From Deltaproteobacteria bacterium (lineage in GTDB: Bacteria; Desulfobacterota; Binatia; UBA9968; JAJDTQ01), in contig JAPPNF010000128.1 in the NCBI GenBank assembly GCA_028818755.1, positions 1 to 64,000 on the forward strand: 64,000 nucleotides of DNA, read 5' to 3'. The position numbers and the translations under genes are program-made. Positions within the stretch are counted from its first letter, which is position 1, and every line of letters begins with the position of its first letter. The notes below the pieces were generated by a model. It had not been told where the DNA came from. It ran no database searches and saw nothing but the letters and a program-made list of their open reading frames with translations. This document shows, one piece after another, positions 1 through 64,000 of the stretch.

Positions 1-82
1 GGTCGCCCCCACTCGTCATCGCGCCTTGCCGACAACGAAAAATCCTGCGCATCTTATGGCGCGAATGAGCCGGACAGGACAC
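1..82 (-). repeat. Partial copy (A) of the 159-bp TA-flanked inverted-repeat element
   Basis: The first 82 bases match the inner core and right arm of a dispersed element that has five complete copies further on (starting at 2588, 38432, 41261, 43084 and 47620). The left half lies outside the window. The right arm read inward begins GTGTCCTGTCCGGCTCATTC and differs from every other copy after the first 11 bases. The core (CTCGTCATCGCGCCTTGCCG) is shared. The arm is followed by TA at 83-84 and then G, so the insertion context is TAG, and this TA is part of the stop codon of the Rieske gene. The core is in the reverse orientation relative to the copy at 38432. Confidence 0.85.
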
Positions 83-570
83 TAGTCCGCCATCTCCCGC
101 AGGAACGACAGATCCCCAGGCGGACAACCTACAACGATCTCCCCCTGCTCGACAACCACGGGGAGCGCGTGCAGCGAAAGTCCCTTGCACGGGCCGTCGA
201 CACACAGGCCTGTATCGGGCTCATAGAGCGCGCCGTGGGTGGCGCACATCAGATGACGGCCGTCGTCGCTGAAGAACTGGTAGCGCACGAAGTCCAGCGG
301 CGTGACCATGTGGCGGCAACTGTTGATATACGCGTGGAACCGTCCCTGGTGGTTGATGACGAAGCAATCGACCCGGAACTTGCCGCAGATGAGCCAGAAC
401 TTCTTGACCGTCCCGGCCGGCACCTCTTCGGTCCCGGCCACGACCTTGCCGTCGGCACGCGCCTCCCGCGTCATGCGCGCGCGGTCGCGCCTGAAACGCA
501 GCCGGCGCACGGTCAACGCCACCAGATACACCGCCAGGAAAACGGCCGATGCGTAAAGGGTCCACTCCAT
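82..570 (-). CDS. Membrane-anchored Rieske [2Fe-2S] protein
   Basis: This 162-residue protein has one N-terminal membrane segment (about residues 5-21), a basic stretch (22-35) and a C-terminal Rieske domain. The cluster ligands are visible as C85-x-H87 and C109-x-x-H112, in SCRHMVTPLDF and CATHGALYEPDTG. It is probably a membrane-tethered electron-transfer protein or the ferredoxin part of an oxygenase or reductase. It lacks the length and catalytic domain of a ring-hydroxylating oxygenase alpha subunit. Its stop codon TAG is formed by the end of the repeat element that begins the window. A small zinc-ribbon gene lies just upstream on the same strand. The partner enzyme is not visible here. 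Confidence 0.85.
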   Translation of the reverse strand: MEWTLYASAVFLAVYLVALTVRRLRFRRDRARMTREARADGKVVAGTEEVPAGTVKKFWLICGKFRVDCFVINHQGRFHAYINSCRHMVTPLDFVRYQFFSDDGRHLMCATHGALYEPDTGLCVDGPCKGLSLHALPVVVEQGEIVVGCPPGDLSFLREMAD

Positions 571-636
571 GACTTGGAATCAGGCGGCCGTACGCCGGCC
601 CGGCGGGTTGCAACACACCGGGTCCGAAGACCGCCC

Positions 637-966
637 CTATTCGGATTCAGGGGCCTTGTCGCCGCTCTTGCGGATGCGCTCGACGTCGTCGGGCGTCTGC
701 CTCTCGTTGATGCCCATGATCTGCAGCAGCTCGTTGGTCATGTCCGCGGTGAGGCGATCGCGCACGCTGCCGCGGCCGTCCGGATTGGCCTTGAGGAAGC
801 GCATGATCTTCTCCGGCCTCACTCCGGTCTCCTCCAGGCGGTCCAGCAACTCGGTGAAGCCCACCTGACCGGCATAGGCGCGGGTCTGTTCCTCCAGCCG
901 CCGGCATTCCTTGCAACTCCGGGCCAGGATGCCGGCGCGCTCACCGCAGTAGATACAGTTGGCCAT
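637..966 (-). CDS. Small zinc-ribbon protein of unknown function
   Basis: This 109-residue cytoplasmic protein begins with two CxxC pairs (CIYC near residue 4 and CKEC near residue 18), a compact zinc-ribbon pattern. The rest is helical and charged, with the segment RPEKIMRFLKANPDGRGSV and a hydrophilic tail. I do not recognise the family. It sits 12 bp downstream of the CysQ-like gene and 66 bp upstream of the Rieske gene, all on the minus strand, so the three may be co-transcribed. Confidence 0.65.
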   Translation of the reverse strand: MANCIYCGERAGILARSCKECRRLEEQTRAYAGQVGFTELLDRLEETGVRPEKIMRFLKANPDGRGSVRDRLTADMTNELLQIMGINERQTPDDVERIRKSGDKAPESE

Positions 967-978
967 GCACCGTTCCGG

Positions 979-1833
979 TCAGTCCGGCAGCCGTGTCAGC
1001 AGATGCTGGATCCTCGCGTTGGAGGTCTCGCTTCCGGCCACGAGCTGCTGGAGCACGGGCACCCGCCGGTTGAACACCGGCCGGCGGCCGTCCCCGGTCA
1101 TGGTGCGGCCGCCGGCTTCCTCGACGATGACGATGCCGGCGCACACGTCCCATTCCTTGACCCGGCGGAACGTCAGCGTGGCGTCGGCGCGCCCCCGGGC
1201 CACCCAGGCGAGGCGGTAGGCGATGCTGCCCATGGGCTCGAGCTCGAACTCCTTCTCCAGCTCGGCCAGGCGCCGGCGCGGTTCGGAGCGGCTGATGAGA
1301 AGCCGCGGACGGTCGACACCGTCCGGACGGCTCACCCGCAGGGGTTCCCCGTTCAGCCGGGCGCCTCCTCCCCTGACCGCGGCGTAAAGCTCGTCCCGAA
1401 GCGGGTGATAGATGACGCCCAGCACCGGGGAACCGTCCACCGCGAGCCCGATGGACACGCAGAACTCCGGGATCGCGCGGATGAACTCCCGGGTGCCGTC
1501 CAGCGGATCCACGATCCACACCCGGCTTCGCTGCAACCGCCGGGGGTCGTCGGCGTCTTCCTCGGAGAGCCAGGCGTCTTGCGGGAATCGCGCCGCCAGG
1601 ACCTCGCGGATGGCTCGGTTGGCCATGAGGTCGGCGGTGGTGACCGGATCGCCCCGGGACTTCTCCCTGACTCCGTAGCCGCCGCGGTAGAGGCCCGCGA
1701 TGATATCACCCGCTTCCCTGGCCGCCCGTTCCGCCGCCCGAAGCTCCTCTCCCCAGGCGGCCGGGCCGTCGGCCGGCTCGCTCCGTCCGCTGGACAAAGC
1801 CTGTTCCGGGGGTTCATAATGCAGTCGAGCCAT
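979..1833 (-). CDS. cysQ: Inositol-monophosphatase-family phosphatase, CysQ-like (3'(2'),5'-bisphosphate nucleotidase)
   Basis: This 284-residue member of the Li+-sensitive, Mg2+-dependent phosphatase superfamily has three visible metal-site motifs: SEED (residues 90-93), DPLDGTREF (109-117) and EWDVCAG (227-233). The TREF form after DPLDG is typical of CysQ, which hydrolyses 3'-phosphoadenosine 5'-phosphate from sulfate assimilation. Inositol-1-phosphatase and histidinol phosphatase are alternatives. The N-terminus is about 25 residues longer than usual and low in conservation. An AGGAGG lies directly against the ATG at 1833, unusually close, so a start further in is possible. It diverges from the HAD gene across only 38 bp. 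Confidence 0.8.
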   Translation of the reverse strand: MARLHYEPPEQALSSGRSEPADGPAAWGEELRAAERAAREAGDIIAGLYRGGYGVREKSRGDPVTTADLMANRAIREVLAARFPQDAWLSEEDADDPRRLQRSRVWIVDPLDGTREFIRAIPEFCVSIGLAVDGSPVLGVIYHPLRDELYAAVRGGGARLNGEPLRVSRPDGVDRPRLLISRSEPRRRLAELEKEFELEPMGSIAYRLAWVARGRADATLTFRRVKEWDVCAGIVIVEEAGGRTMTGDGRRPVFNRRVPVLQQLVAGSETSNARIQHLLTRLPD

Positions 1834-1871
1834 CCTCCTAAGTATAGCGAATACTCCGACAAACGCGAAAA

Positions 1872-2588
1872 GTGATGTCTTCCGGACCGGTCACCAACCC
1901 CAAGGCCGTCTTCCTGGACGCCGCCGGCACCCTCTTCGAATCCGTCCGACCCGTCGCGGTCACCTACGCGGAGATGGCCCGGCGGTACGGCAAGCGCGTT
2001 CCCTTCGAGGAGGTCTCGCGGCGATTCCGTCACTGCTTCGCTACCGCGCCGCCGATGGCGTTCCCCGGCTCGGAGGGCGCGCGGCTCAAGGCGCTGGAGA
2101 AGGACTGGTGGCGCGACCTCGTGCGGCGCATCTTCGAGCCCACCGGCCCCTTCGCGCGTTTCGACGACTACTTCGACGAGCTTTTCGCCTACTTCGCCCG
2201 TGCCGACTCCTGGGTGCTCTACGATGACGCCCGCGCCACGCTGGAGGCCCTGCGGGCGCGTGGCCTGATCCTGGTCATGATCTCGAACTTCGATTCGCGC
2301 GTGCTGAAGATCGTCGAGGGCCTCGGCGTCGCGGACTACTTCGATTCGGTCTTCATCTCGAGCAGCGCGGGGTTCGCCAAGCCCTCGGCGGGAATCTTCC
2401 ATCTCGCCCTGGAGCGCCACGGCATCGCGCCGGACGAGGCCATCCACGTGGGCGACAGCCCGGAAACCGATGTCGAGGGGGCGCTGAACGCCGGAGTGCG
2501 GCCGGTGCTGCTGGACCGCGACGGCGACGCCCGCCACGAAAGCGCCCTCCGCATCGACGGGCTTCACGAGTTGATGAGCCTCGTCTAG
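1872..2588 (+). CDS. HAD-superfamily hydrolase (subfamily IA)
   Basis: This 238-residue haloacid-dehalogenase-type phosphatase contains motif I as DAAGTL (near residue 16, with Ala in place of the second Asp), motif II in SNFDSR, the motif III lysine in KPSAGIF and motif IV in HVGDSPETD. The usual acid two residues after the nucleophile is missing, as in some HDHD3-like members. The substrate cannot be told from sequence. Translation begins at GTG 1872 or at the ATG three bases later. The TAG stop (2586-2588) is shared with the repeat element: TA is target sequence and the G is the first base of the element. Confidence 0.85.
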   Translation: MMSSGPVTNPKAVFLDAAGTLFESVRPVAVTYAEMARRYGKRVPFEEVSRRFRHCFATAPPMAFPGSEGARLKALEKDWWRDLVRRIFEPTGPFARFDDYFDELFAYFARADSWVLYDDARATLEALRARGLILVMISNFDSRVLKIVEGLGVADYFDSVFISSSAGFAKPSAGIFHLALERHGIAPDEAIHVGDSPETDVEGALNAGVRPVLLDRDGDARHESALRIDGLHELMSLV

Positions 2589-2746
2589 TGTTGCGTTCCG
2601 CAAATACGTCGACGAATCTGCTTGTCCTTTTTGCCGTCGGCTGCGTTGCTCTTCCTCGCGTGGTGCACGCCACTGCTCGTCATCGCGCCTTGCCGACAAC
2701 AAAAAATCCTGCGCATCTTCGCCAACGTATTTGCGGAACGCAACAC
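2588..2746. repeat. 159-bp TA-flanked inverted-repeat element, copy B
   Basis: This element runs between TA at 2586-2587 and TA at 2747-2748, in the context C-TA ... TA-G, so the inferred empty site is CTAG. Its arms are GTGTTGCGTTCCGCAAATAC and its exact reverse complement. They are identical for 22 bases, then nearly so to base 29. They share only GTGT and a few later bases with other copies. The core is in the reverse orientation and contains an inner inverted repeat (TTTTTGCCGTCGGC against GCCGACAACAAAAA). It encodes no transposase. It lies between the HAD and amidohydrolase genes, which run in the same direction. Confidence 0.9.
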
Positions 2747-2805
2747 TAGTCGTCTAAATTGCTTGAACCGAGTTCTCGAACCGACGTTGTACTGGAGGTC
2801 ATATC

Positions 2806-3834
2806 ATGGCGGTCATCGACGCAGACGCGCACGTGCTGGAGACCAACCAAACCTGGGCGTACATGGAGGGCGCGGAAAAGGCGTACCGTCCCCAGATCGT
2901 CACGGCCAGCAACGAGGCCGGCGACACCGGCGAGTTCTGGCTCGTGGACGGCAGGCTGCACGCGAAGTCCGACAACGTCGGCCATGACACTCCCGAGGAA
3001 TCCCGCGAGATGTCGGACATCGCCTCGCGGCTGCGGCACATGGACGAGATGGGCGTGCTCATGCAGGTGCTCTATCCCACCATCTTCCTGCGCCCGGTCA
3101 CCGACAAGCCCGAGGTGGAGATGGCGCTGTTCAAGAGCTACAACCGCTGGCTGTGCGACATCTGGAAGGCCGGCCAGGACCGCCTGAGGTGGGCCGCGAT
3201 CCTCCCGCTGCGCACCATGGACGAGGCCCTGAAGGAGCTGGACTTCGTGCTGCAGCACGGCGCCTGTGGCGTATACGTCCCCGGCCTCGTCGGGGACCGG
3301 CGCCTGAGCGACCCCTACTTCGCGCCGTTCTACGAGGCCCTGAGCGACGCCAACATTCCGCTGTGCGTGCACTCGGCCACCGGCAGTTTCACCCAGCACG
3401 ACCTATTCCACGACGAGCTTGGCTTCAACAAGTTCAAGCTCGCCGTGGTCGGATCTTTCCATTCGATCATTTGGGACCGTGTTCCGGAGCTGTTCCCGAG
3501 GTTGCGCATCGGTTTCATCGAGGTCAGCGCGCAGTGGGTCCCCTACGTGTTCCACGACCTCGCCAAACGCTTCCGGCAGAAGCGCGGCATCGAGCTGTCG
3601 CGCAGCTTTCTCAAGGACAACCGCATCTTCGTGGCCTGCCAGACCGACGACGACCTCGACTACGTGCTGGAATATACCGGCGACGACAACATCATCATCG
3701 GCACCGACTACGGCCACCACGACACTTCCAGCGAGATCGAGGCGCTGCAGAAGCTCAGGGACGACGGCAAGGTCAGCCCCGCGTCGGTGGCCAAGATCCT
3801 GGACGACAACCCGCGGGCCTTGTACGGCTTCTGA
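2806..3834 (+). CDS. Amidohydrolase-2 family metal-dependent hydrolase or decarboxylase
   Basis: This 342-residue TIM-barrel protein belongs to the Amidohydrolase_2 (PF04909) type, which includes aminocarboxymuconate-semialdehyde and gamma-resorcylate decarboxylases. The N-terminal metal motif is DADAHVLE, histidines follow on later strands (CVHSATG), and the C-terminal metal aspartate is in GTDYGHHD. A strong ribosome site (GGAGG, 7 bases before ATG) fixes the start. It lies 12 bp before the molybdopterin subunit gene, suggesting one operon with that gene and metF. The substrate is unknown; carboxylated aromatic or heterocyclic ring compounds are plausible given the UbiD and Mo-hydroxylase neighbours. 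Confidence 0.85.
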   Translation: MAVIDADAHVLETNQTWAYMEGAEKAYRPQIVTASNEAGDTGEFWLVDGRLHAKSDNVGHDTPEESREMSDIASRLRHMDEMGVLMQVLYPTIFLRPVTDKPEVEMALFKSYNRWLCDIWKAGQDRLRWAAILPLRTMDEALKELDFVLQHGACGVYVPGLVGDRRLSDPYFAPFYEALSDANIPLCVHSATGSFTQHDLFHDELGFNKFKLAVVGSFHSIIWDRVPELFPRLRIGFIEVSAQWVPYVFHDLAKRFRQKRGIELSRSFLKDNRIFVACQTDDDLDYVLEYTGDDNIIIGTDYGHHDTSSEIEALQKLRDDGKVSPASVAKILDDNPRALYGF

Positions 3835-3846
3835 GCGGGACGGAGC

Positions 3847-6078
3847 ATGGGCGCCGGCATGGCGAAACGTCAACTGAAATACGTCGGCGCCAACACCCGC
3901 AGGGTGGATGGCTTCGACAAGGTCACGGGGCAGGCCAAGTACACCGGAGACCTGGAGATCCCCGGCATGCTCTACGGCCACGTCCTGCGCAGCCCCTACC
4001 CGCACGCGCTCATCGAGGACATCGACACCGCGGCCGCCGAGAAGCTGCCGGGGGTGGCGGGTGTGCTCACCGGCCGGGACGTGGGGGATCTGGACCCGCA
4101 CTACGCCGGGCGCCCGCTCATCGCGCTGGAGAGAGTCCGCTACGCGGGCGAGCCGGTGGCGGTGGTGGCGGCGGAGGATCCGCTGACCGCGGAGCAGGCG
4201 GCGGCGGCGGTCGAGGTGGCCTACAGGGAACTCCCTTCCGCGATCGGACTCGACGCCGCGCTGGCGCCGGACGCGCCGCTGGTGCACGAGGACCAGGGCG
4301 GCAACATCTGCGGCCATGACAAGGTGAGGCGCGGCGACGTGGCCGAAGGCTTCGCGCGGTCGGAGCACATCTTCGAGCACCGCTTCACCTTCCCCATGAT
4401 CTACCACTACTCGATGGAGCCCCACGGCGTCATCGCCGACTATCAGGGGGACCGCATCGTGCTGTGGTCTTCGGCGCAGCACCCGTTCCTGGTGCAGGCC
4501 GACCTGGCGCGCATCTTCGGGCTGCCCGCCAGCCGGGTGAGCCTCAACGTCCCCTACCTGGGCGGCGGCTTCGGCGGCAAGTCCTATGCCAAGATCGAGC
4601 CGCTGGTGGTGGCGGCCTCGCGCAAGGTGGGCCGTCCGGTGCGGGTGTGCCTGTCGGTGGCGGAAGCCATGCTGACGGTGCGGCGCCACAGCGCGCAGGT
4701 GCGGCTGAAGACCGGCGTCAGGCAGGACGGCATCATCATGGCGCGGGAAGCGGAGATCTACCTCGATACCGGCGCCTACATGGACAACGGCCCCCAGGTG
4801 GCCACGCGCGCGGCCACCCGCGTTTTGGGCCCTTACCGCATCCCCCACATCCACACCGACGCCTACGCGGTCTACACCCACAGCGGCGGCGCCGGTTCCT
4901 TTCGTTCCATCGGCGGCCCGCAATCGATCTTCGCCGGTGAGAGCCAGATGAACATCATCGCCGCCACACTCGGCATGGACCCGGCCGACCTGAGGCTCCG
5001 GAACCTGCTCAAGCGCGGCGAGGTGATGCGTCCGGGGCTGCGCCCGCTGGATGTCAACCTGGCGGCGACCCTCAAGAAACTGGTCGGAGCGAGCCGCTGG
5101 AAGAAGCGCTCCGGCAAGGCCGGAGCGCCGGTGGGACTGGCCTGCGGCATGACCAACGCCGGCGGCCAGCCCATCACCGTGGCCATGGTGCGACTCCAGG
5201 CCGACGGCGCCGCCACCATCATGGCCGGCAGCACCGAGATGGGCCAGGGAGTGCGCACGGTGCTGTCGCAGTTCGTCGGCGAGGAGTTGCAACTCCCGCT
5301 GGAGCGCATCCGCATGTCGGGCGCGGACACCGCCATCACGCCTTACGACCGCTCCACCGGATCGAGCCGCTCCACCGTGCTCATGGGCCGGGCGGTGCAG
5401 CAGGCCGCCCGCGACGTCAAGCGCCAGCTCCTGAGGATCGGCGCCGGCGTGTACGGCGTCCGGCCCGGCCAGATCCGGCTTGCGGACGGCGCGCTGGTAT
5501 GCGGGGAAGCCCGCATGACGTTCGCCGAGGCGTTGGCGAAACGCTTCGGTGCCGCCGCCGGAGAGCTGGTCGGCACCGGCACCGTGGGACCCGAGATCAT
5601 CAACGATGTGCTGCCGGTGGTGTGGGAGGTGGGCATGGGAGCGGTCGAGCTGGAGGTCGACCGCGAAACCGGCTCCATCTCGGTGGTCGATTACCTGTCG
5701 GTGGCCGACGTCGGAAAGGCCATCAACCCCGTCCAGTGCGAGGGCCAGGAGGAAGGCGCGGCCATGATGGGCCTCGGCCACGCCCTGTTCGAGCAGATGA
5801 TCTACGAGGGCGGACAGCTCGTCAACTCCAACCTCGTGGACTACCGGATCCCCTCCTTCTCCGACATGCCGCGCGGTTTCCACACCGTGCTGGTGGAGAA
5901 CGGCGACGGCCTGGGCCCCTACGGCAGCCGGGGCATGGGCGAAGGCGGCATCTTCTCGGTGGCGCCGGCCATCACCGGCGCACTCGCTCATGCAACCGGC
6001 GTCCAGATCTGCGACCTGCCGCTCACGCCCGAACGGGTGTGGCGCTCGCTCAGGGATGCCGGAGAAGACGGCGGATGA
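3847..6078 (+). CDS. Molybdopterin-binding large subunit of a xanthine-dehydrogenase-family hydroxylase (orphan)
   Basis: This 743-residue homologue of XdhB, CoxL and aldehyde oxidase large subunits hydroxylates an aromatic or heterocyclic carbon or an aldehyde using Mo-cytosine dinucleotide. The molybdopterin motif GGGFGGK is at residues 239-245, the MGQG motif is in STEMGQGV, and the catalytic glutamate is E699 in GMGEGG. The FAD and 2Fe-2S subunits normally adjacent are absent. The nearest are at 11.4-12.8 kb, so they may be shared or encoded elsewhere. The start at 3847 has a GGAG very close; ATG 3859 is the alternative. It overlaps metF by 4 bp (ATGA). Confidence 0.9.
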   Translation: MGAGMAKRQLKYVGANTRRVDGFDKVTGQAKYTGDLEIPGMLYGHVLRSPYPHALIEDIDTAAAEKLPGVAGVLTGRDVGDLDPHYAGRPLIALERVRYAGEPVAVVAAEDPLTAEQAAAAVEVAYRELPSAIGLDAALAPDAPLVHEDQGGNICGHDKVRRGDVAEGFARSEHIFEHRFTFPMIYHYSMEPHGVIADYQGDRIVLWSSAQHPFLVQADLARIFGLPASRVSLNVPYLGGGFGGKSYAKIEPLVVAASRKVGRPVRVCLSVAEAMLTVRRHSAQVRLKTGVRQDGIIMAREAEIYLDTGAYMDNGPQVATRAATRVLGPYRIPHIHTDAYAVYTHSGGAGSFRSIGGPQSIFAGESQMNIIAATLGMDPADLRLRNLLKRGEVMRPGLRPLDVNLAATLKKLVGASRWKKRSGKAGAPVGLACGMTNAGGQPITVAMVRLQADGAATIMAGSTEMGQGVRTVLSQFVGEELQLPLERIRMSGADTAITPYDRSTGSSRSTVLMGRAVQQAARDVKRQLLRIGAGVYGVRPGQIRLADGALVCGEARMTFAEALAKRFGAAAGELVGTGTVGPEIINDVLPVVWEVGMGAVELEVDRETGSISVVDYLSVADVGKAINPVQCEGQEEGAAMMGLGHALFEQMIYEGGQLVNSNLVDYRIPSFSDMPRGFHTVLVENGDGLGPYGSRGMGEGGIFSVAPAITGALAHATGVQICDLPLTPERVWRSLRDAGEDGG

Positions 6079-6941
6079 AGATCCGGGAGCGCTTCGGGCA
6101 GGAACAGCCGCTGTTCTCCTTCGAGTTCTTCCCGCCCAAAGACGACCAGGGCGTCGACAGGCTTTTCGAGACCGTAGCCAACCTGAAGCCCCTGCGGCCG
6201 GCTTTCGTCTCGGTCACCTACGGCGCCGGCGGCAGCACCCGCGAGAAAACCGTCGCCATTACCCAAAGGATCAAGCGCGAGGCCGGCATCGAAGCCATGG
6301 CCCACCTCACCTGCGTGGGACACGGGCGCGACGAGATCGGCGAGCTCGTCGACGAATACGAGGAGGCCGGGATCGAGAACATCATGGCGCTACGGGGCGA
6401 CCCGCCCCGGGGAGACACGGAGTTCGTCCCCCACCCCCAGGGATTCTCACACGCCAACGAGCTGATCGCGTTCATCCGGCAAAGGAAGGACTTCTGCATC
6501 GGCGGCGCCGGCTACCCGGAGATGCACCCGGAAGCGCCGAGCCCGGAGGAGGACCTGCTCAACCTCAAGCGCAAGGTCGACGCCGGCGCCGACTTCGTCG
6601 TGACCCAGCTTTTCTTCGACGAACGCGACTACTTCGAGTTCGTGTCACGGGCGCGGTCGGAAAGGATCGACGTGCCCATCGTTCCGGGCGTGATGCCCGT
6701 AACGAACACCGCCCAGATCAAGCGCTTCACGCAGATGTGTGGGGCGACGATCCCTGGACCTTTGCTGGCAAAACTTGAAGCGGTGGCCGGCGATGCGGAG
6801 GCGGTCGTCGAGGCGGGCATCGAGCACGCCACGCGGCAGTGCCGCGCGCTCCTGGAGGGAGGCGCGCCGGGCATCCACTTCTACACCCTCAACCGCTCCC
6901 TCTCGACCCGGCGGATCCTCGCCAGCCTGCAGGGCGAATAA
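6075..6941 (+). CDS. metF: 5,10-methylenetetrahydrofolate reductase
   Basis: This 288-residue FAD enzyme reduces 5,10-methylene-THF to 5-methyl-THF for methionine synthesis and C1 metabolism. Family signatures are visible in order: FSFEFFPPK with the catalytic Glu, SVTYGAGGSTREKT, HLTCVG, NIMALRGDPP, CIGGAGYPEMHPEA and DFVVTQLFFD. The length matches bacterial MetF. The ATG at 6075 overlaps the TGA of the preceding Mo subunit, so the two are translationally coupled. That pairing suggests the upstream catabolic steps may release C1 units that are captured on tetrahydrofolate, but this is inference. A hairpin follows immediately downstream. Confidence 0.95.
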   Translation: MKIRERFGQEQPLFSFEFFPPKDDQGVDRLFETVANLKPLRPAFVSVTYGAGGSTREKTVAITQRIKREAGIEAMAHLTCVGHGRDEIGELVDEYEEAGIENIMALRGDPPRGDTEFVPHPQGFSHANELIAFIRQRKDFCIGGAGYPEMHPEAPSPEEDLLNLKRKVDAGADFVVTQLFFDERDYFEFVSRARSERIDVPIVPGVMPVTNTAQIKRFTQMCGATIPGPLLAKLEAVAGDAEAVVEAGIEHATRQCRALLEGGAPGIHFYTLNRSLSTRRILASLQGE

Positions 6942-6942
6942 A

Positions 6943-6973
6943 AAGGGCCGGGAGCGTCCTGCCCCCGGCCCTT
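6943..6973. terminator. Intrinsic terminator between metF and ubiD
   Basis: A 10-bp perfect stem (AAGGGCCGGG with CCCGGCCCTT) encloses an 11-base loop between the convergent metF and UbiD genes. On the minus strand the stem is followed by TTTTTATT, a classical rho-independent tail, so it mainly serves the UbiD transcript. The plus-strand tail (CGTTG) is weaker. Confidence 0.85.
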
Positions 6974-6993
6974 CGTTGCAAAACCAAACAGAG

Positions 6994-8481
6994 CTAGCCT
7001 TCGATCACGTGGCGCCACTTGTCGAACACCTTCTTCTTGAGCTCGGGTGTCGACTCGGCCACGGGCGGGAAGTCCTTCATCCACTCGAAGGGGCGCGTGG
7101 CGTCGATGATGGCGCGTGAGTTGAAGCCCTTCTTGCCCGGTTGGATGCGCGGGTCCAGCGGGCCGCTCCAGCAGCGCCGCAGGATGTCGATGGAGTCCAC
7201 CGGATCGGAACGCGTGGCCAGCGCCCAAAGGACATCGAAGGTCTTGGTGGGGTCGATGTCGTCGTCCACCACGATGACGTAGCGGCCGAGGTAGGCGCCG
7301 GCGTGCACTTGCGAGGCCACGAAACCGGCCTGGCGCGCGTGGCCCGGGTAGCGCTGCTTGATGGAGATGATGTTGAGCAGACGGCCGCCGCCTGCCTCGT
7401 GGCACCACACGCCCTTGACGTCCGGCACCCCGGCCTTCTCCACCTGGTCCCAGATGAGCGCGGCCTTCACCATGCACTTGGCGATGGAGTAGTCCGAAGG
7501 CGGGCGCCCGGGCCGGGCGGCGGTGAGGATCGGGTCGTTGCGGTGGTAGATGCGCTGCACCCGGATGAGAGGCTCGGGCCGGCTGTTGCTGGCGTAGTAG
7601 CCGGTCCATTCGCCGAACGGCCCTTCGGTGACGCGCTCCTCGGGGTCCATGAAGCCCTCGATGACGATCTCGGCATGGGCCGGGAACGGCAGTCCGGTGA
7701 CCTCGCCGTGGATCACGTCGATGGGCCCGCCCTTGAGGCCGCCGGCGTAGTCGTACTCGGATACGCCGTAGTCCACCTCGTTGCCGGAAACCATGAACAG
7801 CACCGGGTCCTGGCCGACGCAGACGATGACCGGGCACTTCTCGCCCCGGTCGAACCACTTGTCGCGCTGTATGCGGCCGTGCTTTCCGGGCGAGATGTAG
7901 ACGTTCATGCTCTTCTCGTCCTGCACCATGCCGCGGTAGGTGCCGAAGTTGACCCAGCCCTCGTCCGGATCCTTGGTCACGACGAGACAGCCCGTGCCGA
8001 TGTAGCGTCCGCCGTCCAGCTCGTGGACGAAAGGCACCGGGAACTTGAGCAGGTTGATGTCCTCGCCCTTGAGCACGTTCTCCATCACCGGCCCGTTCTC
8101 GACGACACGGTGCGGGATCGGGTTGTGCTGGGAGATCTTCTCGCGGGTGGCCCGCACGAGATCCAGGTCGGTGTAGTCGAGGGGCAGGCCCAACGCTAGC
8201 GCCATGCGCTTGAACGAGGCGTTCTGGGCGAACAGCACCCGGAATCCCTCGGGATAGTCCTTGATGTTGTCGTACAGCACCGCGGGGACCGGTCCGCTGC
8301 TTCCCTGGGCGATGAGCTCGGAAAGCGTTCCCATCTCCAGGTTCCAGTCCACCCCGTCGACCTTCTTCAGTTGCCCGAAGCTCTCGACGATCTCCAGCCA
8401 CTCCCGGAGGTCGGTGTAGCTGGGCGTCCCTCCGGCCTTCATTTCCTTTTCGGCGATCTTGGTTGCTTCTACAGCGGCCAT
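6994..8481 (-). CDS. UbiD-family prenylated-FMN (de)carboxylase
   Basis: This 495-residue protein matches UbiD-type reversible decarboxylases that act on unsaturated or aromatic acids with prenylated FMN made by UbiX. Visible family segments are NFGTYRGMV, SPGKHGRIQRDKW, the catalytic glutamate region EGPFGEWTGYYA, and VVDDDIDPTKTFDVLWALATR. No ubiX is in the window. It sits alone on the minus strand, downstream of an ABC ATPase gene of the same orientation (150 bp apart), and converges with metF through a shared terminator. A specific substrate cannot be assigned; it is one of three UbiD paralogues in this window. Confidence 0.9.
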   Translation of the reverse strand: MAAVEATKIAEKEMKAGGTPSYTDLREWLEIVESFGQLKKVDGVDWNLEMGTLSELIAQGSSGPVPAVLYDNIKDYPEGFRVLFAQNASFKRMALALGLPLDYTDLDLVRATREKISQHNPIPHRVVENGPVMENVLKGEDINLLKFPVPFVHELDGGRYIGTGCLVVTKDPDEGWVNFGTYRGMVQDEKSMNVYISPGKHGRIQRDKWFDRGEKCPVIVCVGQDPVLFMVSGNEVDYGVSEYDYAGGLKGGPIDVIHGEVTGLPFPAHAEIVIEGFMDPEERVTEGPFGEWTGYYASNSRPEPLIRVQRIYHRNDPILTAARPGRPPSDYSIAKCMVKAALIWDQVEKAGVPDVKGVWCHEAGGGRLLNIISIKQRYPGHARQAGFVASQVHAGAYLGRYVIVVDDDIDPTKTFDVLWALATRSDPVDSIDILRRCWSGPLDPRIQPGKKGFNSRAIIDATRPFEWMKDFPPVAESTPELKKKVFDKWRHVIEG

Positions 8482-8631
8482 ATTACAACGGCTCCTTCCT
8501 TCGAAATTCTATCGTCAGTACGATGCGATATCTGGATGTTTATAGCGGCCCGGGCCGAATTTTTCCAGCCCGTTCCCGGACGCCTGCTTCGGCAAGACAG
8601 AGGTGCAGGGAACGGATATCGCTCCACCCTG

Positions 8632-9780
8632 CTAGTCACCCATCATGGTGTCGTCCATGCCCTCGGTGTCGTCGGCGGGCAGGCCGTTGCAGCTATCCGG
8701 ATCGAGGGTCAGGTAGACATTGGCGCCCACCGGCACGGCGTTGGCCGGGTGAGTGTGGACGCGGATCAACTGCTCGCGCACCTGGACCTGGCAGTGGTAC
8801 GCATCGCCCATGAAGACCGCGTCGTGCAGCGTCCCCTGCAGCACGTTGTCCATGCTCGCCGGCGCCTCCGACGCTACCGAGATGTTCTCGGGCCGGATCG
8901 AGATCACCGCCTCGGTGCCCTTGTCCATGGGGACGGCGGGACTGAACGAGAGCAGGCCGAACTCCGTGTCGAGCCGGCTCGGATGGGAGTTGGCGCCCGC
9001 CTCCGCCACCTTGCCGTTAATGAGGTTCGTGAGGCCCAGGAAGGTGGCGGTGAACTTCCGCTTGGGCTTGGCGTAGAGCTGATGGGGATCCCCCACCTCG
9101 ATCAGCTTGCCGCCGTGCATGACCGCGATCTGGTCGGAGATCGCCAGGGCTTCCGCCTGGTCGTGGGTCACGTAGATGGTGGTGATATTGACCCGTCGCT
9201 GCAGCGCCTTGATCTCGAAGCGCATCTGCTCCCGCAGCTTGGCGTCGAGGTTGCTGAGCGGTTCGTCCAGCAGCATCACCTTGGGCTCGTTGATGAGCGC
9301 GCGGGCGAAGGCCACGCGCTGCTGTTGTCCGCCGGAGAGCTTGGGGGCGGGCCGTTCCTCGAGCCCGGCCAGACCCACGATCTTGAGCACATCCTCCACG
9401 CGGCTGCGGATCTCGGCCTTGGGACGGCGCTGGATGGTGAGCGGATAGCCGACGTTCTCCGCCACCGTCATGTGGGGCCAGATGGCATAGGACTGAAACA
9501 CCATACCGATGGGCCGGTGGTTGGGCGGTATGTAGGCGCCGCCGGCGGAGTTGAACACCGCCTTCTCGTCGATGTCGATGACGCCGCTTTCCGGCCGCTC
9601 CAGCCCGGCCACGCAGCGCAGCGTGGTGGTCTTGCCGCAGCCGCTGGGGCCCAGGAAGGTGTACAGCGAGCCCTCGGGGATGCTCAAAGAAACCCCCTTG
9701 AGGACATGGACCCTCTCGGTGCCTTCCCCGAAGTACTTCTCGAGGCTCCTGATATCGACCATGACTCTGTCGTCGTTCAC
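8632..9780 (-). CDS. ABC transporter ATP-binding protein, PotA/UgpC type (orphan)
   Basis: This 382-residue ATPase has Walker A GPSGCGKTTT, signature LSGGQQQRVA, Walker B VMLLDEP, D-loop SNLDAK and H-loop THD. A C-terminal TOBE-like substrate-sensing region of about 130 residues is typical of importers for polyamines, iron, glycerol-phosphate or sugars. The GTG start at 9780 is chosen because GGAGG lies 5 bases before it and the domain begins a few residues later; a larger open frame extends upstream without homology. No permease or binding protein is nearby, so the ATPase must work with subunits encoded elsewhere or be a remnant of a transporter operon. Confidence 0.88.
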   Translation of the reverse strand: MNDDRVMVDIRSLEKYFGEGTERVHVLKGVSLSIPEGSLYTFLGPSGCGKTTTLRCVAGLERPESGVIDIDEKAVFNSAGGAYIPPNHRPIGMVFQSYAIWPHMTVAENVGYPLTIQRRPKAEIRSRVEDVLKIVGLAGLEERPAPKLSGGQQQRVAFARALINEPKVMLLDEPLSNLDAKLREQMRFEIKALQRRVNITTIYVTHDQAEALAISDQIAVMHGGKLIEVGDPHQLYAKPKRKFTATFLGLTNLINGKVAEAGANSHPSRLDTEFGLLSFSPAVPMDKGTEAVISIRPENISVASEAPASMDNVLQGTLHDAVFMGDAYHCQVQVREQLIRVHTHPANAVPVGANVYLTLDPDSCNGLPADDTEGMDDTMMGD

Positions 9781-10012
9781 CGTAACCTCCGTGCTGCCGG
9801 CAATGGAGAACCGCCTGGCGCGGGCGCTCGCCCGGCACTGGGATGAGCCACCTATTGCACACACGACACCGGATTTCAACTTGAACGCGGCGGCGGCAGG
9901 GTTGCTTTCAGGGCGGTTTTTTCCTAACAACAAACCTGTCGCGCGGACGCCCGTCCGACATGCTGCAAGCCGTGTGCGGGGCATCCGTTCATCCGACGCG
10001 AAGGGAGCATCC

Positions 10013-11386
10013 ATGAAGGCAGATCTGGTGATCAAGAACGGCACCGTGGTGACGCCCGAGAACACGTTCGACGGCGGGGTGGCCATACACGACGAGAAGT
10101 TCGTCGCCATCGGCACCAACGACTCGCTCCCGGAGGGTGTCCGGGAGATCGATGCCAAGGGCAAGCACATCCTGCCCGGACTGATCGACGGCCACGTGCA
10201 CTTCCGCGAGCCCGGCATGACCCACAAGGAGGACTTCGGCACCGGTTCCCGGGCCGCCATCGCCGGCGGCATCACCTCCGTGGTGGACATGCCGAACACC
10301 ATCCCCCCGGTGACCCATCCCGAGCAGGTCGAGGAAAAGAAGAAGCTGGCGGAGGAGAAGTCCCTGGTGGACTTCGCGCTCCTCGGGGTGGTGGTGCAGA
10401 CCAACGCGGACCAGATCCTGCCCATGGCCCGGGTGGGAGCGGTGGGCTACAAGATCTTCTTCGGCGAGACCATCGGCAACCTGCCCTTCCCGGATGACGG
10501 CGTGTGCCAGGACGTGTTCCGGAACATCACCGAGTCGCGGCTGCCGCTGTGCATCCACGCCGAGAACCGGCAGATCATGTACCACCACCTGAACCGCATC
10601 AAGGAGGAGGGCAAGACCGACCCGGTGAACTGGGAGTCCACCCGCCCGGCCATCTGCGAGGCGGAGTCGGTGCACCACGCGCTCTTCTTCGCCGAAACCT
10701 TCGGCACCAAGATGCACGTGCTGCACATGAGCTCCAAGCAGGCCGCCCGCATGGTCCGGGACGCCAAGGCGCGGGGGCTCCGGATCACCGCCGAGACCGG
10801 CCCCCACTACCTCCTGCGCGAGCCCAAGGACATGGACAAGGCGGGCCCGCTGCTCAAGATGAACCCGCCGGTGCGGACCCGGGACCACGGCGAGGCGCTG
10901 TGGGACGGCCTGCTCAACGGCTACGTGGACATGATCGCCACCGACCACTCGCCCCACACCCTCGAGGAAAAGGGCGCCGACGTCCACGGCAACATGCTGA
11001 AGCCCGCCATCTGGGACTGCATCTCGGGCTTCTGCGGCGTGGAAACCGGCCCCTCGCTTATCCTGACCGAGGTCAACAAGGGCCGCATGAGCCTCAACCA
11101 TTACGTGAAATTGGCATCCGAAAACCCCGCAAAAGTATGGCAGATCTATCCCCAGAAAGGCGCCCTCCGGGTGGGTTCCGACGGCGACGTGACCATCGTC
11201 GACATGGACAAGGAAGGCGCCATCGACATCCACAAGCTGCACAGCAAGAACAACCCCTCGCCGTGGCACGGCTGGAAGGTCAAGGGCATGCCGGTGATGG
11301 CCATCGTGCGCGGCCACGTTCAGATGCAGGACGGCGAACCCGTGGGCGAGGCCGTCGGGCGCATGGTGTACCCGGTACCGGACTGA
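10013..11386 (+). CDS. Cyclic amidohydrolase (allantoinase / dihydroorotase family)
   Basis: This 457-residue amidohydrolase starts its barrel with the metal motif DGHVHFREPGMTHKED. It continues with the bridging-lysine region GYKIFFGE, the metal histidines in CIHAEN and LHMSS, and the C-terminal ATDHSPHT. The HFREPG..HKED..TG pattern and length fit allantoinase (AllB), dihydroorotase or hydantoinase. It is the first gene of an operon with a molybdenum hydroxylase (16 bp gap) and a CobW GTPase, so ring opening of an oxidised N-heterocycle such as a ureide or hydantoin is more likely than pyrimidine synthesis. The ATG at 10013 is preceded by AGGGAG. Confidence 0.85.
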   Translation: MKADLVIKNGTVVTPENTFDGGVAIHDEKFVAIGTNDSLPEGVREIDAKGKHILPGLIDGHVHFREPGMTHKEDFGTGSRAAIAGGITSVVDMPNTIPPVTHPEQVEEKKKLAEEKSLVDFALLGVVVQTNADQILPMARVGAVGYKIFFGETIGNLPFPDDGVCQDVFRNITESRLPLCIHAENRQIMYHHLNRIKEEGKTDPVNWESTRPAICEAESVHHALFFAETFGTKMHVLHMSSKQAARMVRDAKARGLRITAETGPHYLLREPKDMDKAGPLLKMNPPVRTRDHGEALWDGLLNGYVDMIATDHSPHTLEEKGADVHGNMLKPAIWDCISGFCGVETGPSLILTEVNKGRMSLNHYVKLASENPAKVWQIYPQKGALRVGSDGDVTIVDMDKEGAIDIHKLHSKNNPSPWHGWKVKGMPVMAIVRGHVQMQDGEPVGEAVGRMVYPVPD

Positions 11387-11401
11387 TGACCCAGGAGAAC
11401 C

Positions 11402-12319
11402 ATGAAACGCACTGAACCGCTGGAATTTCACCAGCCTACGAGCCTGGCGGAGGCTAGCCGGATCATGCTCGACGGCGGTCCCGGTGGCTACTTCCTGGCG
11501 GGAGGCACCGACCTCGTCATCGCCATGAAGGAAAAGGGGCTGGTGCCCAAGTACGTGGTGGACCTCAAGCGGATACCGTCCCTTTCCGGGATTCGCGAGG
11601 AGACCGACGGCGGCATCACCATCGGCGCATTGACCACCATGCGGGAGGTGGAGATCTCTCCCCTGATCGTCGGGCGCTACCCGTTCCTGGCCCAGAGCGC
11701 CGCCGAGGTGGGCTCCATCCAGATCCGCAACCGCGCCACCATCGGCGGCAACATGGCCAACGCCACCCCGTCCGCGGATGTGGCTCCGCCGCTATTGGCG
11801 CTGGACGCCAGGGCCAGGGTGGCGGGCGCCGGCGGCGAACGGGTCATGGAACTCAAGGACTTCTTTCGCGGCCCCGGCCAGACCGTCGCCGAACCCGGTG
11901 ATATCCTCACCGAGCTCCTGCTTCCTCCTCAGGACCCGCGCTTGGTGGGGGAATACATCAAGTTCTCGCCCCGGGACATGATGGACCTGGCCTACATCGG
12001 AGTGGCCGTCACCTTGACGCTGGCCGAGGCGGACAGGCGTTGCGAAAACGTGGCTATCGCCCTCGGCGCGGTCTCGCCGACACCCATGCGGGCACCCGGA
12101 GCAGAAGCCGTGCTCCACGGCCAGGTGCTGACCGAGGAACTGGCGGCGGAGGCGGGACAAAAGGCATCCGAGGAGTGCAGCCCCATCAGCGACGTGCGCT
12201 CGTCCGCCGAGTACCGCCGGGCCATGGTCCGGGTGAACACCAAACGCGCGCTGCTCAACGCCGCTGCCGGAGGCGGCCCGGTGCCGTGGACCAGCCGGAG
12301 GGACCGCCGCTACGCGTAG
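11402..12319 (+). CDS. FAD-binding medium subunit of a molybdenum hydroxylase (CoxM/XdhA-FAD type)
   Basis: This 305-residue protein carries the FAD signatures of the xanthine dehydrogenase and CO dehydrogenase medium subunit: [14 protein letters not shown] near the N-terminus, then [20 protein letters not shown], followed by the CO-dehydrogenase-flavoprotein C-terminal domain. It passes electrons from the 2Fe-2S subunit to NAD+ or another acceptor. It is followed 17 bp later by the iron-sulfur subunit and then the Mo subunit, the usual M-S-L order. It could also serve the orphan Mo subunit at 3847-6078. Confidence 0.92.
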
Positions 12320-12336
12320 AAGGAGTCTCAGAATCC

Positions 12337-12834
12337 ATGAGCCAACCTATTGAATTTACACTAAACGGCCAACCCACCTCGGTGGACGCGCCGGCGCACC
12401 GCCTGCTGCTTGACCTGCTCCGGGACGAGATCGGCATCACCGGCACCAAGGAGGGCTGCGGCACCGGCGACTGCGGTGCCTGCACGGTCTACCTCAACGG
12501 CCAGCCCGTGAACTCGTGCCTGGTTCTGACCGGCGAGCTGAGCGACGTCGACGTCGTCACCATCGAGGGGCTCAAGGACGGCGACGCCTATCATCCCATC
12601 CAGGCGGCCTTCATCGAGGACGGCGGCGCCCAGTGCGGCTACTGCACCCCCGGCATGCTGATGATGGCCGCGTCGTTCCTCGAAGAGAACCCCGACCCTA
12701 CGGACGACGACATCCGCTTCGCCCTCTCCGGCAACCTGTGCCGCTGCACCGGATACGTGAAGATCGTCGAGGCGGTTCAGGATGCGGCGGCGGAGCTCCG
12801 GCGGCGTACCGGCAAGGGACAGGACAATGGATGA
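12337..12834 (+). CDS. [2Fe-2S] small subunit of a molybdenum hydroxylase (CoxS type)
   Basis: This 165-residue protein contains both iron-sulfur clusters of the family. The plant-type ferredoxin site is in [16 protein letters not shown] with a further Cys in VNSC. The second site is CGYCTPG followed by CRCTGY. It relays electrons from the molybdenum centre to the FAD subunit. The ATG at 12337 follows an AAGGAG; in-frame sequence upstream lacks similarity. Its 3' end overlaps the large-subunit start by 8 bp, a sign of translational coupling. Confidence 0.94.
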
Positions 12835-15118
12835 TCTCAAGGTCGTCGGCCATCCGGTCACCCGCATCGACGTGGACGAGAAGGTCACGGGAACTGCCAC
12901 GTACGGGTACGACCTGGTGCTGCCGGACATGCTGCACGGCAAGGTCCTGTTCAGCACCCGGGCGCACGCCCGCATCGTCAGGATCGACCTGGAGAAGGCA
13001 CGCCGGCATCCCGGCGTGGTGGCGGTTATTTCCGGCGAGGACACTCCCTGGACCCACGGCGAGTCCATCAAGGACAAGCCGTTCCTGGCCCAGGGCAAGG
13101 TGCGCTACATCGGCGAGCCGGTGGCGGCGGTGGCGGCTGTGGACGAGGACACCGCACAGGCGGCGCTCAAGCTCATCGAGGTGGAGTACGAGGACCTGCC
13201 GGCCTATTTCACCCCCGAGGAAGCCTGCCAGCCCGGCGCCGTGGCCATCCACGAGGAGTTCGAGGGCTATCGCAAGGCCCCGTTCATCGTCGGCGCGCCC
13301 ATGCCCAACGTCTGCGAGCACTTCAAGTTGCGCACCGGCGATACCGCCGAGGGGTTCAGGCAGTCGGACATGGTGCTGGAGGAGAAGTACTACGTGCCGA
13401 TCATCCAGCACGCCGCCATGGAGCCCCATTCGGCCCACGCCCAGGTGGACCCCGACAGCGGGCGGGTCACCGTGTGGGTGGCCAACGACGCGCCCTTCCG
13501 CGCGCTCACCGAGGTGTCCGAGGCCCTGGGCCTGCCGCAGGAGCAGATCCGCCTCATCAACCCGCTCCAGGGCGGCGGCTTCGGCTCCAAGGGCGGCCTC
13601 AAGCTCGAGCCCATCGCCATGGGTCTGGCGTTCCACACGGGCGGGCGGCCGGTGCGGGTGAAGTTCAACCGCGAGGAGACCTTCATCTCCACGCTGGTGC
13701 GCCACGAGGCCACCGTGCACATCAAGAGCGGCGTCAAGAACGACGGGACCCTCATGGCCCGCCACATGACGCTCTACTGGGGCGGCGGCGCCTACGCGGA
13801 GAAGAGCCCGACGGTGTGCATCCGGGGCAGCCTCCCCTCCCCCGGCCCCTACCGCATCCCCCACGTCCACGTGGACGGCTACGCGGTGTACACCAACAAG
13901 CCCGTGGCCGGGGCGTATCGCGGCTACGGCATCCCCCAAGGCGCCTGGGCCACCGAGCAGCACATGGACGAGCTGGCCCGCAGGCTGGCCATGGACCCGG
14001 TGGACTTCCGCCTGAAGAACGTCTTCGTGGACGGCGACATGGCCTATTGGGGCGAGCAGTTGCACAACGTCGGCCTCACCGAGACCCTCACCAAGGCGGC
14101 TGCGGCCATCGACTGGGGCAAGCCCAAGCCGGCCGGGGTCGGACGCGGGCTGGCCTGCATCTCCAAGCCCACCCGGTCGCCCACCACCTCCAACGCCGGC
14201 GTGCTGGTGGACGCCGACGGCGAAATCACCGTGCTGGCCGGCACGGTGGAGATCGGCCAGGGATGCAACACGATCCTGGCGCAGGTGGCCGCCGAAGAGC
14301 TGCGGGTGCCCATCGAGCAGGTCCAGGTGGCGCCGCTGGACACCGACCTGATCCCCTTCGACGCCTCCACCACTTCCAGCCGCAGCACCTATCACATGGG
14401 CAACGCCGTGCGCCGGGCGGCCATCCACGCACGCGAACAGCTCCTGGAGATGGCCGGTCCCGCCCTCGAAGGCAAGCAGGACGAGCTGGTGGTAGCCGGC
14501 GGCAAGGTCCACCTCAAGGACCATGAGGACATGGCCCTGACCTACGGCGAGCTGATCCGGCGGGGGCTCGGGGGCGAGGCCGTGCTCCGAGGCGACGGCT
14601 CGTATACCTACGAGATCGGCAAGGACCTGAACCTGGAAACGGGCCACAGCGACCACGCGTCGGCCTTCTACATGTACGCCACCCAGGCCGCCGAGGTCTC
14701 GGTGGACGAGGAGACCGGCCGGGTCCGGCTGCACCGGCTGTCCGCCGCCCACGACGTGGGCAAGGCCATCAACCCGCTCAACTGCGTGGCTCAGATCGAG
14801 GGCGGCGTGGCCATGGGCATCGGCTCCGCCCTCCACGAGAACCTGGTCATCGACGAGAACGGAAAAGTGCGGAACCCGTCGTTCCTGGACTACCACCTGG
14901 TGACGTCGCTGGACGTGCCCGAGATCATTCCCATCGTCGTCGAGTGCGCCGAGCCCGAGGGCCCCTACGGCGCCAAGGGACTGGGCGAGCCGGGCCTGGC
15001 GCCCACCCCCGCGGCCATCGGCAACGCGGTGGCGGACGCCATCAAGTCCCGTATCCGCGATCTGCCGCTGACGCCGGAGCGGGTGTTCTGGGCGCTGGAG
15101 GAACGCGACCGGAAGTAG
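12827..15118 (+). CDS. Molybdopterin large subunit of a molybdenum hydroxylase (CoxL/XdhB type)
   Basis: This 763-residue catalytic subunit shows the molybdopterin motif GGGFGSK at residues 249-255, a VEIGQGCNT motif, and the catalytic glutamate E721 in GLGEPG. The active-site loop seen here (RGYGIPQ) is not the AYRCSFR loop with a selanylcysteine of true CO dehydrogenase, so CO oxidation is unlikely. A xanthine, nicotinate, isoquinoline or aldehyde type is favoured. The ATG at 12827 was chosen because homology to family N-termini ([17 protein letters not shown]) begins there and it overlaps the small subunit; an upstream ATG at 12782 adds an unrelated leader. Confidence 0.92.
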
Positions 15119-15180
15119 AAACGGTCGGGACCATCGTCATGACGGGTCTCGAGACGCTCGGTAGCCGTCAAACGGGAGCC

Positions 15181-16419
15181 ATGGCCAAGATCCCCGTAGT
15201 CATCCTCACGGGCTTTCTCGGAGCGGGCAAGACCACCCTCCTGAACCGCATCCTCACCGCGCCCCACGGCCACCGCATCGCCGTGGTCATCAACGAATTC
15301 GGCGAGGTGGGCATCGACCACCATCTCATCGTCGCCTCGGACGAAGAGATCTTCCAGATGAACAACGGCTGCATCTGCTGCACGGTTCAGGGTGACCTGC
15401 TGCGGGTGCTGCTGCAACTACTGGAGCGGCGCGACACCTTCGACTATCTGGTGGTGGAGACCTCGGGCCTCGCCGACCCCACGGTCATCGTGCAGACGCT
15501 GCTGCTGGACGAACGGATCCGGCTGGACTTCGAGCTGCAGGCGGTCGTCACCGTGGTGGACGGCATGCACATCGAGCAGCAGCTCGCCGCCCAGATAGAG
15601 GCCCGCGAGCAGGTCGCCTGCGCCGACGCCATCCTGCTCAACAAGACCGACCTCATCACGCCGGAGGAAGCCGACGACCTTGCCGTCCGGCTCGGGGAAC
15701 TGAACCCCACGGCCCGGGTGACACCCACCCGGAACGCCGACGTGGACATCGGGGAGCTGCTGGAGATGCGAGCCTTCGACCTGGAGGCGAAGCGCCAACA
15801 GGTCGCCAACGGCCATCACCACGAGCACGAGCCCTCGGTGCAGACCGTCTCGTTCGTGGAGCCCGGGGACCTCAACAAGACCCGGCTGAGCCACTGGTTC
15901 CGGGGCGTGCTGGCCGAGAAAGGCGCCGACATCCTGCGCATGAAGGGCATTCTCAACATGCACGGCGACTCCCACCAGTTCGTGTTCCACGGAGTCCACA
16001 GCATGTTCGAGGGGCGCCTGGGGCGGGAATGGGAGGAGGACGAGGAGAGGCTCAACCGGCTGGTGTTCATCGGCCGGGACCTGAACGGAGAAGAGCTGCA
16101 GGGCGGGCTCAGGACGTGCCTGCGCTCGGAGGACGACGCCGCCGCGGACGGGAACCTGGACATCTATCGCGACGTGTCTTCCCTCACCCTGGACCAGATC
16201 CGCATCTGGGTGCGGCAGGCGCTGGAGTTCCCGTCGAAGACCCCCATCACCATCAAGGAAGTCCCCTGCGTCAAGCCCGGCTGCCCGCCCATCGAGACCG
16301 CCATCATGGTGTTCCTGGAGAACGAGCCCCCGCGCTTCTACAAGATCCAGAAAACCATCAACGAAGTGAACTTCGACAGCGTCTACAATCTGATAGAGAA
16401 CCCGATGCCGTGCTGCTGA
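15181..16419 (+). CDS. CobW/COG0523-type G3E GTPase metallochaperone
   Basis: This 412-residue P-loop GTPase has Walker A GFLGAGKTT at its N-terminus, the metal-binding CxCC motif in NNGCICCTV, a NKTD specificity motif, a His-rich linker HHHEHE and the CobW C-terminal domain. Such proteins deliver Zn, Co or other metals to specific client enzymes. It is 62 bp downstream of the Mo large subunit on the same strand. The allantoinase-like enzyme of the same operon is a binuclear metal hydrolase and the most likely client, by inference. The C-terminal part (about 90 residues beyond the core) contains further cysteines, including a final CC. Confidence 0.88.
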   Translation: MAKIPVVILTGFLGAGKTTLLNRILTAPHGHRIAVVINEFGEVGIDHHLIVASDEEIFQMNNGCICCTVQGDLLRVLLQLLERRDTFDYLVVETSGLADPTVIVQTLLLDERIRLDFELQAVVTVVDGMHIEQQLAAQIEAREQVACADAILLNKTDLITPEEADDLAVRLGELNPTARVTPTRNADVDIGELLEMRAFDLEAKRQQVANGHHHEHEPSVQTVSFVEPGDLNKTRLSHWFRGVLAEKGADILRMKGILNMHGDSHQFVFHGVHSMFEGRLGREWEEDEERLNRLVFIGRDLNGEELQGGLRTCLRSEDDAAADGNLDIYRDVSSLTLDQIRIWVRQALEFPSKTPITIKEVPCVKPGCPPIETAIMVFLENEPPRFYKIQKTINEVNFDSVYNLIENPMPCC

Positions 16420-16426
16420 CAAGCTT

Positions 16427-16729
16427 TCAGCCTGTCTTGACTCCCATGCGCTCCTGCAACATGCCTACCGCCTCGCGCAAACCGGCTACGGCCTCGCGCA
16501 GGTAGTTGACGTCCCGCCGCAGCTCACGAATGTCATCACGCGACTCGTTGAAACGTTGATCCGTATACCCACGCAACTCGGTGAAACGCTGATCCGTGTA
16601 CTCGCGCGACTCCCTGAAGCCCCGGTTCATCTCCTGGCGCAATTGTTTGAACGCGGCCATGTGAACGGCGCCGAGAGCCACGCCCACGGTGATCACGGAT
16701 ATGATGATGCTGATGGTGTCTACGTTCAT
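16427..16729 (-). CDS. Small membrane-anchored coiled-coil protein
   Basis: This roughly 100-residue protein starts with one hydrophobic segment (TISIIISVITVGVALGAVHM) followed by a long charged helix. The helix contains repeats of about 11 residues (REYTDQRFTEL, RGYTDQRFNES) and heptads running to the C-terminus. It resembles short single-pass coiled-coil proteins of unknown function. The ATG at 16729 is preferred because the hydrophobic segment follows it directly and GGAGGAG lies upstream; the longer open frame adds 27 unlikely residues. It converges with the CobW gene with only 7 bp between stops. Confidence 0.6.
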   Translation of the reverse strand: MNVDTISIIISVITVGVALGAVHMAAFKQLRQEMNRGFRESREYTDQRFTELRGYTDQRFNESRDDIRELRRDVNYLREAVAGLREAVGMLQERMGVKTG

Positions 16730-16873
16730 TCGCCCGCTGCTCCTCCAGTGGCTGGCACAGACACTTCCCCGATTGCTCTCATCATGTTCTATCGGCGTCG
16801 TTCCCACCAAACTTTAACGCCTTTTCCAAAAAAGGCAACAAACTTCTGTTGACACCCTCCCCGGCGCAACCAA

Positions 16874-17494
16874 CTAAAGCTCGCGCCGGCCGTCCAGGGC
16901 TTCGCCCAGGGTGCCGGCGTCGGTGTACTCGATCTCTCCGCCCATGGGGAGGCCGCGGGCGATGCGGGTGATGCGGATGCCGAGGGGCTTCACCATCTTG
17001 GCGACGTAGAGGGCGGTGGCGTCCCCCGCCCGCGTGGCGTTGGTGGCGACGATGATTTCGGCGGGAGGATTGGACCGGACCCGGTTGAGCAACTCCCTGA
17101 TCTTCAACGCCTCGGGCCCGATCCCGTTGAGCGGCGAGATGGCGCCGTGGAGGACGTGGTAGAGGCCCTTGTACTCTCCGGAACGCTCCACCGCCATCAG
17201 GTCCGACGGCTCCTCCACCACACAGACGGTGGCGCTGTCCCGTCCGGGGTCGCGGCAGACCTTGCACGGGGCCACCTCTTCCGTTCCCGGAGGTATCTCG
17301 CTCAGACCAAAACATTCGGGACAGAGGCCCATCTCGCGCTTCAGCCGGTCCATGCTTCCGGCCAGCGCCAGCACCGACTCCTTGCCTTCCTTGAGCAGGT
17401 GGAAGGCGAGGCGTCCGGCGGTCTTTTCGCCAATGCCGGGCAGCCTCGAAAGCTGCTCGATGACCCGCGCCAGCGGTGCCGGATATCCGGTCAT
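16874..17494 (-). CDS. recR: Recombination mediator protein RecR
   Basis: This 206-residue RecR, of usual family length, acts with RecF and RecO to load RecA at gaps. It shows an N-terminal helix-hairpin-helix (LSRLPGIGEKTAGRLAFHLL), a four-cysteine zinc finger (CPECFGL ... CKVCRD) and a Toprim domain (VCVVEEPSDLMAVERSGEY). Its ATG overlaps the ybaB stop by 4 bp (ATGA). It ends the conserved ffs-dnaX-ybaB-recR block. Confidence 0.97.
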   Translation of the reverse strand: MTGYPAPLARVIEQLSRLPGIGEKTAGRLAFHLLKEGKESVLALAGSMDRLKREMGLCPECFGLSEIPPGTEEVAPCKVCRDPGRDSATVCVVEEPSDLMAVERSGEYKGLYHVLHGAISPLNGIGPEALKIRELLNRVRSNPPAEIIVATNATRAGDATALYVAKMVKPLGIRITRIARGLPMGGEIEYTDAGTLGEALDGRREL

Positions 17495-17817
17495 GGCATC
17501 AGCCCGGGGATCTTGAATCCTCCCGTCAGCTTGCTCATCTCCTCCGAGGCCATCTCGCGGGCGCGCCTGAGCCCCTCGTTGACCGCCGCGCGTACGAGGT
17601 CCTCCAGCATCTCCACGTCATCCGGATCGACGGCGCTGGGATCCACCTTGATGGAGGACAGCACGAACTGGCCGTTGACGGTGACGCGGACCATGCCGCC
17701 GCCCGAAGTGGCCTCCACCGTCTTCTTCGCCAGATCTTCCTGGATCTTGGCGAGCTTCGCCTGCATCTCCTGGGCCTGCTTCATGAGGCCGCCCATGCCG
17801 CCGAATCCCTCACTCAT
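17491..17817 (-). CDS. ybaB: YbaB/EbfC nucleoid-associated protein
   Basis: This 108-residue DNA-binding protein of the YbaB/EbfC family has the usual features: an N-terminal GMGGLMKQAQEMQAK helix and the central GGGMVRVTVNGQ strand region, followed by a helix carrying DLVRAAVNEGLRRA. It lies between dnaX (24 bp upstream) and recR (4 bp overlap), the widespread bacterial arrangement. Confidence 0.96.
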   Translation of the reverse strand: MSEGFGGMGGLMKQAQEMQAKLAKIQEDLAKKTVEATSGGGMVRVTVNGQFVLSSIKVDPSAVDPDDVEMLEDLVRAAVNEGLRRAREMASEEMSKLTGGFKIPGLMP

Positions 17818-17841
17818 GTGACACTCCCTTCAGCGGGCAGG

Positions 17842-19614
17842 CTACTTCACCGTGCCCCCGAAAATCCTCAACGTTTCGTCGATGATGTCCGCCCCGCTTT
17901 CCTCACCCGGCCGCGGCGGAGCGTCGGTTTTGCCTTCGCTGGCCGAAGAATCCATCGTCACGGTCATCTTCCGCTTGAAGAACCGCTCGAGATAGCCCTC
18001 CAGAACGGCCAGATTCTCCTTCTTTTCGACGTGGCTCCGGTAGAGCCCCTGAAGCGCCAGCCTGACACCGACGCCGGAAATCTCCACCAGCCTGCCCTGC
18101 TCCAGGTAGGAGGCCAGAAGCCGGTCTTCGCCGGCGACGAACGCCAGGAACCCGCTCCATCCGGCCGGGCCCGGCTCCGGTGTCTCGGCCTCCGTCTCGA
18201 CCTGCGAGAAAGGAACATCCGGGACGAAGGCATCCGGCTCCGGAGGCGCTGGATCCGGTTCCGGAGACACATACTCCGGTTTCGCTTCACGGTCCGACGG
18301 AGGTTCTCCGACCGGCTCCGAGTCCCTCACTGGCGCCGCCCGCGGTTGGGGCGCCGCTTGTGGGTGTGCCGGCAACTCGTCGGACGCCCTCACCACCTGC
18401 GCTTCACCGGCTCCCTCCAGCTTCCGTTCAAGCCGCTGTAGTTCCTCGATGGCGCCGGCGATATTCACGGTGCGCGGCAAGGTGGCCACGCGGACCAGCG
18501 ACGCCTCCAGGTCGAACCTCGGGTAGGGCGACCGCGCCACCATCTCGTCGCCCTGGACGATGAACCGGTAGTAGCCCATGAGGGCTTCGGCGTCCACCGA
18601 GCCCACCTGATCGCTCAGCAGGGCGATCTCCTCGCCGGTGAGGTCCATGAGCCGGCGGGATCCCGTATCATTTCCGGCGACGGCACCCGGACCCGCCGTC
18701 CCCTCCATCAGGCGGACCACCAGGAGGTTACGGAAGTGCTCCACCAACTCCCGGGAAAGCGCCGCCAGGTCCACCCCGTCGTCCGCCACCTCGGCCACGA
18801 GCCGGAGACACGCCGCGGCATCCCCCGCCAGCACCGCCGAGGAGATCTCGTAGAGAACCCGGCGTTCGGCGACGCCCAGGATGTCGCGGAGCAACGCCTC
18901 ATCCACCGCGCCGCCCTCTTCCGCCGGCCCGGCGAAGGAAAGCACCTGCTCCAGCAATGACTGGGCGTCGCGCATGCTGCCTTGGGCGGCGCGGCTGATC
19001 AGCGTCAGCGCTCCTTCGGTGATGTTCAGTCCCTCCACCTCCGCGATCCGGCGCAGCCGCCCGTGGATGTCCTGGGCTCCGATGCGTCGAAAATCGAAGC
19101 GCTGGCAGCGCGACAGGATGGTCTCGGGAAGCCGGTGGACCTCGGTGGTGGCGAGGATGAACTTGGCGAACGGCGGCGGCTCCTCCAGGGTCTTGAGCAG
19201 CGCGTTGAAGGCATCTTTCGTTACCTGGTGCACCTCGTCGATGATGTACACTTTGAACTGCGCCGCCGCGGGCTGATAGCGCACGTTCTCGATGATCTGC
19301 CGGACCTCGTCGATGCCCCGGTTGGAGGCGCCGTCGATCTCGTAGACGTCGATGGAACGGCCGTCGTTGATCTCGCCGCAGCGCGCGCACTCGTTGCAGG
19401 GAGTTGGCGTGGGTCCAGCCTCGCAGTTGAGGGCCTTGGCAAGGATGCGCGCGGCGCTGGTCTTGCCCACGCCGCGGACCCCGGTGAACAGGTAGCAGTG
19501 GGCGATACGGCCGCTCTCGATGGCGTTGGTGAGGACGCGGGCGATGTGCTGCTGCCCCACCATGTCCGAGAAACCCTGCGGCCGCCATTTACGGGCCAGA
19601 ACGAGATATGACAT
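17842..19614 (-). CDS. dnaX: DNA polymerase III subunits gamma/tau
   Basis: This 590-residue clamp-loader ATPase has Walker A FTGVRGVGKTSAARI, a zinc module with four cysteines (CEAG ... CNECARC), Walker B-type YIIDEVHQV and the sensor region LATTEVHRLPETILSRC. A proline- and acid-rich tau linker (about residues 400-490) precedes a C-terminal domain. ATG 19614 is chosen because MSYLVLARKWRPQ is the conserved DnaX N-terminus; an upstream extension in frame would overlap the SRP RNA. I saw no obvious slippery heptamer for a gamma frameshift, but did not search exhaustively. Confidence 0.96.
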   Translation of the reverse strand: MSYLVLARKWRPQGFSDMVGQQHIARVLTNAIESGRIAHCYLFTGVRGVGKTSAARILAKALNCEAGPTPTPCNECARCGEINDGRSIDVYEIDGASNRGIDEVRQIIENVRYQPAAAQFKVYIIDEVHQVTKDAFNALLKTLEEPPPFAKFILATTEVHRLPETILSRCQRFDFRRIGAQDIHGRLRRIAEVEGLNITEGALTLISRAAQGSMRDAQSLLEQVLSFAGPAEEGGAVDEALLRDILGVAERRVLYEISSAVLAGDAAACLRLVAEVADDGVDLAALSRELVEHFRNLLVVRLMEGTAGPGAVAGNDTGSRRLMDLTGEEIALLSDQVGSVDAEALMGYYRFIVQGDEMVARSPYPRFDLEASLVRVATLPRTVNIAGAIEELQRLERKLEGAGEAQVVRASDELPAHPQAAPQPRAAPVRDSEPVGEPPSDREAKPEYVSPEPDPAPPEPDAFVPDVPFSQVETEAETPEPGPAGWSGFLAFVAGEDRLLASYLEQGRLVEISGVGVRLALQGLYRSHVEKKENLAVLEGYLERFFKRKMTVTMDSSASEGKTDAPPRPGEESGADIIDETLRIFGGTVK

Positions 19615-19645
19615 GACGAAAGCCGCTTGCGTGGCGGGATGCTCA

Positions 19646-19756
19646 TTGCCGACAGCCAGGCTTCCCCGTGGCACAGGGGCGGTCCGCTACCGCTGCTTCC
19701 TTCCGGACCTGACGGGGTTTGCGGGACCCACTTGCACGGGACCCGACTGCCAGCAA
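19646..19756 (-). ncRNA. ffs: Signal recognition particle RNA, small bacterial (4.5S) type
   Basis: On the minus strand the invariant SRP domain IV sequence GTCAGGTCCGGAAGGAAGCA is present. It is flanked by arms that close a long helix: TTGCTGGCAG at the 5' side pairs with CTGTCGGCAA at the 3' side, with a G-U pair. The inferred length is about 111 nt. Its place 31 bp upstream of dnaX matches the common ffs-dnaX order. The ends are inferred from pairing and may be off by a few bases. Confidence 0.95.
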
Positions 19757-19860
19757 TCAACATCCCGGCCGCTGATCCTGTCGCGGCGACGGGAACCTGT
19801 GTTTACCAGATTTCCCAGTCTACAACCAGCAAATCCGGTGCGGTGGCGAGGGGAATCCCC

Positions 19861-21000
19861 TCAATAGATGCCGGGAACGATCCGGTATTTCACCCGCGCC
19901 TGATACTCCGCCCACTTGTCCGCGCCGTATTTCTCCGCGCAGTGTTTGTCGTCATCGAGTTGCCGGTAGGTGAACAGCGAGACGATGAAGACGAAGTAGG
20001 TCCAGGCCCAGGGATTGGTGAAATAGCCGAACGACAGGGCGATCGACAGGGCAAGGAACCCCTCGCCCATGTAGTTGAAGTGGCGGGCGACACCCCACAG
20101 ACCGCTGCACAGGATCTTGCGATCACCGACCTCGATGTACCTGGGCTCGATGAGCCCGAGAAACGTGCGGTCGGGCCATTGCTTGAACATGTACTTCTGC
20201 ATGTTGGCGCCGCGCGATATTCCCCACCCGAACAGGAACAGCGCGGTCGTTCCGATGAGCCAGACATACGTCCATGGCGGCGAGAATCCGGGGTCCGGGT
20301 AGACGGCCATTCCCCACAACGGCAGGATGAACAGCCACCCGTAGACCACCAAGCAACCCCAGAACAACTTGAAGCCGAGGTTCTCGTGGATCAGATCGTA
20401 GGTGTATAGCTGGACGCGCTCGAAGATGCAGTAGTCCAGTATGTAGAAGGTGAAGAACGCCGCGTACAGGAAAACGCCCGGATTGTAGTCTTCGCCAAAA
20501 AGCTCGTAGTGGTACGCGGCCCCGGACAGGGCGTTGAGCGACAACATCGTCCCGCCGACGACATAGAGGTACATCTTCACGTCGAAGCGTTCTTTGAAGA
20601 ACGCCAGCTCCTGAGCCCGCCCGAACCACAGCGTCAGGATCGGATTCCTGACCTTGCCCTGCGGCTGGCTGAACACCGCAAGGACCGTAACGATGGCGGC
20701 GACAACCGTTCCGCCGGCCACCGCGTAGACCGAAGACCGGTAGAACCAGTCGCGCGGCATCCCGGTGAGCTCGAAAGCCCACGCAACCAACGCGAGCGCG
20801 AACACCAGAAGACCGTTCAGCCGGTAGCTGCGGGGCTCACCCGTCTCCGGATTGATGACGTAGCCGGTAAGCCGCCTTCCCGGCAGAATGAGCTGCGCCA
20901 GGAAGAACACGGCAAAGACCGCCAGCGGGGTGAAGAACCCCAGAATCGCTTCCGTCCGGGAAAGCTCGAAGAGGTGGCCGATGCCGAGCCATTCAATCAT
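19861..21000 (-). CDS. ERG4/ERG24 (delta14 / delta7 / C24) sterol-reductase-family membrane protein
   Basis: This 379-residue multi-pass membrane protein (about nine hydrophobic segments) has the signatures of eukaryotic DHCR7, TM7SF2 and LBR reductases. Near the C-terminus are CSGLWGVARHFNYMGEG, then LDDDKHCAEKYG and the terminal YRIVPGIY. The N-terminal part carries LPGRRLTGYV ... YRLNGLLVF, and the middle DLIHENLGF. These enzymes use NADPH to reduce sterol double bonds in membranes. Isoprenylcysteine methyltransferases share the C-terminal fold but not the N-terminal half. No sterol synthesis genes are in this window. It lies between the SRP RNA and a tRNA-Ser on the same strand. Confidence 0.87.
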   Translation of the reverse strand: MIEWLGIGHLFELSRTEAILGFFTPLAVFAVFFLAQLILPGRRLTGYVINPETGEPRSYRLNGLLVFALALVAWAFELTGMPRDWFYRSSVYAVAGGTVVAAIVTVLAVFSQPQGKVRNPILTLWFGRAQELAFFKERFDVKMYLYVVGGTMLSLNALSGAAYHYELFGEDYNPGVFLYAAFFTFYILDYCIFERVQLYTYDLIHENLGFKLFWGCLVVYGWLFILPLWGMAVYPDPGFSPPWTYVWLIGTTALFLFGWGISRGANMQKYMFKQWPDRTFLGLIEPRYIEVGDRKILCSGLWGVARHFNYMGEGFLALSIALSFGYFTNPWAWTYFVFIVSLFTYRQLDDDKHCAEKYGADKWAEYQARVKYRIVPGIY

Positions 21001-21112
21001 GACCGAATGTCCCTTCCCTCCAGTGACGTGGCCATTATGAATATGCAGGTCAATAACGCACTAGGCTGTAAGGGGTGCGTTGGAGTCGATGCAGAATATC
21101 ATGGATTGTGAG

Positions 21113-21202
21113 TGGCGGAGAGGGAGGGATTCGAACCCCCGTTACCCGTAGGTAAACCTGATTTCGAGTCAGGCGCCTTCAACCGGACTCGGCCACCTCT
21201 CC
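21113..21202 (-). tRNA. tRNA-Ser (anticodon CGA)
   Basis: A 90-nt class II tRNA is seen on the minus strand. The acceptor stem pairs GGAGAGG with CCTCTCC, the discriminator is G and CCA is encoded. The anticodon stem-loop CCTGACTCGAAATCAGG gives anticodon CGA. The long variable arm (TACCTACGGGTA) and the T arm (GGGGGTTCGAATCCCTC) are clear. It reads UCG codons. Confidence 0.96.
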
Positions 21203-21359
21203 GCGTGTTGGACTTTCAACCTAGCACGCCGACGGGCGCTTGGAAACACGCCGTTTCGCGGTCGGAACGCTCCGCTTCTTTGTTGACGGTCGTTTGCCTC
21301 GGCCCTCTTGTCGGTGCTAGGCCGAGGGGAATGCGGCTGACCGCGCATCCTCCGTCACC

Positions 21360-22406
21360 ATGAACCACCGCGTCATATATCTGCTCGGCCCCGAGCAACT
21401 GGAATTGCGGGAAGAACCTGTTCCCGATCCCGGCGAAGGGGAAATTCTGGTCCGGATTCGGGCGGCTATCACTTGTGGGACGGATGTGAAAGTGTTCCGG
21501 CGGGGCGGGCATCCGCGAATGCTAAGGGTGCCGACGGCGTTCGGGCACGAGTTGGCGGGCGAAGTGGCGGAATCGGGTCCGGGGGATACGGGATTCCAAC
21601 CGGGCGACCGCGTGGCGGTGGTCAACTCGGCACCGTGCGGGCGGTGCGCGTACTGCGACGGGGGCCGCGAGAACCTGTGCCGGGATCTCCGCTACATCAA
21701 CGGCGCCTTTGCCGAGTACATCCTGATTCCGCGGCGGTTTGTCGAGGTCAGCACGCATCGGCTCGATGCCGATATTCCCTACGAGTTGGCCGCGCTTGTG
21801 GAGCCGCTGGCGTGCGTGGTTCACGGCATCGACGTCTGCGACCTCCGTAGCGGTTCCGAGGTGTTGATCTACGGCGGCGGTCCCATGGGATTGCTGCTGA
21901 CGTCCGCGCTCGCGGCCGAAGGCCACCGGGTGGTGGTGGCCGATCCCAACCCGGGCCGGCTCGAGGTGGCGCGGACCCTCGGCGCGGAGGATGCGGTGCA
22001 GGTGGTCCGGGACGGCGGCGAGGCGGAGCGACTACGTGGCCTATCCGCGGACGGACACGGCTTCGACTGCGCCATCGACGCCACCGGCGTGCCCGCGGTT
22101 TGGGAGGACGCCCTCGGCTGCGTTCGTCCCGGCGGCGTGGTCAACTTCTTCGGCGGCTGTCCGCCGGGAACTCGGATCGCCTTGGACACGACCGACATCC
22201 ACTATAACGAGCTGGTCATCAAGGGCACCTACCACCATCGTCCGAACACGGTCGCCCGAGCGCTGGACATGCTCAGCCGGGGGTCACTCGACCCGCGGCC
22301 GCTGCTTTCCGCCGAGGCGCCGCTGGACGGCCTCGAGGATGCGCTGCGGTCGATGATGGCGAAGAAGGCCCTCAAGGTCGTAATCCGACCCTTACCTCCC
22401 CAATAG
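21360..22406 (+). CDS. Zinc-dependent medium-chain alcohol dehydrogenase
   Basis: This 348-residue MDR-family NAD(P)-dependent dehydrogenase has the catalytic zinc Cys in AAITCGTDVK, His-Glu in FGHELAG, a structural zinc lobe with four Cys (CGRCAYCDGGRENLC), and a Rossmann nucleotide site GGGPMGLL with VADPNPGR. It resembles sorbitol or threonine dehydrogenase-like enzymes. It converges with the phosphonate-type transporter operon (34 bp between stops). A zinc alcohol dehydrogenase is a recurring neighbour of phosphonate-use genes (the HpnZ-proposed family), so oxidation of a phosphonate-derived alcohol is possible but unproven. Confidence 0.88.
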   Translation: MNHRVIYLLGPEQLELREEPVPDPGEGEILVRIRAAITCGTDVKVFRRGGHPRMLRVPTAFGHELAGEVAESGPGDTGFQPGDRVAVVNSAPCGRCAYCDGGRENLCRDLRYINGAFAEYILIPRRFVEVSTHRLDADIPYELAALVEPLACVVHGIDVCDLRSGSEVLIYGGGPMGLLLTSALAAEGHRVVVADPNPGRLEVARTLGAEDAVQVVRDGGEAERLRGLSADGHGFDCAIDATGVPAVWEDALGCVRPGGVVNFFGGCPPGTRIALDTTDIHYNELVIKGTYHHRPNTVARALDMLSRGSLDPRPLLSAEAPLDGLEDALRSMMAKKALKVVIRPLPPQ

Positions 22407-22440
22407 ATTGCCCTAAGGTTGGCTCGGCCGGCGGCCCGGG

Positions 22441-23316
22441 TCACACCACCCGCCGCCGCAGGTACGCGCTCAGGTAGTCCACTCCGGTCACGAGGATGTA
22501 GAGCGCCATCAGCAGCGTCAGGAGCTGTTGTTCGAGGAACAGGCTCATGGCGATGTGGATGCGCTGCCCTAATCCCCCGGCGCCGACGAAGCCCAGCACC
22601 GCGGCGACGCGGATGTTCACCTCCCAGCGATACAGGGTGTAGGAGATGAACTGGGGCAGGACCTGGGGCAGGATGGCGTAGAACAGGATCTGGATCTTGC
22701 CTGCGCCGGTGGACTGGAGCGACTCCACGGGCTGCAGGTCCACGTCCTCCAGCACCTCGGCGAAGAGCTTGCCCAACACGCCGCCGGTATGGACCCCCAG
22801 GGCCAGCACGCCCGGGAAGGGGCCCAGGCCCACCATGAAAACGAATACCAGGGCCCACAGCATTTCCGGGATGGTGCGCAGGAAATTGAGGATGCCCTTG
22901 GCCGCCAGGTAAGGGATGCGGCGCAGGAGGACCCGGTGGCGCCGGGACTCCATCTCGTAGAGAAGCCCCGCGTACACGAGGTTCCGGGAGCCGAAGAAGG
23001 CCAGGGACAGCGCAATGACCACGGACAGGAGCGTGCCGATCAACGAGATGGCCAGGGTCTCCCAGGCTCCTTCGACGGCGTCCGCCACCACCTTGCCGGA
23101 GAGGTCGGGCGGGAAGAGCCGCTCCACGTAGTCGCCGATGGCGCCGCCGCCGTCGGCGCTGAAGAGCATGCCGAGGTCGATCTCCGATCCCTGGTAGCTC
23201 CAGACGAACAGCGCCCCCAAAAGAGCCAGCAGCGCCCAGGTGGACGATCGGGAGCGGTCCCGGGCGCCGGCCTTGAGGGCGGCCAGTTGATCGGCGTTGG
23301 CGGCGGCGTGGTTCAT
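22441..23316 (-). CDS. phnE: PhnE-type ABC permease (second)
   Basis: This 291-residue inner-membrane permease of the phosphonate/phosphite uptake family has an N-terminal membrane segment (STWALLALLGALFVWS) and several further ones. The cytoplasmic EAA-type loop appears as VESLQSTGAGKIQILFYAILP, followed by GFVGAGGLGQ. ATG 23316 overlaps the TGA of the preceding permease gene (ATGA). The longer open frame runs on through that gene and is an artefact. Together with the other PhnE it forms the membrane channel. Confidence 0.9.
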   Translation of the reverse strand: MNHAAANADQLAALKAGARDRSRSSTWALLALLGALFVWSYQGSEIDLGMLFSADGGGAIGDYVERLFPPDLSGKVVADAVEGAWETLAISLIGTLLSVVIALSLAFFGSRNLVYAGLLYEMESRRHRVLLRRIPYLAAKGILNFLRTIPEMLWALVFVFMVGLGPFPGVLALGVHTGGVLGKLFAEVLEDVDLQPVESLQSTGAGKIQILFYAILPQVLPQFISYTLYRWEVNIRVAAVLGFVGAGGLGQRIHIAMSLFLEQQLLTLLMALYILVTGVDYLSAYLRRRVV

Positions 23317-24158
23317 AGCAGCGACCGTACCTTGGCGCTGATGTAGTCGGCCCCCGCCACCAGCGAGAACAGGATGATCAGCAACGTCGTCACCTCGTGG
23401 AAGTTGAACATCCGGATGGAGATCTCGATCTGCTGGCCGATGCCGCCGGCCCCCACCAGGCCCAGGATGGCCGAGGTCCGCACCGCGCATTCCCAGCGGT
23501 AGAGCGTGTAGGAGGTGATGTTGGGGAGCACCTGGGGGAACCAGCCGTAGAAGAATATCTGCAGGCGCCCGGCGCCAGTGGACTGGATGGCCTCCAGGGG
23601 CCGCTCGTTCACCGACTCGAAGATCTCGGAATAGACCTTGCCCAGCATCCCGCCGTAGGCGACCCCGATGGCCAGCACTCCGGGGAATGGACCGAGGCCC
23701 ACCGCGCGCACGAACATGAAGGCCCAGACGAACTCGGGGATGCAGCGGAAGAGGCTCAGGAGGCCTCGGGCGAGGCCGTAGAGGCACACCTTGAGAGCGT
23801 GCCTCGGGCCGAAGCCCCGGTACTCGGACTCGTGCAGGATACCCTGGAAGCTGAAGGTGCTGGTGGCCAGCAGTCCCAACGGAAAACCGATGAGCACCGC
23901 GATCAACGTTCCCATCACCGAGATCTGTATGGTCTCGAGGGTGGGCCGGATCATCAGCTCCAGGAAGTCCCAGGACAGCTCCGGCGGATACATGCCGGTG
24001 ACGAACCGCCACAGGTGTTCCCTGCCCTCGGCCTCGAAGAAGATCCCCGGATTCACCTCGGCCCGGCGCCAGCTATCCGCCAGCACCAGGAGGAACAGTC
24101 CGCCGAATACGTAGGGGAAGATCGACCGCGACCCCAGCGTCCTGGGAGTGGCGTTCAT
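23313..24158 (-). CDS. phnE: PhnE-type ABC permease (first)
   Basis: This 281-residue permease is paralogous to the next gene. It has one N-terminal and several core membrane segments, the EAA-type loop IQSTGAGRLQIFFYGWFPQ and GLVGAGGIGQQIEI. ATG 24158 is used; a GTG six bases upstream (24164) is also possible, and neither has a clear ribosome site. It lies close behind phnC (about 5-11 bp) and overlaps the following permease by 4 bp, so the four transporter genes are one operon. Confidence 0.9.
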   Translation of the reverse strand: MNATPRTLGSRSIFPYVFGGLFLLVLADSWRRAEVNPGIFFEAEGREHLWRFVTGMYPPELSWDFLELMIRPTLETIQISVMGTLIAVLIGFPLGLLATSTFSFQGILHESEYRGFGPRHALKVCLYGLARGLLSLFRCIPEFVWAFMFVRAVGLGPFPGVLAIGVAYGGMLGKVYSEIFESVNERPLEAIQSTGAGRLQIFFYGWFPQVLPNITSYTLYRWECAVRTSAILGLVGAGGIGQQIEISIRMFNFHEVTTLLIILFSLVAGADYISAKVRSLL

Positions 24159-24168
24159 GGACACCGGG

Positions 24169-24981
24169 TTAGACCGCGGCCCGGCTGTGCTCCGGTTCCC
24201 GGTAGGGCTCGCCGGCGCCGTTCACGGGGGCGTGGCCGGAGTAGAGTTCCTGCAGAAGCTCCGGGGTCACCCGTGACGCGGCGGTGTCGAACAGCTTGAC
24301 CCCCGCCTTCATGCCGATGACCCGGGGGAAGTACGCCAGCGCCAGGTCGGTGCTGTGAAGGTTCACCAGCAGCGTCTTGCGGGTGTCGTCGCTGATGGCG
24401 ATGAGCAGCTTGATGATGGTCTCGGCCAGGGACGGATCCACGGACGACACCGGCTCGTCCGCCAGGATGACGTCGGGGTCCTGCACCAGCACGCGGGCGA
24501 TGGCGACCCGCTGCTGCTGCCCGCCGGAGAGCTCGTCCGTGCGGCTGAAGAGTTTCTCGCCGATGCCCACGTCGGCCAGCGCCCGGTGCGCGGTCTCCAG
24601 TTGTGAAGGCTTGGCCAGCGACGCCAGGGAGCCCAGCAGCGACCAGCTCCCTAGCCTGCCGGACAGCACGTTATGGAGCACCCGCAGGCGCGGAACCAGG
24701 TTGTGCTGCTGGTAGATCGTGCCGATGCGGCGGCGCATGTCACGCAGACTTCGCCCGTACAGCTCCGCCACCTCCTGGCCGCCGATACGGAGCCGCCCGG
24801 AGGTGGGGCGGATCGTGCAGTTCAGCATGCGGAAGAGCGTGGTCTTCCCGGCGCCGCTGGGGCCGATGAGGGCCACCCGCTCGCCCCGGGCGACCCTCAA
24901 ATCGAACCCTTCCAGCGCCACCTGTCCGCGTCCGAATACCTTTCGGACGCTCTCCAGGTGATATTGTTGCGTGGACTTCAA
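24169..24981 (-). CDS. phnC: PhnC-type ABC transporter ATP-binding protein
   Basis: This 270-residue ATPase has Walker A GPSGAGKTTLFR, a Q-loop YQQHNLVP, signature LSGGQQQRVAIAR, Walker B VILADEP and H-loop LHS. The GTIYQQHNLVPRL stretch and the SSVDPSLAE D-loop are typical of PhnC. No ATG fits. A TTG at 24981 overlaps the phnD stop (TTGA) with AAGG four bases upstream and begins just before family similarity (YHLESVRKVFGRG), so it is the likely coupled start. Confidence 0.88.
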   Translation of the reverse strand: MKSTQQYHLESVRKVFGRGQVALEGFDLRVARGERVALIGPSGAGKTTLFRMLNCTIRPTSGRLRIGGQEVAELYGRSLRDMRRRIGTIYQQHNLVPRLRVLHNVLSGRLGSWSLLGSLASLAKPSQLETAHRALADVGIGEKLFSRTDELSGGQQQRVAIARVLVQDPDVILADEPVSSVDPSLAETIIKLLIAISDDTRKTLLVNLHSTDLALAYFPRVIGMKAGVKLFDTAASRVTPELLQELYSGHAPVNGAGEPYREPEHSRAAV

Positions 24982-25841
24982 TTGACCTTGAGCATGCCCG
25001 CGGCGATGGCCGCCTTCCGGATGCCGTCCCAATCCGAGTCCTTGGCCGAGATGAACTTTTTGGTGCGCTGAAGATCCATGATCTTCTTGTCCTCGGGTTT
25101 CGAGTAGTCGAGCTTGAGCAGCGCCTGCTTGAACTTCTCCCGGATCTCCTCGGACACGCCGCCCCGGGCCACCCACACATAGTCGACGTACGGCGGCGTG
25201 GTCCAGAAAACGTGGGTCTTCCCGGTATCGATCTTCTTCTTGTTGACGAGCTTCTTCCACACCAGGAAGTTCAGCGCACCGGCATCGACGCGTCCGGCCG
25301 CCACCCATGCCGCGGTGGCGTCGTGGGCGCCGCTGAAACCGAACTTCTTGAAGTCCCGTTCGGGATCGATGCCCGCCGCCTTGAGGAAGTGACGCGGCAT
25401 CAGGTGACCGGACGTCGAGCTTACGCTGCCGAACGCGAAGGTCTTGCCCTTCAGGTCCGCCAGTTCCTTAATGCCGGAGTCCGTACGCGTGACGAAGACG
25501 CTCTTGAAGCTCGAGTCCTCCTCGCGCATGGCCAGCCGCGTGGCGCCCTTGGCGCGCTGGGTGGCCTGCACCGAGGTGAAGCCGCCGTACCAGACGATGT
25601 CGAGCCGGTTCGCCGCCAGCCCCTCCACGGTGGCGGCGTAGTCCACCACCGGCACGAACTTGACCTTCACCCCCACTTCCTTGGCAATATAGTCGGTGAA
25701 GGGCTTGTATTTCCGCAGCAACTCCTGCGGGTCCTCGTCCGGGATCGCCGACACCCGCAGCGTGTCCGCCGCGGCAATCCCGCATACCGTCCAGACAACC
25801 AGAACCATCACGGCCAGCAGCCGCGCCAACTTACTTCTCAT
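24978..25841 (-). CDS. phnD: PhnD-type periplasmic phosphonate/phosphite-binding protein
   Basis: This 287-residue binding protein has a clear signal peptide (RLLAVMVLVVWTVCGIAAADT, cleavage likely after AAA). Family features include VKFVPVVDYAATVEGL, RLDIVWYGGFT, and the ligand-binding segment FGSVSSTSGHLMPRHFLK. The STSG motif binds the phosphonate or phosphite oxyanion in characterised members. It is the first gene of the phnD-C-E-E operon. Which oxyanion it prefers cannot be told here: no C-P lyase, phosphonatase or phosphite dehydrogenase is in the window. Confidence 0.9.
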   Translation of the reverse strand: MRSKLARLLAVMVLVVWTVCGIAAADTLRVSAIPDEDPQELLRKYKPFTDYIAKEVGVKVKFVPVVDYAATVEGLAANRLDIVWYGGFTSVQATQRAKGATRLAMREEDSSFKSVFVTRTDSGIKELADLKGKTFAFGSVSSTSGHLMPRHFLKAAGIDPERDFKKFGFSGAHDATAAWVAAGRVDAGALNFLVWKKLVNKKKIDTGKTHVFWTTPPYVDYVWVARGGVSEEIREKFKQALLKLDYSKPEDKKIMDLQRTKKFISAKDSDWDGIRKAAIAAGMLKVN

Positions 25842-25908
25842 CGCGATACCTCCCGGAGTATTGTTTCGGTTGAGTGGATATCAAGATGACCTATATGTCA
25901 AATAGACG

Positions 25909-26856
25909 TTAGCTATGAGCCACGGGTTCCCATAGACGGGTCCGTGGCGCACGGTTCAGGAACTGCACGAACGCCCGCGGCACCGGCGCCAGCGGGCGTT
26001 CGCGGTGGGTCACCTGGTAGAAGGGGCGCACCAGGTCCAGGCCCTTGACGCGCACCTCCTTGATCAGGCCCTGCTGGACTTCGCGCCTGATGGCGGCGCG
26101 GGAAAGGACGGAGAACCCGAACCCCTCCATGAGCGCCTCCTTGACCGCGGCGGTGCTGCCGAGCTCCATTCCCACCTTGAGGAACCGCTCTGGCTCCTCG
26201 CCGCGCCTGACCACGAGCTGCAGGAACGAGCGCAGGGTCCCGGACCCGCCCTCCCGGGAAATGAACGGCTCCTTGCCGAGGTCCTGGAGCGCCACCTGTT
26301 TCAGGCCCGCCCAGCGGTGGTTCGCGGGCACCGCCACGATCATCTCGTCCTGCCACGTCTTGCGATACCTGAGCCGCTCGTCGCGCGTACGGAAGCCCGT
26401 GAAGCCCAGCTCCAGCGTGCCGTCGAGGATCGCCGCCACGATGGCCGCCGAATCGCCGATGCGGAGCACCGGACGCACGTCCGGAAAGCGCGCCACGAAG
26501 CTTCCCAGCACGCCCGGCAGGATGTATTCCCCCGGGACGTTGCTGCCGCCCAGCCGCAACTCCCCTTCCACCTTCCCCTGGATGCGGTCCAGCGCCGCCA
26601 GCGCCTGGTTCTTGAGCTTCAGCACCGCGCCGGCCTGCTCGTACAGCATCCACCCCGTGGAAGTCAGGTCGAACCTGCCGCCGGACCGCCTGAAGAGCTT
26701 GCACCCCAGTTGCTGCTCCAGGGTCTGGACGTGGGCGGTCACGGTGGGCTGCCTAAGGGAGAAATGCTCCGCCGCGAGCGAAAAGCTGCGCAGCTCCGCC
26801 ACCCAGTAGAAGATCTCGAGCTTGCGCAGATCCAGGTCCCTCGAAGTCTTGGCCAT
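25909..26856 (-). CDS. LysR-family transcriptional regulator
   Basis: This 315-residue protein has an N-terminal winged helix-turn-helix (LRKLEIFYWVAELRSFSLAAEHFSLRQPTVTAHVQTLEQQLGC region, residues 10-52) followed by a periplasmic-binding-protein-like effector domain (GSNVPGEYILPGVLGSF; DGTLELGFTG). It resembles the CysL-like branch. It lies 67 bp upstream of phnD on the same strand, so it may control the transporter operon or itself be part of it. It diverges from the YgfZ-like gene over a 77-bp region. Confidence 0.9.
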   Translation of the reverse strand: MAKTSRDLDLRKLEIFYWVAELRSFSLAAEHFSLRQPTVTAHVQTLEQQLGCKLFRRSGGRFDLTSTGWMLYEQAGAVLKLKNQALAALDRIQGKVEGELRLGGSNVPGEYILPGVLGSFVARFPDVRPVLRIGDSAAIVAAILDGTLELGFTGFRTRDERLRYRKTWQDEMIVAVPANHRWAGLKQVALQDLGKEPFISREGGSGTLRSFLQLVVRRGEEPERFLKVGMELGSTAAVKEALMEGFGFSVLSRAAIRREVQQGLIKEVRVKGLDLVRPFYQVTHRERPLAPVPRAFVQFLNRAPRTRLWEPVAHS

Positions 26857-26933
26857 GCTCTCTCCCCGTGTCTACCGGACCCCGACGGAGCCCGTTGCCA
26901 TGCGCCATCAACCCGGCTACTGTAATCGTCGCC

Positions 26934-27995
26934 ATGAAGATATCGCCCCTCGCCGACTTCCACAAAGAGAACGGCGCGCACTTCGTCCAAAGAGAGGGAT
27001 GGAGCCTGCCGGCGCACTTCGGCGACCCCGGCGCGGAATACGACGCCGTGCGCTCCGCCGCGGGCTGGCTGGACCTGGCCGACCGGACCATTCTCTCCGT
27101 CTCGGGCCCCGACAGCGTCGAGTGGCTCCAGGGAATGCTATCCAACGACGTCGAGGCGCTCGAGCCCGGCCAGGGAATACCCGCGGCGATCCTGAACATT
27201 CAGGGCAAGATCCTGGCGGACGTGCGGGTCTTACGCACCGCCGATGCCTTCCTGCTGGAGCTGGACGAGCCCCTCGCGGCGGGGGCGCTGGAGCACCTGA
27301 ACCGCTACCTGATCGCGGACGAGGTGGAGCTTGCCGACCTGTCCGGCGAACTGGCCCTGATCTCCATCCAGGGACCGGAGGCAGAGACCGCCCTGTCCGG
27401 GCTTCTGGACGCGCCTCCGTTGCCGTCCGGAAATCTGGAGCACGGGGAAGTCGACTTGGCTGGCGCCCGGATTCGCATCGTCCGGGCCACGCATACCGGA
27501 GAGGCCGGTTTCGATGTCGTGGCGCCAGGAGACAGGCTCGCCGCGGTGGCGGCGCTTCCGCAAGCGCGAAGTATCCGGTGGGCCGGTCTGGAAGCCCGGG
27601 AGACCCTGAGGATCGAAGCCGGGATACCCCGCTACGGGGTGGACATGGACGCCGACACGCTCCTCCTGGAGACCTGTCTCGACGACGCCGTCAGCTTCAC
27701 CAAGGGATGCTATCTGGGACAGGAAACCGTGGAGCGCATCCATTCCCGGGGCCACGTGAACCGCAAGCTCGTCGGCCTCATGGCCGAGGGGGACACGGTT
27801 CCGGTTCCGGGCGATCCGGTCCTGGTCGACGAACGCCCCGTAGGCCGCATCACCAGTGCCGTGGCCTCGCCGCGGGTTGGCCGTCCCATCGCCCTCGGCT
27901 ACGTCCATCGGGACTACATCGAGCCGGGCAGCACCGTCCTCATTGGACACGGAGACGGCAGGATTGTCGCCTCGGTCCGTGCCCTGCCCTTCTGA
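26934..27995 (+). CDS. ygfZ: YgfZ/GcvT-like folate-binding protein
   Basis: This 353-residue GcvT-fold protein has the YgfZ signature KGCYLGQETVERIHSRGHVNRKL near residues 255-280. Its first domain (GWLDLADRTILSVSGPDSVEWLQGMLSNDV) is shared with aminomethyltransferases. YgfZ proteins use folate to support Fe-S cluster enzymes and tRNA modification, and no glycine-cleavage partners are nearby. ATG 26934 is preferred over an upstream start, since MKISPLADFHKENGAHF resembles family N-termini. A perfect inverted repeat ends the transcript. Confidence 0.85.
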   Translation: MKISPLADFHKENGAHFVQREGWSLPAHFGDPGAEYDAVRSAAGWLDLADRTILSVSGPDSVEWLQGMLSNDVEALEPGQGIPAAILNIQGKILADVRVLRTADAFLLELDEPLAAGALEHLNRYLIADEVELADLSGELALISIQGPEAETALSGLLDAPPLPSGNLEHGEVDLAGARIRIVRATHTGEAGFDVVAPGDRLAAVAALPQARSIRWAGLEARETLRIEAGIPRYGVDMDADTLLLETCLDDAVSFTKGCYLGQETVERIHSRGHVNRKLVGLMAEGDTVPVPGDPVLVDERPVGRITSAVASPRVGRPIALGYVHRDYIEPGSTVLIGHGDGRIVASVRALPF

Positions 27996-28014
27996 ATTGC
28001 ACCGCGTACAAAGA

Positions 28015-28042
28015 AACAGGGGCGACGCGCGTCGCCCCTGTT
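28015..28042. terminator. Bidirectional intrinsic terminator
   Basis: A perfect 28-bp palindrome (AACAGGGGCGACGC and its complement) lies between the convergent ygfZ and peroxiredoxin genes. Neither side has a long T run (TTCGTGTGT on plus, TTTCTTTGT on minus), so termination strength is uncertain. Confidence 0.75.
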
Positions 28043-28072
28043 CGTGTGTCCGGCGGTTTGTAGCGAAATACG

Positions 28073-28531
28073 CTAGAGCTTGTCCAACTCGGCCAGCAGG
28101 TCGCTGTTCTCGGGGATACCGCCCTCGTAGACCTGGGCGAACCGCACGGTCCCCTGCTTGTCGATGATGAAGACGGCCCTCTTGGGGAAACCCTGGTCGC
28201 GCAGGCAGTCGTACTGCTCGCACACCGCCCCGTGAGGAAAGAAATCCGAAAGCATCGGGAAGCTGATGCCGCCCATCTGCTCCGCGAACGCCTTGTGGGC
28301 GAACACCGAATCAACACTCACGCTCAGGACCTGAGCGTCTTTGGCCTCGAAGCTGGCCTTGTCAGCCTCGAAGTTGCTCAACTCCCGCTGTCAGCCGCCG
28401 GTGAAATCCAGCGGATAGAACGCCAGCACGACGTTCTTCTTGCCCGCGTAGTCGCTCAGGGACACGTTCTCTTCCCGGGTGACCGGCAGGCTGAACTCGG
28501 GGGCCTTTTCCCCCACGCTTGGCATCGCCAT
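28073..28531 (-). CDS. Selenocysteine-containing peroxiredoxin (in-frame TGA = Sec47)
   Basis: This 152-residue thioredoxin-fold peroxidase of the AhpC/TSA type reads through one in-frame TGA (28391-28393, codon 47). The upstream part ends [13 protein letters not shown] and the downstream part continues [17 protein letters not shown]. The TGA thus falls exactly where peroxiredoxins have their peroxidatic Cys (FTxxC-x-x-E-L), which indicates selenocysteine rather than a broken gene. Later residues [10 protein letters not shown] and [12 protein letters not shown] are conserved, and Cys residues follow in VCEQYDC. ATG 28531 has AAAGGAG 8 bases upstream. A SECIS-like hairpin follows the TGA. An ordinary nonsense mutation is the alternative. 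Confidence 0.87.
28345..28373 (-). promoter_or_regulatory. Candidate bacterial SECIS hairpin
   Basis: Seventeen bases after the in-frame TGA, the mRNA can form an 11-bp uninterrupted stem. CUUCGAGGCUG pairs with CAGCUUCGAGG (two G-U pairs) around the 7-nt loop ACAAGGC. The apical loop begins 28 nt after the UGA, within the distance range described for bacterial SECIS elements. A weaker hairpin (GGAGUU, loop GAGC, AACUUC) is nearer the UGA and overlaps it in sequence. Confidence 0.65.
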
Positions 28532-28555
28532 CAAACGATCTCCTTTCTGAATTGT

Positions 28556-28580
28556 ACGGGCGGGTTTCAAACCCGCCCGT
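28556..28580. terminator. Hairpin between Nudix and peroxiredoxin genes (dispersed palindrome)
   Basis: ACGGGCGGGTTTC and its complement form a 12-bp stem-capable palindrome downstream of the Nudix gene and just upstream of the peroxiredoxin ribosome site. It may terminate the Nudix transcript. The same GGGCGGGTTTGAAAC half-sequence recurs at 29738-29755, where it overlaps the end of rluB, and in degenerate form near 63963, so it is also a dispersed repeat. Confidence 0.6.
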
Positions 28581-28612
28581 GTTCGCACGATGCGATCAGT
28601 CGATAGGGCTTC

Positions 28613-29170
28613 CTAACACACTTGCCCTTGCCCATAAAGCCGCTCGAAATCCCTGAGGGCTTCCACGGTGCTGGGGAACGCCAGCTCGTCCCAAGGGATC
28701 CGCGCCAACGAGAAGGTTCCGGCCTCGGTGCTCTCGTCCCCGGCGGCGAGGGCTCCCCCCACCACTGCCGCCACGTAGACGATGATCACGTTGGGCGATC
28801 CGGGATAGGAATAGACCCCCAGAAGCGACCTCGTCTCCACTTCCAGGTGGCTTTCCTCCAGGGTTTCCCGCACCGCCGCCTCGGTGGTGCTCTCGCCGCG
28901 GTCCACGTAGCCGCCGGGGAAGACCCACTTCCCCATGGCCGGCTCGATGCCGCGCCGCAGCAGCACCAAGCCGCCGTCCAGCGTGCAGATGGTTCCGGCC
29001 ACTACCTTGGGGTCCTGATAGAAGATGAAGGAACACTTCTCGCAGACCAGCCGTCCGGGCTCGTTGCTCTTGAGGACGCGTCGCACCAGGGACCCGGCGC
29101 AACGGGGACAGAAGCGGTAGCCGCCGCCTCCGTGATGATGCCCGTGGTGATGATGATCGTGGTCTGCCAT
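28613..29170 (-). CDS. Nudix hydrolase with zinc ribbon and His-rich N-terminus
   Basis: This 185-residue protein begins with a His-rich tract (ADHDHHHHGHHHGGGG), then a four-Cys zinc ribbon (FCPRC ... CEKC). Its Nudix domain has a complete box: GGYVDRGES, then REtLeES as RETLEES. The ribbon-Nudix order resembles NudC-like and ADP-ribose or NADH pyrophosphatases, but the nucleotide substrate is unclear. ATG 29170 is preferred over GTG 29179. The His tract may bind metal. It lies 12 bp after the secreted-protein gene. Confidence 0.87.
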   Translation of the reverse strand: MADHDHHHHGHHHGGGGYRFCPRCAGSLVRRVLKSNEPGRLVCEKCSFIFYQDPKVVAGTICTLDGGLVLLRRGIEPAMGKWVFPGGYVDRGESTTEAAVRETLEESHLEVETRSLLGVYSYPGSPNVIIVYVAAVVGGALAAGDESTEAGTFSLARIPWDELAFPSTVEALRDFERLYGQGQVC

Positions 29171-29182
29171 CGGGCGCACGCC

Positions 29183-29716
29183 TTACGGTTGCTCCCAGGA
29201 GCAGTTCACGGTCGTGAGAACCTGCTTGTTGGCGCGGTAGGTCGCCTCGTAATCACAGCCTCCGCGAACGTTGGAGAACTTGCCGGTACCCCCGTCAAGG
29301 CTTCCTCGGCCGCTGCCGCCCGTCTCCACGCCCCCGCCCGTCCTTTTGCCCGACATGTAGAGCTTGTTCTCGCCCCCGGGGTCGTTGAACGTGCAGGCCG
29401 TCTCCAGGCGGAAGCTCTTCGGGGTTTGCCTGCCGTAGACCACGCACGTCGTGTCACCGTGGGTACCCTTCGTAAACGGATCGCCGGAACTCTCGACAAT
29501 AACGCCCACCCCGTTCAAACCGCCGCCGAAGACGGTCAGTTCCGGCTGCTTCACCGTGGTGTAGCCGTGAGTCGAAACCATGAGCATGGTGAAGGTGCCG
29601 CTCGCGGCGCCGAAAACCGGCTGGACCATGCCCAAGCTGCCGGCTGCGACGATGCCCGCCGCGGCCGCCATCAGCCTCGCCGACGCCAGAACTCCAAGGA
29701 TCGTCTTCGGTTGCAT
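29183..29716 (-). CDS. Secreted protein of unknown function
   Basis: This 177-residue protein has a long signal peptide (MAAAAGIVAAGSLGMVQPVFG, cleavage after AFGA-like VFGA). The mature part is small, Gly/Thr-rich and probably all-beta. Four cysteines are present in the mature region (TTCVVYG, TACTFN, GGCDYE, VNCSWE), consistent with two disulfides. A GGTGKFSNVRGGCDYE motif resembles the GTGKFxxxxG turn of allene-oxide-cyclase or dirigent-like barrels. ATG 29716 is supported by GGAGGG 7 bases upstream; the longer frame start at 29743 overlaps rluB. Confidence 0.7.
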   Translation of the reverse strand: MQPKTILGVLASARLMAAAAGIVAAGSLGMVQPVFGAASGTFTMLMVSTHGYTTVKQPELTVFGGGLNGVGVIVESSGDPFTKGTHGDTTCVVYGRQTPKSFRLETACTFNDPGGENKLYMSGKRTGGGVETGGSGRGSLDGGTGKFSNVRGGCDYEATYRANKQVLTTVNCSWEQP

Positions 29717-29739
29717 GGCAAATCCCTCCGTTCCAAGTT

Positions 29740-30477
29740 TCAAACCCGCCCGTCCAGGGCTACTTCGCGCCTGAGGCGCGTCACCTCCGCCTCGGTCAGC
29801 GGACGTATTTCTCCGCGGGCCAGATGACCGAGGGCGATGGGGCCGAAACGGCTTCTGACGAGGCGTTCCACCGTGTGTCCCAGGGCCTCCACCATCCGGC
29901 GGATCTCCCGGTAGCGGCCCTCGCGGAGCTCCACCTCAAGCCACACCTTCTGTTTCAATCGCCGCAGCACCTTCACTCCCGCCGGCGCGGTCACGCCGTC
30001 CTCCAGGCCCACTCCCCGGCGCAGCCGCTCCAGTTGTGCCTCCGAAGGCATCCCGCTCAACTTGACCTCGTAGGTCTTGCGGACCCCGTACCGGGGGTGC
30101 GTCAGGCGGTAGGCCAGATCGCCGTCGTTGGTGAGGAGCAACAGGCCCGAGGTACCGTAGTCCAGCCGTCCCGCCGGAACGACGCCGGACGGATGGCGCC
30201 CGGCACGCAGGTAGTCGGCCACCGACGGCCGCCCTTCGGTGTCCCGCATGGTCGTGATGACGCCGACGGGCTTGTGGAACGCGAGATAGACCCGGGACGC
30301 CACGGGCCGGAGCGCCCGGCCGTCCACCCGGATGGTGTCGCATGCGGCGTCGGCGCGGGTTCCCAGCTCGAGGACGCGGCGCCCGTTGACCATGACGCGG
30401 CCTTCGAGTATCCATTGCTCGGCCTGGCGCCGGGAAGCGAGGCCCGCGTGCGCGATGATCCTTTGAAGCCGTTCCAT
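29740..30477 (-). CDS. rluB: Pseudouridine synthase, RluB/RsuA family
   Basis: This 245-residue rRNA pseudouridine synthase has an N-terminal S4 RNA-binding domain (LQRIIAHAGLASRRQAEQWILEGRV) and a catalytic domain with the aspartate in AGRLDYGTSGLLLLTNDG and the RKTYEVKL motif. It modifies 23S (RluB) or 16S (RsuA) rRNA. Its position downstream of scpA-scpB is the common RluB context. The last codons (DGRV, then TGA) coincide with a dispersed GGGCGGGTTTGA repeat, so the C-terminus may have been reshaped by it. Confidence 0.93.
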   Translation of the reverse strand: MERLQRIIAHAGLASRRQAEQWILEGRVMVNGRRVLELGTRADAACDTIRVDGRALRPVASRVYLAFHKPVGVITTMRDTEGRPSVADYLRAGRHPSGVVPAGRLDYGTSGLLLLTNDGDLAYRLTHPRYGVRKTYEVKLSGMPSEAQLERLRRGVGLEDGVTAPAGVKVLRRLKQKVWLEVELREGRYREIRRMVEALGHTVERLVRSRFGPIALGHLARGEIRPLTEAEVTRLRREVALDGRV

Positions 30478-30484
30478 GCCCAGG

Positions 30485-30527
30485 CCCTCACCCGGCCTTC
30501 GGCCACCCTCTCCCAGGGGGAGAGGGG
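30485..30527. repeat. REP-like palindromic repeat
   Basis: The sequence CCCTCACCCGGCCTTCGGCC followed by ACCCTCTCCC, a short G run and GAGAGGGG contains two small palindromes (GGCCTTCGGCC and CCCTCTCCC...GGGAGAGG). A near-identical unit occurs at 53260-53301, with an inverted partner at 53198-53230. It is located between rluB and scpB. Such units are extragenic, often multi-copy, and may stabilise or terminate transcripts. Confidence 0.8.
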
Positions 30528-30591
30528 TTGTATTTGATTACTCGAACAGGCTCCTGGTGCCGCCGTGCCGATCCGACCTCCTCCGCTGGGG

Positions 30592-31221
30592 TCACTCCGG
30601 GTTCTCCTGGCTGTCCGCGGCCTCACCCTCGTCCGGAGCGGCAGCCGGACCGGCCTCGCCCTGAACCTCGGCATCCGGCTCCGGCAACGCCTGCGTCAGC
30701 TCCTCCATCTCCTGCAGGGTCGGCAGGCTCTTCAGGTCCTTGAGATTGAACGCCTCGAGGAACTCGCCGGTGGTGCCGTAGAGGAAGGGTTTGCCGGCCA
30801 CGTCCTTCCGGGCCACGATCCGGATCATGCGCCGCTCCAGCAGCGTGGACACCACCCCGTCCACGTTGACCCCGCGAATCTCCTCGATCTCGGCCCGGGT
30901 CACGGGCTGGCGGTACGCGATGATGGCGAGGGTTTCCAGGGTCGCCCGGCTCATGCGCGCGGGCTTCACGGCCGTCAGCCGGCGCACGAACTCCGCGTGC
31001 TCGCTGGGCGTCCGCAACTGGTAGCCGTTGGCCACTTCCGCCAGGCGGAGGCCCCTCCCCGCCTCCTCGTACTCCCGCCGCAACTCCCCGAGGGCGTCGG
31101 TGACCTCCTTGCGCGGGATCTCCCCCACGGCGTCCCTCAAACGGTCCGCGGACACCGGACCGTCCGCCGCCAAGAGGAGGCTTTCGAGGATCGCCTTGAG
31201 CCGCTCACTCTCCATGGTCAC
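30592..31221 (-). CDS. scpB: Segregation and condensation protein B
   Basis: This 209-residue SMC partner (kleisin-associated) has two winged-helix domains. Family segments are visible: LKAILESLLLAADGPVSADRL, ETLAIIAYRQPVTRAEIEEIRGV and RRMIRIVARKDVAGKPFLYGTT. The acidic C-terminal tail is variable. It overlaps scpA by 17 bp, as is common, and acts with ScpA and SMC in chromosome compaction and segregation. Confidence 0.95.
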   Translation of the reverse strand: MTMESERLKAILESLLLAADGPVSADRLRDAVGEIPRKEVTDALGELRREYEEAGRGLRLAEVANGYQLRTPSEHAEFVRRLTAVKPARMSRATLETLAIIAYRQPVTRAEIEEIRGVNVDGVVSTLLERRMIRIVARKDVAGKPFLYGTTGEFLEAFNLKDLKSLPTLQEMEELTQALPEPDAEVQGEAGPAAAPDEGEAADSQENPE

Positions 31222-31972
31222 CCTCCGGCGAATCCGCCGTCATGGCCGCGTTGGCCTCGGACAGCGACAGCATCGGTTCCATGACGATGGGCCCCAGCCG
31301 TTCCTTCTGGAGCACATGCACCGCGCGGATGCGGATGAGCTCCAGCAGCGCCAGGAAGGTCACCACCACGTCCATCCTGGAACCCGCCGAGTCGAACAGC
31401 TCGTGAAACACTACCGACGACGCGCGGTGCAGTTCGTCGAGGATGTAGGCCATGCGTTCGCGCACGGACACCGTTTCCTGCACCACCGTGTGCACGGACG
31501 GCCCCGGGAACCTTTCCAGCACGCGCTGCAGCGCCGACATCAGATCGAACACCGAGAGCTGCTCGAAGCTCACCTCCGTGGTCCGCTCGGGGCGGCCCTG
31601 GCGGACGAACACGTCCCGGTTGAGGATTTCGCGCTCCTCTAGCTCCCGGGCCGCGTTCTTGAAGCGCTCGTACTCCAGCAAGCGGCGGATCAGCTCTTCG
31701 CGGGTGTCGCCGCCCTCCTCCTCGTCCTCCTCGTCTTCCTCGTCGGGAGGCAGCAGCATCCTGGACTTGATGTGCACCAGGGTCGCAGCCATGACGAGGT
31801 ACTCTCCGGAAACGTCGAGGTTGAGGCCCTGCATCAACTCCAGCGTTTCCAGGTACTGCTCGGTGATGGCGGCGATGGGGATATCGACGATACTGAGCTC
31901 GTTCTTCTTGATGAGATGGAGCAGCAGGTCCAACGGACCTTCGTAGATCTCGAGTTGAACATGCACCGCCAT
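31205..31972 (-). CDS. scpA: Segregation and condensation protein A
   Basis: This 255-residue bacterial kleisin has the N-terminal SMC-binding segment YEGPLDLLLHLIKKNELSIVDIPIAAITEQYL, an acidic linker (DEEDEEDEEEGG, about residues 77-88) and a C-terminal winged helix. It overlaps scpB and is 6 bp from trpS, giving the order trpS-scpA-scpB. Confidence 0.95.
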   Translation of the reverse strand: MAVHVQLEIYEGPLDLLLHLIKKNELSIVDIPIAAITEQYLETLELMQGLNLDVSGEYLVMAATLVHIKSRMLLPPDEEDEEDEEEGGDTREELIRRLLEYERFKNAARELEEREILNRDVFVRQGRPERTTEVSFEQLSVFDLMSALQRVLERFPGPSVHTVVQETVSVRERMAYILDELHRASSVVFHELFDSAGSRMDVVVTFLALLELIRIRAVHVLQKERLGPIVMEPMLSLSEANAAMTADSPEGDHGE

Positions 31973-31978
31973 GGCGGA

Positions 31979-32956
31979 CTACAGCGTCAGCGCCGACCGG
32001 ACCTCGCTCATGGTCGCCTCGGCCTGCTCCCCGGCGACACGGTTGCCCTCGGCGATAACGTCGCGGATGTCGTCCGGCCGGTTGTCGTAGTAGGCCTTCT
32101 TCTCCCGGAAAGGCGCGAGGTCGTCGACGACGTGCCGGATCATCACCTTCTTGCAGTCCAGGCAGCCGATGCCGGCGCTGCGGCATCCTTCCGAGACCTC
32201 CTGGATCTCTTCCGGGGTGCAGTAGATCTTGTGCAGGTTGAAGGCCGGGCACTTCTCCGGCTCGCCGGGGTCGGTCCTGCGAGCCCGCGCCGTGTCCGTC
32301 ACCATGCGGCTCAGCTTGCGGTCGATGGTCTCCGGCGAGTCCGAGAGCAGCACGGAGTTGCCGTAGCTCTTGCTCATCTTGCGTCCGTCGAGGCCCGGCA
32401 ACCGCTGGGTCTCCGTGAGCAGCACCTCGGGTTCGGGGAACACCGGACCATAGAAGCTGTTGAAGCGCCGGACGATCTCCCGGGTGAGCTCCACGTGGGG
32501 CGCCTGGTCCACACCCACCGGCACCCGGTGGGCCTTGTACATGATGATGTCCGCCGCCTGCAGCACCGGATAGCCGAGAAAACCGTAGGTCGACAGGTCG
32601 CGCTCCTTCAGCTCGGTCATCTGCTCCTTGTAGGTCGGGTTCCTTTCCAGCCAGGAAACCGGCGTCAGCATGGACAGCAGCAGATGGAGCTCGGCGTGCT
32701 CCTTGATGTCCGACTGCCGGAAGATCGTGCACCTCGCGGGGTCGAGGCCGACGCTGAGCCATTCCGCCACCATCGCCCGGGTGCCGTCCGAAATGCCGTC
32801 CGGAGACTGGTAGTCCGTGGTCAGCGCATGCCAGTCGGCGACGAAGAAAAAACAACGGTAGTCGTCCTGCAGGCCGACCCAGTTGCGCAGGGCGCCGTGG
32901 AGATGGCCCAGGTGAAGCAGTCCGGTGGGGCGCGCCCCGCTTACGATGGTATCCAT
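31979..32956 (-). CDS. trpS: Tryptophanyl-tRNA synthetase
   Basis: This 325-residue class I synthetase charges tRNA-Trp. It has the HIGH-type motif as LHLGHLHGAL near residue 17 and the KMSKS motif in GRKMSKSYGN near residue 195. The length fits bacterial TrpS. It lies between the site-2 protease and scpA genes with very short spacers. Confidence 0.95.
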   Translation of the reverse strand: MDTIVSGARPTGLLHLGHLHGALRNWVGLQDDYRCFFFVADWHALTTDYQSPDGISDGTRAMVAEWLSVGLDPARCTIFRQSDIKEHAELHLLLSMLTPVSWLERNPTYKEQMTELKERDLSTYGFLGYPVLQAADIIMYKAHRVPVGVDQAPHVELTREIVRRFNSFYGPVFPEPEVLLTETQRLPGLDGRKMSKSYGNSVLLSDSPETIDRKLSRMVTDTARARRTDPGEPEKCPAFNLHKIYCTPEEIQEVSEGCRSAGIGCLDCKKVMIRHVVDDLAPFREKKAYYDNRPDDIRDVIAEGNRVAGEQAEATMSEVRSALTL

Positions 32957-32965
32957 GGCATCAAC

Positions 32966-33622
32966 TTACACGACTCCGACCAGGACGGCCAGAAACCAGA
33001 TCACGAAGTCCATGATCGGCACCAGCGTGTAGGTCAGCGCCCCGGTCATCAGCAGCGCGACGACGATGATGAGCCCGAAAGGCTCGATGCGGGCCACCTG
33101 CATGGCCTGGGGCTCCGGCAGGAGGCCCACCAGCACCCGGCCCCCGTCCAGCGGCGGTATCGGAAAGATGTTGAACACCGCCAGCATCACGTTGATGCGC
33201 ACGCTGGTGAGGCACATGTACCACAGGTACGAGGATACCGAGCCGGCCGCGACGCCGCCGCTCATGAGGGTGAACTTCACCAGCAGCAGGCTCAGGACGG
33301 CCAGGATGATGTTGGCGCCGGGCCCCGCCAGCGCCACCTTGATCATGTCGCGCCTGGGATCCTTCAGGTTGTCGTAGTCTACGGGAACGGGCTTGGCATA
33401 GCCGAATACCGGCCCGCCGGCCCAGATGAGCAGGGCCGGCAGCAGCACCGTGCCGACGATGTCGATGTGCGAGAACGGGTTCAGGGTCAGCCGGCCCATG
33501 ATGGCGGCCGTGGGATCGCCCAGCCGATAGGCCACCCACCCGTGCGCCACTTCGTGAAAGACGATGGCCACGAGCACCGGGAATGCCCAAATCGACAGTT
33601 GCCACAGGAACTCTTGGGCCAT
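32966..33622 (-). CDS. Site-2 protease family membrane metalloprotease (M50)
   Basis: This 218-residue polytopic membrane protein has the zinc motif HEVAHG in FHEVAHGWVAYRLGD, and the second motif as PPLDGGRVLVG with the metal-binding Asp. It belongs to the compact YwhC/FPN-type group without a PDZ domain. Substrates are unknown. The frequent placement beside trpS and scpA in bacteria supports the call. Confidence 0.92.
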   Translation of the reverse strand: MAQEFLWQLSIWAFPVLVAIVFHEVAHGWVAYRLGDPTAAIMGRLTLNPFSHIDIVGTVLLPALLIWAGGPVFGYAKPVPVDYDNLKDPRRDMIKVALAGPGANIILAVLSLLLVKFTLMSGGVAAGSVSSYLWYMCLTSVRINVMLAVFNIFPIPPLDGGRVLVGLLPEPQAMQVARIEPFGLIIVVALLMTGALTYTLVPIMDFVIWFLAVLVGVV

Positions 33623-33666
33623 TGCACATTCTTAAGTGACGGGTTGCGAAAACACAACGCCGCCTC

Positions 33667-34584
33667 TCAACCCTTGCCGCCGGGGGTTTCCCGCGGATGG
33701 AACTGCTGGTGGACCTTCTTGATGCGGCTCCGGCTCACGTGCGTGTAGATCTGGGTGGTGGCGATGTCCGAGTGCCCGAGCATCGACTGCACCGCGCGCA
33801 GGTCGGCGCCGCCCTCCAGCAGGTGGGTGGCGAAGGAATGGCGCAGCGTATGGGGCGTCACCCGGTGCTGCAGGCCGGCCCGGCGGGCGTATCCGCGCAG
33901 CAGCTTCCAGAATCCCTGGCGGGTGAGGGGCCTGCCGGAACGCGTGAGGAACACGTAGTCGCTGTAACCACCGCGCAGGAAGAACGGGCGCACGTCGCGC
34001 AGGTAGCGCCGCAGGCACTCGTACGCAAAGCGGCCGAAGGGGACCTGCCGCACCTTGGCGCCCTTGCCCTTGATGGTCAGATAGTTGCCCTCCATGCTGA
34101 CCTGCTGCAGCTTGAGGGAGACCAGTTCCGAAACCCGCAGCCCGCTGCCGTATAGCAGCTCCAGCATCGCGCGGTCCCGCGCTCCCAGGGGTTTGGCCTC
34201 GTCGGGCTGATCCAGCAGGATGCGCATGTCCGTGCCGCCGAGGGTTTCGGGCAGCCGGCCCGCGGCGCCCCGGGACGAGAACTCGGGCACCGGGTCGCTG
34301 GAGACCATCTCCTCCTTGAGGAGAAAACGATAGAACCGGCGCATGCTGCCCAGCAGGCGCGCCACCGAGCGTTCGCTGAGACGCTGCCCCCTGAGGTCGG
34401 CGATGTACGCCCGCAGGTCGGACGTGGCGGCATCGCCCCAGGCGCGCACGCCGCGGGCGGAGAGGAACTCGGCCAGCCGGTTCAGATCGCGGCTGTAGGC
34501 CTCCAGGGTGTTGGCCCGCAACCCCCGCTCCACGGCCAACGTCTCGATGAAGAGGTCAACCGGCCGCGTCAGCTCGTCCGTCAT
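33667..34584 (-). CDS. xerD: Tyrosine recombinase XerD
   Basis: This 305-residue site-specific recombinase resolves chromosome dimers at dif with XerC and FtsK. It has an N-terminal SAM-like core-binding domain (ETLAVERGLRANTLEAYSRDL) and a catalytic domain with Arg in GSGLRVSEL, His-x-x-Arg in TPHTLRHSFATHLL, His in LGHSDIATTQIY and the Tyr nucleophile in IYTHVS. A XerC paralogue or another dif-type recombinase is possible. It overlaps the glnD 3' end by 29 bp. Confidence 0.93.
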   Translation of the reverse strand: MTDELTRPVDLFIETLAVERGLRANTLEAYSRDLNRLAEFLSARGVRAWGDAATSDLRAYIADLRGQRLSERSVARLLGSMRRFYRFLLKEEMVSSDPVPEFSSRGAAGRLPETLGGTDMRILLDQPDEAKPLGARDRAMLELLYGSGLRVSELVSLKLQQVSMEGNYLTIKGKGAKVRQVPFGRFAYECLRRYLRDVRPFFLRGGYSDYVFLTRSGRPLTRQGFWKLLRGYARRAGLQHRVTPHTLRHSFATHLLEGGADLRAVQSMLGHSDIATTQIYTHVSRSRIKKVHQQFHPRETPGGKG

Positions 34585-37303
34585 CCTTCGGACCCAACTC
34601 CTGGTGGAGGGCGTCGCTCAAGGCCTGCAGGCGCCCATCGTCAAGGATCTTCCCGCCTTCTCCGTCGGCGACGTAGAAGACGTCGGCCACCTGGTCGACG
34701 TCGGTGGAAATCTTCGCCAGGTGGATGGCGAAGCCGAGCGTCGAGAGCAGGTAGGTGATGGTGAAGAGAACCCCGGGCCGGTCCTGCGTGTACACCTCGA
34801 CGATGGTGAAATCATCCGACGCGGCATTGTCCCAGCGGACATGGGTGGGAACCCTCACCGCGGGCCTGTGCGACCAGGAAGGCCGCGACCGCCCCACCAG
34901 CTCGGCGACGTCCACCTTTCCCTTCAGGACCCTTTCCAGGGACAGCTCCATGCGCGACCACTTCCCCGAGTCCATGACCACCTCGGCCCTGCCCTGGTGC
35001 GAGATGCGGAAGACGTCGAGAATGAGCCCGTCCCGGCGGGTGTTGATGCGCGCGCTCAGCACGTTGAGCTCCATGGCGGCGAAGACGCCGGCGATGGACG
35101 CGAACAGGCCGGGCTGGTCGTGGGCGCAGATGGCGACCTCGCTGTGGCCGTGCTCGGGATGGTGGAACACCGCCGCCAGGAACGGCTCGTCCCGGAGGCG
35201 CCGCAGCAGCCGGTAGTGGAAGCGCATGTCCTCCTCCGGGGTGGTGAGGAAGTAGCGCCTGGGCATGGCCTCGACGAAGTCCCGCCGCACCTCGTCGGCG
35301 GGATGCTCGGCGCCGAGCTCGGCCATGACCCGCTCCTGTATGCGCCGCACCTTCAGGTCACGGTCCGGTCTCGCGTACTCTCCCTTCTCGCGTTCTTCCA
35401 GGACGTCGTGGGTATGGTTGAACAGCTCCTCCAGCAGCGACGCCTTCCAGTTGTTCCAGACGTCGGGCCCCACCGCCTTCATGTCCGAATACGTCAGCAC
35501 GTAGAGGGCTTTGAGATTCTCCGCCGTGCTCATGGTATCCGCCAAGTCCAGCACGGTCTTCTCGTCCTGGATGTCGCGGCGAAAGGCGGTGCCGGTGAGC
35601 AACAGGTGATGGAGCACGAGAAAGGCCAGCAACTCCTGCTGGTCGACGTTGAGACCCATGCGCTCGGCGACCCGCAGGGCCATGACCCGTCCCAGTTCCG
35701 AGTGGCCGCCGCCCTGGCCCTTGCCGATATCGTGGAAAAGGATGCCCAGGATCAGGATCTCGGGTCTTTCGACCTCCCGGGCAAGCTGCGACAGGCGCGG
35801 CAGCGAGTCCTCGAACTCCCCGGACCGCAGGCGCTCGAACTCCTTGACCGCCCGCATCAGGTGCTGGTCCACGGTGTAGATGTGGTAGAGGTCGTGCAGC
35901 GCCATGCAGCGCACCCGGCCGAATTCCGGGATCAGGGCATCCAGGACCCCGGTGCGATGCATCTCCAGCAGGGTTTCGTAGATCCAGTCGTTGCCGCGCA
36001 GTATGTCGAGGAACCTTCGATTGGCCCCGGCCGATGCCGGGAGTCCCCCTTCCATCGCCCCGACCCACGCCCTGACCATCTCCCGGGAGTCCTGTCCCAG
36101 GTTCAAGCGATACCTTTGCAGGTCCACGAAGAGGTCGAGCAGTTCCTCGGGAGGCCGGTGCCCGCCGTTGACGGGCCTCACCGCGAGTGTCCGCTCCGTG
36201 ATTCGCACGCCGGGACGCAGTTCACGTCCGGGCCGCGGCCCGCGGCGCTGCGCGGGATCGTGATCCACCGCGCGGTGGATCACCAGCGACGACAGCCGGC
36301 TGACCTCCTCCGCGTGCAGGTAGTACGAACGCATGAAGGTCTCGACCTCGCTCAACCGCTCCTCCCCGTCGAAACCCAGCCCCTGCGCCGCCTGCTCCTG
36401 GGACTCGACGGTCAGCCGGTCCTGATGCCGGCCAGCCAGGAAATGGAGCTCGTTGCGGGTGCGCCAGAGGAAGTCCCGCCCCCGTTCCAGAGCGTCGGCA
36501 TCGTCTGGCTCCAGAAGGCCCGTACGGGGCAGGTCCTGGATCTCCGCGGCGCCGCTCTTCGCCCGCGCGATCCACATGGCCGTGTGGATGTCGCGGAGGC
36601 CCCCCTGCCCTTCCTTGATGTCGGGCTCCAGCAGGAAGACCGACTCGCCGTGACGCTGATGGCGCTGATCGCGCTCGCTGATCTTGGTGCCGACGAAGCG
36701 GTCGGCGCCGCCCCCTCTGAGCTGCCTCCAGAACACCCGCTCCAGGTCCCGATACAGCTTCTCGTCGCCGCAAATGAGACGCGCGTCCACCAGCGCGGTC
36801 TGGATCACCTGGTCGCGCCGGGCATGGCGTGCGCACTCGGTCACGGTGCGGGTCGCATGACCCACGGTCAACCCGGCGTCCCACAAGGGATAGAGGATCC
36901 TGTGGGTGACGAACTCCACGTAGGACGCCGCCCGCCAGCCATACAGGAACAGGATGTCGATGTCCGAGTAGGGATTCAACTCGCCGCGGCCGTACCCGCC
37001 CTGGGCCACCACCGCGCAGCGTCCCTTCGACGGCGCCGCCCCGTCTTCCTCCGCGGTCTCGAACAGGCGCCGCAAGAGGCAATCGATCATCTCGCCGTAT
37101 GCCCGCACCACCTCCGCGCCCGACGCCCCCGAGCGATGGGATCCAAGCAGCCGCTCGCGCCCCTGGTCGATGTACGCCCGGACGCCCTCTCCCGGATTCG
37201 CGCCCCGGACGTGCTCGTCCGCGAGCGTCCGCCAGGGGGCGCCCCCTCCGGCGCCGCGCATCGGACCCTGCATGTCTCCGCTTCCCTCCACGGCTGTCGT
37301 CAC
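34556..37303 (-). CDS. glnD: [Protein-PII] uridylyltransferase / uridylyl-removing enzyme
   Basis: This 915-residue nitrogen sensor modifies PII according to glutamine. Domains in order are: a nucleotidyltransferase (GGYGRGELNPYSDIDILFL, about residues 98-116), a linker domain, an HD domain (ILFHDIGKGQGGGHSELG) for deuridylylation, and two C-terminal ACT domains (CAHDQPGLFASIAGVFA; TQDRPGVLFTITYLL). The length matches full GlnD. The GTG at 37303 shares one base with the amidase TAG stop; ATG codons a few residues in are alternatives. No PII gene is in the window. Confidence 0.95.
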   Translation of the reverse strand: MTTAVEGSGDMQGPMRGAGGGAPWRTLADEHVRGANPGEGVRAYIDQGRERLLGSHRSGASGAEVVRAYGEMIDCLLRRLFETAEEDGAAPSKGRCAVVAQGGYGRGELNPYSDIDILFLYGWRAASYVEFVTHRILYPLWDAGLTVGHATRTVTECARHARRDQVIQTALVDARLICGDEKLYRDLERVFWRQLRGGGADRFVGTKISERDQRHQRHGESVFLLEPDIKEGQGGLRDIHTAMWIARAKSGAAEIQDLPRTGLLEPDDADALERGRDFLWRTRNELHFLAGRHQDRLTVESQEQAAQGLGFDGEERLSEVETFMRSYYLHAEEVSRLSSLVIHRAVDHDPAQRRGPRPGRELRPGVRITERTLAVRPVNGGHRPPEELLDLFVDLQRYRLNLGQDSREMVRAWVGAMEGGLPASAGANRRFLDILRGNDWIYETLLEMHRTGVLDALIPEFGRVRCMALHDLYHIYTVDQHLMRAVKEFERLRSGEFEDSLPRLSQLAREVERPEILILGILFHDIGKGQGGGHSELGRVMALRVAERMGLNVDQQELLAFLVLHHLLLTGTAFRRDIQDEKTVLDLADTMSTAENLKALYVLTYSDMKAVGPDVWNNWKASLLEELFNHTHDVLEEREKGEYARPDRDLKVRRIQERVMAELGAEHPADEVRRDFVEAMPRRYFLTTPEEDMRFHYRLLRRLRDEPFLAAVFHHPEHGHSEVAICAHDQPGLFASIAGVFAAMELNVLSARINTRRDGLILDVFRISHQGRAEVVMDSGKWSRMELSLERVLKGKVDVAELVGRSRPSWSHRPAVRVPTHVRWDNAASDDFTIVEVYTQDRPGVLFTITYLLSTLGFAIHLAKISTDVDQVADVFYVADGEGGKILDDGRLQALSDALHQELGPKDDGRADAAG

Positions 37304-38409
37304 TATGGATTACCCCTTTTCCGCAGCACGTTGGCGTAGTTCTTGATGCCGCGGTACAGGCCCTCGACGATGGCCTCCTGGAACTCGGCGCGCTGCAGCG
37401 CCCGCGCCTCGCGGCGATTGCTGACGAAGAACAGCTCCGCCAACGCGGACGGCATGCGCGCTCCCACCAGCACGTAGAACAACCCCTTCTTCACCCCCAG
37501 GTCCTTGGCGCTCGGATACTGCGGCCGGGTCCTCTTCACCAGCGACGATTGGAGGTGGCTCGCCAGGCTGATGGAATCCGACAGGTACACGTTCAGCTTG
37601 AGGTCGCTCAGCATGATTTGCAAGTCCGTGAGGTTCCTGCGCGCGGTGCCGTTCTCCCGCGCGGCCAGCTTCATGGTGGCTTCGTCCGTGGTCTTGTCCA
37701 GGTAGTAGGTCTCCAGGCCGCCGGCCCTGCGGTTGTGGCTGGCGTTGGCGTGAAGGGAAAGGAACAGGTCGGCGCGCTCCGCGTTGGCCATGGCCGTGCG
37801 TCCCTTGAGGGGAATGAACACGTCCGCGTTCCTGGTAAGGACCACGTCCACTCCCATGCGACGGCGGAGCCTGGGCGCCAGCTTCCTGGCCACGCGAAGC
37901 ACCACGTCCTTCTCCTTGAGCCCGCCCGCGCCGATGGCCCCGGGATCCTTCCCGCCATGGCCCGGGTCCAGCACGATCCTGCGGACCGCCAACTGCCGGC
38001 CCGCCGCCGACCCGCTCTTCCGCTCCACGTCCACCAGCAGCCGGTGGGGGTTTGACAGCAGCACCGCGTCATGGCTGCCGGGCCGCTTGAGGTCGAGCAC
38101 CACCCGCACCACGTCCGCCTTGTACTGAGCCAGCCGGACCCGGCGAACCAGCGAATCGCCGACCTGGACCTGCCGCCCGGTCTTCAGGCGAGCCCCCGCG
38201 AGATCCAGGTAGATGCGCGGCGGCAGGCGCTTCCGGGGAACCGCCGGCAGGGTCCGTATCGTGTACTTGACCGGCCCGGACAGGTCGAGGATCACTCGCG
38301 TGTAGTTGGATGAGGAGAGGTGCCGCACGCTCGTGAGCACGGCGGCGTCGACCTCGAACGCCGTGCCCGCAGCGCACAACACAAGCAACACCGCCAGTAG
38401 ACGCGCCAA
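37303..38409 (-). CDS. amiC: N-acetylmuramoyl-L-alanine amidase (AMIN plus Amidase_3)
   Basis: This 368-residue exported cell-wall amidase has a signal peptide (LLAVLLVLCAAGTAFEVDAA), an AMIN targeting domain (NYTRVILDLSGPVKYTI) and a zinc amidase domain. The metal and catalytic residues are in LDPGHGGKDPGA, a Glu in LKEKD, and the His of SLHAN, with a terminal Glu in ALAELFFVSN. No ATG fits. A TTG at 38409 with GGAGG four bases upstream is favoured because the signal peptide starts there. A longer frame would start inside repeat element C, which lies 22 bp upstream. Confidence 0.88.
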   Translation of the reverse strand: MARLLAVLLVLCAAGTAFEVDAAVLTSVRHLSSSNYTRVILDLSGPVKYTIRTLPAVPRKRLPPRIYLDLAGARLKTGRQVQVGDSLVRRVRLAQYKADVVRVVLDLKRPGSHDAVLLSNPHRLLVDVERKSGSAAGRQLAVRRIVLDPGHGGKDPGAIGAGGLKEKDVVLRVARKLAPRLRRRMGVDVVLTRNADVFIPLKGRTAMANAERADLFLSLHANASHNRRAGGLETYYLDKTTDEATMKLAARENGTARRNLTDLQIMLSDLKLNVYLSDSISLASHLQSSLVKRTRPQYPSAKDLGVKKGLFYVLVGARMPSALAELFFVSNRREARALQRAEFQEAIVEGLYRGIKNYANVLRKRGNP

Positions 38410-38431
38410 TCCGCCTCCCCGTGACTCCCTA

Positions 38432-38590
38432 GTGTCCTGTCCCACGTAATTCTTTACCGAGATGCGCAGGATTTCTCGTTGTCGGCAAGGCGCGATGACG
38501 AGCAGTGGCGGGTACCACGCGAGGAAGAGCAACGCAGCCGACGACGAGAAAGACCAGCATATCGGTAAAGAATTACGTGGGACAGGACAC
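38432..38590. repeat. 159-bp TA-flanked inverted-repeat element, copy C
   Basis: This element is flanked by TA at 38430-38431 and 38591-38592 in a C-TA ... TA-G context. The arms read GTGTCCTGTCCCACGTAATT and are identical for 29 bases, with matches continuing to about 34. The core, in forward orientation, holds GGCAAGGCGCGATGACGAGC and an inner inverted repeat (TTTCTCGTTGTCGGC against GCCGACGACGAGAAA). It lies between mutS and amiC, both on the minus strand, and its right TA is part of the mutS stop codon. Confidence 0.93.
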
Positions 38591-41193
38591 TAGTACTTGG
38601 ACAGGCCCCTGACCTCCGTCACGAGATCGTCCAGGACGTTCAACGCCTCCAGGGGCGTGAGCGCGTTGGTATCGATGGCCTGGAGCTTTTCCCGCAACCG
38701 GTCCTGACCCGAGTCGTACAACATCAACTGGACTCCCTCCGGCGCCGCTTCGACGCCGGCAAGGCGAGGTTGTCCCCAGGCATTCAGCTCCTCGCCCTCC
38801 AGGTTCTTGAGAATCTCCTTGGCCCGCTCGATGAGCGGACGCGGCAACCCGGCCAGGCCGGCCACCTGGATGCCGTAGCTGCGACTGGCCGGACCCTCCT
38901 TGAGGGTGCGCAGAAAGATCACCTCCCCCTGCCATTCCTTGACCGCGAAGTTGAAGTTCTTCACGCGTTCCCGCGTGCGCGCCAGACTCGTCAGCTCGTG
39001 GTAGTGGGTGGCGAACAGCGTCCGCGGCCGGTGCGGCGACTCGTGCAGGAACTCCGCCAGCGACCAGGCGATGGAGATGCCGTCAAAGGTGCTCGTGCCG
39101 CGGCCCACCTCGTCCAGGAGGATCAGGCTGCGGGGCGTGGCCAGGCGCAGGATGCGGGCCGTCTCCTTCATCTCCACCATGAACGTCGACTCTCCCGCCG
39201 CCAGCGCGTCGGTAGCGCCGAAGCGGGTGAACAGCCGGTCCACCAGCCCCACGTGGGCGGCGTCGGCGGGCACGAAGCTGCCCATCTGCGCGAGGATCAC
39301 CACCAGCGCCACCTGCCGCATGTAGGTGGACTTGCCCGCCATGTTGGGACCGGTCAGGAGCATGATCTGCGTGGCCTCGGAATCCATCCCGCAATCGTTG
39401 GGGACGAATCCGCCGCGCCCCAGCGCGGCCTCCACCGCCGGATGCCGCGCCGCGCGCATGGCGAGGGTCAGGCTGGAGTCCACCCGCGGGCGGACGAAGC
39501 GCCGGGTTTCGGCGGTCTCCGCCAGCGCCAGCAGCGCGTCGAGCCTGGCCAGCGCCAGGCTGGACTGCTTGAGGACCGGGTAGTGGGCGGCGATACGGTC
39601 GAGCAGGTCCGCGAAGATCCGCGCTTCCAGCTTCAGTATCTCCTCGTCCGAGCCCAGCACCCGGGCCTCGTAGTCCTTCAGCTCGGGGGTGATGAACCGT
39701 TCGCCGTTGGCCAGCGTCTGTTTGCGGATGTAGTTGTCCGGAACGTTGCCGAGATTGGCCCGGGTGACCTCGATATAGTACCCGAACACCTTGTTGTAAC
39801 GTACCTTCAGCGAGTTGATGCCGGTGCGCTGGCGCTCCTGGTGCTGCAGGTCCGAGATCCAGCCCTTGGCGTTGCCGCGGATGGACGAGAGCGTGTCCAG
39901 TTCTTCATCGAAACCGGCGCGCACGAAACCCCCGGCGCGGGCGGTGGCCGGGGGCGCGTCCACCAACGCCCGTTGCACCAGTTCCACCACCTCCGGCACC
40001 GGCTCCAGTTGCGACCGAAGCCGGGTGAGCGGCTCGCTGCCGCACGCTGCGAGCTGTTCCCGCACCGCTTCCAGCGCCCGCAGCGTGTCCTTGATGGCGG
40101 TGAGGTCCCGGGGCGAGGCGCTTCGGGAAACGATCCGGCCGGACAGCCGTTCCAGATCCTGGACCCCGTGGAGGGCCTCCCGCAGCCTCCGCCGCATTTC
40201 CGGAGCGGCAACCAGCTCCTCCACGGAGTCCTGCCGGCGCCGGATCCGTTGCTCCTCCAGCAAGGGATAGAGGATCCACTTGCGCAGCTCTCGCGCCCCC
40301 ATGGCCGTACGCGCCGGCTCCAGGACGCCGAGCAGCGAGCCGCGCTTGCCTCCGTCGAAGGCGCGCACCAGCTCGAGATTGGCCTGGGTGTTCTCGTCCA
40401 GCATGAGAAACTGCGACGCACGATACGGCTCCAGCGCGGTCAGCACCTGCACCGCGCCGGGCGAGCGGTCTTCCAGATAGGCGAGAATGGCGCCCGCGGC
40501 CCGCACCCCCAGCGGCCACTCATCCTGCGGGCCCTGGTAGATGCCGCTGCTGTTCAGCCTCTGGACCGCCGCCCCCGAGAACCACGTCTCCGGCCCCGGG
40601 GTGCAGTGCACTCCTGCGTAGTCCTCACGCAAACCGGCGAGAGGACCGGAAAGAGTGTCGGGGATCAGCAGCTCCCGCGGTTGAATCCGTCCCAACTCGT
40701 TGGTGAGGGCCGCATAGCCCGTCATTTGGGTGAAGCGGAACTCGCCGGTGGTGACGTCGGTGAAGGACAAGCCGTAGTCGTCGCGGGCGGCGGTGACGGC
40801 GACGAGAAAATTGTTGAGCTCGGCGTCGAGTCCCTCCCCCTCGGTGAGGGTACCGGGGCTGATGACCTTGATCACCTCGCGCCGCACCACTCCCTTGGCG
40901 AGCTTGGGGTCCTCGGTCTGCTCGCACACCGCCACCTTGAAGCCGGCGGACAGGAGCTTGCCGATGTAGGGGGTGGCCGCGTGGTGCGGCACGCCGCACA
41001 GCGGAACGGGCGCGCCGTCGTTGCGGTTGCGGCTGGTGAGCGCGATGTCGAGCACCTTCGACGCCCTTTCCGCATCCTCGAAGAACATCTCGTAGAAGTC
41101 CCCGAGCCGGAAGAACAGGATGGCGTCCTGGTGACGCTCCTTGATCTCCAGGTACTGATGCATCATGGGCGTGAGCCGTGTCCGCTCCATCAT
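38590..41193 (-). CDS. mutS: DNA mismatch repair protein MutS
   Basis: This 867-residue mismatch-recognition ATPase has the mismatch-binding motif FFRLGDFYEMFFEDA near the N-terminus (Phe-x-Glu in DFYEMF), then connector, lever and clamp domains. The ATPase has Walker A TGPNMAGKSTYMRQ, Walker B SLILLDEVGRGTSTFDG and the THYHEL motif. The length is typical. Its stop codon TAG (38590-38592) combines the TA of the repeat target and the first base of element C. Element D lies upstream, so mutS is bracketed by two copies. Confidence 0.97.
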   Translation of the reverse strand: MMERTRLTPMMHQYLEIKERHQDAILFFRLGDFYEMFFEDAERASKVLDIALTSRNRNDGAPVPLCGVPHHAATPYIGKLLSAGFKVAVCEQTEDPKLAKGVVRREVIKVISPGTLTEGEGLDAELNNFLVAVTAARDDYGLSFTDVTTGEFRFTQMTGYAALTNELGRIQPRELLIPDTLSGPLAGLREDYAGVHCTPGPETWFSGAAVQRLNSSGIYQGPQDEWPLGVRAAGAILAYLEDRSPGAVQVLTALEPYRASQFLMLDENTQANLELVRAFDGGKRGSLLGVLEPARTAMGARELRKWILYPLLEEQRIRRRQDSVEELVAAPEMRRRLREALHGVQDLERLSGRIVSRSASPRDLTAIKDTLRALEAVREQLAACGSEPLTRLRSQLEPVPEVVELVQRALVDAPPATARAGGFVRAGFDEELDTLSSIRGNAKGWISDLQHQERQRTGINSLKVRYNKVFGYYIEVTRANLGNVPDNYIRKQTLANGERFITPELKDYEARVLGSDEEILKLEARIFADLLDRIAAHYPVLKQSSLALARLDALLALAETAETRRFVRPRVDSSLTLAMRAARHPAVEAALGRGGFVPNDCGMDSEATQIMLLTGPNMAGKSTYMRQVALVVILAQMGSFVPADAAHVGLVDRLFTRFGATDALAAGESTFMVEMKETARILRLATPRSLILLDEVGRGTSTFDGISIAWSLAEFLHESPHRPRTLFATHYHELTSLARTRERVKNFNFAVKEWQGEVIFLRTLKEGPASRSYGIQVAGLAGLPRPLIERAKEILKNLEGEELNAWGQPRLAGVEAAPEGVQLMLYDSGQDRLREKLQAIDTNALTPLEALNVLDDLVTEVRGLSKY

Positions 41194-41260
41194 GTCATCC
41201 TAACACGGGACGGGGCGGCGGACCTCGGCAAGCCGATGCGGTCCGCGCGACAGGCTGCTA

Positions 41261-41419
41261 GTGTCCTGTCTCACCAATAGCTTTACGAAGATGCGAGGGC
41301 ATTTTTGTCGTCGGCAAGGCGCGATGACGAGCAGTGGCGGGCACCACGCGAGGAAGAGCAACGCAGCCGACGGCGAAAAAGACCCGCAGATTCGTAAAGC
41401 TATTGGTGAGACAGGACAC
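41261..41419. repeat. 159-bp TA-flanked inverted-repeat element, copy D
   Basis: This element is flanked by TA at 41259-41260 and 41420-41421 (context C-TA ... TA-C). The arms GTGTCCTGTCTCACCAATAG continue CTTTACGAA and are identical for 29 bases. The core is in forward orientation. It lies between the vWA gene and mutS on the minus strand, and its right TA gives the vWA stop codon TAG. Confidence 0.93.
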
Positions 41420-43011
41420 TACACCTTGCGCCGCTGGCCCAGCAGGTAGTCCACGAGCAGGTACTGTCCCAGGCGATCGGGACGGGTGTAGAAAGCGCGC
41501 CCCTTGTTGAGCCGGGTCATCTCGTCCACGAAGCCCTTCAGCACCGGGCTGTCGTCCAGCATGAAGGTGTTGATGGTGATGCCCCGTTGGGTGACCCGTT
41601 TCGCTTCCTTCAGGGTCTCCTCGGCCGCGCGCTGGCTGATGCCGCCGAAGCTCAGCGGCCATTCGCAATAGAGCCGGCCCTGGCGGCAGTACGCCGTGGG
41701 CTGGCCGTCGGTGATGACGATGATCTGCTGATTGCGGGTCGAGCTCCGCTTCTTCAACAGGTCGATGGCGAGATGGAGTCCGTCCTGCAGGTTGGTGAAG
41801 GGATCTCCCATGTTCCAGGTGGCTTCCGGCAGATCCTTCGCCTTGAGCTCCACCGCCCGGGTAAAGAAACCGACGATGCCGAAATAGTCCTGGGGGTACT
41901 TGGAACGGCACAGGGACTCCATGGCCAGGGCCACCTTCTTGGCCGCGGCGAATCGCCCGTCCCAGCTCATGGACCAGCTCATGTCCAGCAGCAGGACCGT
42001 GGCGGCCCGGGTCGAGTACTGGGAATCGAAGACCATGAAGTCCCTGGGCTCGAGGCTCAAGGGCAGCTTCGCGTCGCGCCGCAGGGCGGCCCGGAGGGTT
42101 TCGTTGAGGTTCAGGTTCAGGGGGTCGCCGGAGACGTACGGCCTGCTCGACTCGGGTACGACCTCCTGGGAGCCGTGCCGGGCGATCTGATGACGGCCGG
42201 CCGCGTCCCGGCTGAGCTGCTTGTAGATGTCCCGCAGGGCGATCTGGCCGATGCGCCGGACGCCGCGCGGCGTCAGTTCGAAGTGGTCGCCCTTGTCGAC
42301 GACGTAGCCGCCGTCCTCGAGGGAGGACTCCAGCCGCATCACCCCCTCGTAGTCCTCCTGGGCCTGCGCTCCCAGCAGGCTGTTCAGGAGGTCCATGTCC
42401 ACGTCCTTGGGATGGCTGCTGGAAAGCTGCCCCTCCAGCTTCTGCAACCCCTCCATGCGTTCCTGGAGCTCCGAGGCTTCCTCGAAATTCAACGATTCCT
42501 GGCCTCTGAAGAGGTTTCCCTCACGTCGAATATAGTTTTCGAGCCGGCGTATCTTGTCCAGTTGAGAGAGGATCTCCTCGAAGTCCCTCTTTGCCTCCGG
42601 ATTCTCGAAGTTGTAACCCGCCAGCCGCTCGATGGCGTCGCTCAGCTTGGGCGGAAGGTGCTGCAGGAACTCGTCCTTCTTCTCCGCCTCCGCCCGGTCC
42701 GGCGTCTCCTGCAGGGTCTTGCGCTCGCTGGCGACGATGTCCTGGAGCTTCTCCTGGATCTCGTCAAGCGCCGAGCGGATCTGGTACTGCTCGTACATCC
42801 GGCGCTTTTCCCGGGCCACCTGCGACAGCAGGTCGTCGAGGCCGGCGACGCGCTCCTCGTCCTCGCCCATGCCGCGCTGCATCAGGCGGCGCATGGATTG
42901 CTGCAGGTCTCCGGTCTCGTCGAGGTGCTCGTTCAACTGGTCGAACACCTCGTCCGGGCGCATGGACCTGTCCTGCACCCCGTTCCAGCGACTGTAGCGG
43001 GCGTGGATCAT
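41419..43011 (-). CDS. von Willebrand factor A domain protein (partner of AAA+ ATPase)
   Basis: This 530-residue cytoplasmic protein has a long helical N-terminal half (about residues 20-290) rich in charged coiled-coil-like segments. A C-terminal vWA domain follows with the metal-ion site DMSWSMS in LLLDMSWSMSWDGRFAAAK, a Thr site in NMGDPFTNLQDGL and Asp in IVITDGQPT. It pairs with the AAA+ gene upstream (element E between), like magnesium-chelatase D/I or MoxR-vWA systems that insert metals or remodel proteins. The client is unknown. Its TAG stop is completed by element D. Confidence 0.85.
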   Translation of the reverse strand: MIHARYSRWNGVQDRSMRPDEVFDQLNEHLDETGDLQQSMRRLMQRGMGEDEERVAGLDDLLSQVAREKRRMYEQYQIRSALDEIQEKLQDIVASERKTLQETPDRAEAEKKDEFLQHLPPKLSDAIERLAGYNFENPEAKRDFEEILSQLDKIRRLENYIRREGNLFRGQESLNFEEASELQERMEGLQKLEGQLSSSHPKDVDMDLLNSLLGAQAQEDYEGVMRLESSLEDGGYVVDKGDHFELTPRGVRRIGQIALRDIYKQLSRDAAGRHQIARHGSQEVVPESSRPYVSGDPLNLNLNETLRAALRRDAKLPLSLEPRDFMVFDSQYSTRAATVLLLDMSWSMSWDGRFAAAKKVALAMESLCRSKYPQDYFGIVGFFTRAVELKAKDLPEATWNMGDPFTNLQDGLHLAIDLLKKRSSTRNQQIIVITDGQPTAYCRQGRLYCEWPLSFGGISQRAAEETLKEAKRVTQRGITINTFMLDDSPVLKGFVDEMTRLNKGRAFYTRPDRLGQYLLVDYLLGQRRKV

Positions 43012-43083
43012 GAGCGGTAAACCGCGGTCATCAGCGTGCTTCCGTGAGTGAATGGGAGCGGCCGGGTCGACGCACCGCTCCTA

Positions 43084-43242
43084 GTGTCCTGTCCCACATA
43101 ATTCTTTACCAATCTGCTGGTCTTTTTTGTCGTCGGCTGCGTTGCTCTTCCTCGCGTGGTGCCCGCCACTGCTCGTCATCGCGCCTTGCCGACGACAAAA
43201 AATCCTGCGCACCTTGGTAAAGAATTACGTGGGACAGGACAC
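43084..43242. repeat. 159-bp TA-flanked inverted-repeat element, copy E
   Basis: This element is flanked by TA at 43082-43083 and 43243-43244 (context C-TA ... TA-C). The arms match copy C closely (GTGTCCTGTCCCAC then A or G, TAATTCTTTACC) but end CAA instead of CGA on both sides. One arm mismatch occurs at position 15. The core is reversed, with a perfect 15-bp inner inverted repeat (TTTTTTGTCGTCGGC). It sits between the AAA+ and vWA genes, 15 bp after the AAA+ stop. Confidence 0.93.
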
Positions 43243-43257
43243 TACATCGTCGGGGAG

Positions 43258-44655
43258 TCACTTTCCGTAAGTGATTCGGCCGCCTGCGGCTTCCTTGTTG
43301 AGCTTTTGGTGGAGGTGCAGGCCTTCCAGCACCAACTCCGTGGCCGACGCCAGAAAACCGGGCGAGTCCACGTCGCCCAGGGAGCGTATCGCTTCCTGGA
43401 GGCCCGGTATCTCCTTGATGCCCTCGAGATAGTCCTCGGAGCGCATTTCGTCGGAGACCTCCACTCCCCAGCCGGAGTTGAAGTACTCGATGACGGTCTG
43501 CAACGCGTTGACGTCGAGCCGGGTGTCGAAGGTCTTGAGTATCGCCCGGTTCAGGAGACGCTCGATCAGCTCTTCCTCATTCTTCTCCTCGCCCACATAC
43601 TCCACCTCGATCTTCCCGCAGGTGGACGGAAGCACGGAGTGGAGATCGCTCACCCGCGGCACGATGTCGGTTTCCCCGAGCCGCAGCGCGCGCTTTTCCG
43701 CGTTGCTGATCATGCTCTCGTAGTTGTTGATGCTGATGCGGACGCTGACGCCGGACGACTGGTTGATCTCGCTCGAGTTGCGTGCTTCGAAGGTCAAATG
43801 TCCCAGCACTTCCTTCATGAAGTCCGGGATCGTCACCGCGTGGCTGCGATCGTTCAGCGGGGCCGACTCCTGCTCCATGATGTCGATCTCGTGCTCGACC
43901 TGACGCGGGTAGTGGGTCCTGATCTGCACGTCGAAACGGTCCTTCAAGGGCGTGATGATGCGGCCCCGGCTGGTGTAGTCCTCGGGGTTCGCGCTGGCCA
44001 CGATGATCACGTCGAGGGGAAGACGGATCTTGTATCCCTTGATCTGGACGTCCTTCTCCTCCATGAGGTTGAATAGCCCCACCTGCACCTTTTCGGTCAG
44101 GTCCGGAAGCTCGTTGACGGCGAACACGCCGCGGTTGGTGCGGGGTATGAGGCCGTAGTGAATGGTCTCCTCGTCCGCCAGATACCGCCCCTCCGCCACC
44201 TTGATGGGATCGATCTCGCCGATCAGGTCGGCGATGGAAACGTCCGGGGTCGCCAGCTTCTCGCCGTACCGCTGTTCCCGGCCGATCCATTCCAGCTCGA
44301 GGTCGTCTCCCTGCTCGGCCAGCCGGCGCCGGCACGGAGCGCAGATGACGTTGAAGGGATCGCAGTTGATCTCGCAACCCTTCACCCTCGGGATTTTTTC
44401 GTCCAACAGCATGGTGAGGCCGCGGATGATGCGCGACTTGGCCTGACCGCGCTCTCCGAGAAAGACCATGTGATGACCCGACAGGATCGCGTTCTCGATT
44501 TCCGGAATCACGGTCTCGTCGTAGCCCACGATGCCCGGCAGGATCCTCTCCCCGGACTTGAGAAGACCGGTGAGATTGTTGCGCATCTCGTCGCGCACGG
44601 ACCTGACGACGGTTCCGCTGCGTTTCAGTTCACTCAGGGTGTTGATGGATTCCAC
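43258..44655 (-). CDS. AAA+ ATPase of the magnesium-chelatase/MoxR type
   Basis: This 465-residue ATPase has a Walker A in LGERGQAKSRIIRG (GxxGxAKS form), Walker B-type GVFAVNELPDL, and sensor region VASANPEDYTSRGRIITPLKDRF. Between Walker A and B an insert carries a four-Cys cluster (GCEINCD ... CAPCRRR) that could bind zinc. GTG 44655 is chosen for its AGGAGGT six bases upstream; the longer frame upstream is antisense to ihfB. It precedes the vWA gene on the same strand; the two probably form a remodelling or metal-insertion pair. Confidence 0.87.
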   Translation of the reverse strand: MESINTLSELKRSGTVVRSVRDEMRNNLTGLLKSGERILPGIVGYDETVIPEIENAILSGHHMVFLGERGQAKSRIIRGLTMLLDEKIPRVKGCEINCDPFNVICAPCRRRLAEQGDDLELEWIGREQRYGEKLATPDVSIADLIGEIDPIKVAEGRYLADEETIHYGLIPRTNRGVFAVNELPDLTEKVQVGLFNLMEEKDVQIKGYKIRLPLDVIIVASANPEDYTSRGRIITPLKDRFDVQIRTHYPRQVEHEIDIMEQESAPLNDRSHAVTIPDFMKEVLGHLTFEARNSSEINQSSGVSVRISINNYESMISNAEKRALRLGETDIVPRVSDLHSVLPSTCGKIEVEYVGEEKNEEELIERLLNRAILKTFDTRLDVNALQTVIEYFNSGWGVEVSDEMRSEDYLEGIKEIPGLQEAIRSLGDVDSPGFLASATELVLEGLHLHQKLNKEAAGGRITYGK

Positions 44656-44707
44656 TCCAATACCTCCTGCCAAGCCATTTGATCCTGTTGCTGCTCTGCT
44701 TGAAGCC

Positions 44708-45007
44708 TCATCCATCCTCGGCAGCAGGGCTCTGGTTGACCCGCACACGAAGCTCCTTGCCGACCTTGAAGAACGGGACTCTCTTGGAGGACACCGACAC
44801 GACTTCCCCGGTCTTGGGATTGCGTCCGTCCCGAGCCCTCCGGTGCTTGACCACGAAACTGCCGAAGCCCCGGATCTCGATGCGCTCTTCCCGCTGCAGT
44901 GCGGCAATCAGGGAGTCGAAGACGGAGTTGATGATCACCTCCGCGTCGAAACGCGACAGGTGGGGAAAGCGGTCGTTGATTTCTTCGATCAGGTCTCGCT
45001 TTGTCAT
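44708..45007 (-). CDS. ihfB: Integration host factor subunit beta (HU/IHF family)
   Basis: This 99-residue DNA-bending protein has the IHF/HU fold: an N-terminal KRDLIEEINDRFP helix pair, then IEIRGFGSFVVKHRRARDGRNPKTGE with the conserved beta-arm proline. Its position 27 bp after rpsA is the usual IhfB context. It binds DNA as a dimer with an alpha partner not in this window. Confidence 0.95.
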   Translation of the reverse strand: MTKRDLIEEINDRFPHLSRFDAEVIINSVFDSLIAALQREERIEIRGFGSFVVKHRRARDGRNPKTGEVVSVSSKRVPFFKVGKELRVRVNQSPAAEDG

Positions 45008-45034
45008 GCCGTTCCCCGAAAAAGAAGGTTCGCC

Positions 45035-46896
45035 CTATACGTCGTCTTTCTCGCCGTCCTGCGCGTCCGTTCCCGGGCGGTTCTCCCGGTCCAGCTTCAA
45101 CTCCTCGTTCAGAATAGTCTCGAAAGAGAAACGGCCGGCCTCTTTCTCCCGCTTGAGATAGGTCTCCAGCTCTTCCCGTTCTTCCGATCGCTTGAGTGCG
45201 CGGATGCTGAGCCCGATCTTGCGTTCCTGGAGGTCGACGTTGACCACCTCCGCCTCCACGACGTCGCCCACCTGATGGAGGCTCGAAGGCTTGTCCACGT
45301 GCTCGGTGCTGAGCTGGGAGACATGGATGAGTCCCTCGACGCCTTCGGCCACGCGCACGAACACTCCGAAATCGAGCACCCTGACGATCGGGCCCGTGAT
45401 CCGGGAGCCGGGCGGGTGCTCGTTGACCACGCGTTCCCAGGGATCCATGGTCAACTGCTTCACGCCGAGCGAGAACCGCTCTACCTGCGGGTCGACGCCG
45501 AGCACCTTCGCCTCGACGATGTCACCTTTCTTGTAGAGCTCGGACGGATGTTTGATCTTCTTGGTCCAGTCCAGATCGGAAATGTGGATCAATCCGTCGA
45601 TGCCCTCCTCGACTCCCACGAAGACTCCGAAATCCGTGATGTTGCGCACCGGCCCCTGGATGACGCTGCCCTCGGGGTATTTCTCCTTCGCCAGGAACCA
45701 CGGGTTGGGCAGCACCTGCCTTAGTCCCAGTGAGATACGCCGGCGCCCGGGATCCACGTTCAGGACCATGGCCTCAACGGTCTCCCCCGCCTGCACCACC
45801 TTGGAGGGGTGCGAGAGCTTCTTCGCCCACGACATCTCGGAGACGTGGATCAGCCCCTCGACTCCCTTTTCGAGCTCCACGAACGCGCCGTAGTCCGTCA
45901 GACCCACCACCTTGCCGGTAATCTTCGAGTCGACGGGATACCGTTCCGCCACCGATTCCCAGGGATCCGGCGTGATCTGCTTCATTCCCAGCGAGATGCG
46001 CTCTCTCTCCTTGTCGAACTTGAGCACCACCACCCGGAGGGTCTCGCCCAGGCTCAGCAGGTCGCTCGGATGGTTGACCCGGCCCCACGACATGTCGGTG
46101 ATGTGCAGGATCCCGTCGATGCCGCCGACATCGACGAACGCTCCGTAGTCGGTGATGTTCTTGACCACGCCCTCGAGGATCACCCCTTCGTCGAGGACCG
46201 CGAGGGTCTCCTTCTTGAGCACTTCCCGTTCCTTCTCGAGCAGGACCTTGCGCGATACCACCACGTTGTCGCGCATCCGGTTGTACTTGAGAATCGTGAA
46301 GCGATCCCGCTTGCCCACGAACTGGTCGAGATTGCGGGTCGGCCGAATGTCGACATGAGAGCCGGGAAGGAAGCCATCCACGCCGACGTCCACCTTGAAG
46401 CCGCCCTTGACCCTGGCGACGATGGTGCCCTCGATGGGCGTCATCTGCTCATGCGCCTTCTCGATCCGGTCCCACACCTTGATGCTCTCGGCCTTCTGAC
46501 GCGACAGCACGATCTCGCCCCGGTCTCCCTCGGGGGACTCGAAGAAGACGTCCACGTCATCGCCGAGCGCCACCTGCAGCGTTCCGTCCCGGTCCTGGAA
46601 CTCCTGAACCGAAATGCGGCCTTCGGTCTTGTAGCCCACGTCCACGACCACGTGGGTGGGGTTGACGTCAACCACCTTGCCGGTGACGACTCCGCCGGGC
46701 TTTACCGCCTGCAGACTCTCCTCGAACAGCGACTGAAAGTCATCCTCGGTGGCCGAGGCCTCCTCGTTCTCCGAAGCCTCCCGGACGTCCGAAGTCCCCT
46801 GGGTTTCCGGAGTATCCCGGGCCTCCGAAGTATCCTGGGCCTCCGGGGGTTCCTGGACCTGTGCGGTCTCCTCGCTCTTGTTTTCCTCACCTTCCG

Positions 46897-46900
<4 letters not shown>
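45035..46900 (-). CDS. rpsA: 30S ribosomal protein S1
   Basis: This 621-residue mRNA-binding ribosomal protein contains six S1 (OB-fold) repeats. The later ones have the recurring pattern ITDYGAFVDVGGIDGILHITDMSW. The first about 55 residues form an acidic, low-complexity leader made of imperfect repeats around DTSEARDTPETQGTSD, longer than in E. coli S1. It lies in the conserved cmk-rpsA-ihfB order and overlaps cmk by 4 bp. Confidence 0.96.
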
Positions 46901-47571
<671 letters not shown>

Positions 47572-47619
47572 CTATCCTATCCTCACTTGACAGCGGGCAC
47601 AACCGGTGCCCTGGAGCTA

Positions 47620-47778
47620 GTGTCCTGTCTCACCAATAGCGTTATGAAGATGCGAGGGCATTTTTGTTGTCGGCAAGGCGCGATGACGAGCAGTGGCGGG
47701 CACCACGCGAGGAAGAGCAACGCAGCCGACGGCAAAAAGGACCCGCAGATTCATAACGCTATTGGTGAGACAGGACAC
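47620..47778. repeat. 159-bp TA-flanked inverted-repeat element, copy F
   Basis: This element is preceded by TA at 47618-47619 (after C) and followed by TG at 47779-47780, a probable decay of the second TA. The arms match copy D (GTGTCCTGTCTCACCAATAG) but continue CGTTATGAA instead of CTTTACGAA. Both changes appear in both arms. The core is in forward orientation. It lies between cmk and aroA on the minus strand, with the aroA stop 11 bp beyond. Confidence 0.93.
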
Positions 47779-47788
47779 TGGTACCTCA

Positions 47789-49069
47789 TTAATTGCTGAT
47801 TTTCCCTAGGCTTTCGAAGAAACCGGGGAACGATACCCTGACACAATCCTCGTTCGAGAGCGAGATCCCGCCCGGCGTCGACAAACCGGCAACCGCCAGC
47901 GCCATGGCCACGCGATGGTCGTCGTGGCTTTCCACCGCCGCGCTCTTGAGCCCGCCGGCACCCTCCACCATCACGTCGTCGCCGCGCACTTCCGTCCTCA
48001 CGCCCATCTTCGCGAGCTCGCCGGTCATGGTGGCGATACGGTCCGATTCCTTGAAGCGCAGCTCGCCGACATCCCGAAACAGCGTCGTCCCTCCGGCCAG
48101 CGCCGCGGCCACGAACAACACCGGATACTCGTCGATGGTGCGGGGCGCGAGCTCGGCCTCGACCTCGGTCCCGCGAAGCTCGCTTCCCCGTATGCGGAGG
48201 TCGGCCACCGGCTCGCCCGCCTCCTCCCAGGAGCGCGCCACCTCGATGTCCGCTCCCATGGCCCGCAGGACATCGATCACCCCGGTGCGCGTGGGATTGC
48301 AGCCCACCGCCAGGATAGACACGTCCGATCCGGGTATGGTGGCGGCCGCCACGGCGATAAACGCGGCGGAGGAAACGTCGCCGGGGACCTTCAGCTGAGT
48401 GGCCGAGAGCTCCTGCCCGCCCTTGACCGCCACCGTCCGGCCGTCGCGCTCCACCACGGCGCCGAAACCCCGCGCCATGATCTCCGTATGATCCCGGGAA
48501 CGGTACGGTTCCTCGATGCGCGTTTCTCCCCGTGCCTGGAGGCCCGCCAGCAGCACGGCCGACTTCACCTGGGCGCTGGCCACCGGCGAGGCGTAGTCGA
48601 TGCCGTGGAGCGGCTGGCCGTGAATCTCGAGGGGGGCGCGCCCCTCGTTTCCCGCCACCCGGCCTCCCATGCGCGTCAGCGGCTCGATCACCCGTTTCAT
48701 CGGACGGGTGCGGAGGGAGTCGTCGCCGTCGAGGATGGCGTCGAAGGGCCGCCCCGCCAGGAGTCCCGCCAGCAACCGCATGGTGGTCCCGGAATTGCCG
48801 CAGTCGATGGTTTCCCGCGGCGCCTGCAGTCCGTCCCACCCGCCGCCCTCGATGCACAGGGTGCCCCCGTCGCGGCGGAAGGCCACCCCCATGCGCCTGA
48901 ACGCGGCCACCGTGCTCGAGTTGTCGGCCCCGCGGGACATGTTCTCGATGCGGGTCTCGCCTCGCGCCACCGCTCCCATGATGACCGCGCGATGCGCGAT
49001 GGACTTGTCTCCGGGAACCTCCAGCTCGCCCCTGAGGGGACGCACGACCTGTTCGACCCTGACGGTCAT
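47789..49069 (-). CDS. aroA: 3-phosphoshikimate 1-carboxyvinyltransferase (EPSP synthase)
   Basis: This 426-residue shikimate-pathway enzyme has the family segments PGDKSIAHRAVIMGA, DCGNSGTTMRLLAGLLAG and FKESDRIATMTGELAKMG. The PGDKSIAHR form and the Ala next to the catalytic region resemble class II-like enzymes, but classification needs alignment. It follows tyrA by 10 bp in an aromatic amino-acid operon. Confidence 0.96.
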   Translation of the reverse strand: MTVRVEQVVRPLRGELEVPGDKSIAHRAVIMGAVARGETRIENMSRGADNSSTVAAFRRMGVAFRRDGGTLCIEGGGWDGLQAPRETIDCGNSGTTMRLLAGLLAGRPFDAILDGDDSLRTRPMKRVIEPLTRMGGRVAGNEGRAPLEIHGQPLHGIDYASPVASAQVKSAVLLAGLQARGETRIEEPYRSRDHTEIMARGFGAVVERDGRTVAVKGGQELSATQLKVPGDVSSAAFIAVAAATIPGSDVSILAVGCNPTRTGVIDVLRAMGADIEVARSWEEAGEPVADLRIRGSELRGTEVEAELAPRTIDEYPVLFVAAALAGGTTLFRDVGELRFKESDRIATMTGELAKMGVRTEVRGDDVMVEGAGGLKSAAVESHDDHRVAMALAVAGLSTPGGISLSNEDCVRVSFPGFFESLGKISN

Positions 49070-49079
49070 CCTCGAGCTC

Positions 49080-49934
49080 CTAAGTAATCCTCTTCCGGGT
49101 GGCCAACGCCCGCTCGAACTCCCGTTCCAGCCCCGGTCCGTCGTTCCGGCGCACGTACTCGGCGAAGCGCTCGATGCCCCGGGCGTATTCCCGGAGGCCC
49201 TTCAGCACCGCCTCGCGGTTGAGCAGGCAAATGTCTCGCCACAGTTCCGGACGGCCGGCCGCGATGCGCGTCGTGTCCCTGAACCCCGAACCGCAGTACT
49301 CGGCCAGGTCCAGCGAACCTACCTTGGTGCGCTCCAGGGCGTTCACCAGCGCGGAAGCCGCGACGTGGGGAAGATGGCTGACCACGCCCAGGACCCGGTC
49401 GTGGACCCCGGCGTCCATGGTCTCGACCTTCGCTCCCACCCGGCGCCAGAACGTCCGCAGCTTCTTCACGGCGGCGGGGGCGCTCTTCGCGGTGGGGGTG
49501 ATGATGCAGCGGCGGCGGACGAACAGGTCGGCCCTTGCCGCATCGGGCCCCCATTGATCGCTGCCGGCGATGGGATGGGCGCCCACGAACGGCGGTCCCG
49601 CCTTCAACAGCCGGTCCATGTCCGCCACCACCCGGCCCTTGACGCTGCCGACGTCGCTGATGAGGCAATTACGGTCGAGGCGCGGCAGAAATGATCGCGT
49701 CAGGGGGGCGATGGCGCTCACCGGCGTGGCCAGCACCAGGAAGTCAGTGTCCTCGGGAAAGTCCCGGGCGTGCAGGAAGTAGCGGTCGAGGATGCCGATC
49801 CGCTTCCCCCGGCGCAGCGTCGTCTCGTTGCGGCCGTACCCCACGACCCGTTCCACCAACCCCCGCTCCCTCGCCGCCAGCGCCAGGGAGCCGCCGATGA
49901 GCCCGACGCCCGCGATCACCATGGTCCGAAACAT
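49080..49934 (-). CDS. tyrA: Prephenate dehydrogenase
   Basis: This 284-residue NAD(P)-dependent oxidoreductase of tyrosine synthesis has an N-terminal Rossmann motif GVGLIGGSLALAA, then LATPVSAI, DVGSVKG and the active-site region GAHPIAGSDQWGP. The GSGFRDTTRIA segment is in the helical dimerisation domain. No ACT or chorismate mutase domain is present. Cyclohexadienyl (arogenate) dehydrogenase activity is an alternative. Its start overlaps the hisC stop by one base (TGATG). Confidence 0.94.
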   Translation of the reverse strand: MFRTMVIAGVGLIGGSLALAARERGLVERVVGYGRNETTLRRGKRIGILDRYFLHARDFPEDTDFLVLATPVSAIAPLTRSFLPRLDRNCLISDVGSVKGRVVADMDRLLKAGPPFVGAHPIAGSDQWGPDAARADLFVRRRCIITPTAKSAPAAVKKLRTFWRRVGAKVETMDAGVHDRVLGVVSHLPHVAASALVNALERTKVGSLDLAEYCGSGFRDTTRIAAGRPELWRDICLLNREAVLKGLREYARGIERFAEYVRRNDGPGLEREFERALATRKRIT

Positions 49935-51037
49935 CAGCCGGCGGCGCCTCCTTCAAGGATTCGTTCCAGACAGTCCAGGAACCTGCGGTTCTCGTCCGGG
50001 GTCCCCACGGTCACGCGCACGTGCTCGGGAAACTCCGGGCCCACGGGCCGCACGATGACCCCCCGGCGCAGCATCGCTTCGAAGACGCCGGCCACCGGGC
50101 CGACCCGCACCAGGATGAAGTTGGCCTGGCTCGGGACCCACTGGACCCCCAGGGCCGTGAGGCGCTCGCCGAGGAATGCCAGGCCCTGGTTGTTGACCTC
50201 CACGCTGCGGCGCAGGTGCTCGGTGTCGTGCACCGCGGCCGTGGCCGCCCACTGGGCGGCGGCATTGACGTTGAACGGCTCCCGCACCTGGTTCATCATG
50301 GCGACGATGTCGGGGTGGGCGATGCCGTAGCCGACCCGCAGGCCCGCGAGGCCGTACACCTTGGAGAAGGTCCTGAGGGTCAGAACGGCCCGGTCGTCCC
50401 GCTGATCGTCAAGGGAATCGGGGTAGTCCGGATCGGTGGCGTACTCGAAGTACGCCTCGTCCGCCACCACCAGCACGTCCGGCCCCACCCGCTCCAGGAA
50501 GGCTTCCCACTCGGGCCGCCGGTAGATCGTGCCCGTGGGGTTGTTGGGGTTGGCCAGGAAGACGCAACGCGTTTTCGCGGTCAACGCCCCGGCCATGGCT
50601 GCGAGGTCATAGCCGTAGTCCTTGAGCGGCACCGTCCGCATCACGGCGCCCATGGCGTTGAGCGAGAGCGGATAGGCCACGAAGGTGCCCTCGGACAGCA
50701 AGGCTTCGTCTCCCGGCCGCAGAAAGGTCCGCACCGCCAGCTCGATGAGCTCGTTGGAGCCGTTGCCGAAGACCAGCCGTTCGGGGGCGACCCGCAGCTT
50801 GGCCGCCAGCGCCTGGCGGAGGTGGAAACAACCGCCGTCCGGATAGAGGTGAAGCTCCTCCAGCCGCTCGCGCAAAGCCGCCACGGCCTTGGGGGAAGGG
50901 CCCAGGGGGTTCTCGTTGGAGGCCAGCTTGGCCGATCCCTCGATGCCGTACTCCCGCTCCACCTCGTCGATGGGCTTGCCGGGAACGTACGGGACGATGC
51001 GGCGAATGTATTCCGGGACCTGGTCTAGGATGCTCAT
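49934..51037 (-). CDS. hisC: Histidinol-phosphate / aromatic aminotransferase
   Basis: This 367-residue class I/II PLP aminotransferase has KLASNENPLGPSP near the N-terminus, VFGNGSNELIEL, NPNNPTG, VVADEAYFEY, and the PLP lysine in RTFSKVYGLAGLRVGYG. ATG 51037 overlaps the pheA stop (ATGA); the longer frame has no support. In the pheA-hisC-tyrA order the enzyme often supplies phenylalanine and tyrosine transamination as well as histidine synthesis. Confidence 0.93.
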   Translation of the reverse strand: MSILDQVPEYIRRIVPYVPGKPIDEVEREYGIEGSAKLASNENPLGPSPKAVAALRERLEELHLYPDGGCFHLRQALAAKLRVAPERLVFGNGSNELIELAVRTFLRPGDEALLSEGTFVAYPLSLNAMGAVMRTVPLKDYGYDLAAMAGALTAKTRCVFLANPNNPTGTIYRRPEWEAFLERVGPDVLVVADEAYFEYATDPDYPDSLDDQRDDRAVLTLRTFSKVYGLAGLRVGYGIAHPDIVAMMNQVREPFNVNAAAQWAATAAVHDTEHLRRSVEVNNQGLAFLGERLTALGVQWVPSQANFILVRVGPVAGVFEAMLRRGVIVRPVGPEFPEHVRVTVGTPDENRRFLDCLERILEGGAAG

Positions 51038-52110
51038 AGGCTGCGGGGATAGGACCCGAGGACCTTCAGGAAGACGCAGCTCTTGGCGAGCTGGTCCAGC
51101 GCGCGCTTGGCTCGGGGCTGTTGTTGATGACCCATGAAATCGATGAAGAAGACGTACTCCCACGCCTTCTGGCGCGAGGGCCGCGACTCGATCTTGGTGA
51201 GGTTGATGCCGTGTTTCGCGAAGGGCGCCAACAGGTCGTGGAGCACGCCCACGCGGTCCTTGGCGGCGAAAACGATGCTGGTCTTGTCCTCGCCGGTGGG
51301 TCCCGGCGCATCGTCGCCGATGACAAAAAAGCGTGTGATGTTGTCGTGGTTGTCGGCGACGTTGGCCTGCACGATCCTGAGCCCGTAGACGTCGCCCGCC
51401 AACCGGCTCGAGACCGCCGCCACGGTCCGGTCCGAACGCGCCTCCTTGGCGGCCTGCGCGGTGCTCGCCACCTCCTCGATGACGGCGTCGGGATAGTGAG
51501 CGGCGATCCACTTCCGGCACTGACCGAGGGCGTGAGGGTGGGAAAGGATGCGCCGTACGTCCCGGGCCCGGCCGGACCGGGACAGCAGGCACAGCTCGAT
51601 GTCGATGCTGACCTCGCCGCAGATCTGGACATCCGCTCCCTGCAGCAGATCCAGGGTGTGGGCCACCACCCCTTCGGTGGAGTTTTCCACGGGCACCACG
51701 CCGTAGTCCACGTTGCGTGCGCTCACTTCGCGGAAAACGTCGTCGATGGTGGGCTCGGGGGAATAGCTCACGGTACTGCCGAAGTGCCGTTGCGCGGCCA
51801 TGTGGGTGAAGGTCGCCTCGGGGCCGAAGAAGGCCACCTTCATCTCGGCCTCGACACCGCGGCAGGCGGACAGGACTTCCCGGTAGACGGCGCGAACGGA
51901 GGCCGCCGACAACGGCCCTCTGTTGGCTTCGGATACCTGCCGGTAGATGGCCCGCTCACGGCTGGCGACGTAGACGGGTCTTCCCGTGAGACTCTTTTGA
52001 TTCCCTATCTTCAGGGCAAGGGATGCTCTCTCGTTGAGAAGCGCTACAATCCTGGAATCAACTTGATCGATCTTTTTTCGGAGGGCATCTACCGATTCTC
52101 TACGGCTCAA
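51034..52110 (-). CDS. pheA: Bifunctional chorismate mutase / prephenate dehydratase
   Basis: This 358-residue P-protein has an N-terminal AroQ-type mutase (VDALRKKIDQVDSRIVALLNERASLALKIG), a prephenate dehydratase domain (VAFFGPEATFTHMAA; GVVPVENSTEGVV; SSRLAGDVYGL) and a C-terminal ACT domain (FAAKDRVGVLHDLLAPFAKHGINLTKIESRPSR region) for phenylalanine feedback. A TTG at 52110 with GAGG six bases upstream is the likely start because the mutase domain begins right after it. The longer frame upstream has no homology. Confidence 0.93.
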   Translation of the reverse strand: MSRRESVDALRKKIDQVDSRIVALLNERASLALKIGNQKSLTGRPVYVASRERAIYRQVSEANRGPLSAASVRAVYREVLSACRGVEAEMKVAFFGPEATFTHMAAQRHFGSTVSYSPEPTIDDVFREVSARNVDYGVVPVENSTEGVVAHTLDLLQGADVQICGEVSIDIELCLLSRSGRARDVRRILSHPHALGQCRKWIAAHYPDAVIEEVASTAQAAKEARSDRTVAAVSSRLAGDVYGLRIVQANVADNHDNITRFFVIGDDAPGPTGEDKTSIVFAAKDRVGVLHDLLAPFAKHGINLTKIESRPSRQKAWEYVFFIDFMGHQQQPRAKRALDQLAKSCVFLKVLGSYPRSL

Positions 52111-52269
52111 TGAAAACCTCGAGGGGAAGGATTGGGACCGAAGGGGAACGTTAGCCGAACTCCCGGACAATTGCAACTCCGCGACACCACACGTTTTTGT
52201 TCGTGGCCGGGGGCGGCATCGATGCCGGAACGAAATCGTGTTAGCGTTCCCGGGAGCGGCAGGCTCCCG

Positions 52270-53145
52270 ATGCAAGACCAGACCAAGGCCTATCTGTACG
52301 CCGCCGTCACCGTGCTGTTCTGGTCCACCGTGGCGACCGCGTTCAAGCTCTCCCTGCGCCACGTAAGCGCCGACGCCCTGGTGTTCTACTCCTCCCTGGT
52401 ATCCGTCGTCGTGCTGCTGTGCATCACCCTGGCCACCGGGCGCCTCCGGCAGCTGCGAAGGTGGACCTCCGCCGACATCCGCACGTCGCTTAGCCTGGGC
52501 TTCCTGAACCCTTTCCTCTACTACCTGGTGCTGTTCCGGGCCTACGATCTCCTGCCCGCCCAGGAAGCCCTGACGCTGAACTTCGCCTGGCCCGTGGTGC
52601 TGGCGCTGTTCTCCATCCTGCTCCTGCGGCAGCCCATCAGCGCGCGGGCTCTCCTGGCCATGGCCGTCAGCTTTGCCGGGGTGGTGCTCATCGCCACTCG
52701 CGGAGACCCGCTGGGATTGGACCTGGCCAACCCGCTGGGGGTGGCGCTGGCGCTGGGAAGCACAGTGATATGGGCGCTCTACTGGATCTACGGGGTCAAG
52801 GATTCCCGTGACCCGGTGACGCGCCTGCTGGTCAACTTCGGGTTCGGATGCGTCCTCTCGGGGGGCTACCTGTGGCTGTCCGGTTCCCTGGAAGTGCCCG
52901 GAACCGCGGGTCTGATCGGGGCCGTTTACATCGGTATTTTCGAGATGGGCATCGCGTTCGTCGCCTGGCTACGTGCTCTCAAGCTCTCCCGCACCACCGC
53001 ACAGGTGGGGCAGCTCATCTACCTGACACCGTTCCTCTCCCTCCTGGTGATCGGGCTGGTGGTGGGAGAACCCATCTACGCGAGCACCGTGGCGGGGCTG
53101 GCGCTGATCATCGGCGGCATCGTGCTGCAGCGCCGAGCCGGTTGA
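52270..53145 (+). CDS. EamA/DMT-family membrane transporter
   Basis: This 291-residue inner-membrane protein has ten predicted hydrophobic segments in two homologous EamA halves (first from AYLYAAVTVLFWSTVATAF, second from LGVALALGSTVIWALYWIY). The drug/metabolite transporter superfamily usually exports amino acids or related metabolites; the substrate is unknown. ATG 52270 starts 5 residues before the first membrane segment; an upstream start would add 46 hydrophilic residues. It diverges from pheA. Confidence 0.9.
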   Translation: MQDQTKAYLYAAVTVLFWSTVATAFKLSLRHVSADALVFYSSLVSVVVLLCITLATGRLRQLRRWTSADIRTSLSLGFLNPFLYYLVLFRAYDLLPAQEALTLNFAWPVVLALFSILLLRQPISARALLAMAVSFAGVVLIATRGDPLGLDLANPLGVALALGSTVIWALYWIYGVKDSRDPVTRLLVNFGFGCVLSGGYLWLSGSLEVPGTAGLIGAVYIGIFEMGIAFVAWLRALKLSRTTAQVGQLIYLTPFLSLLVIGLVVGEPIYASTVAGLALIIGGIVLQRRAG

Positions 53146-53197
53146 CCACGCCCGCGGGAGTCACTCCGCGCAAGCGACCATGTCCGAAACCAGCCCC

Positions 53198-53301
53198 CCC
53201 TCTCCCTCTGGGAGAGGGTTGGGGTGAGGGTCTTCGAACTGAGCGGAGAGGCCGGGCAGCCCTCACCCGGCCTTCGGCCACCCTCTCCCAAAGGGAGAGG
53301 G
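53198..53301. repeat. Inverted pair of REP-like repeats
   Basis: Two related units in opposite orientation lie downstream of the transporter gene. The first, at 53198-53230, reads CCCTCTCCCTCTGGGAGAGG then TTGGGGTGAGGG. The second, at 53260-53301, reads CCCTCACCCGGCCTTCGGCC then ACCCTCTCCC and GGGAGAGGG. The second matches the unit at 30485. The pair can form a large stem and may act as a terminator between convergent genes. Confidence 0.82.
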
Positions 53302-53354
53302 ATTTGACGGGGCCTGTCGCACGTGGATGACCGGTTTCAACTCGGCGGGGAGGT

Positions 53355-54842
53355 TCACTTCATCAACGGAAACGACCAGGGACTCATTTCGTCCGCGGTC
53401 CGCCCCAGCGCGTCCCAGTCCTGGAGGTGATCCCAGGCCGACTCCGCCGCCTCCTGCGCTTGCGCCCGCAGGGCCTCGATGTCCACTCCGTGGACACGTC
53501 CCTCCTCCACCCGCACCTCACCGTCGACGATGACCGTCCGGACGTCGTCGCCGATGCCGCACTCCACCAGGGCCTTGATGGGATCGCGCACCGGCCCGTA
53601 CCGGAGGGAGCCGCGGCCGGAAAGGTCGACGATCATGATGTCGGCGCGGGCTCCCGGCGCCAGGCGCCCCAGGTCGTCCCGCCCCAGCGCCCGCGCGCCT
53701 CCCAGGGTGGCGGCCTCGAACACCTCGGCGGCGCTGGCCGCGCGCAGGTCGTGGCCGATGACCTTGCCGAAGTAGGACGCGATGCGCATCTGCATCATGA
53801 AGTCCCGCGGATAGGTGTCGCTTCCCAGAGAGATGTTGACGCCGGCCTTGCGGTACTTCTCCCAGGAATCGAGGCAGCGTCCCCGGCGGGCGATGTTGAC
53901 CGGGCAGTGGGAGATGGACACGCCGTGTTTTCCCATGATCTCGATGTCCCGACCGCCCGAGAAGTTGAGCTGCGGGTTCTCGGCAACGAGGTTGCCGTGG
54001 CCGATGGTGACGTCGGGACCCAGCAGCCCTATCGACTCCAGCAGCTCCACGGGAGTCATGCGATACTCGGTCACGAGTTCGTAGAACTCGATGATGTTGT
54101 AGGCCGCGTGGGTCGAGATCGGCACCTTGAGCTCGTCCGCCGCCTTCCGGGCGGCACGCAGCAGGTCCAGCGTGCAGGACTCGGTTTCCCGCGGGATCAG
54201 GATCCCGCGGACACGGTCGCCGCAACTGCCGTTGACTCGCTTGATGAAGTCGACGGCGCCCTCGAACTCCCGCCAACCGGCGGCCTCGTCCAGCGCGCGC
54301 TTGAGGCGGCCGCGATCATCCGCCACCCAGCGGCCGGAATCGAACCCCGGTCCCAGGTAGGCCCGCGCTCCGAGCCGGTCCACTTCCTTGAGCAGCCCTT
54401 CCTGGACCCGGAGCTGGCTGCCGATCTCCATGAACGTGGTGACGCCGTTCCGCAGCAGATCGGCCACGGTGAAGGTGGCGTGCAGGTCGGTGCCTTCGCT
54501 GGCGCCGGCCTGGTCGGGCCGCGTGTAGCGGGGATCGCCGGTCGGACGCTTTCCCTCCCGCGGCACGCTGATCTCCAGGAACGGCTGGCCGAAGTAGTCC
54601 GGCCGGCCGACGTCGGTGATCAGCCGGTGCGACGCCCGGTGGCCGCCGTGGACGTGCATGTCGATGAAACCCGGCGCCACCAGCATCCCGCGAGCGTCGA
54701 TCTCCCGGTCCACCTCGCCGTCGAAGCCGCCGCCCACGTGCAGGATGACCCCGTCCTCGAACACCACCACCCCGTCGCGCACGAGCGCGTGGCTGTCGCC
54801 CTGATAGCCGACGATCCAACCGCCGCGAATCAACGTACGCAT
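53355..54842 (-). CDS. Amidohydrolase-superfamily deaminase/chlorohydrolase-like protein
   Basis: This 495-residue metal-dependent hydrolase of the cytosine-deaminase/AtzA/TrzN branch (COG0402) has an N-terminal beta-sandwich, then metal ligands in PGFIDMHVHGGH, a His in ISTHAAYN, a His in IGHGN and the catalytic Asp in LGSDTYPRD. The C-terminal sandwich contains GARADIMIVDLSGRG. It probably removes an amine or chloride from an N-heterocycle or related compound. It is the last gene of the minus-strand catabolic cluster; a 50-bp gap separates it from the OCD-like gene. Confidence 0.87.
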   Translation of the reverse strand: MRTLIRGGWIVGYQGDSHALVRDGVVVFEDGVILHVGGGFDGEVDREIDARGMLVAPGFIDMHVHGGHRASHRLITDVGRPDYFGQPFLEISVPREGKRPTGDPRYTRPDQAGASEGTDLHATFTVADLLRNGVTTFMEIGSQLRVQEGLLKEVDRLGARAYLGPGFDSGRWVADDRGRLKRALDEAAGWREFEGAVDFIKRVNGSCGDRVRGILIPRETESCTLDLLRAARKAADELKVPISTHAAYNIIEFYELVTEYRMTPVELLESIGLLGPDVTIGHGNLVAENPQLNFSGGRDIEIMGKHGVSISHCPVNIARRGRCLDSWEKYRKAGVNISLGSDTYPRDFMMQMRIASYFGKVIGHDLRAASAAEVFEAATLGGARALGRDDLGRLAPGARADIMIVDLSGRGSLRYGPVRDPIKALVECGIGDDVRTVIVDGEVRVEEGRVHGVDIEALRAQAQEAAESAWDHLQDWDALGRTADEMSPWSFPLMK

Positions 54843-54892
54843 GTCACGCCTCCATCCGAGGAAAGATAGCCCCCATCACCGTGCGTCCTGGG

Positions 54893-55885
54893 CTAACCCT
54901 GTTCTTCCCCGAACGGCAACTCCGTTCCCAGGCCCTGTTCCCGCGCCAGCCGGTAGATCCAGCTCGCCACTCCCACGTCCAGGATGCCCATGCCCGGGGA
55001 CTCGTAAAGGATGATCTCGTCGTCGCTCTGCCGTCCGGCTTTCTTGCCCGAGACCACGTCGCAGAACTCGGCCGCCACGTCATCTCTGCTGAACTTGCCG
55101 CTGGCCAGTAGCGCGGGGAAAGGCTTGCGGGGCGGGCTGTCGCCCAGCACCTGGTCGGTGCCGGAGAGGAACACCCGCGATCCCTCCACCGTGGCCTCGT
55201 CGAACTCGCCGGGGGCAAGAGACATGACCAGCGTCCCCGGCTCCAGCCAGCCGCCTTCGAACACGACGGTGTTGCCGGAAGTGGCCAGCAGCGTGATGTC
55301 GGTGTTCTCGACCGCCTCGCGGCCCGAGTCCACCGTCACCACCTCGATGCCCAACACCGCGGTCATCTCCTCGCGGAAACGCCGCCGGTTCTCCGCGCTG
55401 CGGCTGTAGGCCTTGACGTGCCGGATGTCGCGCACGGCGCAGCACGCCTGCACGAAGCCCTTGGCATAGCGCCCGGTGCCGATCACCCCCAGGGTATGGG
55501 CGTCGGCCCGCGCCAGGTACTTCGCCGCCACGCCGTAGGGCGACGCGGTACGGATGGCATGGAGATGATAGTCGGAAATAATCGCCGACATCTCCATGTC
55601 TTCCCAGTTGAACAGGCAAATGACTTCCGAACGGTTCGTCCCCTGGTACCCCGAGTAGACCCGAACCGCCGCATACCCCAGCTCCGGCACCATCCCCGGC
55701 AGGATGCGGATGTTGTGCCAGAGGTGGCCGGGGTGATCCGGGTGCTCCATGGTGAGGCGCTTGAGATGGAAGGTGCTGCCTTCGGACTGCTGGCGCAGCA
55801 CCTCCTCGATGACCGCGACCGCCTCCGCGTACGCGTCCCGTCCCTCGATGGCCTTGAGGACGTCTTCTTCCGTGAGAAAGAGCAT
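54893..55885 (-). CDS. Ornithine cyclodeaminase / mu-crystallin family dehydrogenase
   Basis: This 330-residue NAD(P)-binding protein has the Rossmann motif GVIGTGRYAKGFVQACCAVR, the preceding helix AIISDYHLHAIRTASPYGVAAKYL with conserved Arg-Thr, and the later segment VEGSRVFLSGTDQVLGD. Family members include ornithine cyclodeaminase, alanine dehydrogenase, ketimine reductase and lysine cyclodeaminase; the substrate is uncertain. It lies 15 bp after the amidohydrolase-2 gene in the same operon. Confidence 0.87.
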   Translation of the reverse strand: MLFLTEEDVLKAIEGRDAYAEAVAVIEEVLRQQSEGSTFHLKRLTMEHPDHPGHLWHNIRILPGMVPELGYAAVRVYSGYQGTNRSEVICLFNWEDMEMSAIISDYHLHAIRTASPYGVAAKYLARADAHTLGVIGTGRYAKGFVQACCAVRDIRHVKAYSRSAENRRRFREEMTAVLGIEVVTVDSGREAVENTDITLLATSGNTVVFEGGWLEPGTLVMSLAPGEFDEATVEGSRVFLSGTDQVLGDSPPRKPFPALLASGKFSRDDVAAEFCDVVSGKKAGRQSDDEIILYESPGMGILDVGVASWIYRLAREQGLGTELPFGEEQG

Positions 55886-55900
55886 GTTGTTTCGATTCTC

Positions 55901-56989
55901 TTAGTCGAGTCCGTACAGGCGCGCGGCGTTGCCGCCCAGCACCGCCTCCTTCTGCTCCCGGGTGAGGTCGTCCCGCTGCAGCAACTCGTCGATCTCGTGC
56001 CGGCACGATGCCGCGTCGAAGACCTCGTGGGGAAAATCGCTGGCGAAGAGGAACGGCTCGGCTCCCGCCTGCTGCACGGCAAAGGCGAGCCCGGCGTCGT
56101 CGCAATCGAAGCCCACGAAGATCCTTCCCTCGCGCACGTGGCGCTTGAAATGCTCGCTGGCCTTCTCCCCCGGCATGGGCCCGGGGACGGGATTGCCGTC
56201 GAGATCGATCTGCAGGTGCCCCTCGTTGTAGGAACGGTCGAGCCGGTCCATGAAGAACGGCACCCAGGTGGCGCCCCCTTCGAGGTAGGCCACCCGCAAC
56301 CCGGGGAAACGCTCGAAGATGCCGTGGCTCAGCATCGCCGCCGCCTGCACCATGATGCCGAAGGGATGGCCGAGAGCGTGCACCGGGTAGTAGACGCTGA
56401 AGCCGTCGAGGCCCAAGTGGTGGTGCGCTCCCCCGTGCACGGTGAGGCAGCAGCCGAGCTTCTCGGCCTCCTCGTAGATGGGCCAGTAGGCCTTGGCCCC
56501 CAGGTGGCCCTTGATGCCTTCGCCGTTGGACGGCAGCATGGCGCCCACCATGCCCAGCTCGCGCACGCAACGTCGCAGCTCCGCCACCGCCTCCTCCTCG
56601 TCCTGTATCGGGATGAGCCCGACACCCTTGAGGCGCGGCGTCTTGCTGGTGAAGCGCTCGTGCAGCCAGTTGTTGTAGGCCCGGCAGGCGGCGATGGCCC
56701 ACTCCACCGAGACGATGCGCCCAACGCCCAGCCCGGCGCTGGGATAGAGCACGCTCCAGGCGATGCCGGTCTCCTCGATGAACTCCAGCCACTCCTCCGC
56801 GCCCGGAGCGGTCTTCATGCTGCCGCCGACGTACTTGGGCACGCGGTTCTTCATCAGGTAGCGGAAGTGAAGGTGGTCGAAGACCGGAAACATCTGGCTG
56901 AACTGGTTCCCCTTGGGCATGTACCTGGCGATCTCATCGCCGAAGAAATAGTCGTTGACGTGGCCGTCCGCGTCGTTGATGGTCGGCAT
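55901..56989 (-). CDS. Amidohydrolase-2 family metal-dependent hydrolase or decarboxylase
   Basis: This 362-residue TIM-barrel protein has the first metal motif in altered form (NDADGHVNDYF), later His-containing strands (LTVHGGAHHHLG; HALGHPFGIM) and the terminal Asp in LFASDFPHEVFD. It is related to the 2806-3834 gene but divergent. ATG 56989 follows GGAG by seven bases and begins just before the first motif; the longer frame is not needed. Beside two UbiD genes, a role in non-oxidative aromatic acid (de)carboxylation or ring hydrolysis is plausible. Confidence 0.87.
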   Translation of the reverse strand: MPTINDADGHVNDYFFGDEIARYMPKGNQFSQMFPVFDHLHFRYLMKNRVPKYVGGSMKTAPGAEEWLEFIEETGIAWSVLYPSAGLGVGRIVSVEWAIAACRAYNNWLHERFTSKTPRLKGVGLIPIQDEEEAVAELRRCVRELGMVGAMLPSNGEGIKGHLGAKAYWPIYEEAEKLGCCLTVHGGAHHHLGLDGFSVYYPVHALGHPFGIMVQAAAMLSHGIFERFPGLRVAYLEGGATWVPFFMDRLDRSYNEGHLQIDLDGNPVPGPMPGEKASEHFKRHVREGRIFVGFDCDDAGLAFAVQQAGAEPFLFASDFPHEVFDAASCRHEIDELLQRDDLTREQKEAVLGGNAARLYGLD

Positions 56990-57017
56990 CAAGCGTCTCC
57001 TTTCGAACCACAGGCTG

Positions 57018-58604
57018 TTATCGCAGCCCCTGGACGCTGTCAATCAGCCGGTAGCGCCCCTCGGCGTCCTGGTCGATCTCGCCGGCCGCGTGAAGCTCGC
57101 CCATGGCGCGCGCCACGGTCTGGAAATCCGCCTCGGTAATCTCGTGCGCGATGCCGCTGAAGTACCGGGGGCCGGCCGCGAGAAGCTCGCGTATCCGCGC
57201 GGCCGCGCCTTCAACGCCGGCTCCGCCGGAAACTTCCACGCCCTCCGAAACAGCCTCGGCGGTTTCCGCCTCGCCGAGGTAGGCGGCGAGGTGCAGCTCA
57301 TCCGCGTACGGGTAGGTGATGCGCTGGTAGCGCGCCTTGGGGACGTCGTCGGGAATCGTGGCATCGATGCCGCACTTGGCGGTGGTGGGGATGCCGTCCG
57401 ACAGCGGCAGGCTCGGGTCCAGGGGCTTGGACCGGGCATCCGAGAGGATGGTGATGTCGCGGTCGGCCTGCACCCGGGTGGCCATGGCCCATTCCACCTC
57501 CATGGCGTCGAAGACGTCGATGTCGTCGTCGACGATCACCACGTGCTTGAGGTCCGCCACCGACAGCGACGCCATGATGGCGTTCTGGGGATCACCCGGC
57601 TGTTTCCGGATCGCGACGATGGCGTGCCAGTGGCAGCAGCCTCCCGGGGTGACGTTGACAGCGGTCACGGTCACTCCGGCCGCGTCCAGGACCCGCTTGA
57701 GCGCCGCCTGGAAGCCGTGCTCCTTGATCCAGATGTTCTCCCAGGGCATGTGCAGCGCGTAGTAGATCGCGTCCTCGCGGCGCGAGACGGCCTTCACGCG
57801 CACGTGAGGGTTGTAGTGCACGTCGCCCATGAGGCGCGTCATCTCGCCGAAGCGGCCTTCCTGACGGGTCCATCCCGTGGGCAGGATCTCCGCCTCGAGC
57901 ACGATCTCCGCGTCCGCCAGGCACGGCGCATCCACGGTCCGGCAGGCGCCGAGGCGCACCGGCCGCCCCATCATGCCGCCGGCGATGCCCAGCTCGTTCA
58001 CGCCCAGCGGGGCCTTGTAGAGCGACGCCATGAGCTCCACGGGATGGGTGCCGATGTTTATGGAGATGGGCAGCGGCGCGTTGGCCGCCAGCGCCTTCTC
58101 CGCCAGCTTGCGCAGGTTGTTCGGCGTGACGATGTCGATGCCGGTGAGGTTCCTTTCCTTCACCTGAAAGCGGTAGGTGCCGGCGTTCAGGCCGTATTCC
58201 GGGTCGCGGGCGAGCGTGACGCCGGCCGTAATGGTGGGACCGCCGTCGAACTCGGAAAAGACCGGCACCGGGAGGCTGAAAAGGTCCACGTCGGCCCCTT
58301 CCCGGAACCAACCCCGCACGCCTTCGTCGTCTACCTCCACCGGATCGACGGGGTGATCGAGGGCGCGGCTGAGCCGTTGGTCCAGCTGCGCGTAGTCGCA
58401 GCTCGCGGACAGCGCGATCCGCGTCCTGTCGTTCAACAGCCCGGAGACGACGGGCAGTTCGTAGCCGCGCACCCGGTGGAACAGCAGCGCGGTGGAGGAC
58501 TGATCCACCAGCGCCGCGATATGCCGCACGTCCACGGGCTTGCGGACATCGACGAGCTGGCCGGCGTTCCGTAGGTCATCCAGGAAGGTCCGGAAGGTCG
58601 CCAT
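57018..58604 (-). CDS. UbiD-family (de)carboxylase with C-terminal extension
   Basis: This 528-residue prenyl-FMN-dependent (de)carboxylase-type protein has visible UbiD segments: LNAGTYRFQVKERN, HVVIVDDDIDVFDAMEVEWAMATR and the catalytic-Glu region QEGRFGEMTRLMGD, where the usual EGPFGE is changed to EGRFGE. About 75 extra C-terminal residues (from about 450) resemble a winged-helix domain, with the pattern RIRELLAAGPRYFSGIA and GEIDQDAEGRYRLID. It starts 4 bp after the other UbiD gene stops, so the two are tightly coupled and may form a hetero-oligomer. Confidence 0.87.
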   Translation of the reverse strand: MATFRTFLDDLRNAGQLVDVRKPVDVRHIAALVDQSSTALLFHRVRGYELPVVSGLLNDRTRIALSASCDYAQLDQRLSRALDHPVDPVEVDDEGVRGWFREGADVDLFSLPVPVFSEFDGGPTITAGVTLARDPEYGLNAGTYRFQVKERNLTGIDIVTPNNLRKLAEKALAANAPLPISINIGTHPVELMASLYKAPLGVNELGIAGGMMGRPVRLGACRTVDAPCLADAEIVLEAEILPTGWTRQEGRFGEMTRLMGDVHYNPHVRVKAVSRREDAIYYALHMPWENIWIKEHGFQAALKRVLDAAGVTVTAVNVTPGGCCHWHAIVAIRKQPGDPQNAIMASLSVADLKHVVIVDDDIDVFDAMEVEWAMATRVQADRDITILSDARSKPLDPSLPLSDGIPTTAKCGIDATIPDDVPKARYQRITYPYADELHLAAYLGEAETAEAVSEGVEVSGGAGVEGAAARIRELLAAGPRYFSGIAHEITEADFQTVARAMGELHAAGEIDQDAEGRYRLIDSVQGLR

Positions 58605-58608
58605 GCGG

Positions 58609-59976
58609 CTATCCGGTCAGCTTGCCCATGAGCCGCCGCGCCCGCTCCACCGCGCCCGGCTCGATGGACAGGGTCGAGGCGAACTCGCCCAGGGGCTTGG
58701 TGGCGTCGATGCCCATCTTCGCGGTGATGGCATCGGTGGCCGACGGATCCAGCAGCGTGCCCATGGCCTCGTCGACGATGAAGACGTCCCGGTTGGCCTG
58801 CATCCGGGTGGCGATGGCCCACAGCACCTGCTCCTCGTCGAAGATGTCGACGTCGTCGTCCACCACCACCACCAGCTTGACGTAGTGGTCGGCTCCCAGC
58901 ACGCTAAAGATGGCCTGCTTGCCCTGCCCCTCGGCGGTCTTTCGCATGGAGACGTAGCAGTGGAAGCTGCCGATGCCCGAGCGCACCGGCACGTGCACCG
59001 CCTTGAGGTTGGGGATGGTCTTACCCAGCACGTTGGTGAACTCCACCTCCCGGGGCATGGACAGGCAGCGGCAGTGCTCCATGCTGTCGCCGCCGTTGAT
59101 GTCCTGGTAGACGGCGCCGTTGCGGTAGTGCAGCGCCGTGGCCTCGAAGACGTTCTCGGTGCTGCGGCTCGAGGCGTAACCGGTGAACTCGCCGAACGGC
59201 CCCTCCTTCTCGCGCACGTCCTTGAGAATCCGTCCCTCGATGACGATCTCCGACCACCGCGGCACGTCGACGTCCACGGTGGTGCAGCGCGCGAGCTCAA
59301 GGGGCTCTTGCAGCAGCCCGCCCTGGAGCGCGAATTTCTCGGTTCCGGCCGGCGGCAGCGTCAGCGCACCCAGAGAGACCAGCGGGTGCACGCCGATGCA
59401 CACCGCCGCTTCCAGGGATTCGCCCTTCTCCTCCGACCGCCGGAAGTACTCGAACATGCGGCGCCGGGAGTGGAGGCTGACTCCCAGCTTGCGCGGCCCC
59501 TTGAGCTGCATCCGGTGGAAGCCCACGGTGCTCATGCCCGACTGCGGGTCCCGCGCCACCACCAGCCCCGCGGTCACGTAGGGGCCGCCGTCCTGCTCGA
59601 AATGGGTCAGGATCGGAAGCCGCCCCAGGTCCACGGAGTCGTCCAGTAGACTGTTCTCCTGAAAGGGGGCGTCCTCCATCACCTTGGGCGGCACCGGCTG
59701 CTGGATCCGTTCCTTGAACTCGTGTACCAGCCGTTCCCCGGACGTGCCGAAAGCCCAGGCCAGCCGCGGACGGTGCGCCAGCACGTTGGCCGCCATGGTG
59801 AAATCGCTCCCGGCAATGTCCCGGAACATCACCGCCGGGCAGGACGGCAACCGTTCGGCCTCCATGACCAGCGCGGTGGCCTCGAATTCCCTGGACACCG
59901 GCTCCTTGACCTCGAGGAACTGCTCAGGGCACTCCTTTTTCAATCGCTTCAAGAAACTCTGCAGGTCCTGTGACAC
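58609..59976 (-). CDS. UbiD-family (de)carboxylase
   Basis: This 455-residue protein has the UbiD family pattern with VGFHRMQLKGPRKLGVSLHS, the catalytic region KEGPFGEFTGYASSRSTEN and VVVDDDVDIFDEEQVLWAIATRMQ. It is the first gene of a run of five on the minus strand. A tandem UbiD pair is known from multi-subunit carboxylases such as phenylphosphate carboxylase, but no gamma or delta subunits are seen here. A ubiX gene for the prenyl-FMN cofactor must lie elsewhere. Confidence 0.9.
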   Translation of the reverse strand: MSQDLQSFLKRLKKECPEQFLEVKEPVSREFEATALVMEAERLPSCPAVMFRDIAGSDFTMAANVLAHRPRLAWAFGTSGERLVHEFKERIQQPVPPKVMEDAPFQENSLLDDSVDLGRLPILTHFEQDGGPYVTAGLVVARDPQSGMSTVGFHRMQLKGPRKLGVSLHSRRRMFEYFRRSEEKGESLEAAVCIGVHPLVSLGALTLPPAGTEKFALQGGLLQEPLELARCTTVDVDVPRWSEIVIEGRILKDVREKEGPFGEFTGYASSRSTENVFEATALHYRNGAVYQDINGGDSMEHCRCLSMPREVEFTNVLGKTIPNLKAVHVPVRSGIGSFHCYVSMRKTAEGQGKQAIFSVLGADHYVKLVVVVDDDVDIFDEEQVLWAIATRMQANRDVFIVDEAMGTLLDPSATDAITAKMGIDATKPLGEFASTLSIEPGAVERARRLMGKLTG

Positions 59977-60010
59977 GAAAATCTCCTTACCTTCCTCATT
60001 CCCGTATCTC

Positions 60011-60110
60011 CGTCATTCCCGCGGAAGCGGGAATCCAGCACGGGTGAAGCGTGTGACCTAACGCGACATCCCTCCACCACCCCTGGATTCCCGCGTTCGC
60101 GGGAATGACG
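60011..60110. repeat. 100-bp palindromic repeat element
   Basis: This element has terminal inverted repeats of 28 bp, CGTCATTCCCGCGGAAGCGG and CCGCGTTCGCGGGAATGACG. Each is itself a small hairpin (TTCCCGC ... GCGGGAA). The middle 44 bp is unique. Sequences of this CATTCCCGCGAAAGCGGGAATCC class are widespread dispersed repeats in proteobacteria. It lies between the threonine-synthase-like gene and the UbiD pair and could separate their transcripts. Confidence 0.85.
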
Positions 60111-60134
60111 TTTCGAAGCGTCAGCGCCATAGAG

Positions 60135-61370
60135 TCACGGTCTACCAATTCTCTCCCGCACCGCATCAACGGAGCAGTCCAAAGGCTCCGGCGCCTCGAC
60201 GGCCCGCAGCGCGGCATCCACGTCCTTGAGGCCGTGGCCCGTGGACAGGACGACGACGCGCTCCGCGGACGAGACGTCGCCGCGCTCCACGAGCTTCACC
60301 AGCGCGGCGACCGCGGCCGCGGCGGCGGGCTCGGCGAACAGTCCGGCGGTCCCGCCCAAAAGCGGCATCGCTTCCAGGATCTCTCCGTCCGACACCGTTA
60401 CCGCGATCCCGCCGGAGGCGCGGAGGTCCTGCACCGCCATGGCCCCGTTGCGCGGCAGCGCCACGCTGATGCTGTCGGCCAGGGTGTCCTCGGTCACGGG
60501 TCTGATGGTGCCGTCGCCGTCGAAGGCCTGCTTGATGGCCTGGGAGCCCTCGGCCTGGGCCGCCACCAGCCGCGGCAGGCGCGGAATCCATCCCAGCCGG
60601 TGAAGATCCGTGAACCCCTTCCAGACGCCGCTCAGGATACAGCCGTCCCCGGTGGCGACGATGACGGTGTCGGGCGGCTCCCAGCCGAGCTGCTCGGTGA
60701 TCTCCAGCGCCACCGTCTTCTTACCCTCCACGGTATAGGGGTTGTAGCCGGTGTTGCGGTTGTACCACCCGAAGCGGTCGGCCGCCTCGACGCAGAGGCT
60801 GAAGGCCTCGGAATAACTGCCGCGGATGGAAAGAACGTCGGCGCCGAAGATCAAGAGTTGCGCCACCTTGGCCCGGGGCGCCGTCTCGGGCACGAAGATG
60901 TGACACGGCAGTCCCAGGGCCGCGGAAAGGCACGCCAGCGACGCCCCCGCGTTGCCGGTGGAGGCGGCGGCGAATTCCCGGCACCCAAACTCCTGTCCCT
61001 TGAGCAGCACCACGGAGCTGGCCCGGTCCTTGAGAGAAGCGGAAGGGTTGGCGGTATCGTCCTTGATCCACAGACGTTCCAGGCCCAAGGCCCTTCTCAG
61101 CCCGGGGACCGGGTAGAGCGGCGTTGCTCCCACCGTCAGCGGAAATTCCACCTGCTCCGCCGCCAGCGGCAGCAACGGGAGGTAGCGCCAGTGATCCCGG
61201 AAAGGCGTCGCGGCCAAGCTCTCCCGGCTCGCCAACGCGTTGATGCAGTCATAGTCGTAGGAGACCCGCAGGGTGCCCAGCTCGCCGCATTCGGGACAAC
61301 TGTAGCGGCTGGGATCTTCCCGGTAGGCGGCGCCGCACAGGACGCAGGTCAGGCTCTCGGGAAGAGGCAT
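60135..61370 (-). CDS. Threonine-synthase-like PLP enzyme
   Basis: This 411-residue fold-type II PLP enzyme has an N-terminal zinc ribbon (CVLCGAAYRED ... CPECGELG), the PLP lysine in NPSASLKDRAS, the phosphate loop ASTGNAGASLACLSAALG and GDGCILSGVWKG. These features fit threonine synthase of the ThrC class with an N-terminal ribbon. Related threonine deaminase or diaminopropionate-type lyases are possible. ATG 61370 is used; the open frame continues upstream without support. It is on the same strand as the UbiD cluster but set apart by a repeat. Confidence 0.85.
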   Translation of the reverse strand: MPLPESLTCVLCGAAYREDPSRYSCPECGELGTLRVSYDYDCINALASRESLAATPFRDHWRYLPLLPLAAEQVEFPLTVGATPLYPVPGLRRALGLERLWIKDDTANPSASLKDRASSVVLLKGQEFGCREFAAASTGNAGASLACLSAALGLPCHIFVPETAPRAKVAQLLIFGADVLSIRGSYSEAFSLCVEAADRFGWYNRNTGYNPYTVEGKKTVALEITEQLGWEPPDTVIVATGDGCILSGVWKGFTDLHRLGWIPRLPRLVAAQAEGSQAIKQAFDGDGTIRPVTEDTLADSISVALPRNGAMAVQDLRASGGIAVTVSDGEILEAMPLLGGTAGLFAEPAAAAAVAALVKLVERGDVSSAERVVVLSTGHGLKDVDAALRAVEAPEPLDCSVDAVRERIGRP

Positions 61371-61530
61371 CTTCGGTATATAGCACACGCGTCGGAGGGC
61401 CGTAAGGAAGTTATCGACTTCCGTGCGTCCACGGCCGTAAACCCCCGCTCTCCTTGACCTCGTATTTTCTTTGGGTAAAAAAGGCTGGTGGCAGGAAATG
61501 CAAACGGTCGGCGCGCGGCGGATTGCTCTA

Positions 61531-63918
61531 ATGAAATGTACCAGGATTGTCATCGAAGTTTGTCTTGCATTGTTTCTCGCCGCCTGCGGCGGTGGCCAGC
61601 TTTCCGTCGACCTTCCCAAGGGGAAGCAGACGCTCGATCTCCTTTTCCCTCCCGGGCAAGCGGTCGAGCATCGGCTTCCGCGCATCTCTGGCGGGATTCG
61701 TCCTTACGAATCGAGTATCGACGGCTGTCCTGACTGGGTGACGCTCTTCCCGGACCAGGGAATACTCGCGGGGACCGGATCCGCGACGGATAGCGGCCGG
61801 ACCTTCTTCTGCACCTTCCAGGTCACCGAGTCCGACCCGGGATTTCGGCCGGCGCGGAGCGTTTCGTACGGGCTCAGGCTAACGGTCCCCGCGGAACGAC
61901 CGTTGCGACTCCCCACCGACGTCACCGAGATATTCGGGGAGAAATCCGGCCATGTCGAGGTTCGCGACGTTGTATACGGGGGTAACAGACATAAACAACT
62001 CACTTTCAAGATCGGAAGGTTCGGAGGGGTACGCTTCCAAGCAGCCCCGGATGAGAACTGGGGCGGCGTAGAACCGTACACCTACGAGTTGGTCGACTGT
62101 ACGCTACCAGCCGGGCTCGAATTTCACCCCGACACCCGCGTTCTGTCGGGGACATCCAACGCGGAGTACCGTGGGTCGACCTGTACCTATCGAGTGACGG
62201 ATGGTTCGTCTGCGTCCGACTCGCGGGCGTTCGTCCTTGTCGTCGAACCTCTCGAAGCGAGGGCTTGGCGCTTCAGGACCAGGACGGTCGCGCCTGAGCA
62301 GGGGCTATGCGTACTTCCCGGCCGCAGATCGGTACAGGTCGCGACATTGCCCCGTGCGCACGGTGGAGAAGGCCAAGAAAGGTACGGACTGCCCGGAGCG
62401 CCCTATCCGCCTGCCTCTCCCAACCTGTTGTCCTTCAATCCAAGCAACCTGGTACTTACGTTCGCCAACCCGAGCCCGCCACCCGTCCTCGGTACTCCCA
62501 ACACGTACCGTTATCTGGTCGGCACCGGGACTAACGTCAACGCGAGGAACGCGGAGGACGCTCTTTGCCTCGATTTCCGAGTTGATCACGGCGTCGAGAT
62601 TTGTCCCGGCGACGACAGTGTCGAGCCTCCCCTCAGACCCGGGCATTTCATTCACCTCCAGCTTCATGTGCGCGACGACGCGTTCTGGGACGGCAATGCG
62701 CGCGAGTACCGGTGCCCCGACACCGCGGCCCCACCGCCGCGCCCCGGTGCGCAAGGAGTCTCCAACCCGGTCCACGAGGCGATGGGACCGGTGCATGCAA
62801 GGCGTGCCGCCGGGGTGGCGTCCGTCGCGGTTCGCGATCGCGTCCGCGGGTGGTCGCCCGGCTCGGAACAGGCGTCGTTCGCACTAACGCCCGAGGTCGG
62901 CTTCGCTTCGCTGTCAGGGCAGCATGACGGCTTCGACTACACCGGCAACAGCGAGTCGGTGACCGTCGGCGCGGAGACGGGAGCCGGCGCGTGGCAGGCG
63001 GGATTGGTCGCCTCGTTCACCCGCACTGAGCTTCGCTACCGGGCCGCAACGGCCCTCGCCGAACTCGGCTACCGTACCGGCGAGCACGACAGCGAAATTC
63101 TGTCGTTGCATCCCTTCGCCGCGTGGCACCTGCCGTCCGGCGGACACCTCTGGGCGGTGCTGGGCGGCGGAACCGGCGACCTGCGCCACCGCGACGACCT
63201 GGGCTTTCCGTCCCGGTCCAACTCCGACGTTCGCCTTCTCGCATACGCCGCGGGCGCCTCCGTTCCCCTGGCCGAGGTGCTGTCCGGGGAGCTTCAAGCC
63301 GAAGCCGACATCGACTCGTTCGCCTTCGACATCAAGGGAGGCGGCCGGATTTCGTCCTCGCTGCCCACCATGCGCGGCGTCGACTATCGCGCCGGCCTGG
63401 CGTGGAGTGCGCCGGTCCGCGGCTCACCGTCGGTTTCATTGGCCTACAGGCACGCGACCGGGGATGGGCCCGAGGGCGGTCAGTTGGAGGCAAGGGGCTC
63501 GGTGTCCGTGGAGGGCATACTCCATCCCCGCCTGGCGCTGATCGGGAGCGCCGAGGGCTCGGTCGGGCTGGGCGATTACGAGCAGGATTTCTGGCGCCTT
63601 GGCGGCGGCGTACGCTTCGCTCCCGACAGTCTCGGCCGCGGTTTCGGGCTGGAGTTGAACACACGCTTCGCGTCCCTCGGCGACGGGGCACCGTCGGGCG
63701 TCGGCATACGAGGCGAGGTAGGCTATGGCCTGTGGGGCGGCCCCTTCTTCCGGACGATGCGGCCGTATGTCGGCTTGGTACGATATTCGGACGGTGATTC
63801 CGTCCGCCGAACCCTGGGGCTCGACCTTGGTCACACGTCGAACTGGCCGATCAAGATCGAAGTCCTTGACCGTTCCGACGACCAATCACTCAGGTTCTCG
63901 CTTCGCCACCGCTTCTGA
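61531..63918 (+). CDS. Lipoprotein with putative-Ig-like repeats and C-terminal beta-barrel
   Basis: This 795-residue exported protein has a signal peptide with a lipobox (ALFLAACGGG, Cys19 from ATG 61531). Its N-terminal half has two or three repeats like putative-Ig domains (LPAGLEFHPDTRVLSGTSN; CPDWVTLFPDQGILAGTGS), with paired cysteines. The C-terminal part from about residue 440 has alternating amphipathic strands and ends in RFSLRHRF with a terminal Phe, as in outer-membrane or autotransporter barrels. Lipidation plus a barrel is unusual. Starts at 61498 or earlier are possible; no good ribosome site was seen. Confidence 0.7.
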   Translation: MKCTRIVIEVCLALFLAACGGGQLSVDLPKGKQTLDLLFPPGQAVEHRLPRISGGIRPYESSIDGCPDWVTLFPDQGILAGTGSATDSGRTFFCTFQVTESDPGFRPARSVSYGLRLTVPAERPLRLPTDVTEIFGEKSGHVEVRDVVYGGNRHKQLTFKIGRFGGVRFQAAPDENWGGVEPYTYELVDCTLPAGLEFHPDTRVLSGTSNAEYRGSTCTYRVTDGSSASDSRAFVLVVEPLEARAWRFRTRTVAPEQGLCVLPGRRSVQVATLPRAHGGEGQERYGLPGAPYPPASPNLLSFNPSNLVLTFANPSPPPVLGTPNTYRYLVGTGTNVNARNAEDALCLDFRVDHGVEICPGDDSVEPPLRPGHFIHLQLHVRDDAFWDGNAREYRCPDTAAPPPRPGAQGVSNPVHEAMGPVHARRAAGVASVAVRDRVRGWSPGSEQASFALTPEVGFASLSGQHDGFDYTGNSESVTVGAETGAGAWQAGLVASFTRTELRYRAATALAELGYRTGEHDSEILSLHPFAAWHLPSGGHLWAVLGGGTGDLRHRDDLGFPSRSNSDVRLLAYAAGASVPLAEVLSGELQAEADIDSFAFDIKGGGRISSSLPTMRGVDYRAGLAWSAPVRGSPSVSLAYRHATGDGPEGGQLEARGSVSVEGILHPRLALIGSAEGSVGLGDYEQDFWRLGGGVRFAPDSLGRGFGLELNTRFASLGDGAPSGVGIRGEVGYGLWGGPFFRTMRPYVGLVRYSDGDSVRRTLGLDLGHTSNWPIKIEVLDRSDDQSLRFSLRHRF

Positions 63919-64000
63919 CCCTCGCGCATGGCCTGCCGTAGACCGGGCGCAGGAGCGGCAGGGATTGAAACCCGCGCCTACCGGACGATGTGCAGGTTCC

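Follow-up and report, generated by a model that had tools for sequence, protein, structure and literature searches.

In the bacterial delta14-sterol reductase MaSR1, Tyr241 is the predicted proton donor and Asp363 the predicted catalytic acid (PMC12489058); Asn359 and Arg395, corresponding to N547 and R583 of LBR, have roles in NADPH binding (PMC4951196), and yeast counterparts are also among the likely cofactor contacts (PMC12489058). In sponges, ERG24-CYP51-LSS clusters have been described in Ircinia symbionts of ten phyla, Binatia included, and were transferred between phyla (PMC9531527). Thus far, the sterol C24-methyltransferases (SMTs) of symbionts are known, and a smaller part of the metagenome-assembled genomes (MAGs) is known to carry de novo steroid clusters. 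Whether the unusual side-chain sterols of sponges are made by the animal or by its bacteria bears on 24-isopropylcholestane, the oldest proposed animal biomarker.

Here we analyze an ERG4/ERG24-type gene in a window of 64,000 nt (the whole stretch of DNA analyzed) from a genome designated G000. Judging from sequence comparisons, the gene product is probably a C=C reductase that uses NADPH and acts on a sterol acquired from outside the cell, most likely from a sponge host, and it would perform one step of a sterol-tailoring set that includes an SMT.

The window gene, its fold and its active site

The original prediction described an open reading frame with a DHCR7/ERG24-type match along its length, located beside the SRP RNA and a tRNA. 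The position is as described, and the full-length match is borne out by the Pfam profile, by the alignment to PDB entry 4QUV (MaSR1) and by the predicted fold. The features of the locus are as follows.

19861..21000, minus strand: gene for the ERG4/ERG24-type membrane sterol reductase of family A; ATG start, 379 codons and a stop codon
19651..19748, minus strand: small SRP RNA of the bacterial type, on the downstream side of the reductase gene; context, outside the system
21116..21202, minus strand: tRNA-Ser, upstream of the reductase gene; context
20443..20445, minus strand: codon of Tyr186, equivalent to MaSR1 Tyr241, predicted proton donor; Tyr in 84/84 family A sequences
20062..20064, minus strand: codon of Glu313, equivalent to MaSR1 Asp363, predicted catalytic acid; Glu in 84/84
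20074..20076, minus strand: codon of Asn309, equivalent to MaSR1 Asn359, predicted NADPH-phosphate contact (LBR N547); conserved in 83/84
19963..19965, minus strand: codon of Arg346, equivalent to MaSR1 Arg395, predicted NADPH pocket (LBR R583); conserved in 84/84

The protein matches PF01222 (ERG4_ERG24) with 121.2 bits (E 6.3e-35), the Pfam gathering cut-off being 27 bits. Residues 27-379 align to positions 76-432 of the 432-position profile, the first ~75 positions being missing at the N-terminus. Many short ICMT-like proteins in the phylum match only the C-terminal third of PF01222; the span of the match means that the window protein exceeds this ICMT-like part. Residues 28-379 also align to residues 76-427 of 4QUV (E 6.8e-33). 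The AlphaFold2 model (pLDDT 88.4, pTM 0.88) has 4QUV as its top fold, with a Foldseek E-value of 7e-15 and a VIA-align Z of 33.5 over 346 residues (rmsd 3.0). The next true structural relatives are steroid 5-alpha-reductases, including SRD5A2, and ICMT at Z 11-12; matches ranked below these were dismissed as generic helical bundles. The predicted resemblance to eukaryotic sterol reductases (DHCR7/ERG24) holds at the level of the family. It does not extend to a specific likeness to DHCR7 or ERG24; identity to the remaining full-length bacterial branches in the comparison is 25-32%.

The active site was analyzed by aligning the family A sequences (n=84) to MaSR1. In addition to the residues listed above, Asp350, Lys357 and Tyr366, equivalent to the NADPH-pocket residues Asp399, Lys406 and Tyr414 of MaSR1, are conserved in 84/84 sequences. 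The sister group A' (loci L022, L023, L141 and L142), 41-46% identical to family A, has Phe at the position of the catalytic Tyr in 4/4 sequences and, given this replacement, may use other chemistry or another substrate.

No sterol-module genes were found elsewhere in the window. Within the genus of the window genome, the reductase gene lies beside dnaX and tRNA-Ser in G000, G002 and G006 only and occupies other sites in G004, G005 and G008; the tRNA was therefore rejected as a candidate integration site.

Distribution and horizontal spread of family A

A search of 84,980 species yielded 536 relatives, of which the best 80 were examined. These 80 are full-length and 73-90% identical to the window protein. 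By the submitters' labels, two of which (both Latescibacterota) may be wrong, they come from MAGs of Binatota, Nitrospirota, Acidobacteriota, Gemmatimonadota, Chloroflexota, Dadabacteria, Nitrospinota, Alphaproteobacteria, Latescibacterota and Actinomycetota. In the genus of the window genome, family A is present in 6/9 genomes at 85-91% identity. Among 395 sampled Gemmatimonadota genomes it occurs in 21, at 74-81% identity, the next best match being at 43-46%; thus, its presence is patchy and the identity gap is clean.

In the phylogenetic tree, a quick reconstruction with SH-aLRT support only that includes MaSR1 and bacterial homologues and no eukaryotic DHCR7, ERG4 or LBR, all 84/84 family A sequences form one starred clade with a long stem and short inner branches. 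This phylogeny places the window gene in a purely bacterial clade, and a eukaryotic-type specificity (DHCR7, ERG24) is conjectural. Phyla are grouped at the tips of the family A clade and intermixed deeper, and well-supported branches require at least 2-3 separate placements each for Gemmatimonadota, Chloroflexota and Pseudomonadota. Identity averages 80.6% within phyla and 77.6% between them. This near-equality indicates that family A is horizontally spread, across at least 10 bacterial phyla. Mis-binning is an unlikely source of the cross-phylum identity, because family A genes reside on long single chromosomes of four phyla (OX638355, OX638327, OX638332 and OX638324) and also in G008, whose assembly is one contig.

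Judging from bin names, many of which lead to sponge studies, the carriers of family A are probably sponge symbionts for the most part, the habitat being established for some of the bins. The jk18x series corresponds, by a name match in the literature search, to Ircinia MAGs (PMC9531527), and the prefixes RHO, COS, IRC and APA presumably denote the hosts Rhopaloeides, Coscinoderma, Ircinia and Aplysina of PMC8163846.

Over the 80 named loci, no overall conserved neighborhood of family A was found, linkage to the SMT set being lineage-wise only. A search of plasmids revealed no family A gene and one PF01222 relative at 29% identity, annotated as a hypothetical protein, on a Planktothrix agardhii plasmid (NZ_LR882940.1, 41294-42325). 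Viral contigs of IMG/VR likewise contained no family A gene and two relatives, at 45% and 30%. Two local arrangements were also observed. In sponge-associated Chloroflexota, family A genes form a tandem pair (L116:6588-8991, L118:6737-9140, L125:6737-9140), whose copies might act on different double bonds. In one Acidobacteriota clade (L057, L058, L059 and L061), a membrane protein that by eye looks like DUF1295 (steroid 5-alpha-reductase-like) is encoded just upstream of family A on the same strand and is possibly a second sterol reductase.

Association with sterol C24-methyltransferase

The SMT domain Sterol_MT_C (PF08498) was found in 41/50 family A genomes, as well as in the window genome, and in 0/14 control genomes; no SMT was seen in the remaining 9/50. 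SMT occurs without oxidosqualene cyclase (OSC) in 31/50 genomes, and in 23/50 with neither OSC nor full-length squalene-hopene cyclase. A further companion of family A is a fusion of a GPP34 (Golgi phosphoprotein 3-like) domain with a cytochrome P450, present in 45/50 genomes (47/50 including P450-only matches), 44-94% identical across phyla and usually located near an SMT gene; SMT and P450 are at most 10 kb apart in 30 of the 38 family A genomes having both. A limited literature search found no published description of this fusion. Among the 395 Gemmatimonadota, SMT is present in 19/21 genomes with family A vs 18/374 without it (Fisher p 3e-20), and the fusion in 17/21 vs 26/374 (p 7e-15). 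The test takes genomes as independent, leaving niche and relatedness in the association, and both family A and SMT are sponge-symbiont traits; the co-occurrence, confounded in this way by niche and kinship, thus demonstrates association and not function.

Physical linkage is lineage-specific. Family A lies within 15 kb of SMT or P450 in 7/50 genomes from three phyla and is unlinked elsewhere, including the window genome, where the reductase is on contig C128 and SMT on C32. At six Dadabacteria loci, SMT adjoins family A, and these Dadabacteria have no cyclase. The SMT-P450 cluster also exists without family A, in 18 of the 34 Gemmatimonadota having both SMT and P450. The cluster of the window genome and the fusion genes at two other loci are the following.

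C32 of the window genome, about 32475-40575: SMT set, comprising SMT, MMPL protein, FAD protein, Rieske protein and GPP34-P450
C32, 32478-32666: SMT; Sterol_MT_C match of 60 bits in a 362-aa protein containing GWGESLHF
C32, 38557-40575, plus strand: GPP34-P450 fusion
L116 (Chloroflexota), 753-2777, minus strand: GPP34-P450 fusion
L089 (Dadabacteria), 5632-7647, minus strand: GPP34-P450 fusion

We take GWGESLHF to be the region-I motif of SMTs. The MMPL protein has weak Patched and sterol-sensing matches, the FAD protein is amine-oxidase-like, and the Rieske protein contains a KshA_C domain and matches KshA (3-ketosteroid 9alpha-hydroxylase) in both Pfam and PDB. The NCBIfam match closest to a sterol function is SdmA (4beta-methylsterol oxygenase), scoring far under its cut-off. 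A copy of the MMPL gene with 99% identity is present in G006, and the C32 cluster is therefore native to the genus and not a contaminant.

Most of the SMT set is seen beside family A in Dadabacteria (L089-L092, L123) and Chloroflexota (L116, L118, L125). The gene order is FAD, GPP34-P450, family A, SMT, outer-membrane-type protein, SMT, LolA-like, MMPL in L089, and family A, MMPL, Rieske, SMT, SDR in L091. The three Chloroflexota loci combine Rieske and FAD genes with the two tandem family A genes, joined in L116 and L118 by SMT and GPP34-P450. Compared with other phyla, the window-genome proteins are 72-80% (FAD), 57-71% (Rieske) and 63-66% (nearest SMT type) identical, so the cluster genes, too, appear to be shared between phyla.

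Sterol source, rival explanations and described systems

The window genome (4.9 Mb, 96.3% complete, 5.6% contamination) contains a single full-length PF01222 gene, and profile searches of it detected neither a squalene/oxidosqualene cyclase (PF13249) nor a squalene epoxidase (PF08491). Five genomes of the same genus with family A also have no cyclase. Overall, OSC is present in 11/50 family A genomes and missing from 39/50, squalene-hopene cyclase is present in 19/50, and 29/50 have neither OSC nor full-length squalene-hopene cyclase. A second PF01222 family (B), with 225-249 Pfam bits and 241 bits to MaSR1, is found in 11/50 family A genomes. All 11 also carry an OSC-type gene; most of these genes lie in open frames 1100-1400 aa long, a length consistent with the squalene epoxidase (SE)-cyclase fusion known from Melophlus; these carriers of steroid clusters include two Candidatus Binatia MAGs (loci L053 and L054 in G430 and G431). 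Families A and B are 31-32% identical, form separate clades and coexist in some genomes. Because of this, and because the window genome has no cyclase, we rejected the identification of family A with the ERG24 of the published steroid clusters.

Other observations on steroid clusters concern separate loci. Two family B reductases, L136 (G461, contig C365) and L138 (G428, contig C21), each contain one in-frame stop, reflecting decaying genes or assembly errors. In G003 (contig C69, L254:241-3046), a squalene epoxidase gene continues into a cyclase N-terminal domain that stops at ~107 profile positions, with a transposase-like frame adjoining; it is probably a disrupted steroid cluster. This PF08491 match was discarded as a clue to the window gene, the SE-cyclase gene being on another contig and G003 having no family A.

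Three other explanations can be weighed against the reduction of acquired sterols. The first would make the window gene part of a de novo pathway whose other genes lie outside the window, with delta14 (or delta7) reduction as its step, in the manner of the ERG24-CYP51-LSS clusters. It is very improbable: such clusters do accompany family A in the 11 genomes above, the two Candidatus Binatia among them, and are known in Binatia (PMC9531527), but they bring their own, different reductase (family B), and cyclases are missing from the window genome, its five relatives and most family A genomes. The synthesis elsewhere in the genome envisaged by the original prediction is thus not borne out. A substrate outside the sterols, i.e., a non-sterol isoprenoid or other membrane lipid such as a hopanoid precursor, carotenoid or quinone, with the SMT link reflecting the sponge niche only, appears unlikely. 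It would fit the A' sister group, the nearest relatives, which have neither the catalytic Tyr nor a known substrate, and also the related SRD5A3 and ICMT folds, which work on polyprenyl substrates. However, family A does not track squalene-hopene cyclase; it tracks SMT and adjoins it in cyclase-free Dadabacteria, and tested bacterial SMT homologues methylate sterols (PMC10070321).

The KshA-like Rieske protein makes sterol breakdown for carbon and energy, instead of membrane or host tailoring, a live alternative for the reductase and the whole SMT/P450/Rieske/FAD/MMPL set. P450s and MmpL proteins are likewise known from sterol catabolism. Nevertheless, C24 alkylation ahead of degradation would be wasteful, and the closest sterol-type NCBIfam match is to the 4beta-methylsterol oxygenase SdmA, albeit far under its cut-off; we consider breakdown quite unlikely. 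Reduction of acquired sterols is the best explanation, given the conserved active site, the lack of sterol synthesis, and the company of SMT and sterol-type oxygenases. The use of host or environmental sterols, also raised in the original prediction, is better supported than own synthesis, by the C32 set and by the same combination in several sponge-symbiont phyla. We infer the sterol substrate from the evidence above, and the host origin of the sterol from the habitat.

By homology to MaSR1 and ERG24, the sterol would enter the reductase pocket from the lipid side. Tyr186, helped by Glu313, would protonate a double bond of the sterol, and a hydride would be supplied by NADPH held by Asn309, Arg346, Asp350, Lys357 and Tyr366. 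SMT would methylate the side chain at C24, and the reductase would perform one step of a tailoring set that includes the GPP34-P450, the KshA-type Rieske protein, the FAD enzyme and the MMPL/RND transporter. Speculatively, and with less than even odds, the reductase may resemble yeast ERG4 in saturating the double bond that SMT leaves in the side chain. In favor of this target, SMT products contain such a bond, and sponge-symbiont SMTs yield 24-isopropyl dienols in vitro (PMC10070321). A ring double bond would be compatible with the family A sequence equally well.

A broader and doubtful extension is that sterol tailoring without synthesis has passed by horizontal transfer among sponge symbionts of ten or more phyla, the set turning host sterols into 24-alkylated, side-chain-saturated sterols and family A being the missing reductase for SMT products such as 24-isopropylcholest-5,25-dienol. 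If this is true, family A would yield saturated sponge sterols, the precursors of the 24-isopropylcholestane fossil biomarker. A sterol reductase in SMT-bearing, cyclase-free bacteria would imply that the editing of sterols made by others extends to a much larger number of symbionts and to many phyla. Family A is a concrete enzyme candidate for the saturation step and a clear case of one enzyme common to a community of unrelated bacteria.

Among described systems, MaSR1 of Methylotuvimicrobium alcaliphilum shares the full-length fold with the window reductase, in which the equivalents of Y241, N359, R395, D399, K406 and Y414 are kept and D363 is replaced by Glu. The window reductase differs from it in being about 28-30% identical, with a shorter N-terminus and a long separate tree stem, and in residing in a genome without sterol-synthesis genes. 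Yeast ERG4, a C24(28)-sterol reductase, acts after the SMT ERG6. Its likeness to family A is in the Pfam family and in the proposed order of steps, the activity of family A being a proposal.

The TM7SF2/ERG24 (msbC) reductases of the Ircinia and Melophlus symbiont clusters (PMC9531527, PMC7074536) resemble family A in the PF01222 domain, similar length, cross-phylum transfer and, sometimes, presence in the same genome. The msbC type belongs to another clade and is linked to CYP51 and the SE-OSC fusion, whereas family A is not and is present in many genomes without OSC. The sponge-symbiont SMTs of PMC10070321 have counterparts in most family A genomes, the window genome included; the accessible part of that paper covers SMTs and de novo sterol clusters and describes no such reductase partner. 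Finally, the orphan sterol reductases of Coxiella, Legionella drancourtii and Chlamydiae (PMC8787468, PMC2667531, PMC9666466) offer a parallel, as they belong to host-associated bacteria that have no sterol synthesis and are thought to use host sterols. The literature derives those reductases from eukaryotes or leaves their origin unclear, whereas family A is a bacterial clade found across many phyla and associated with SMT.
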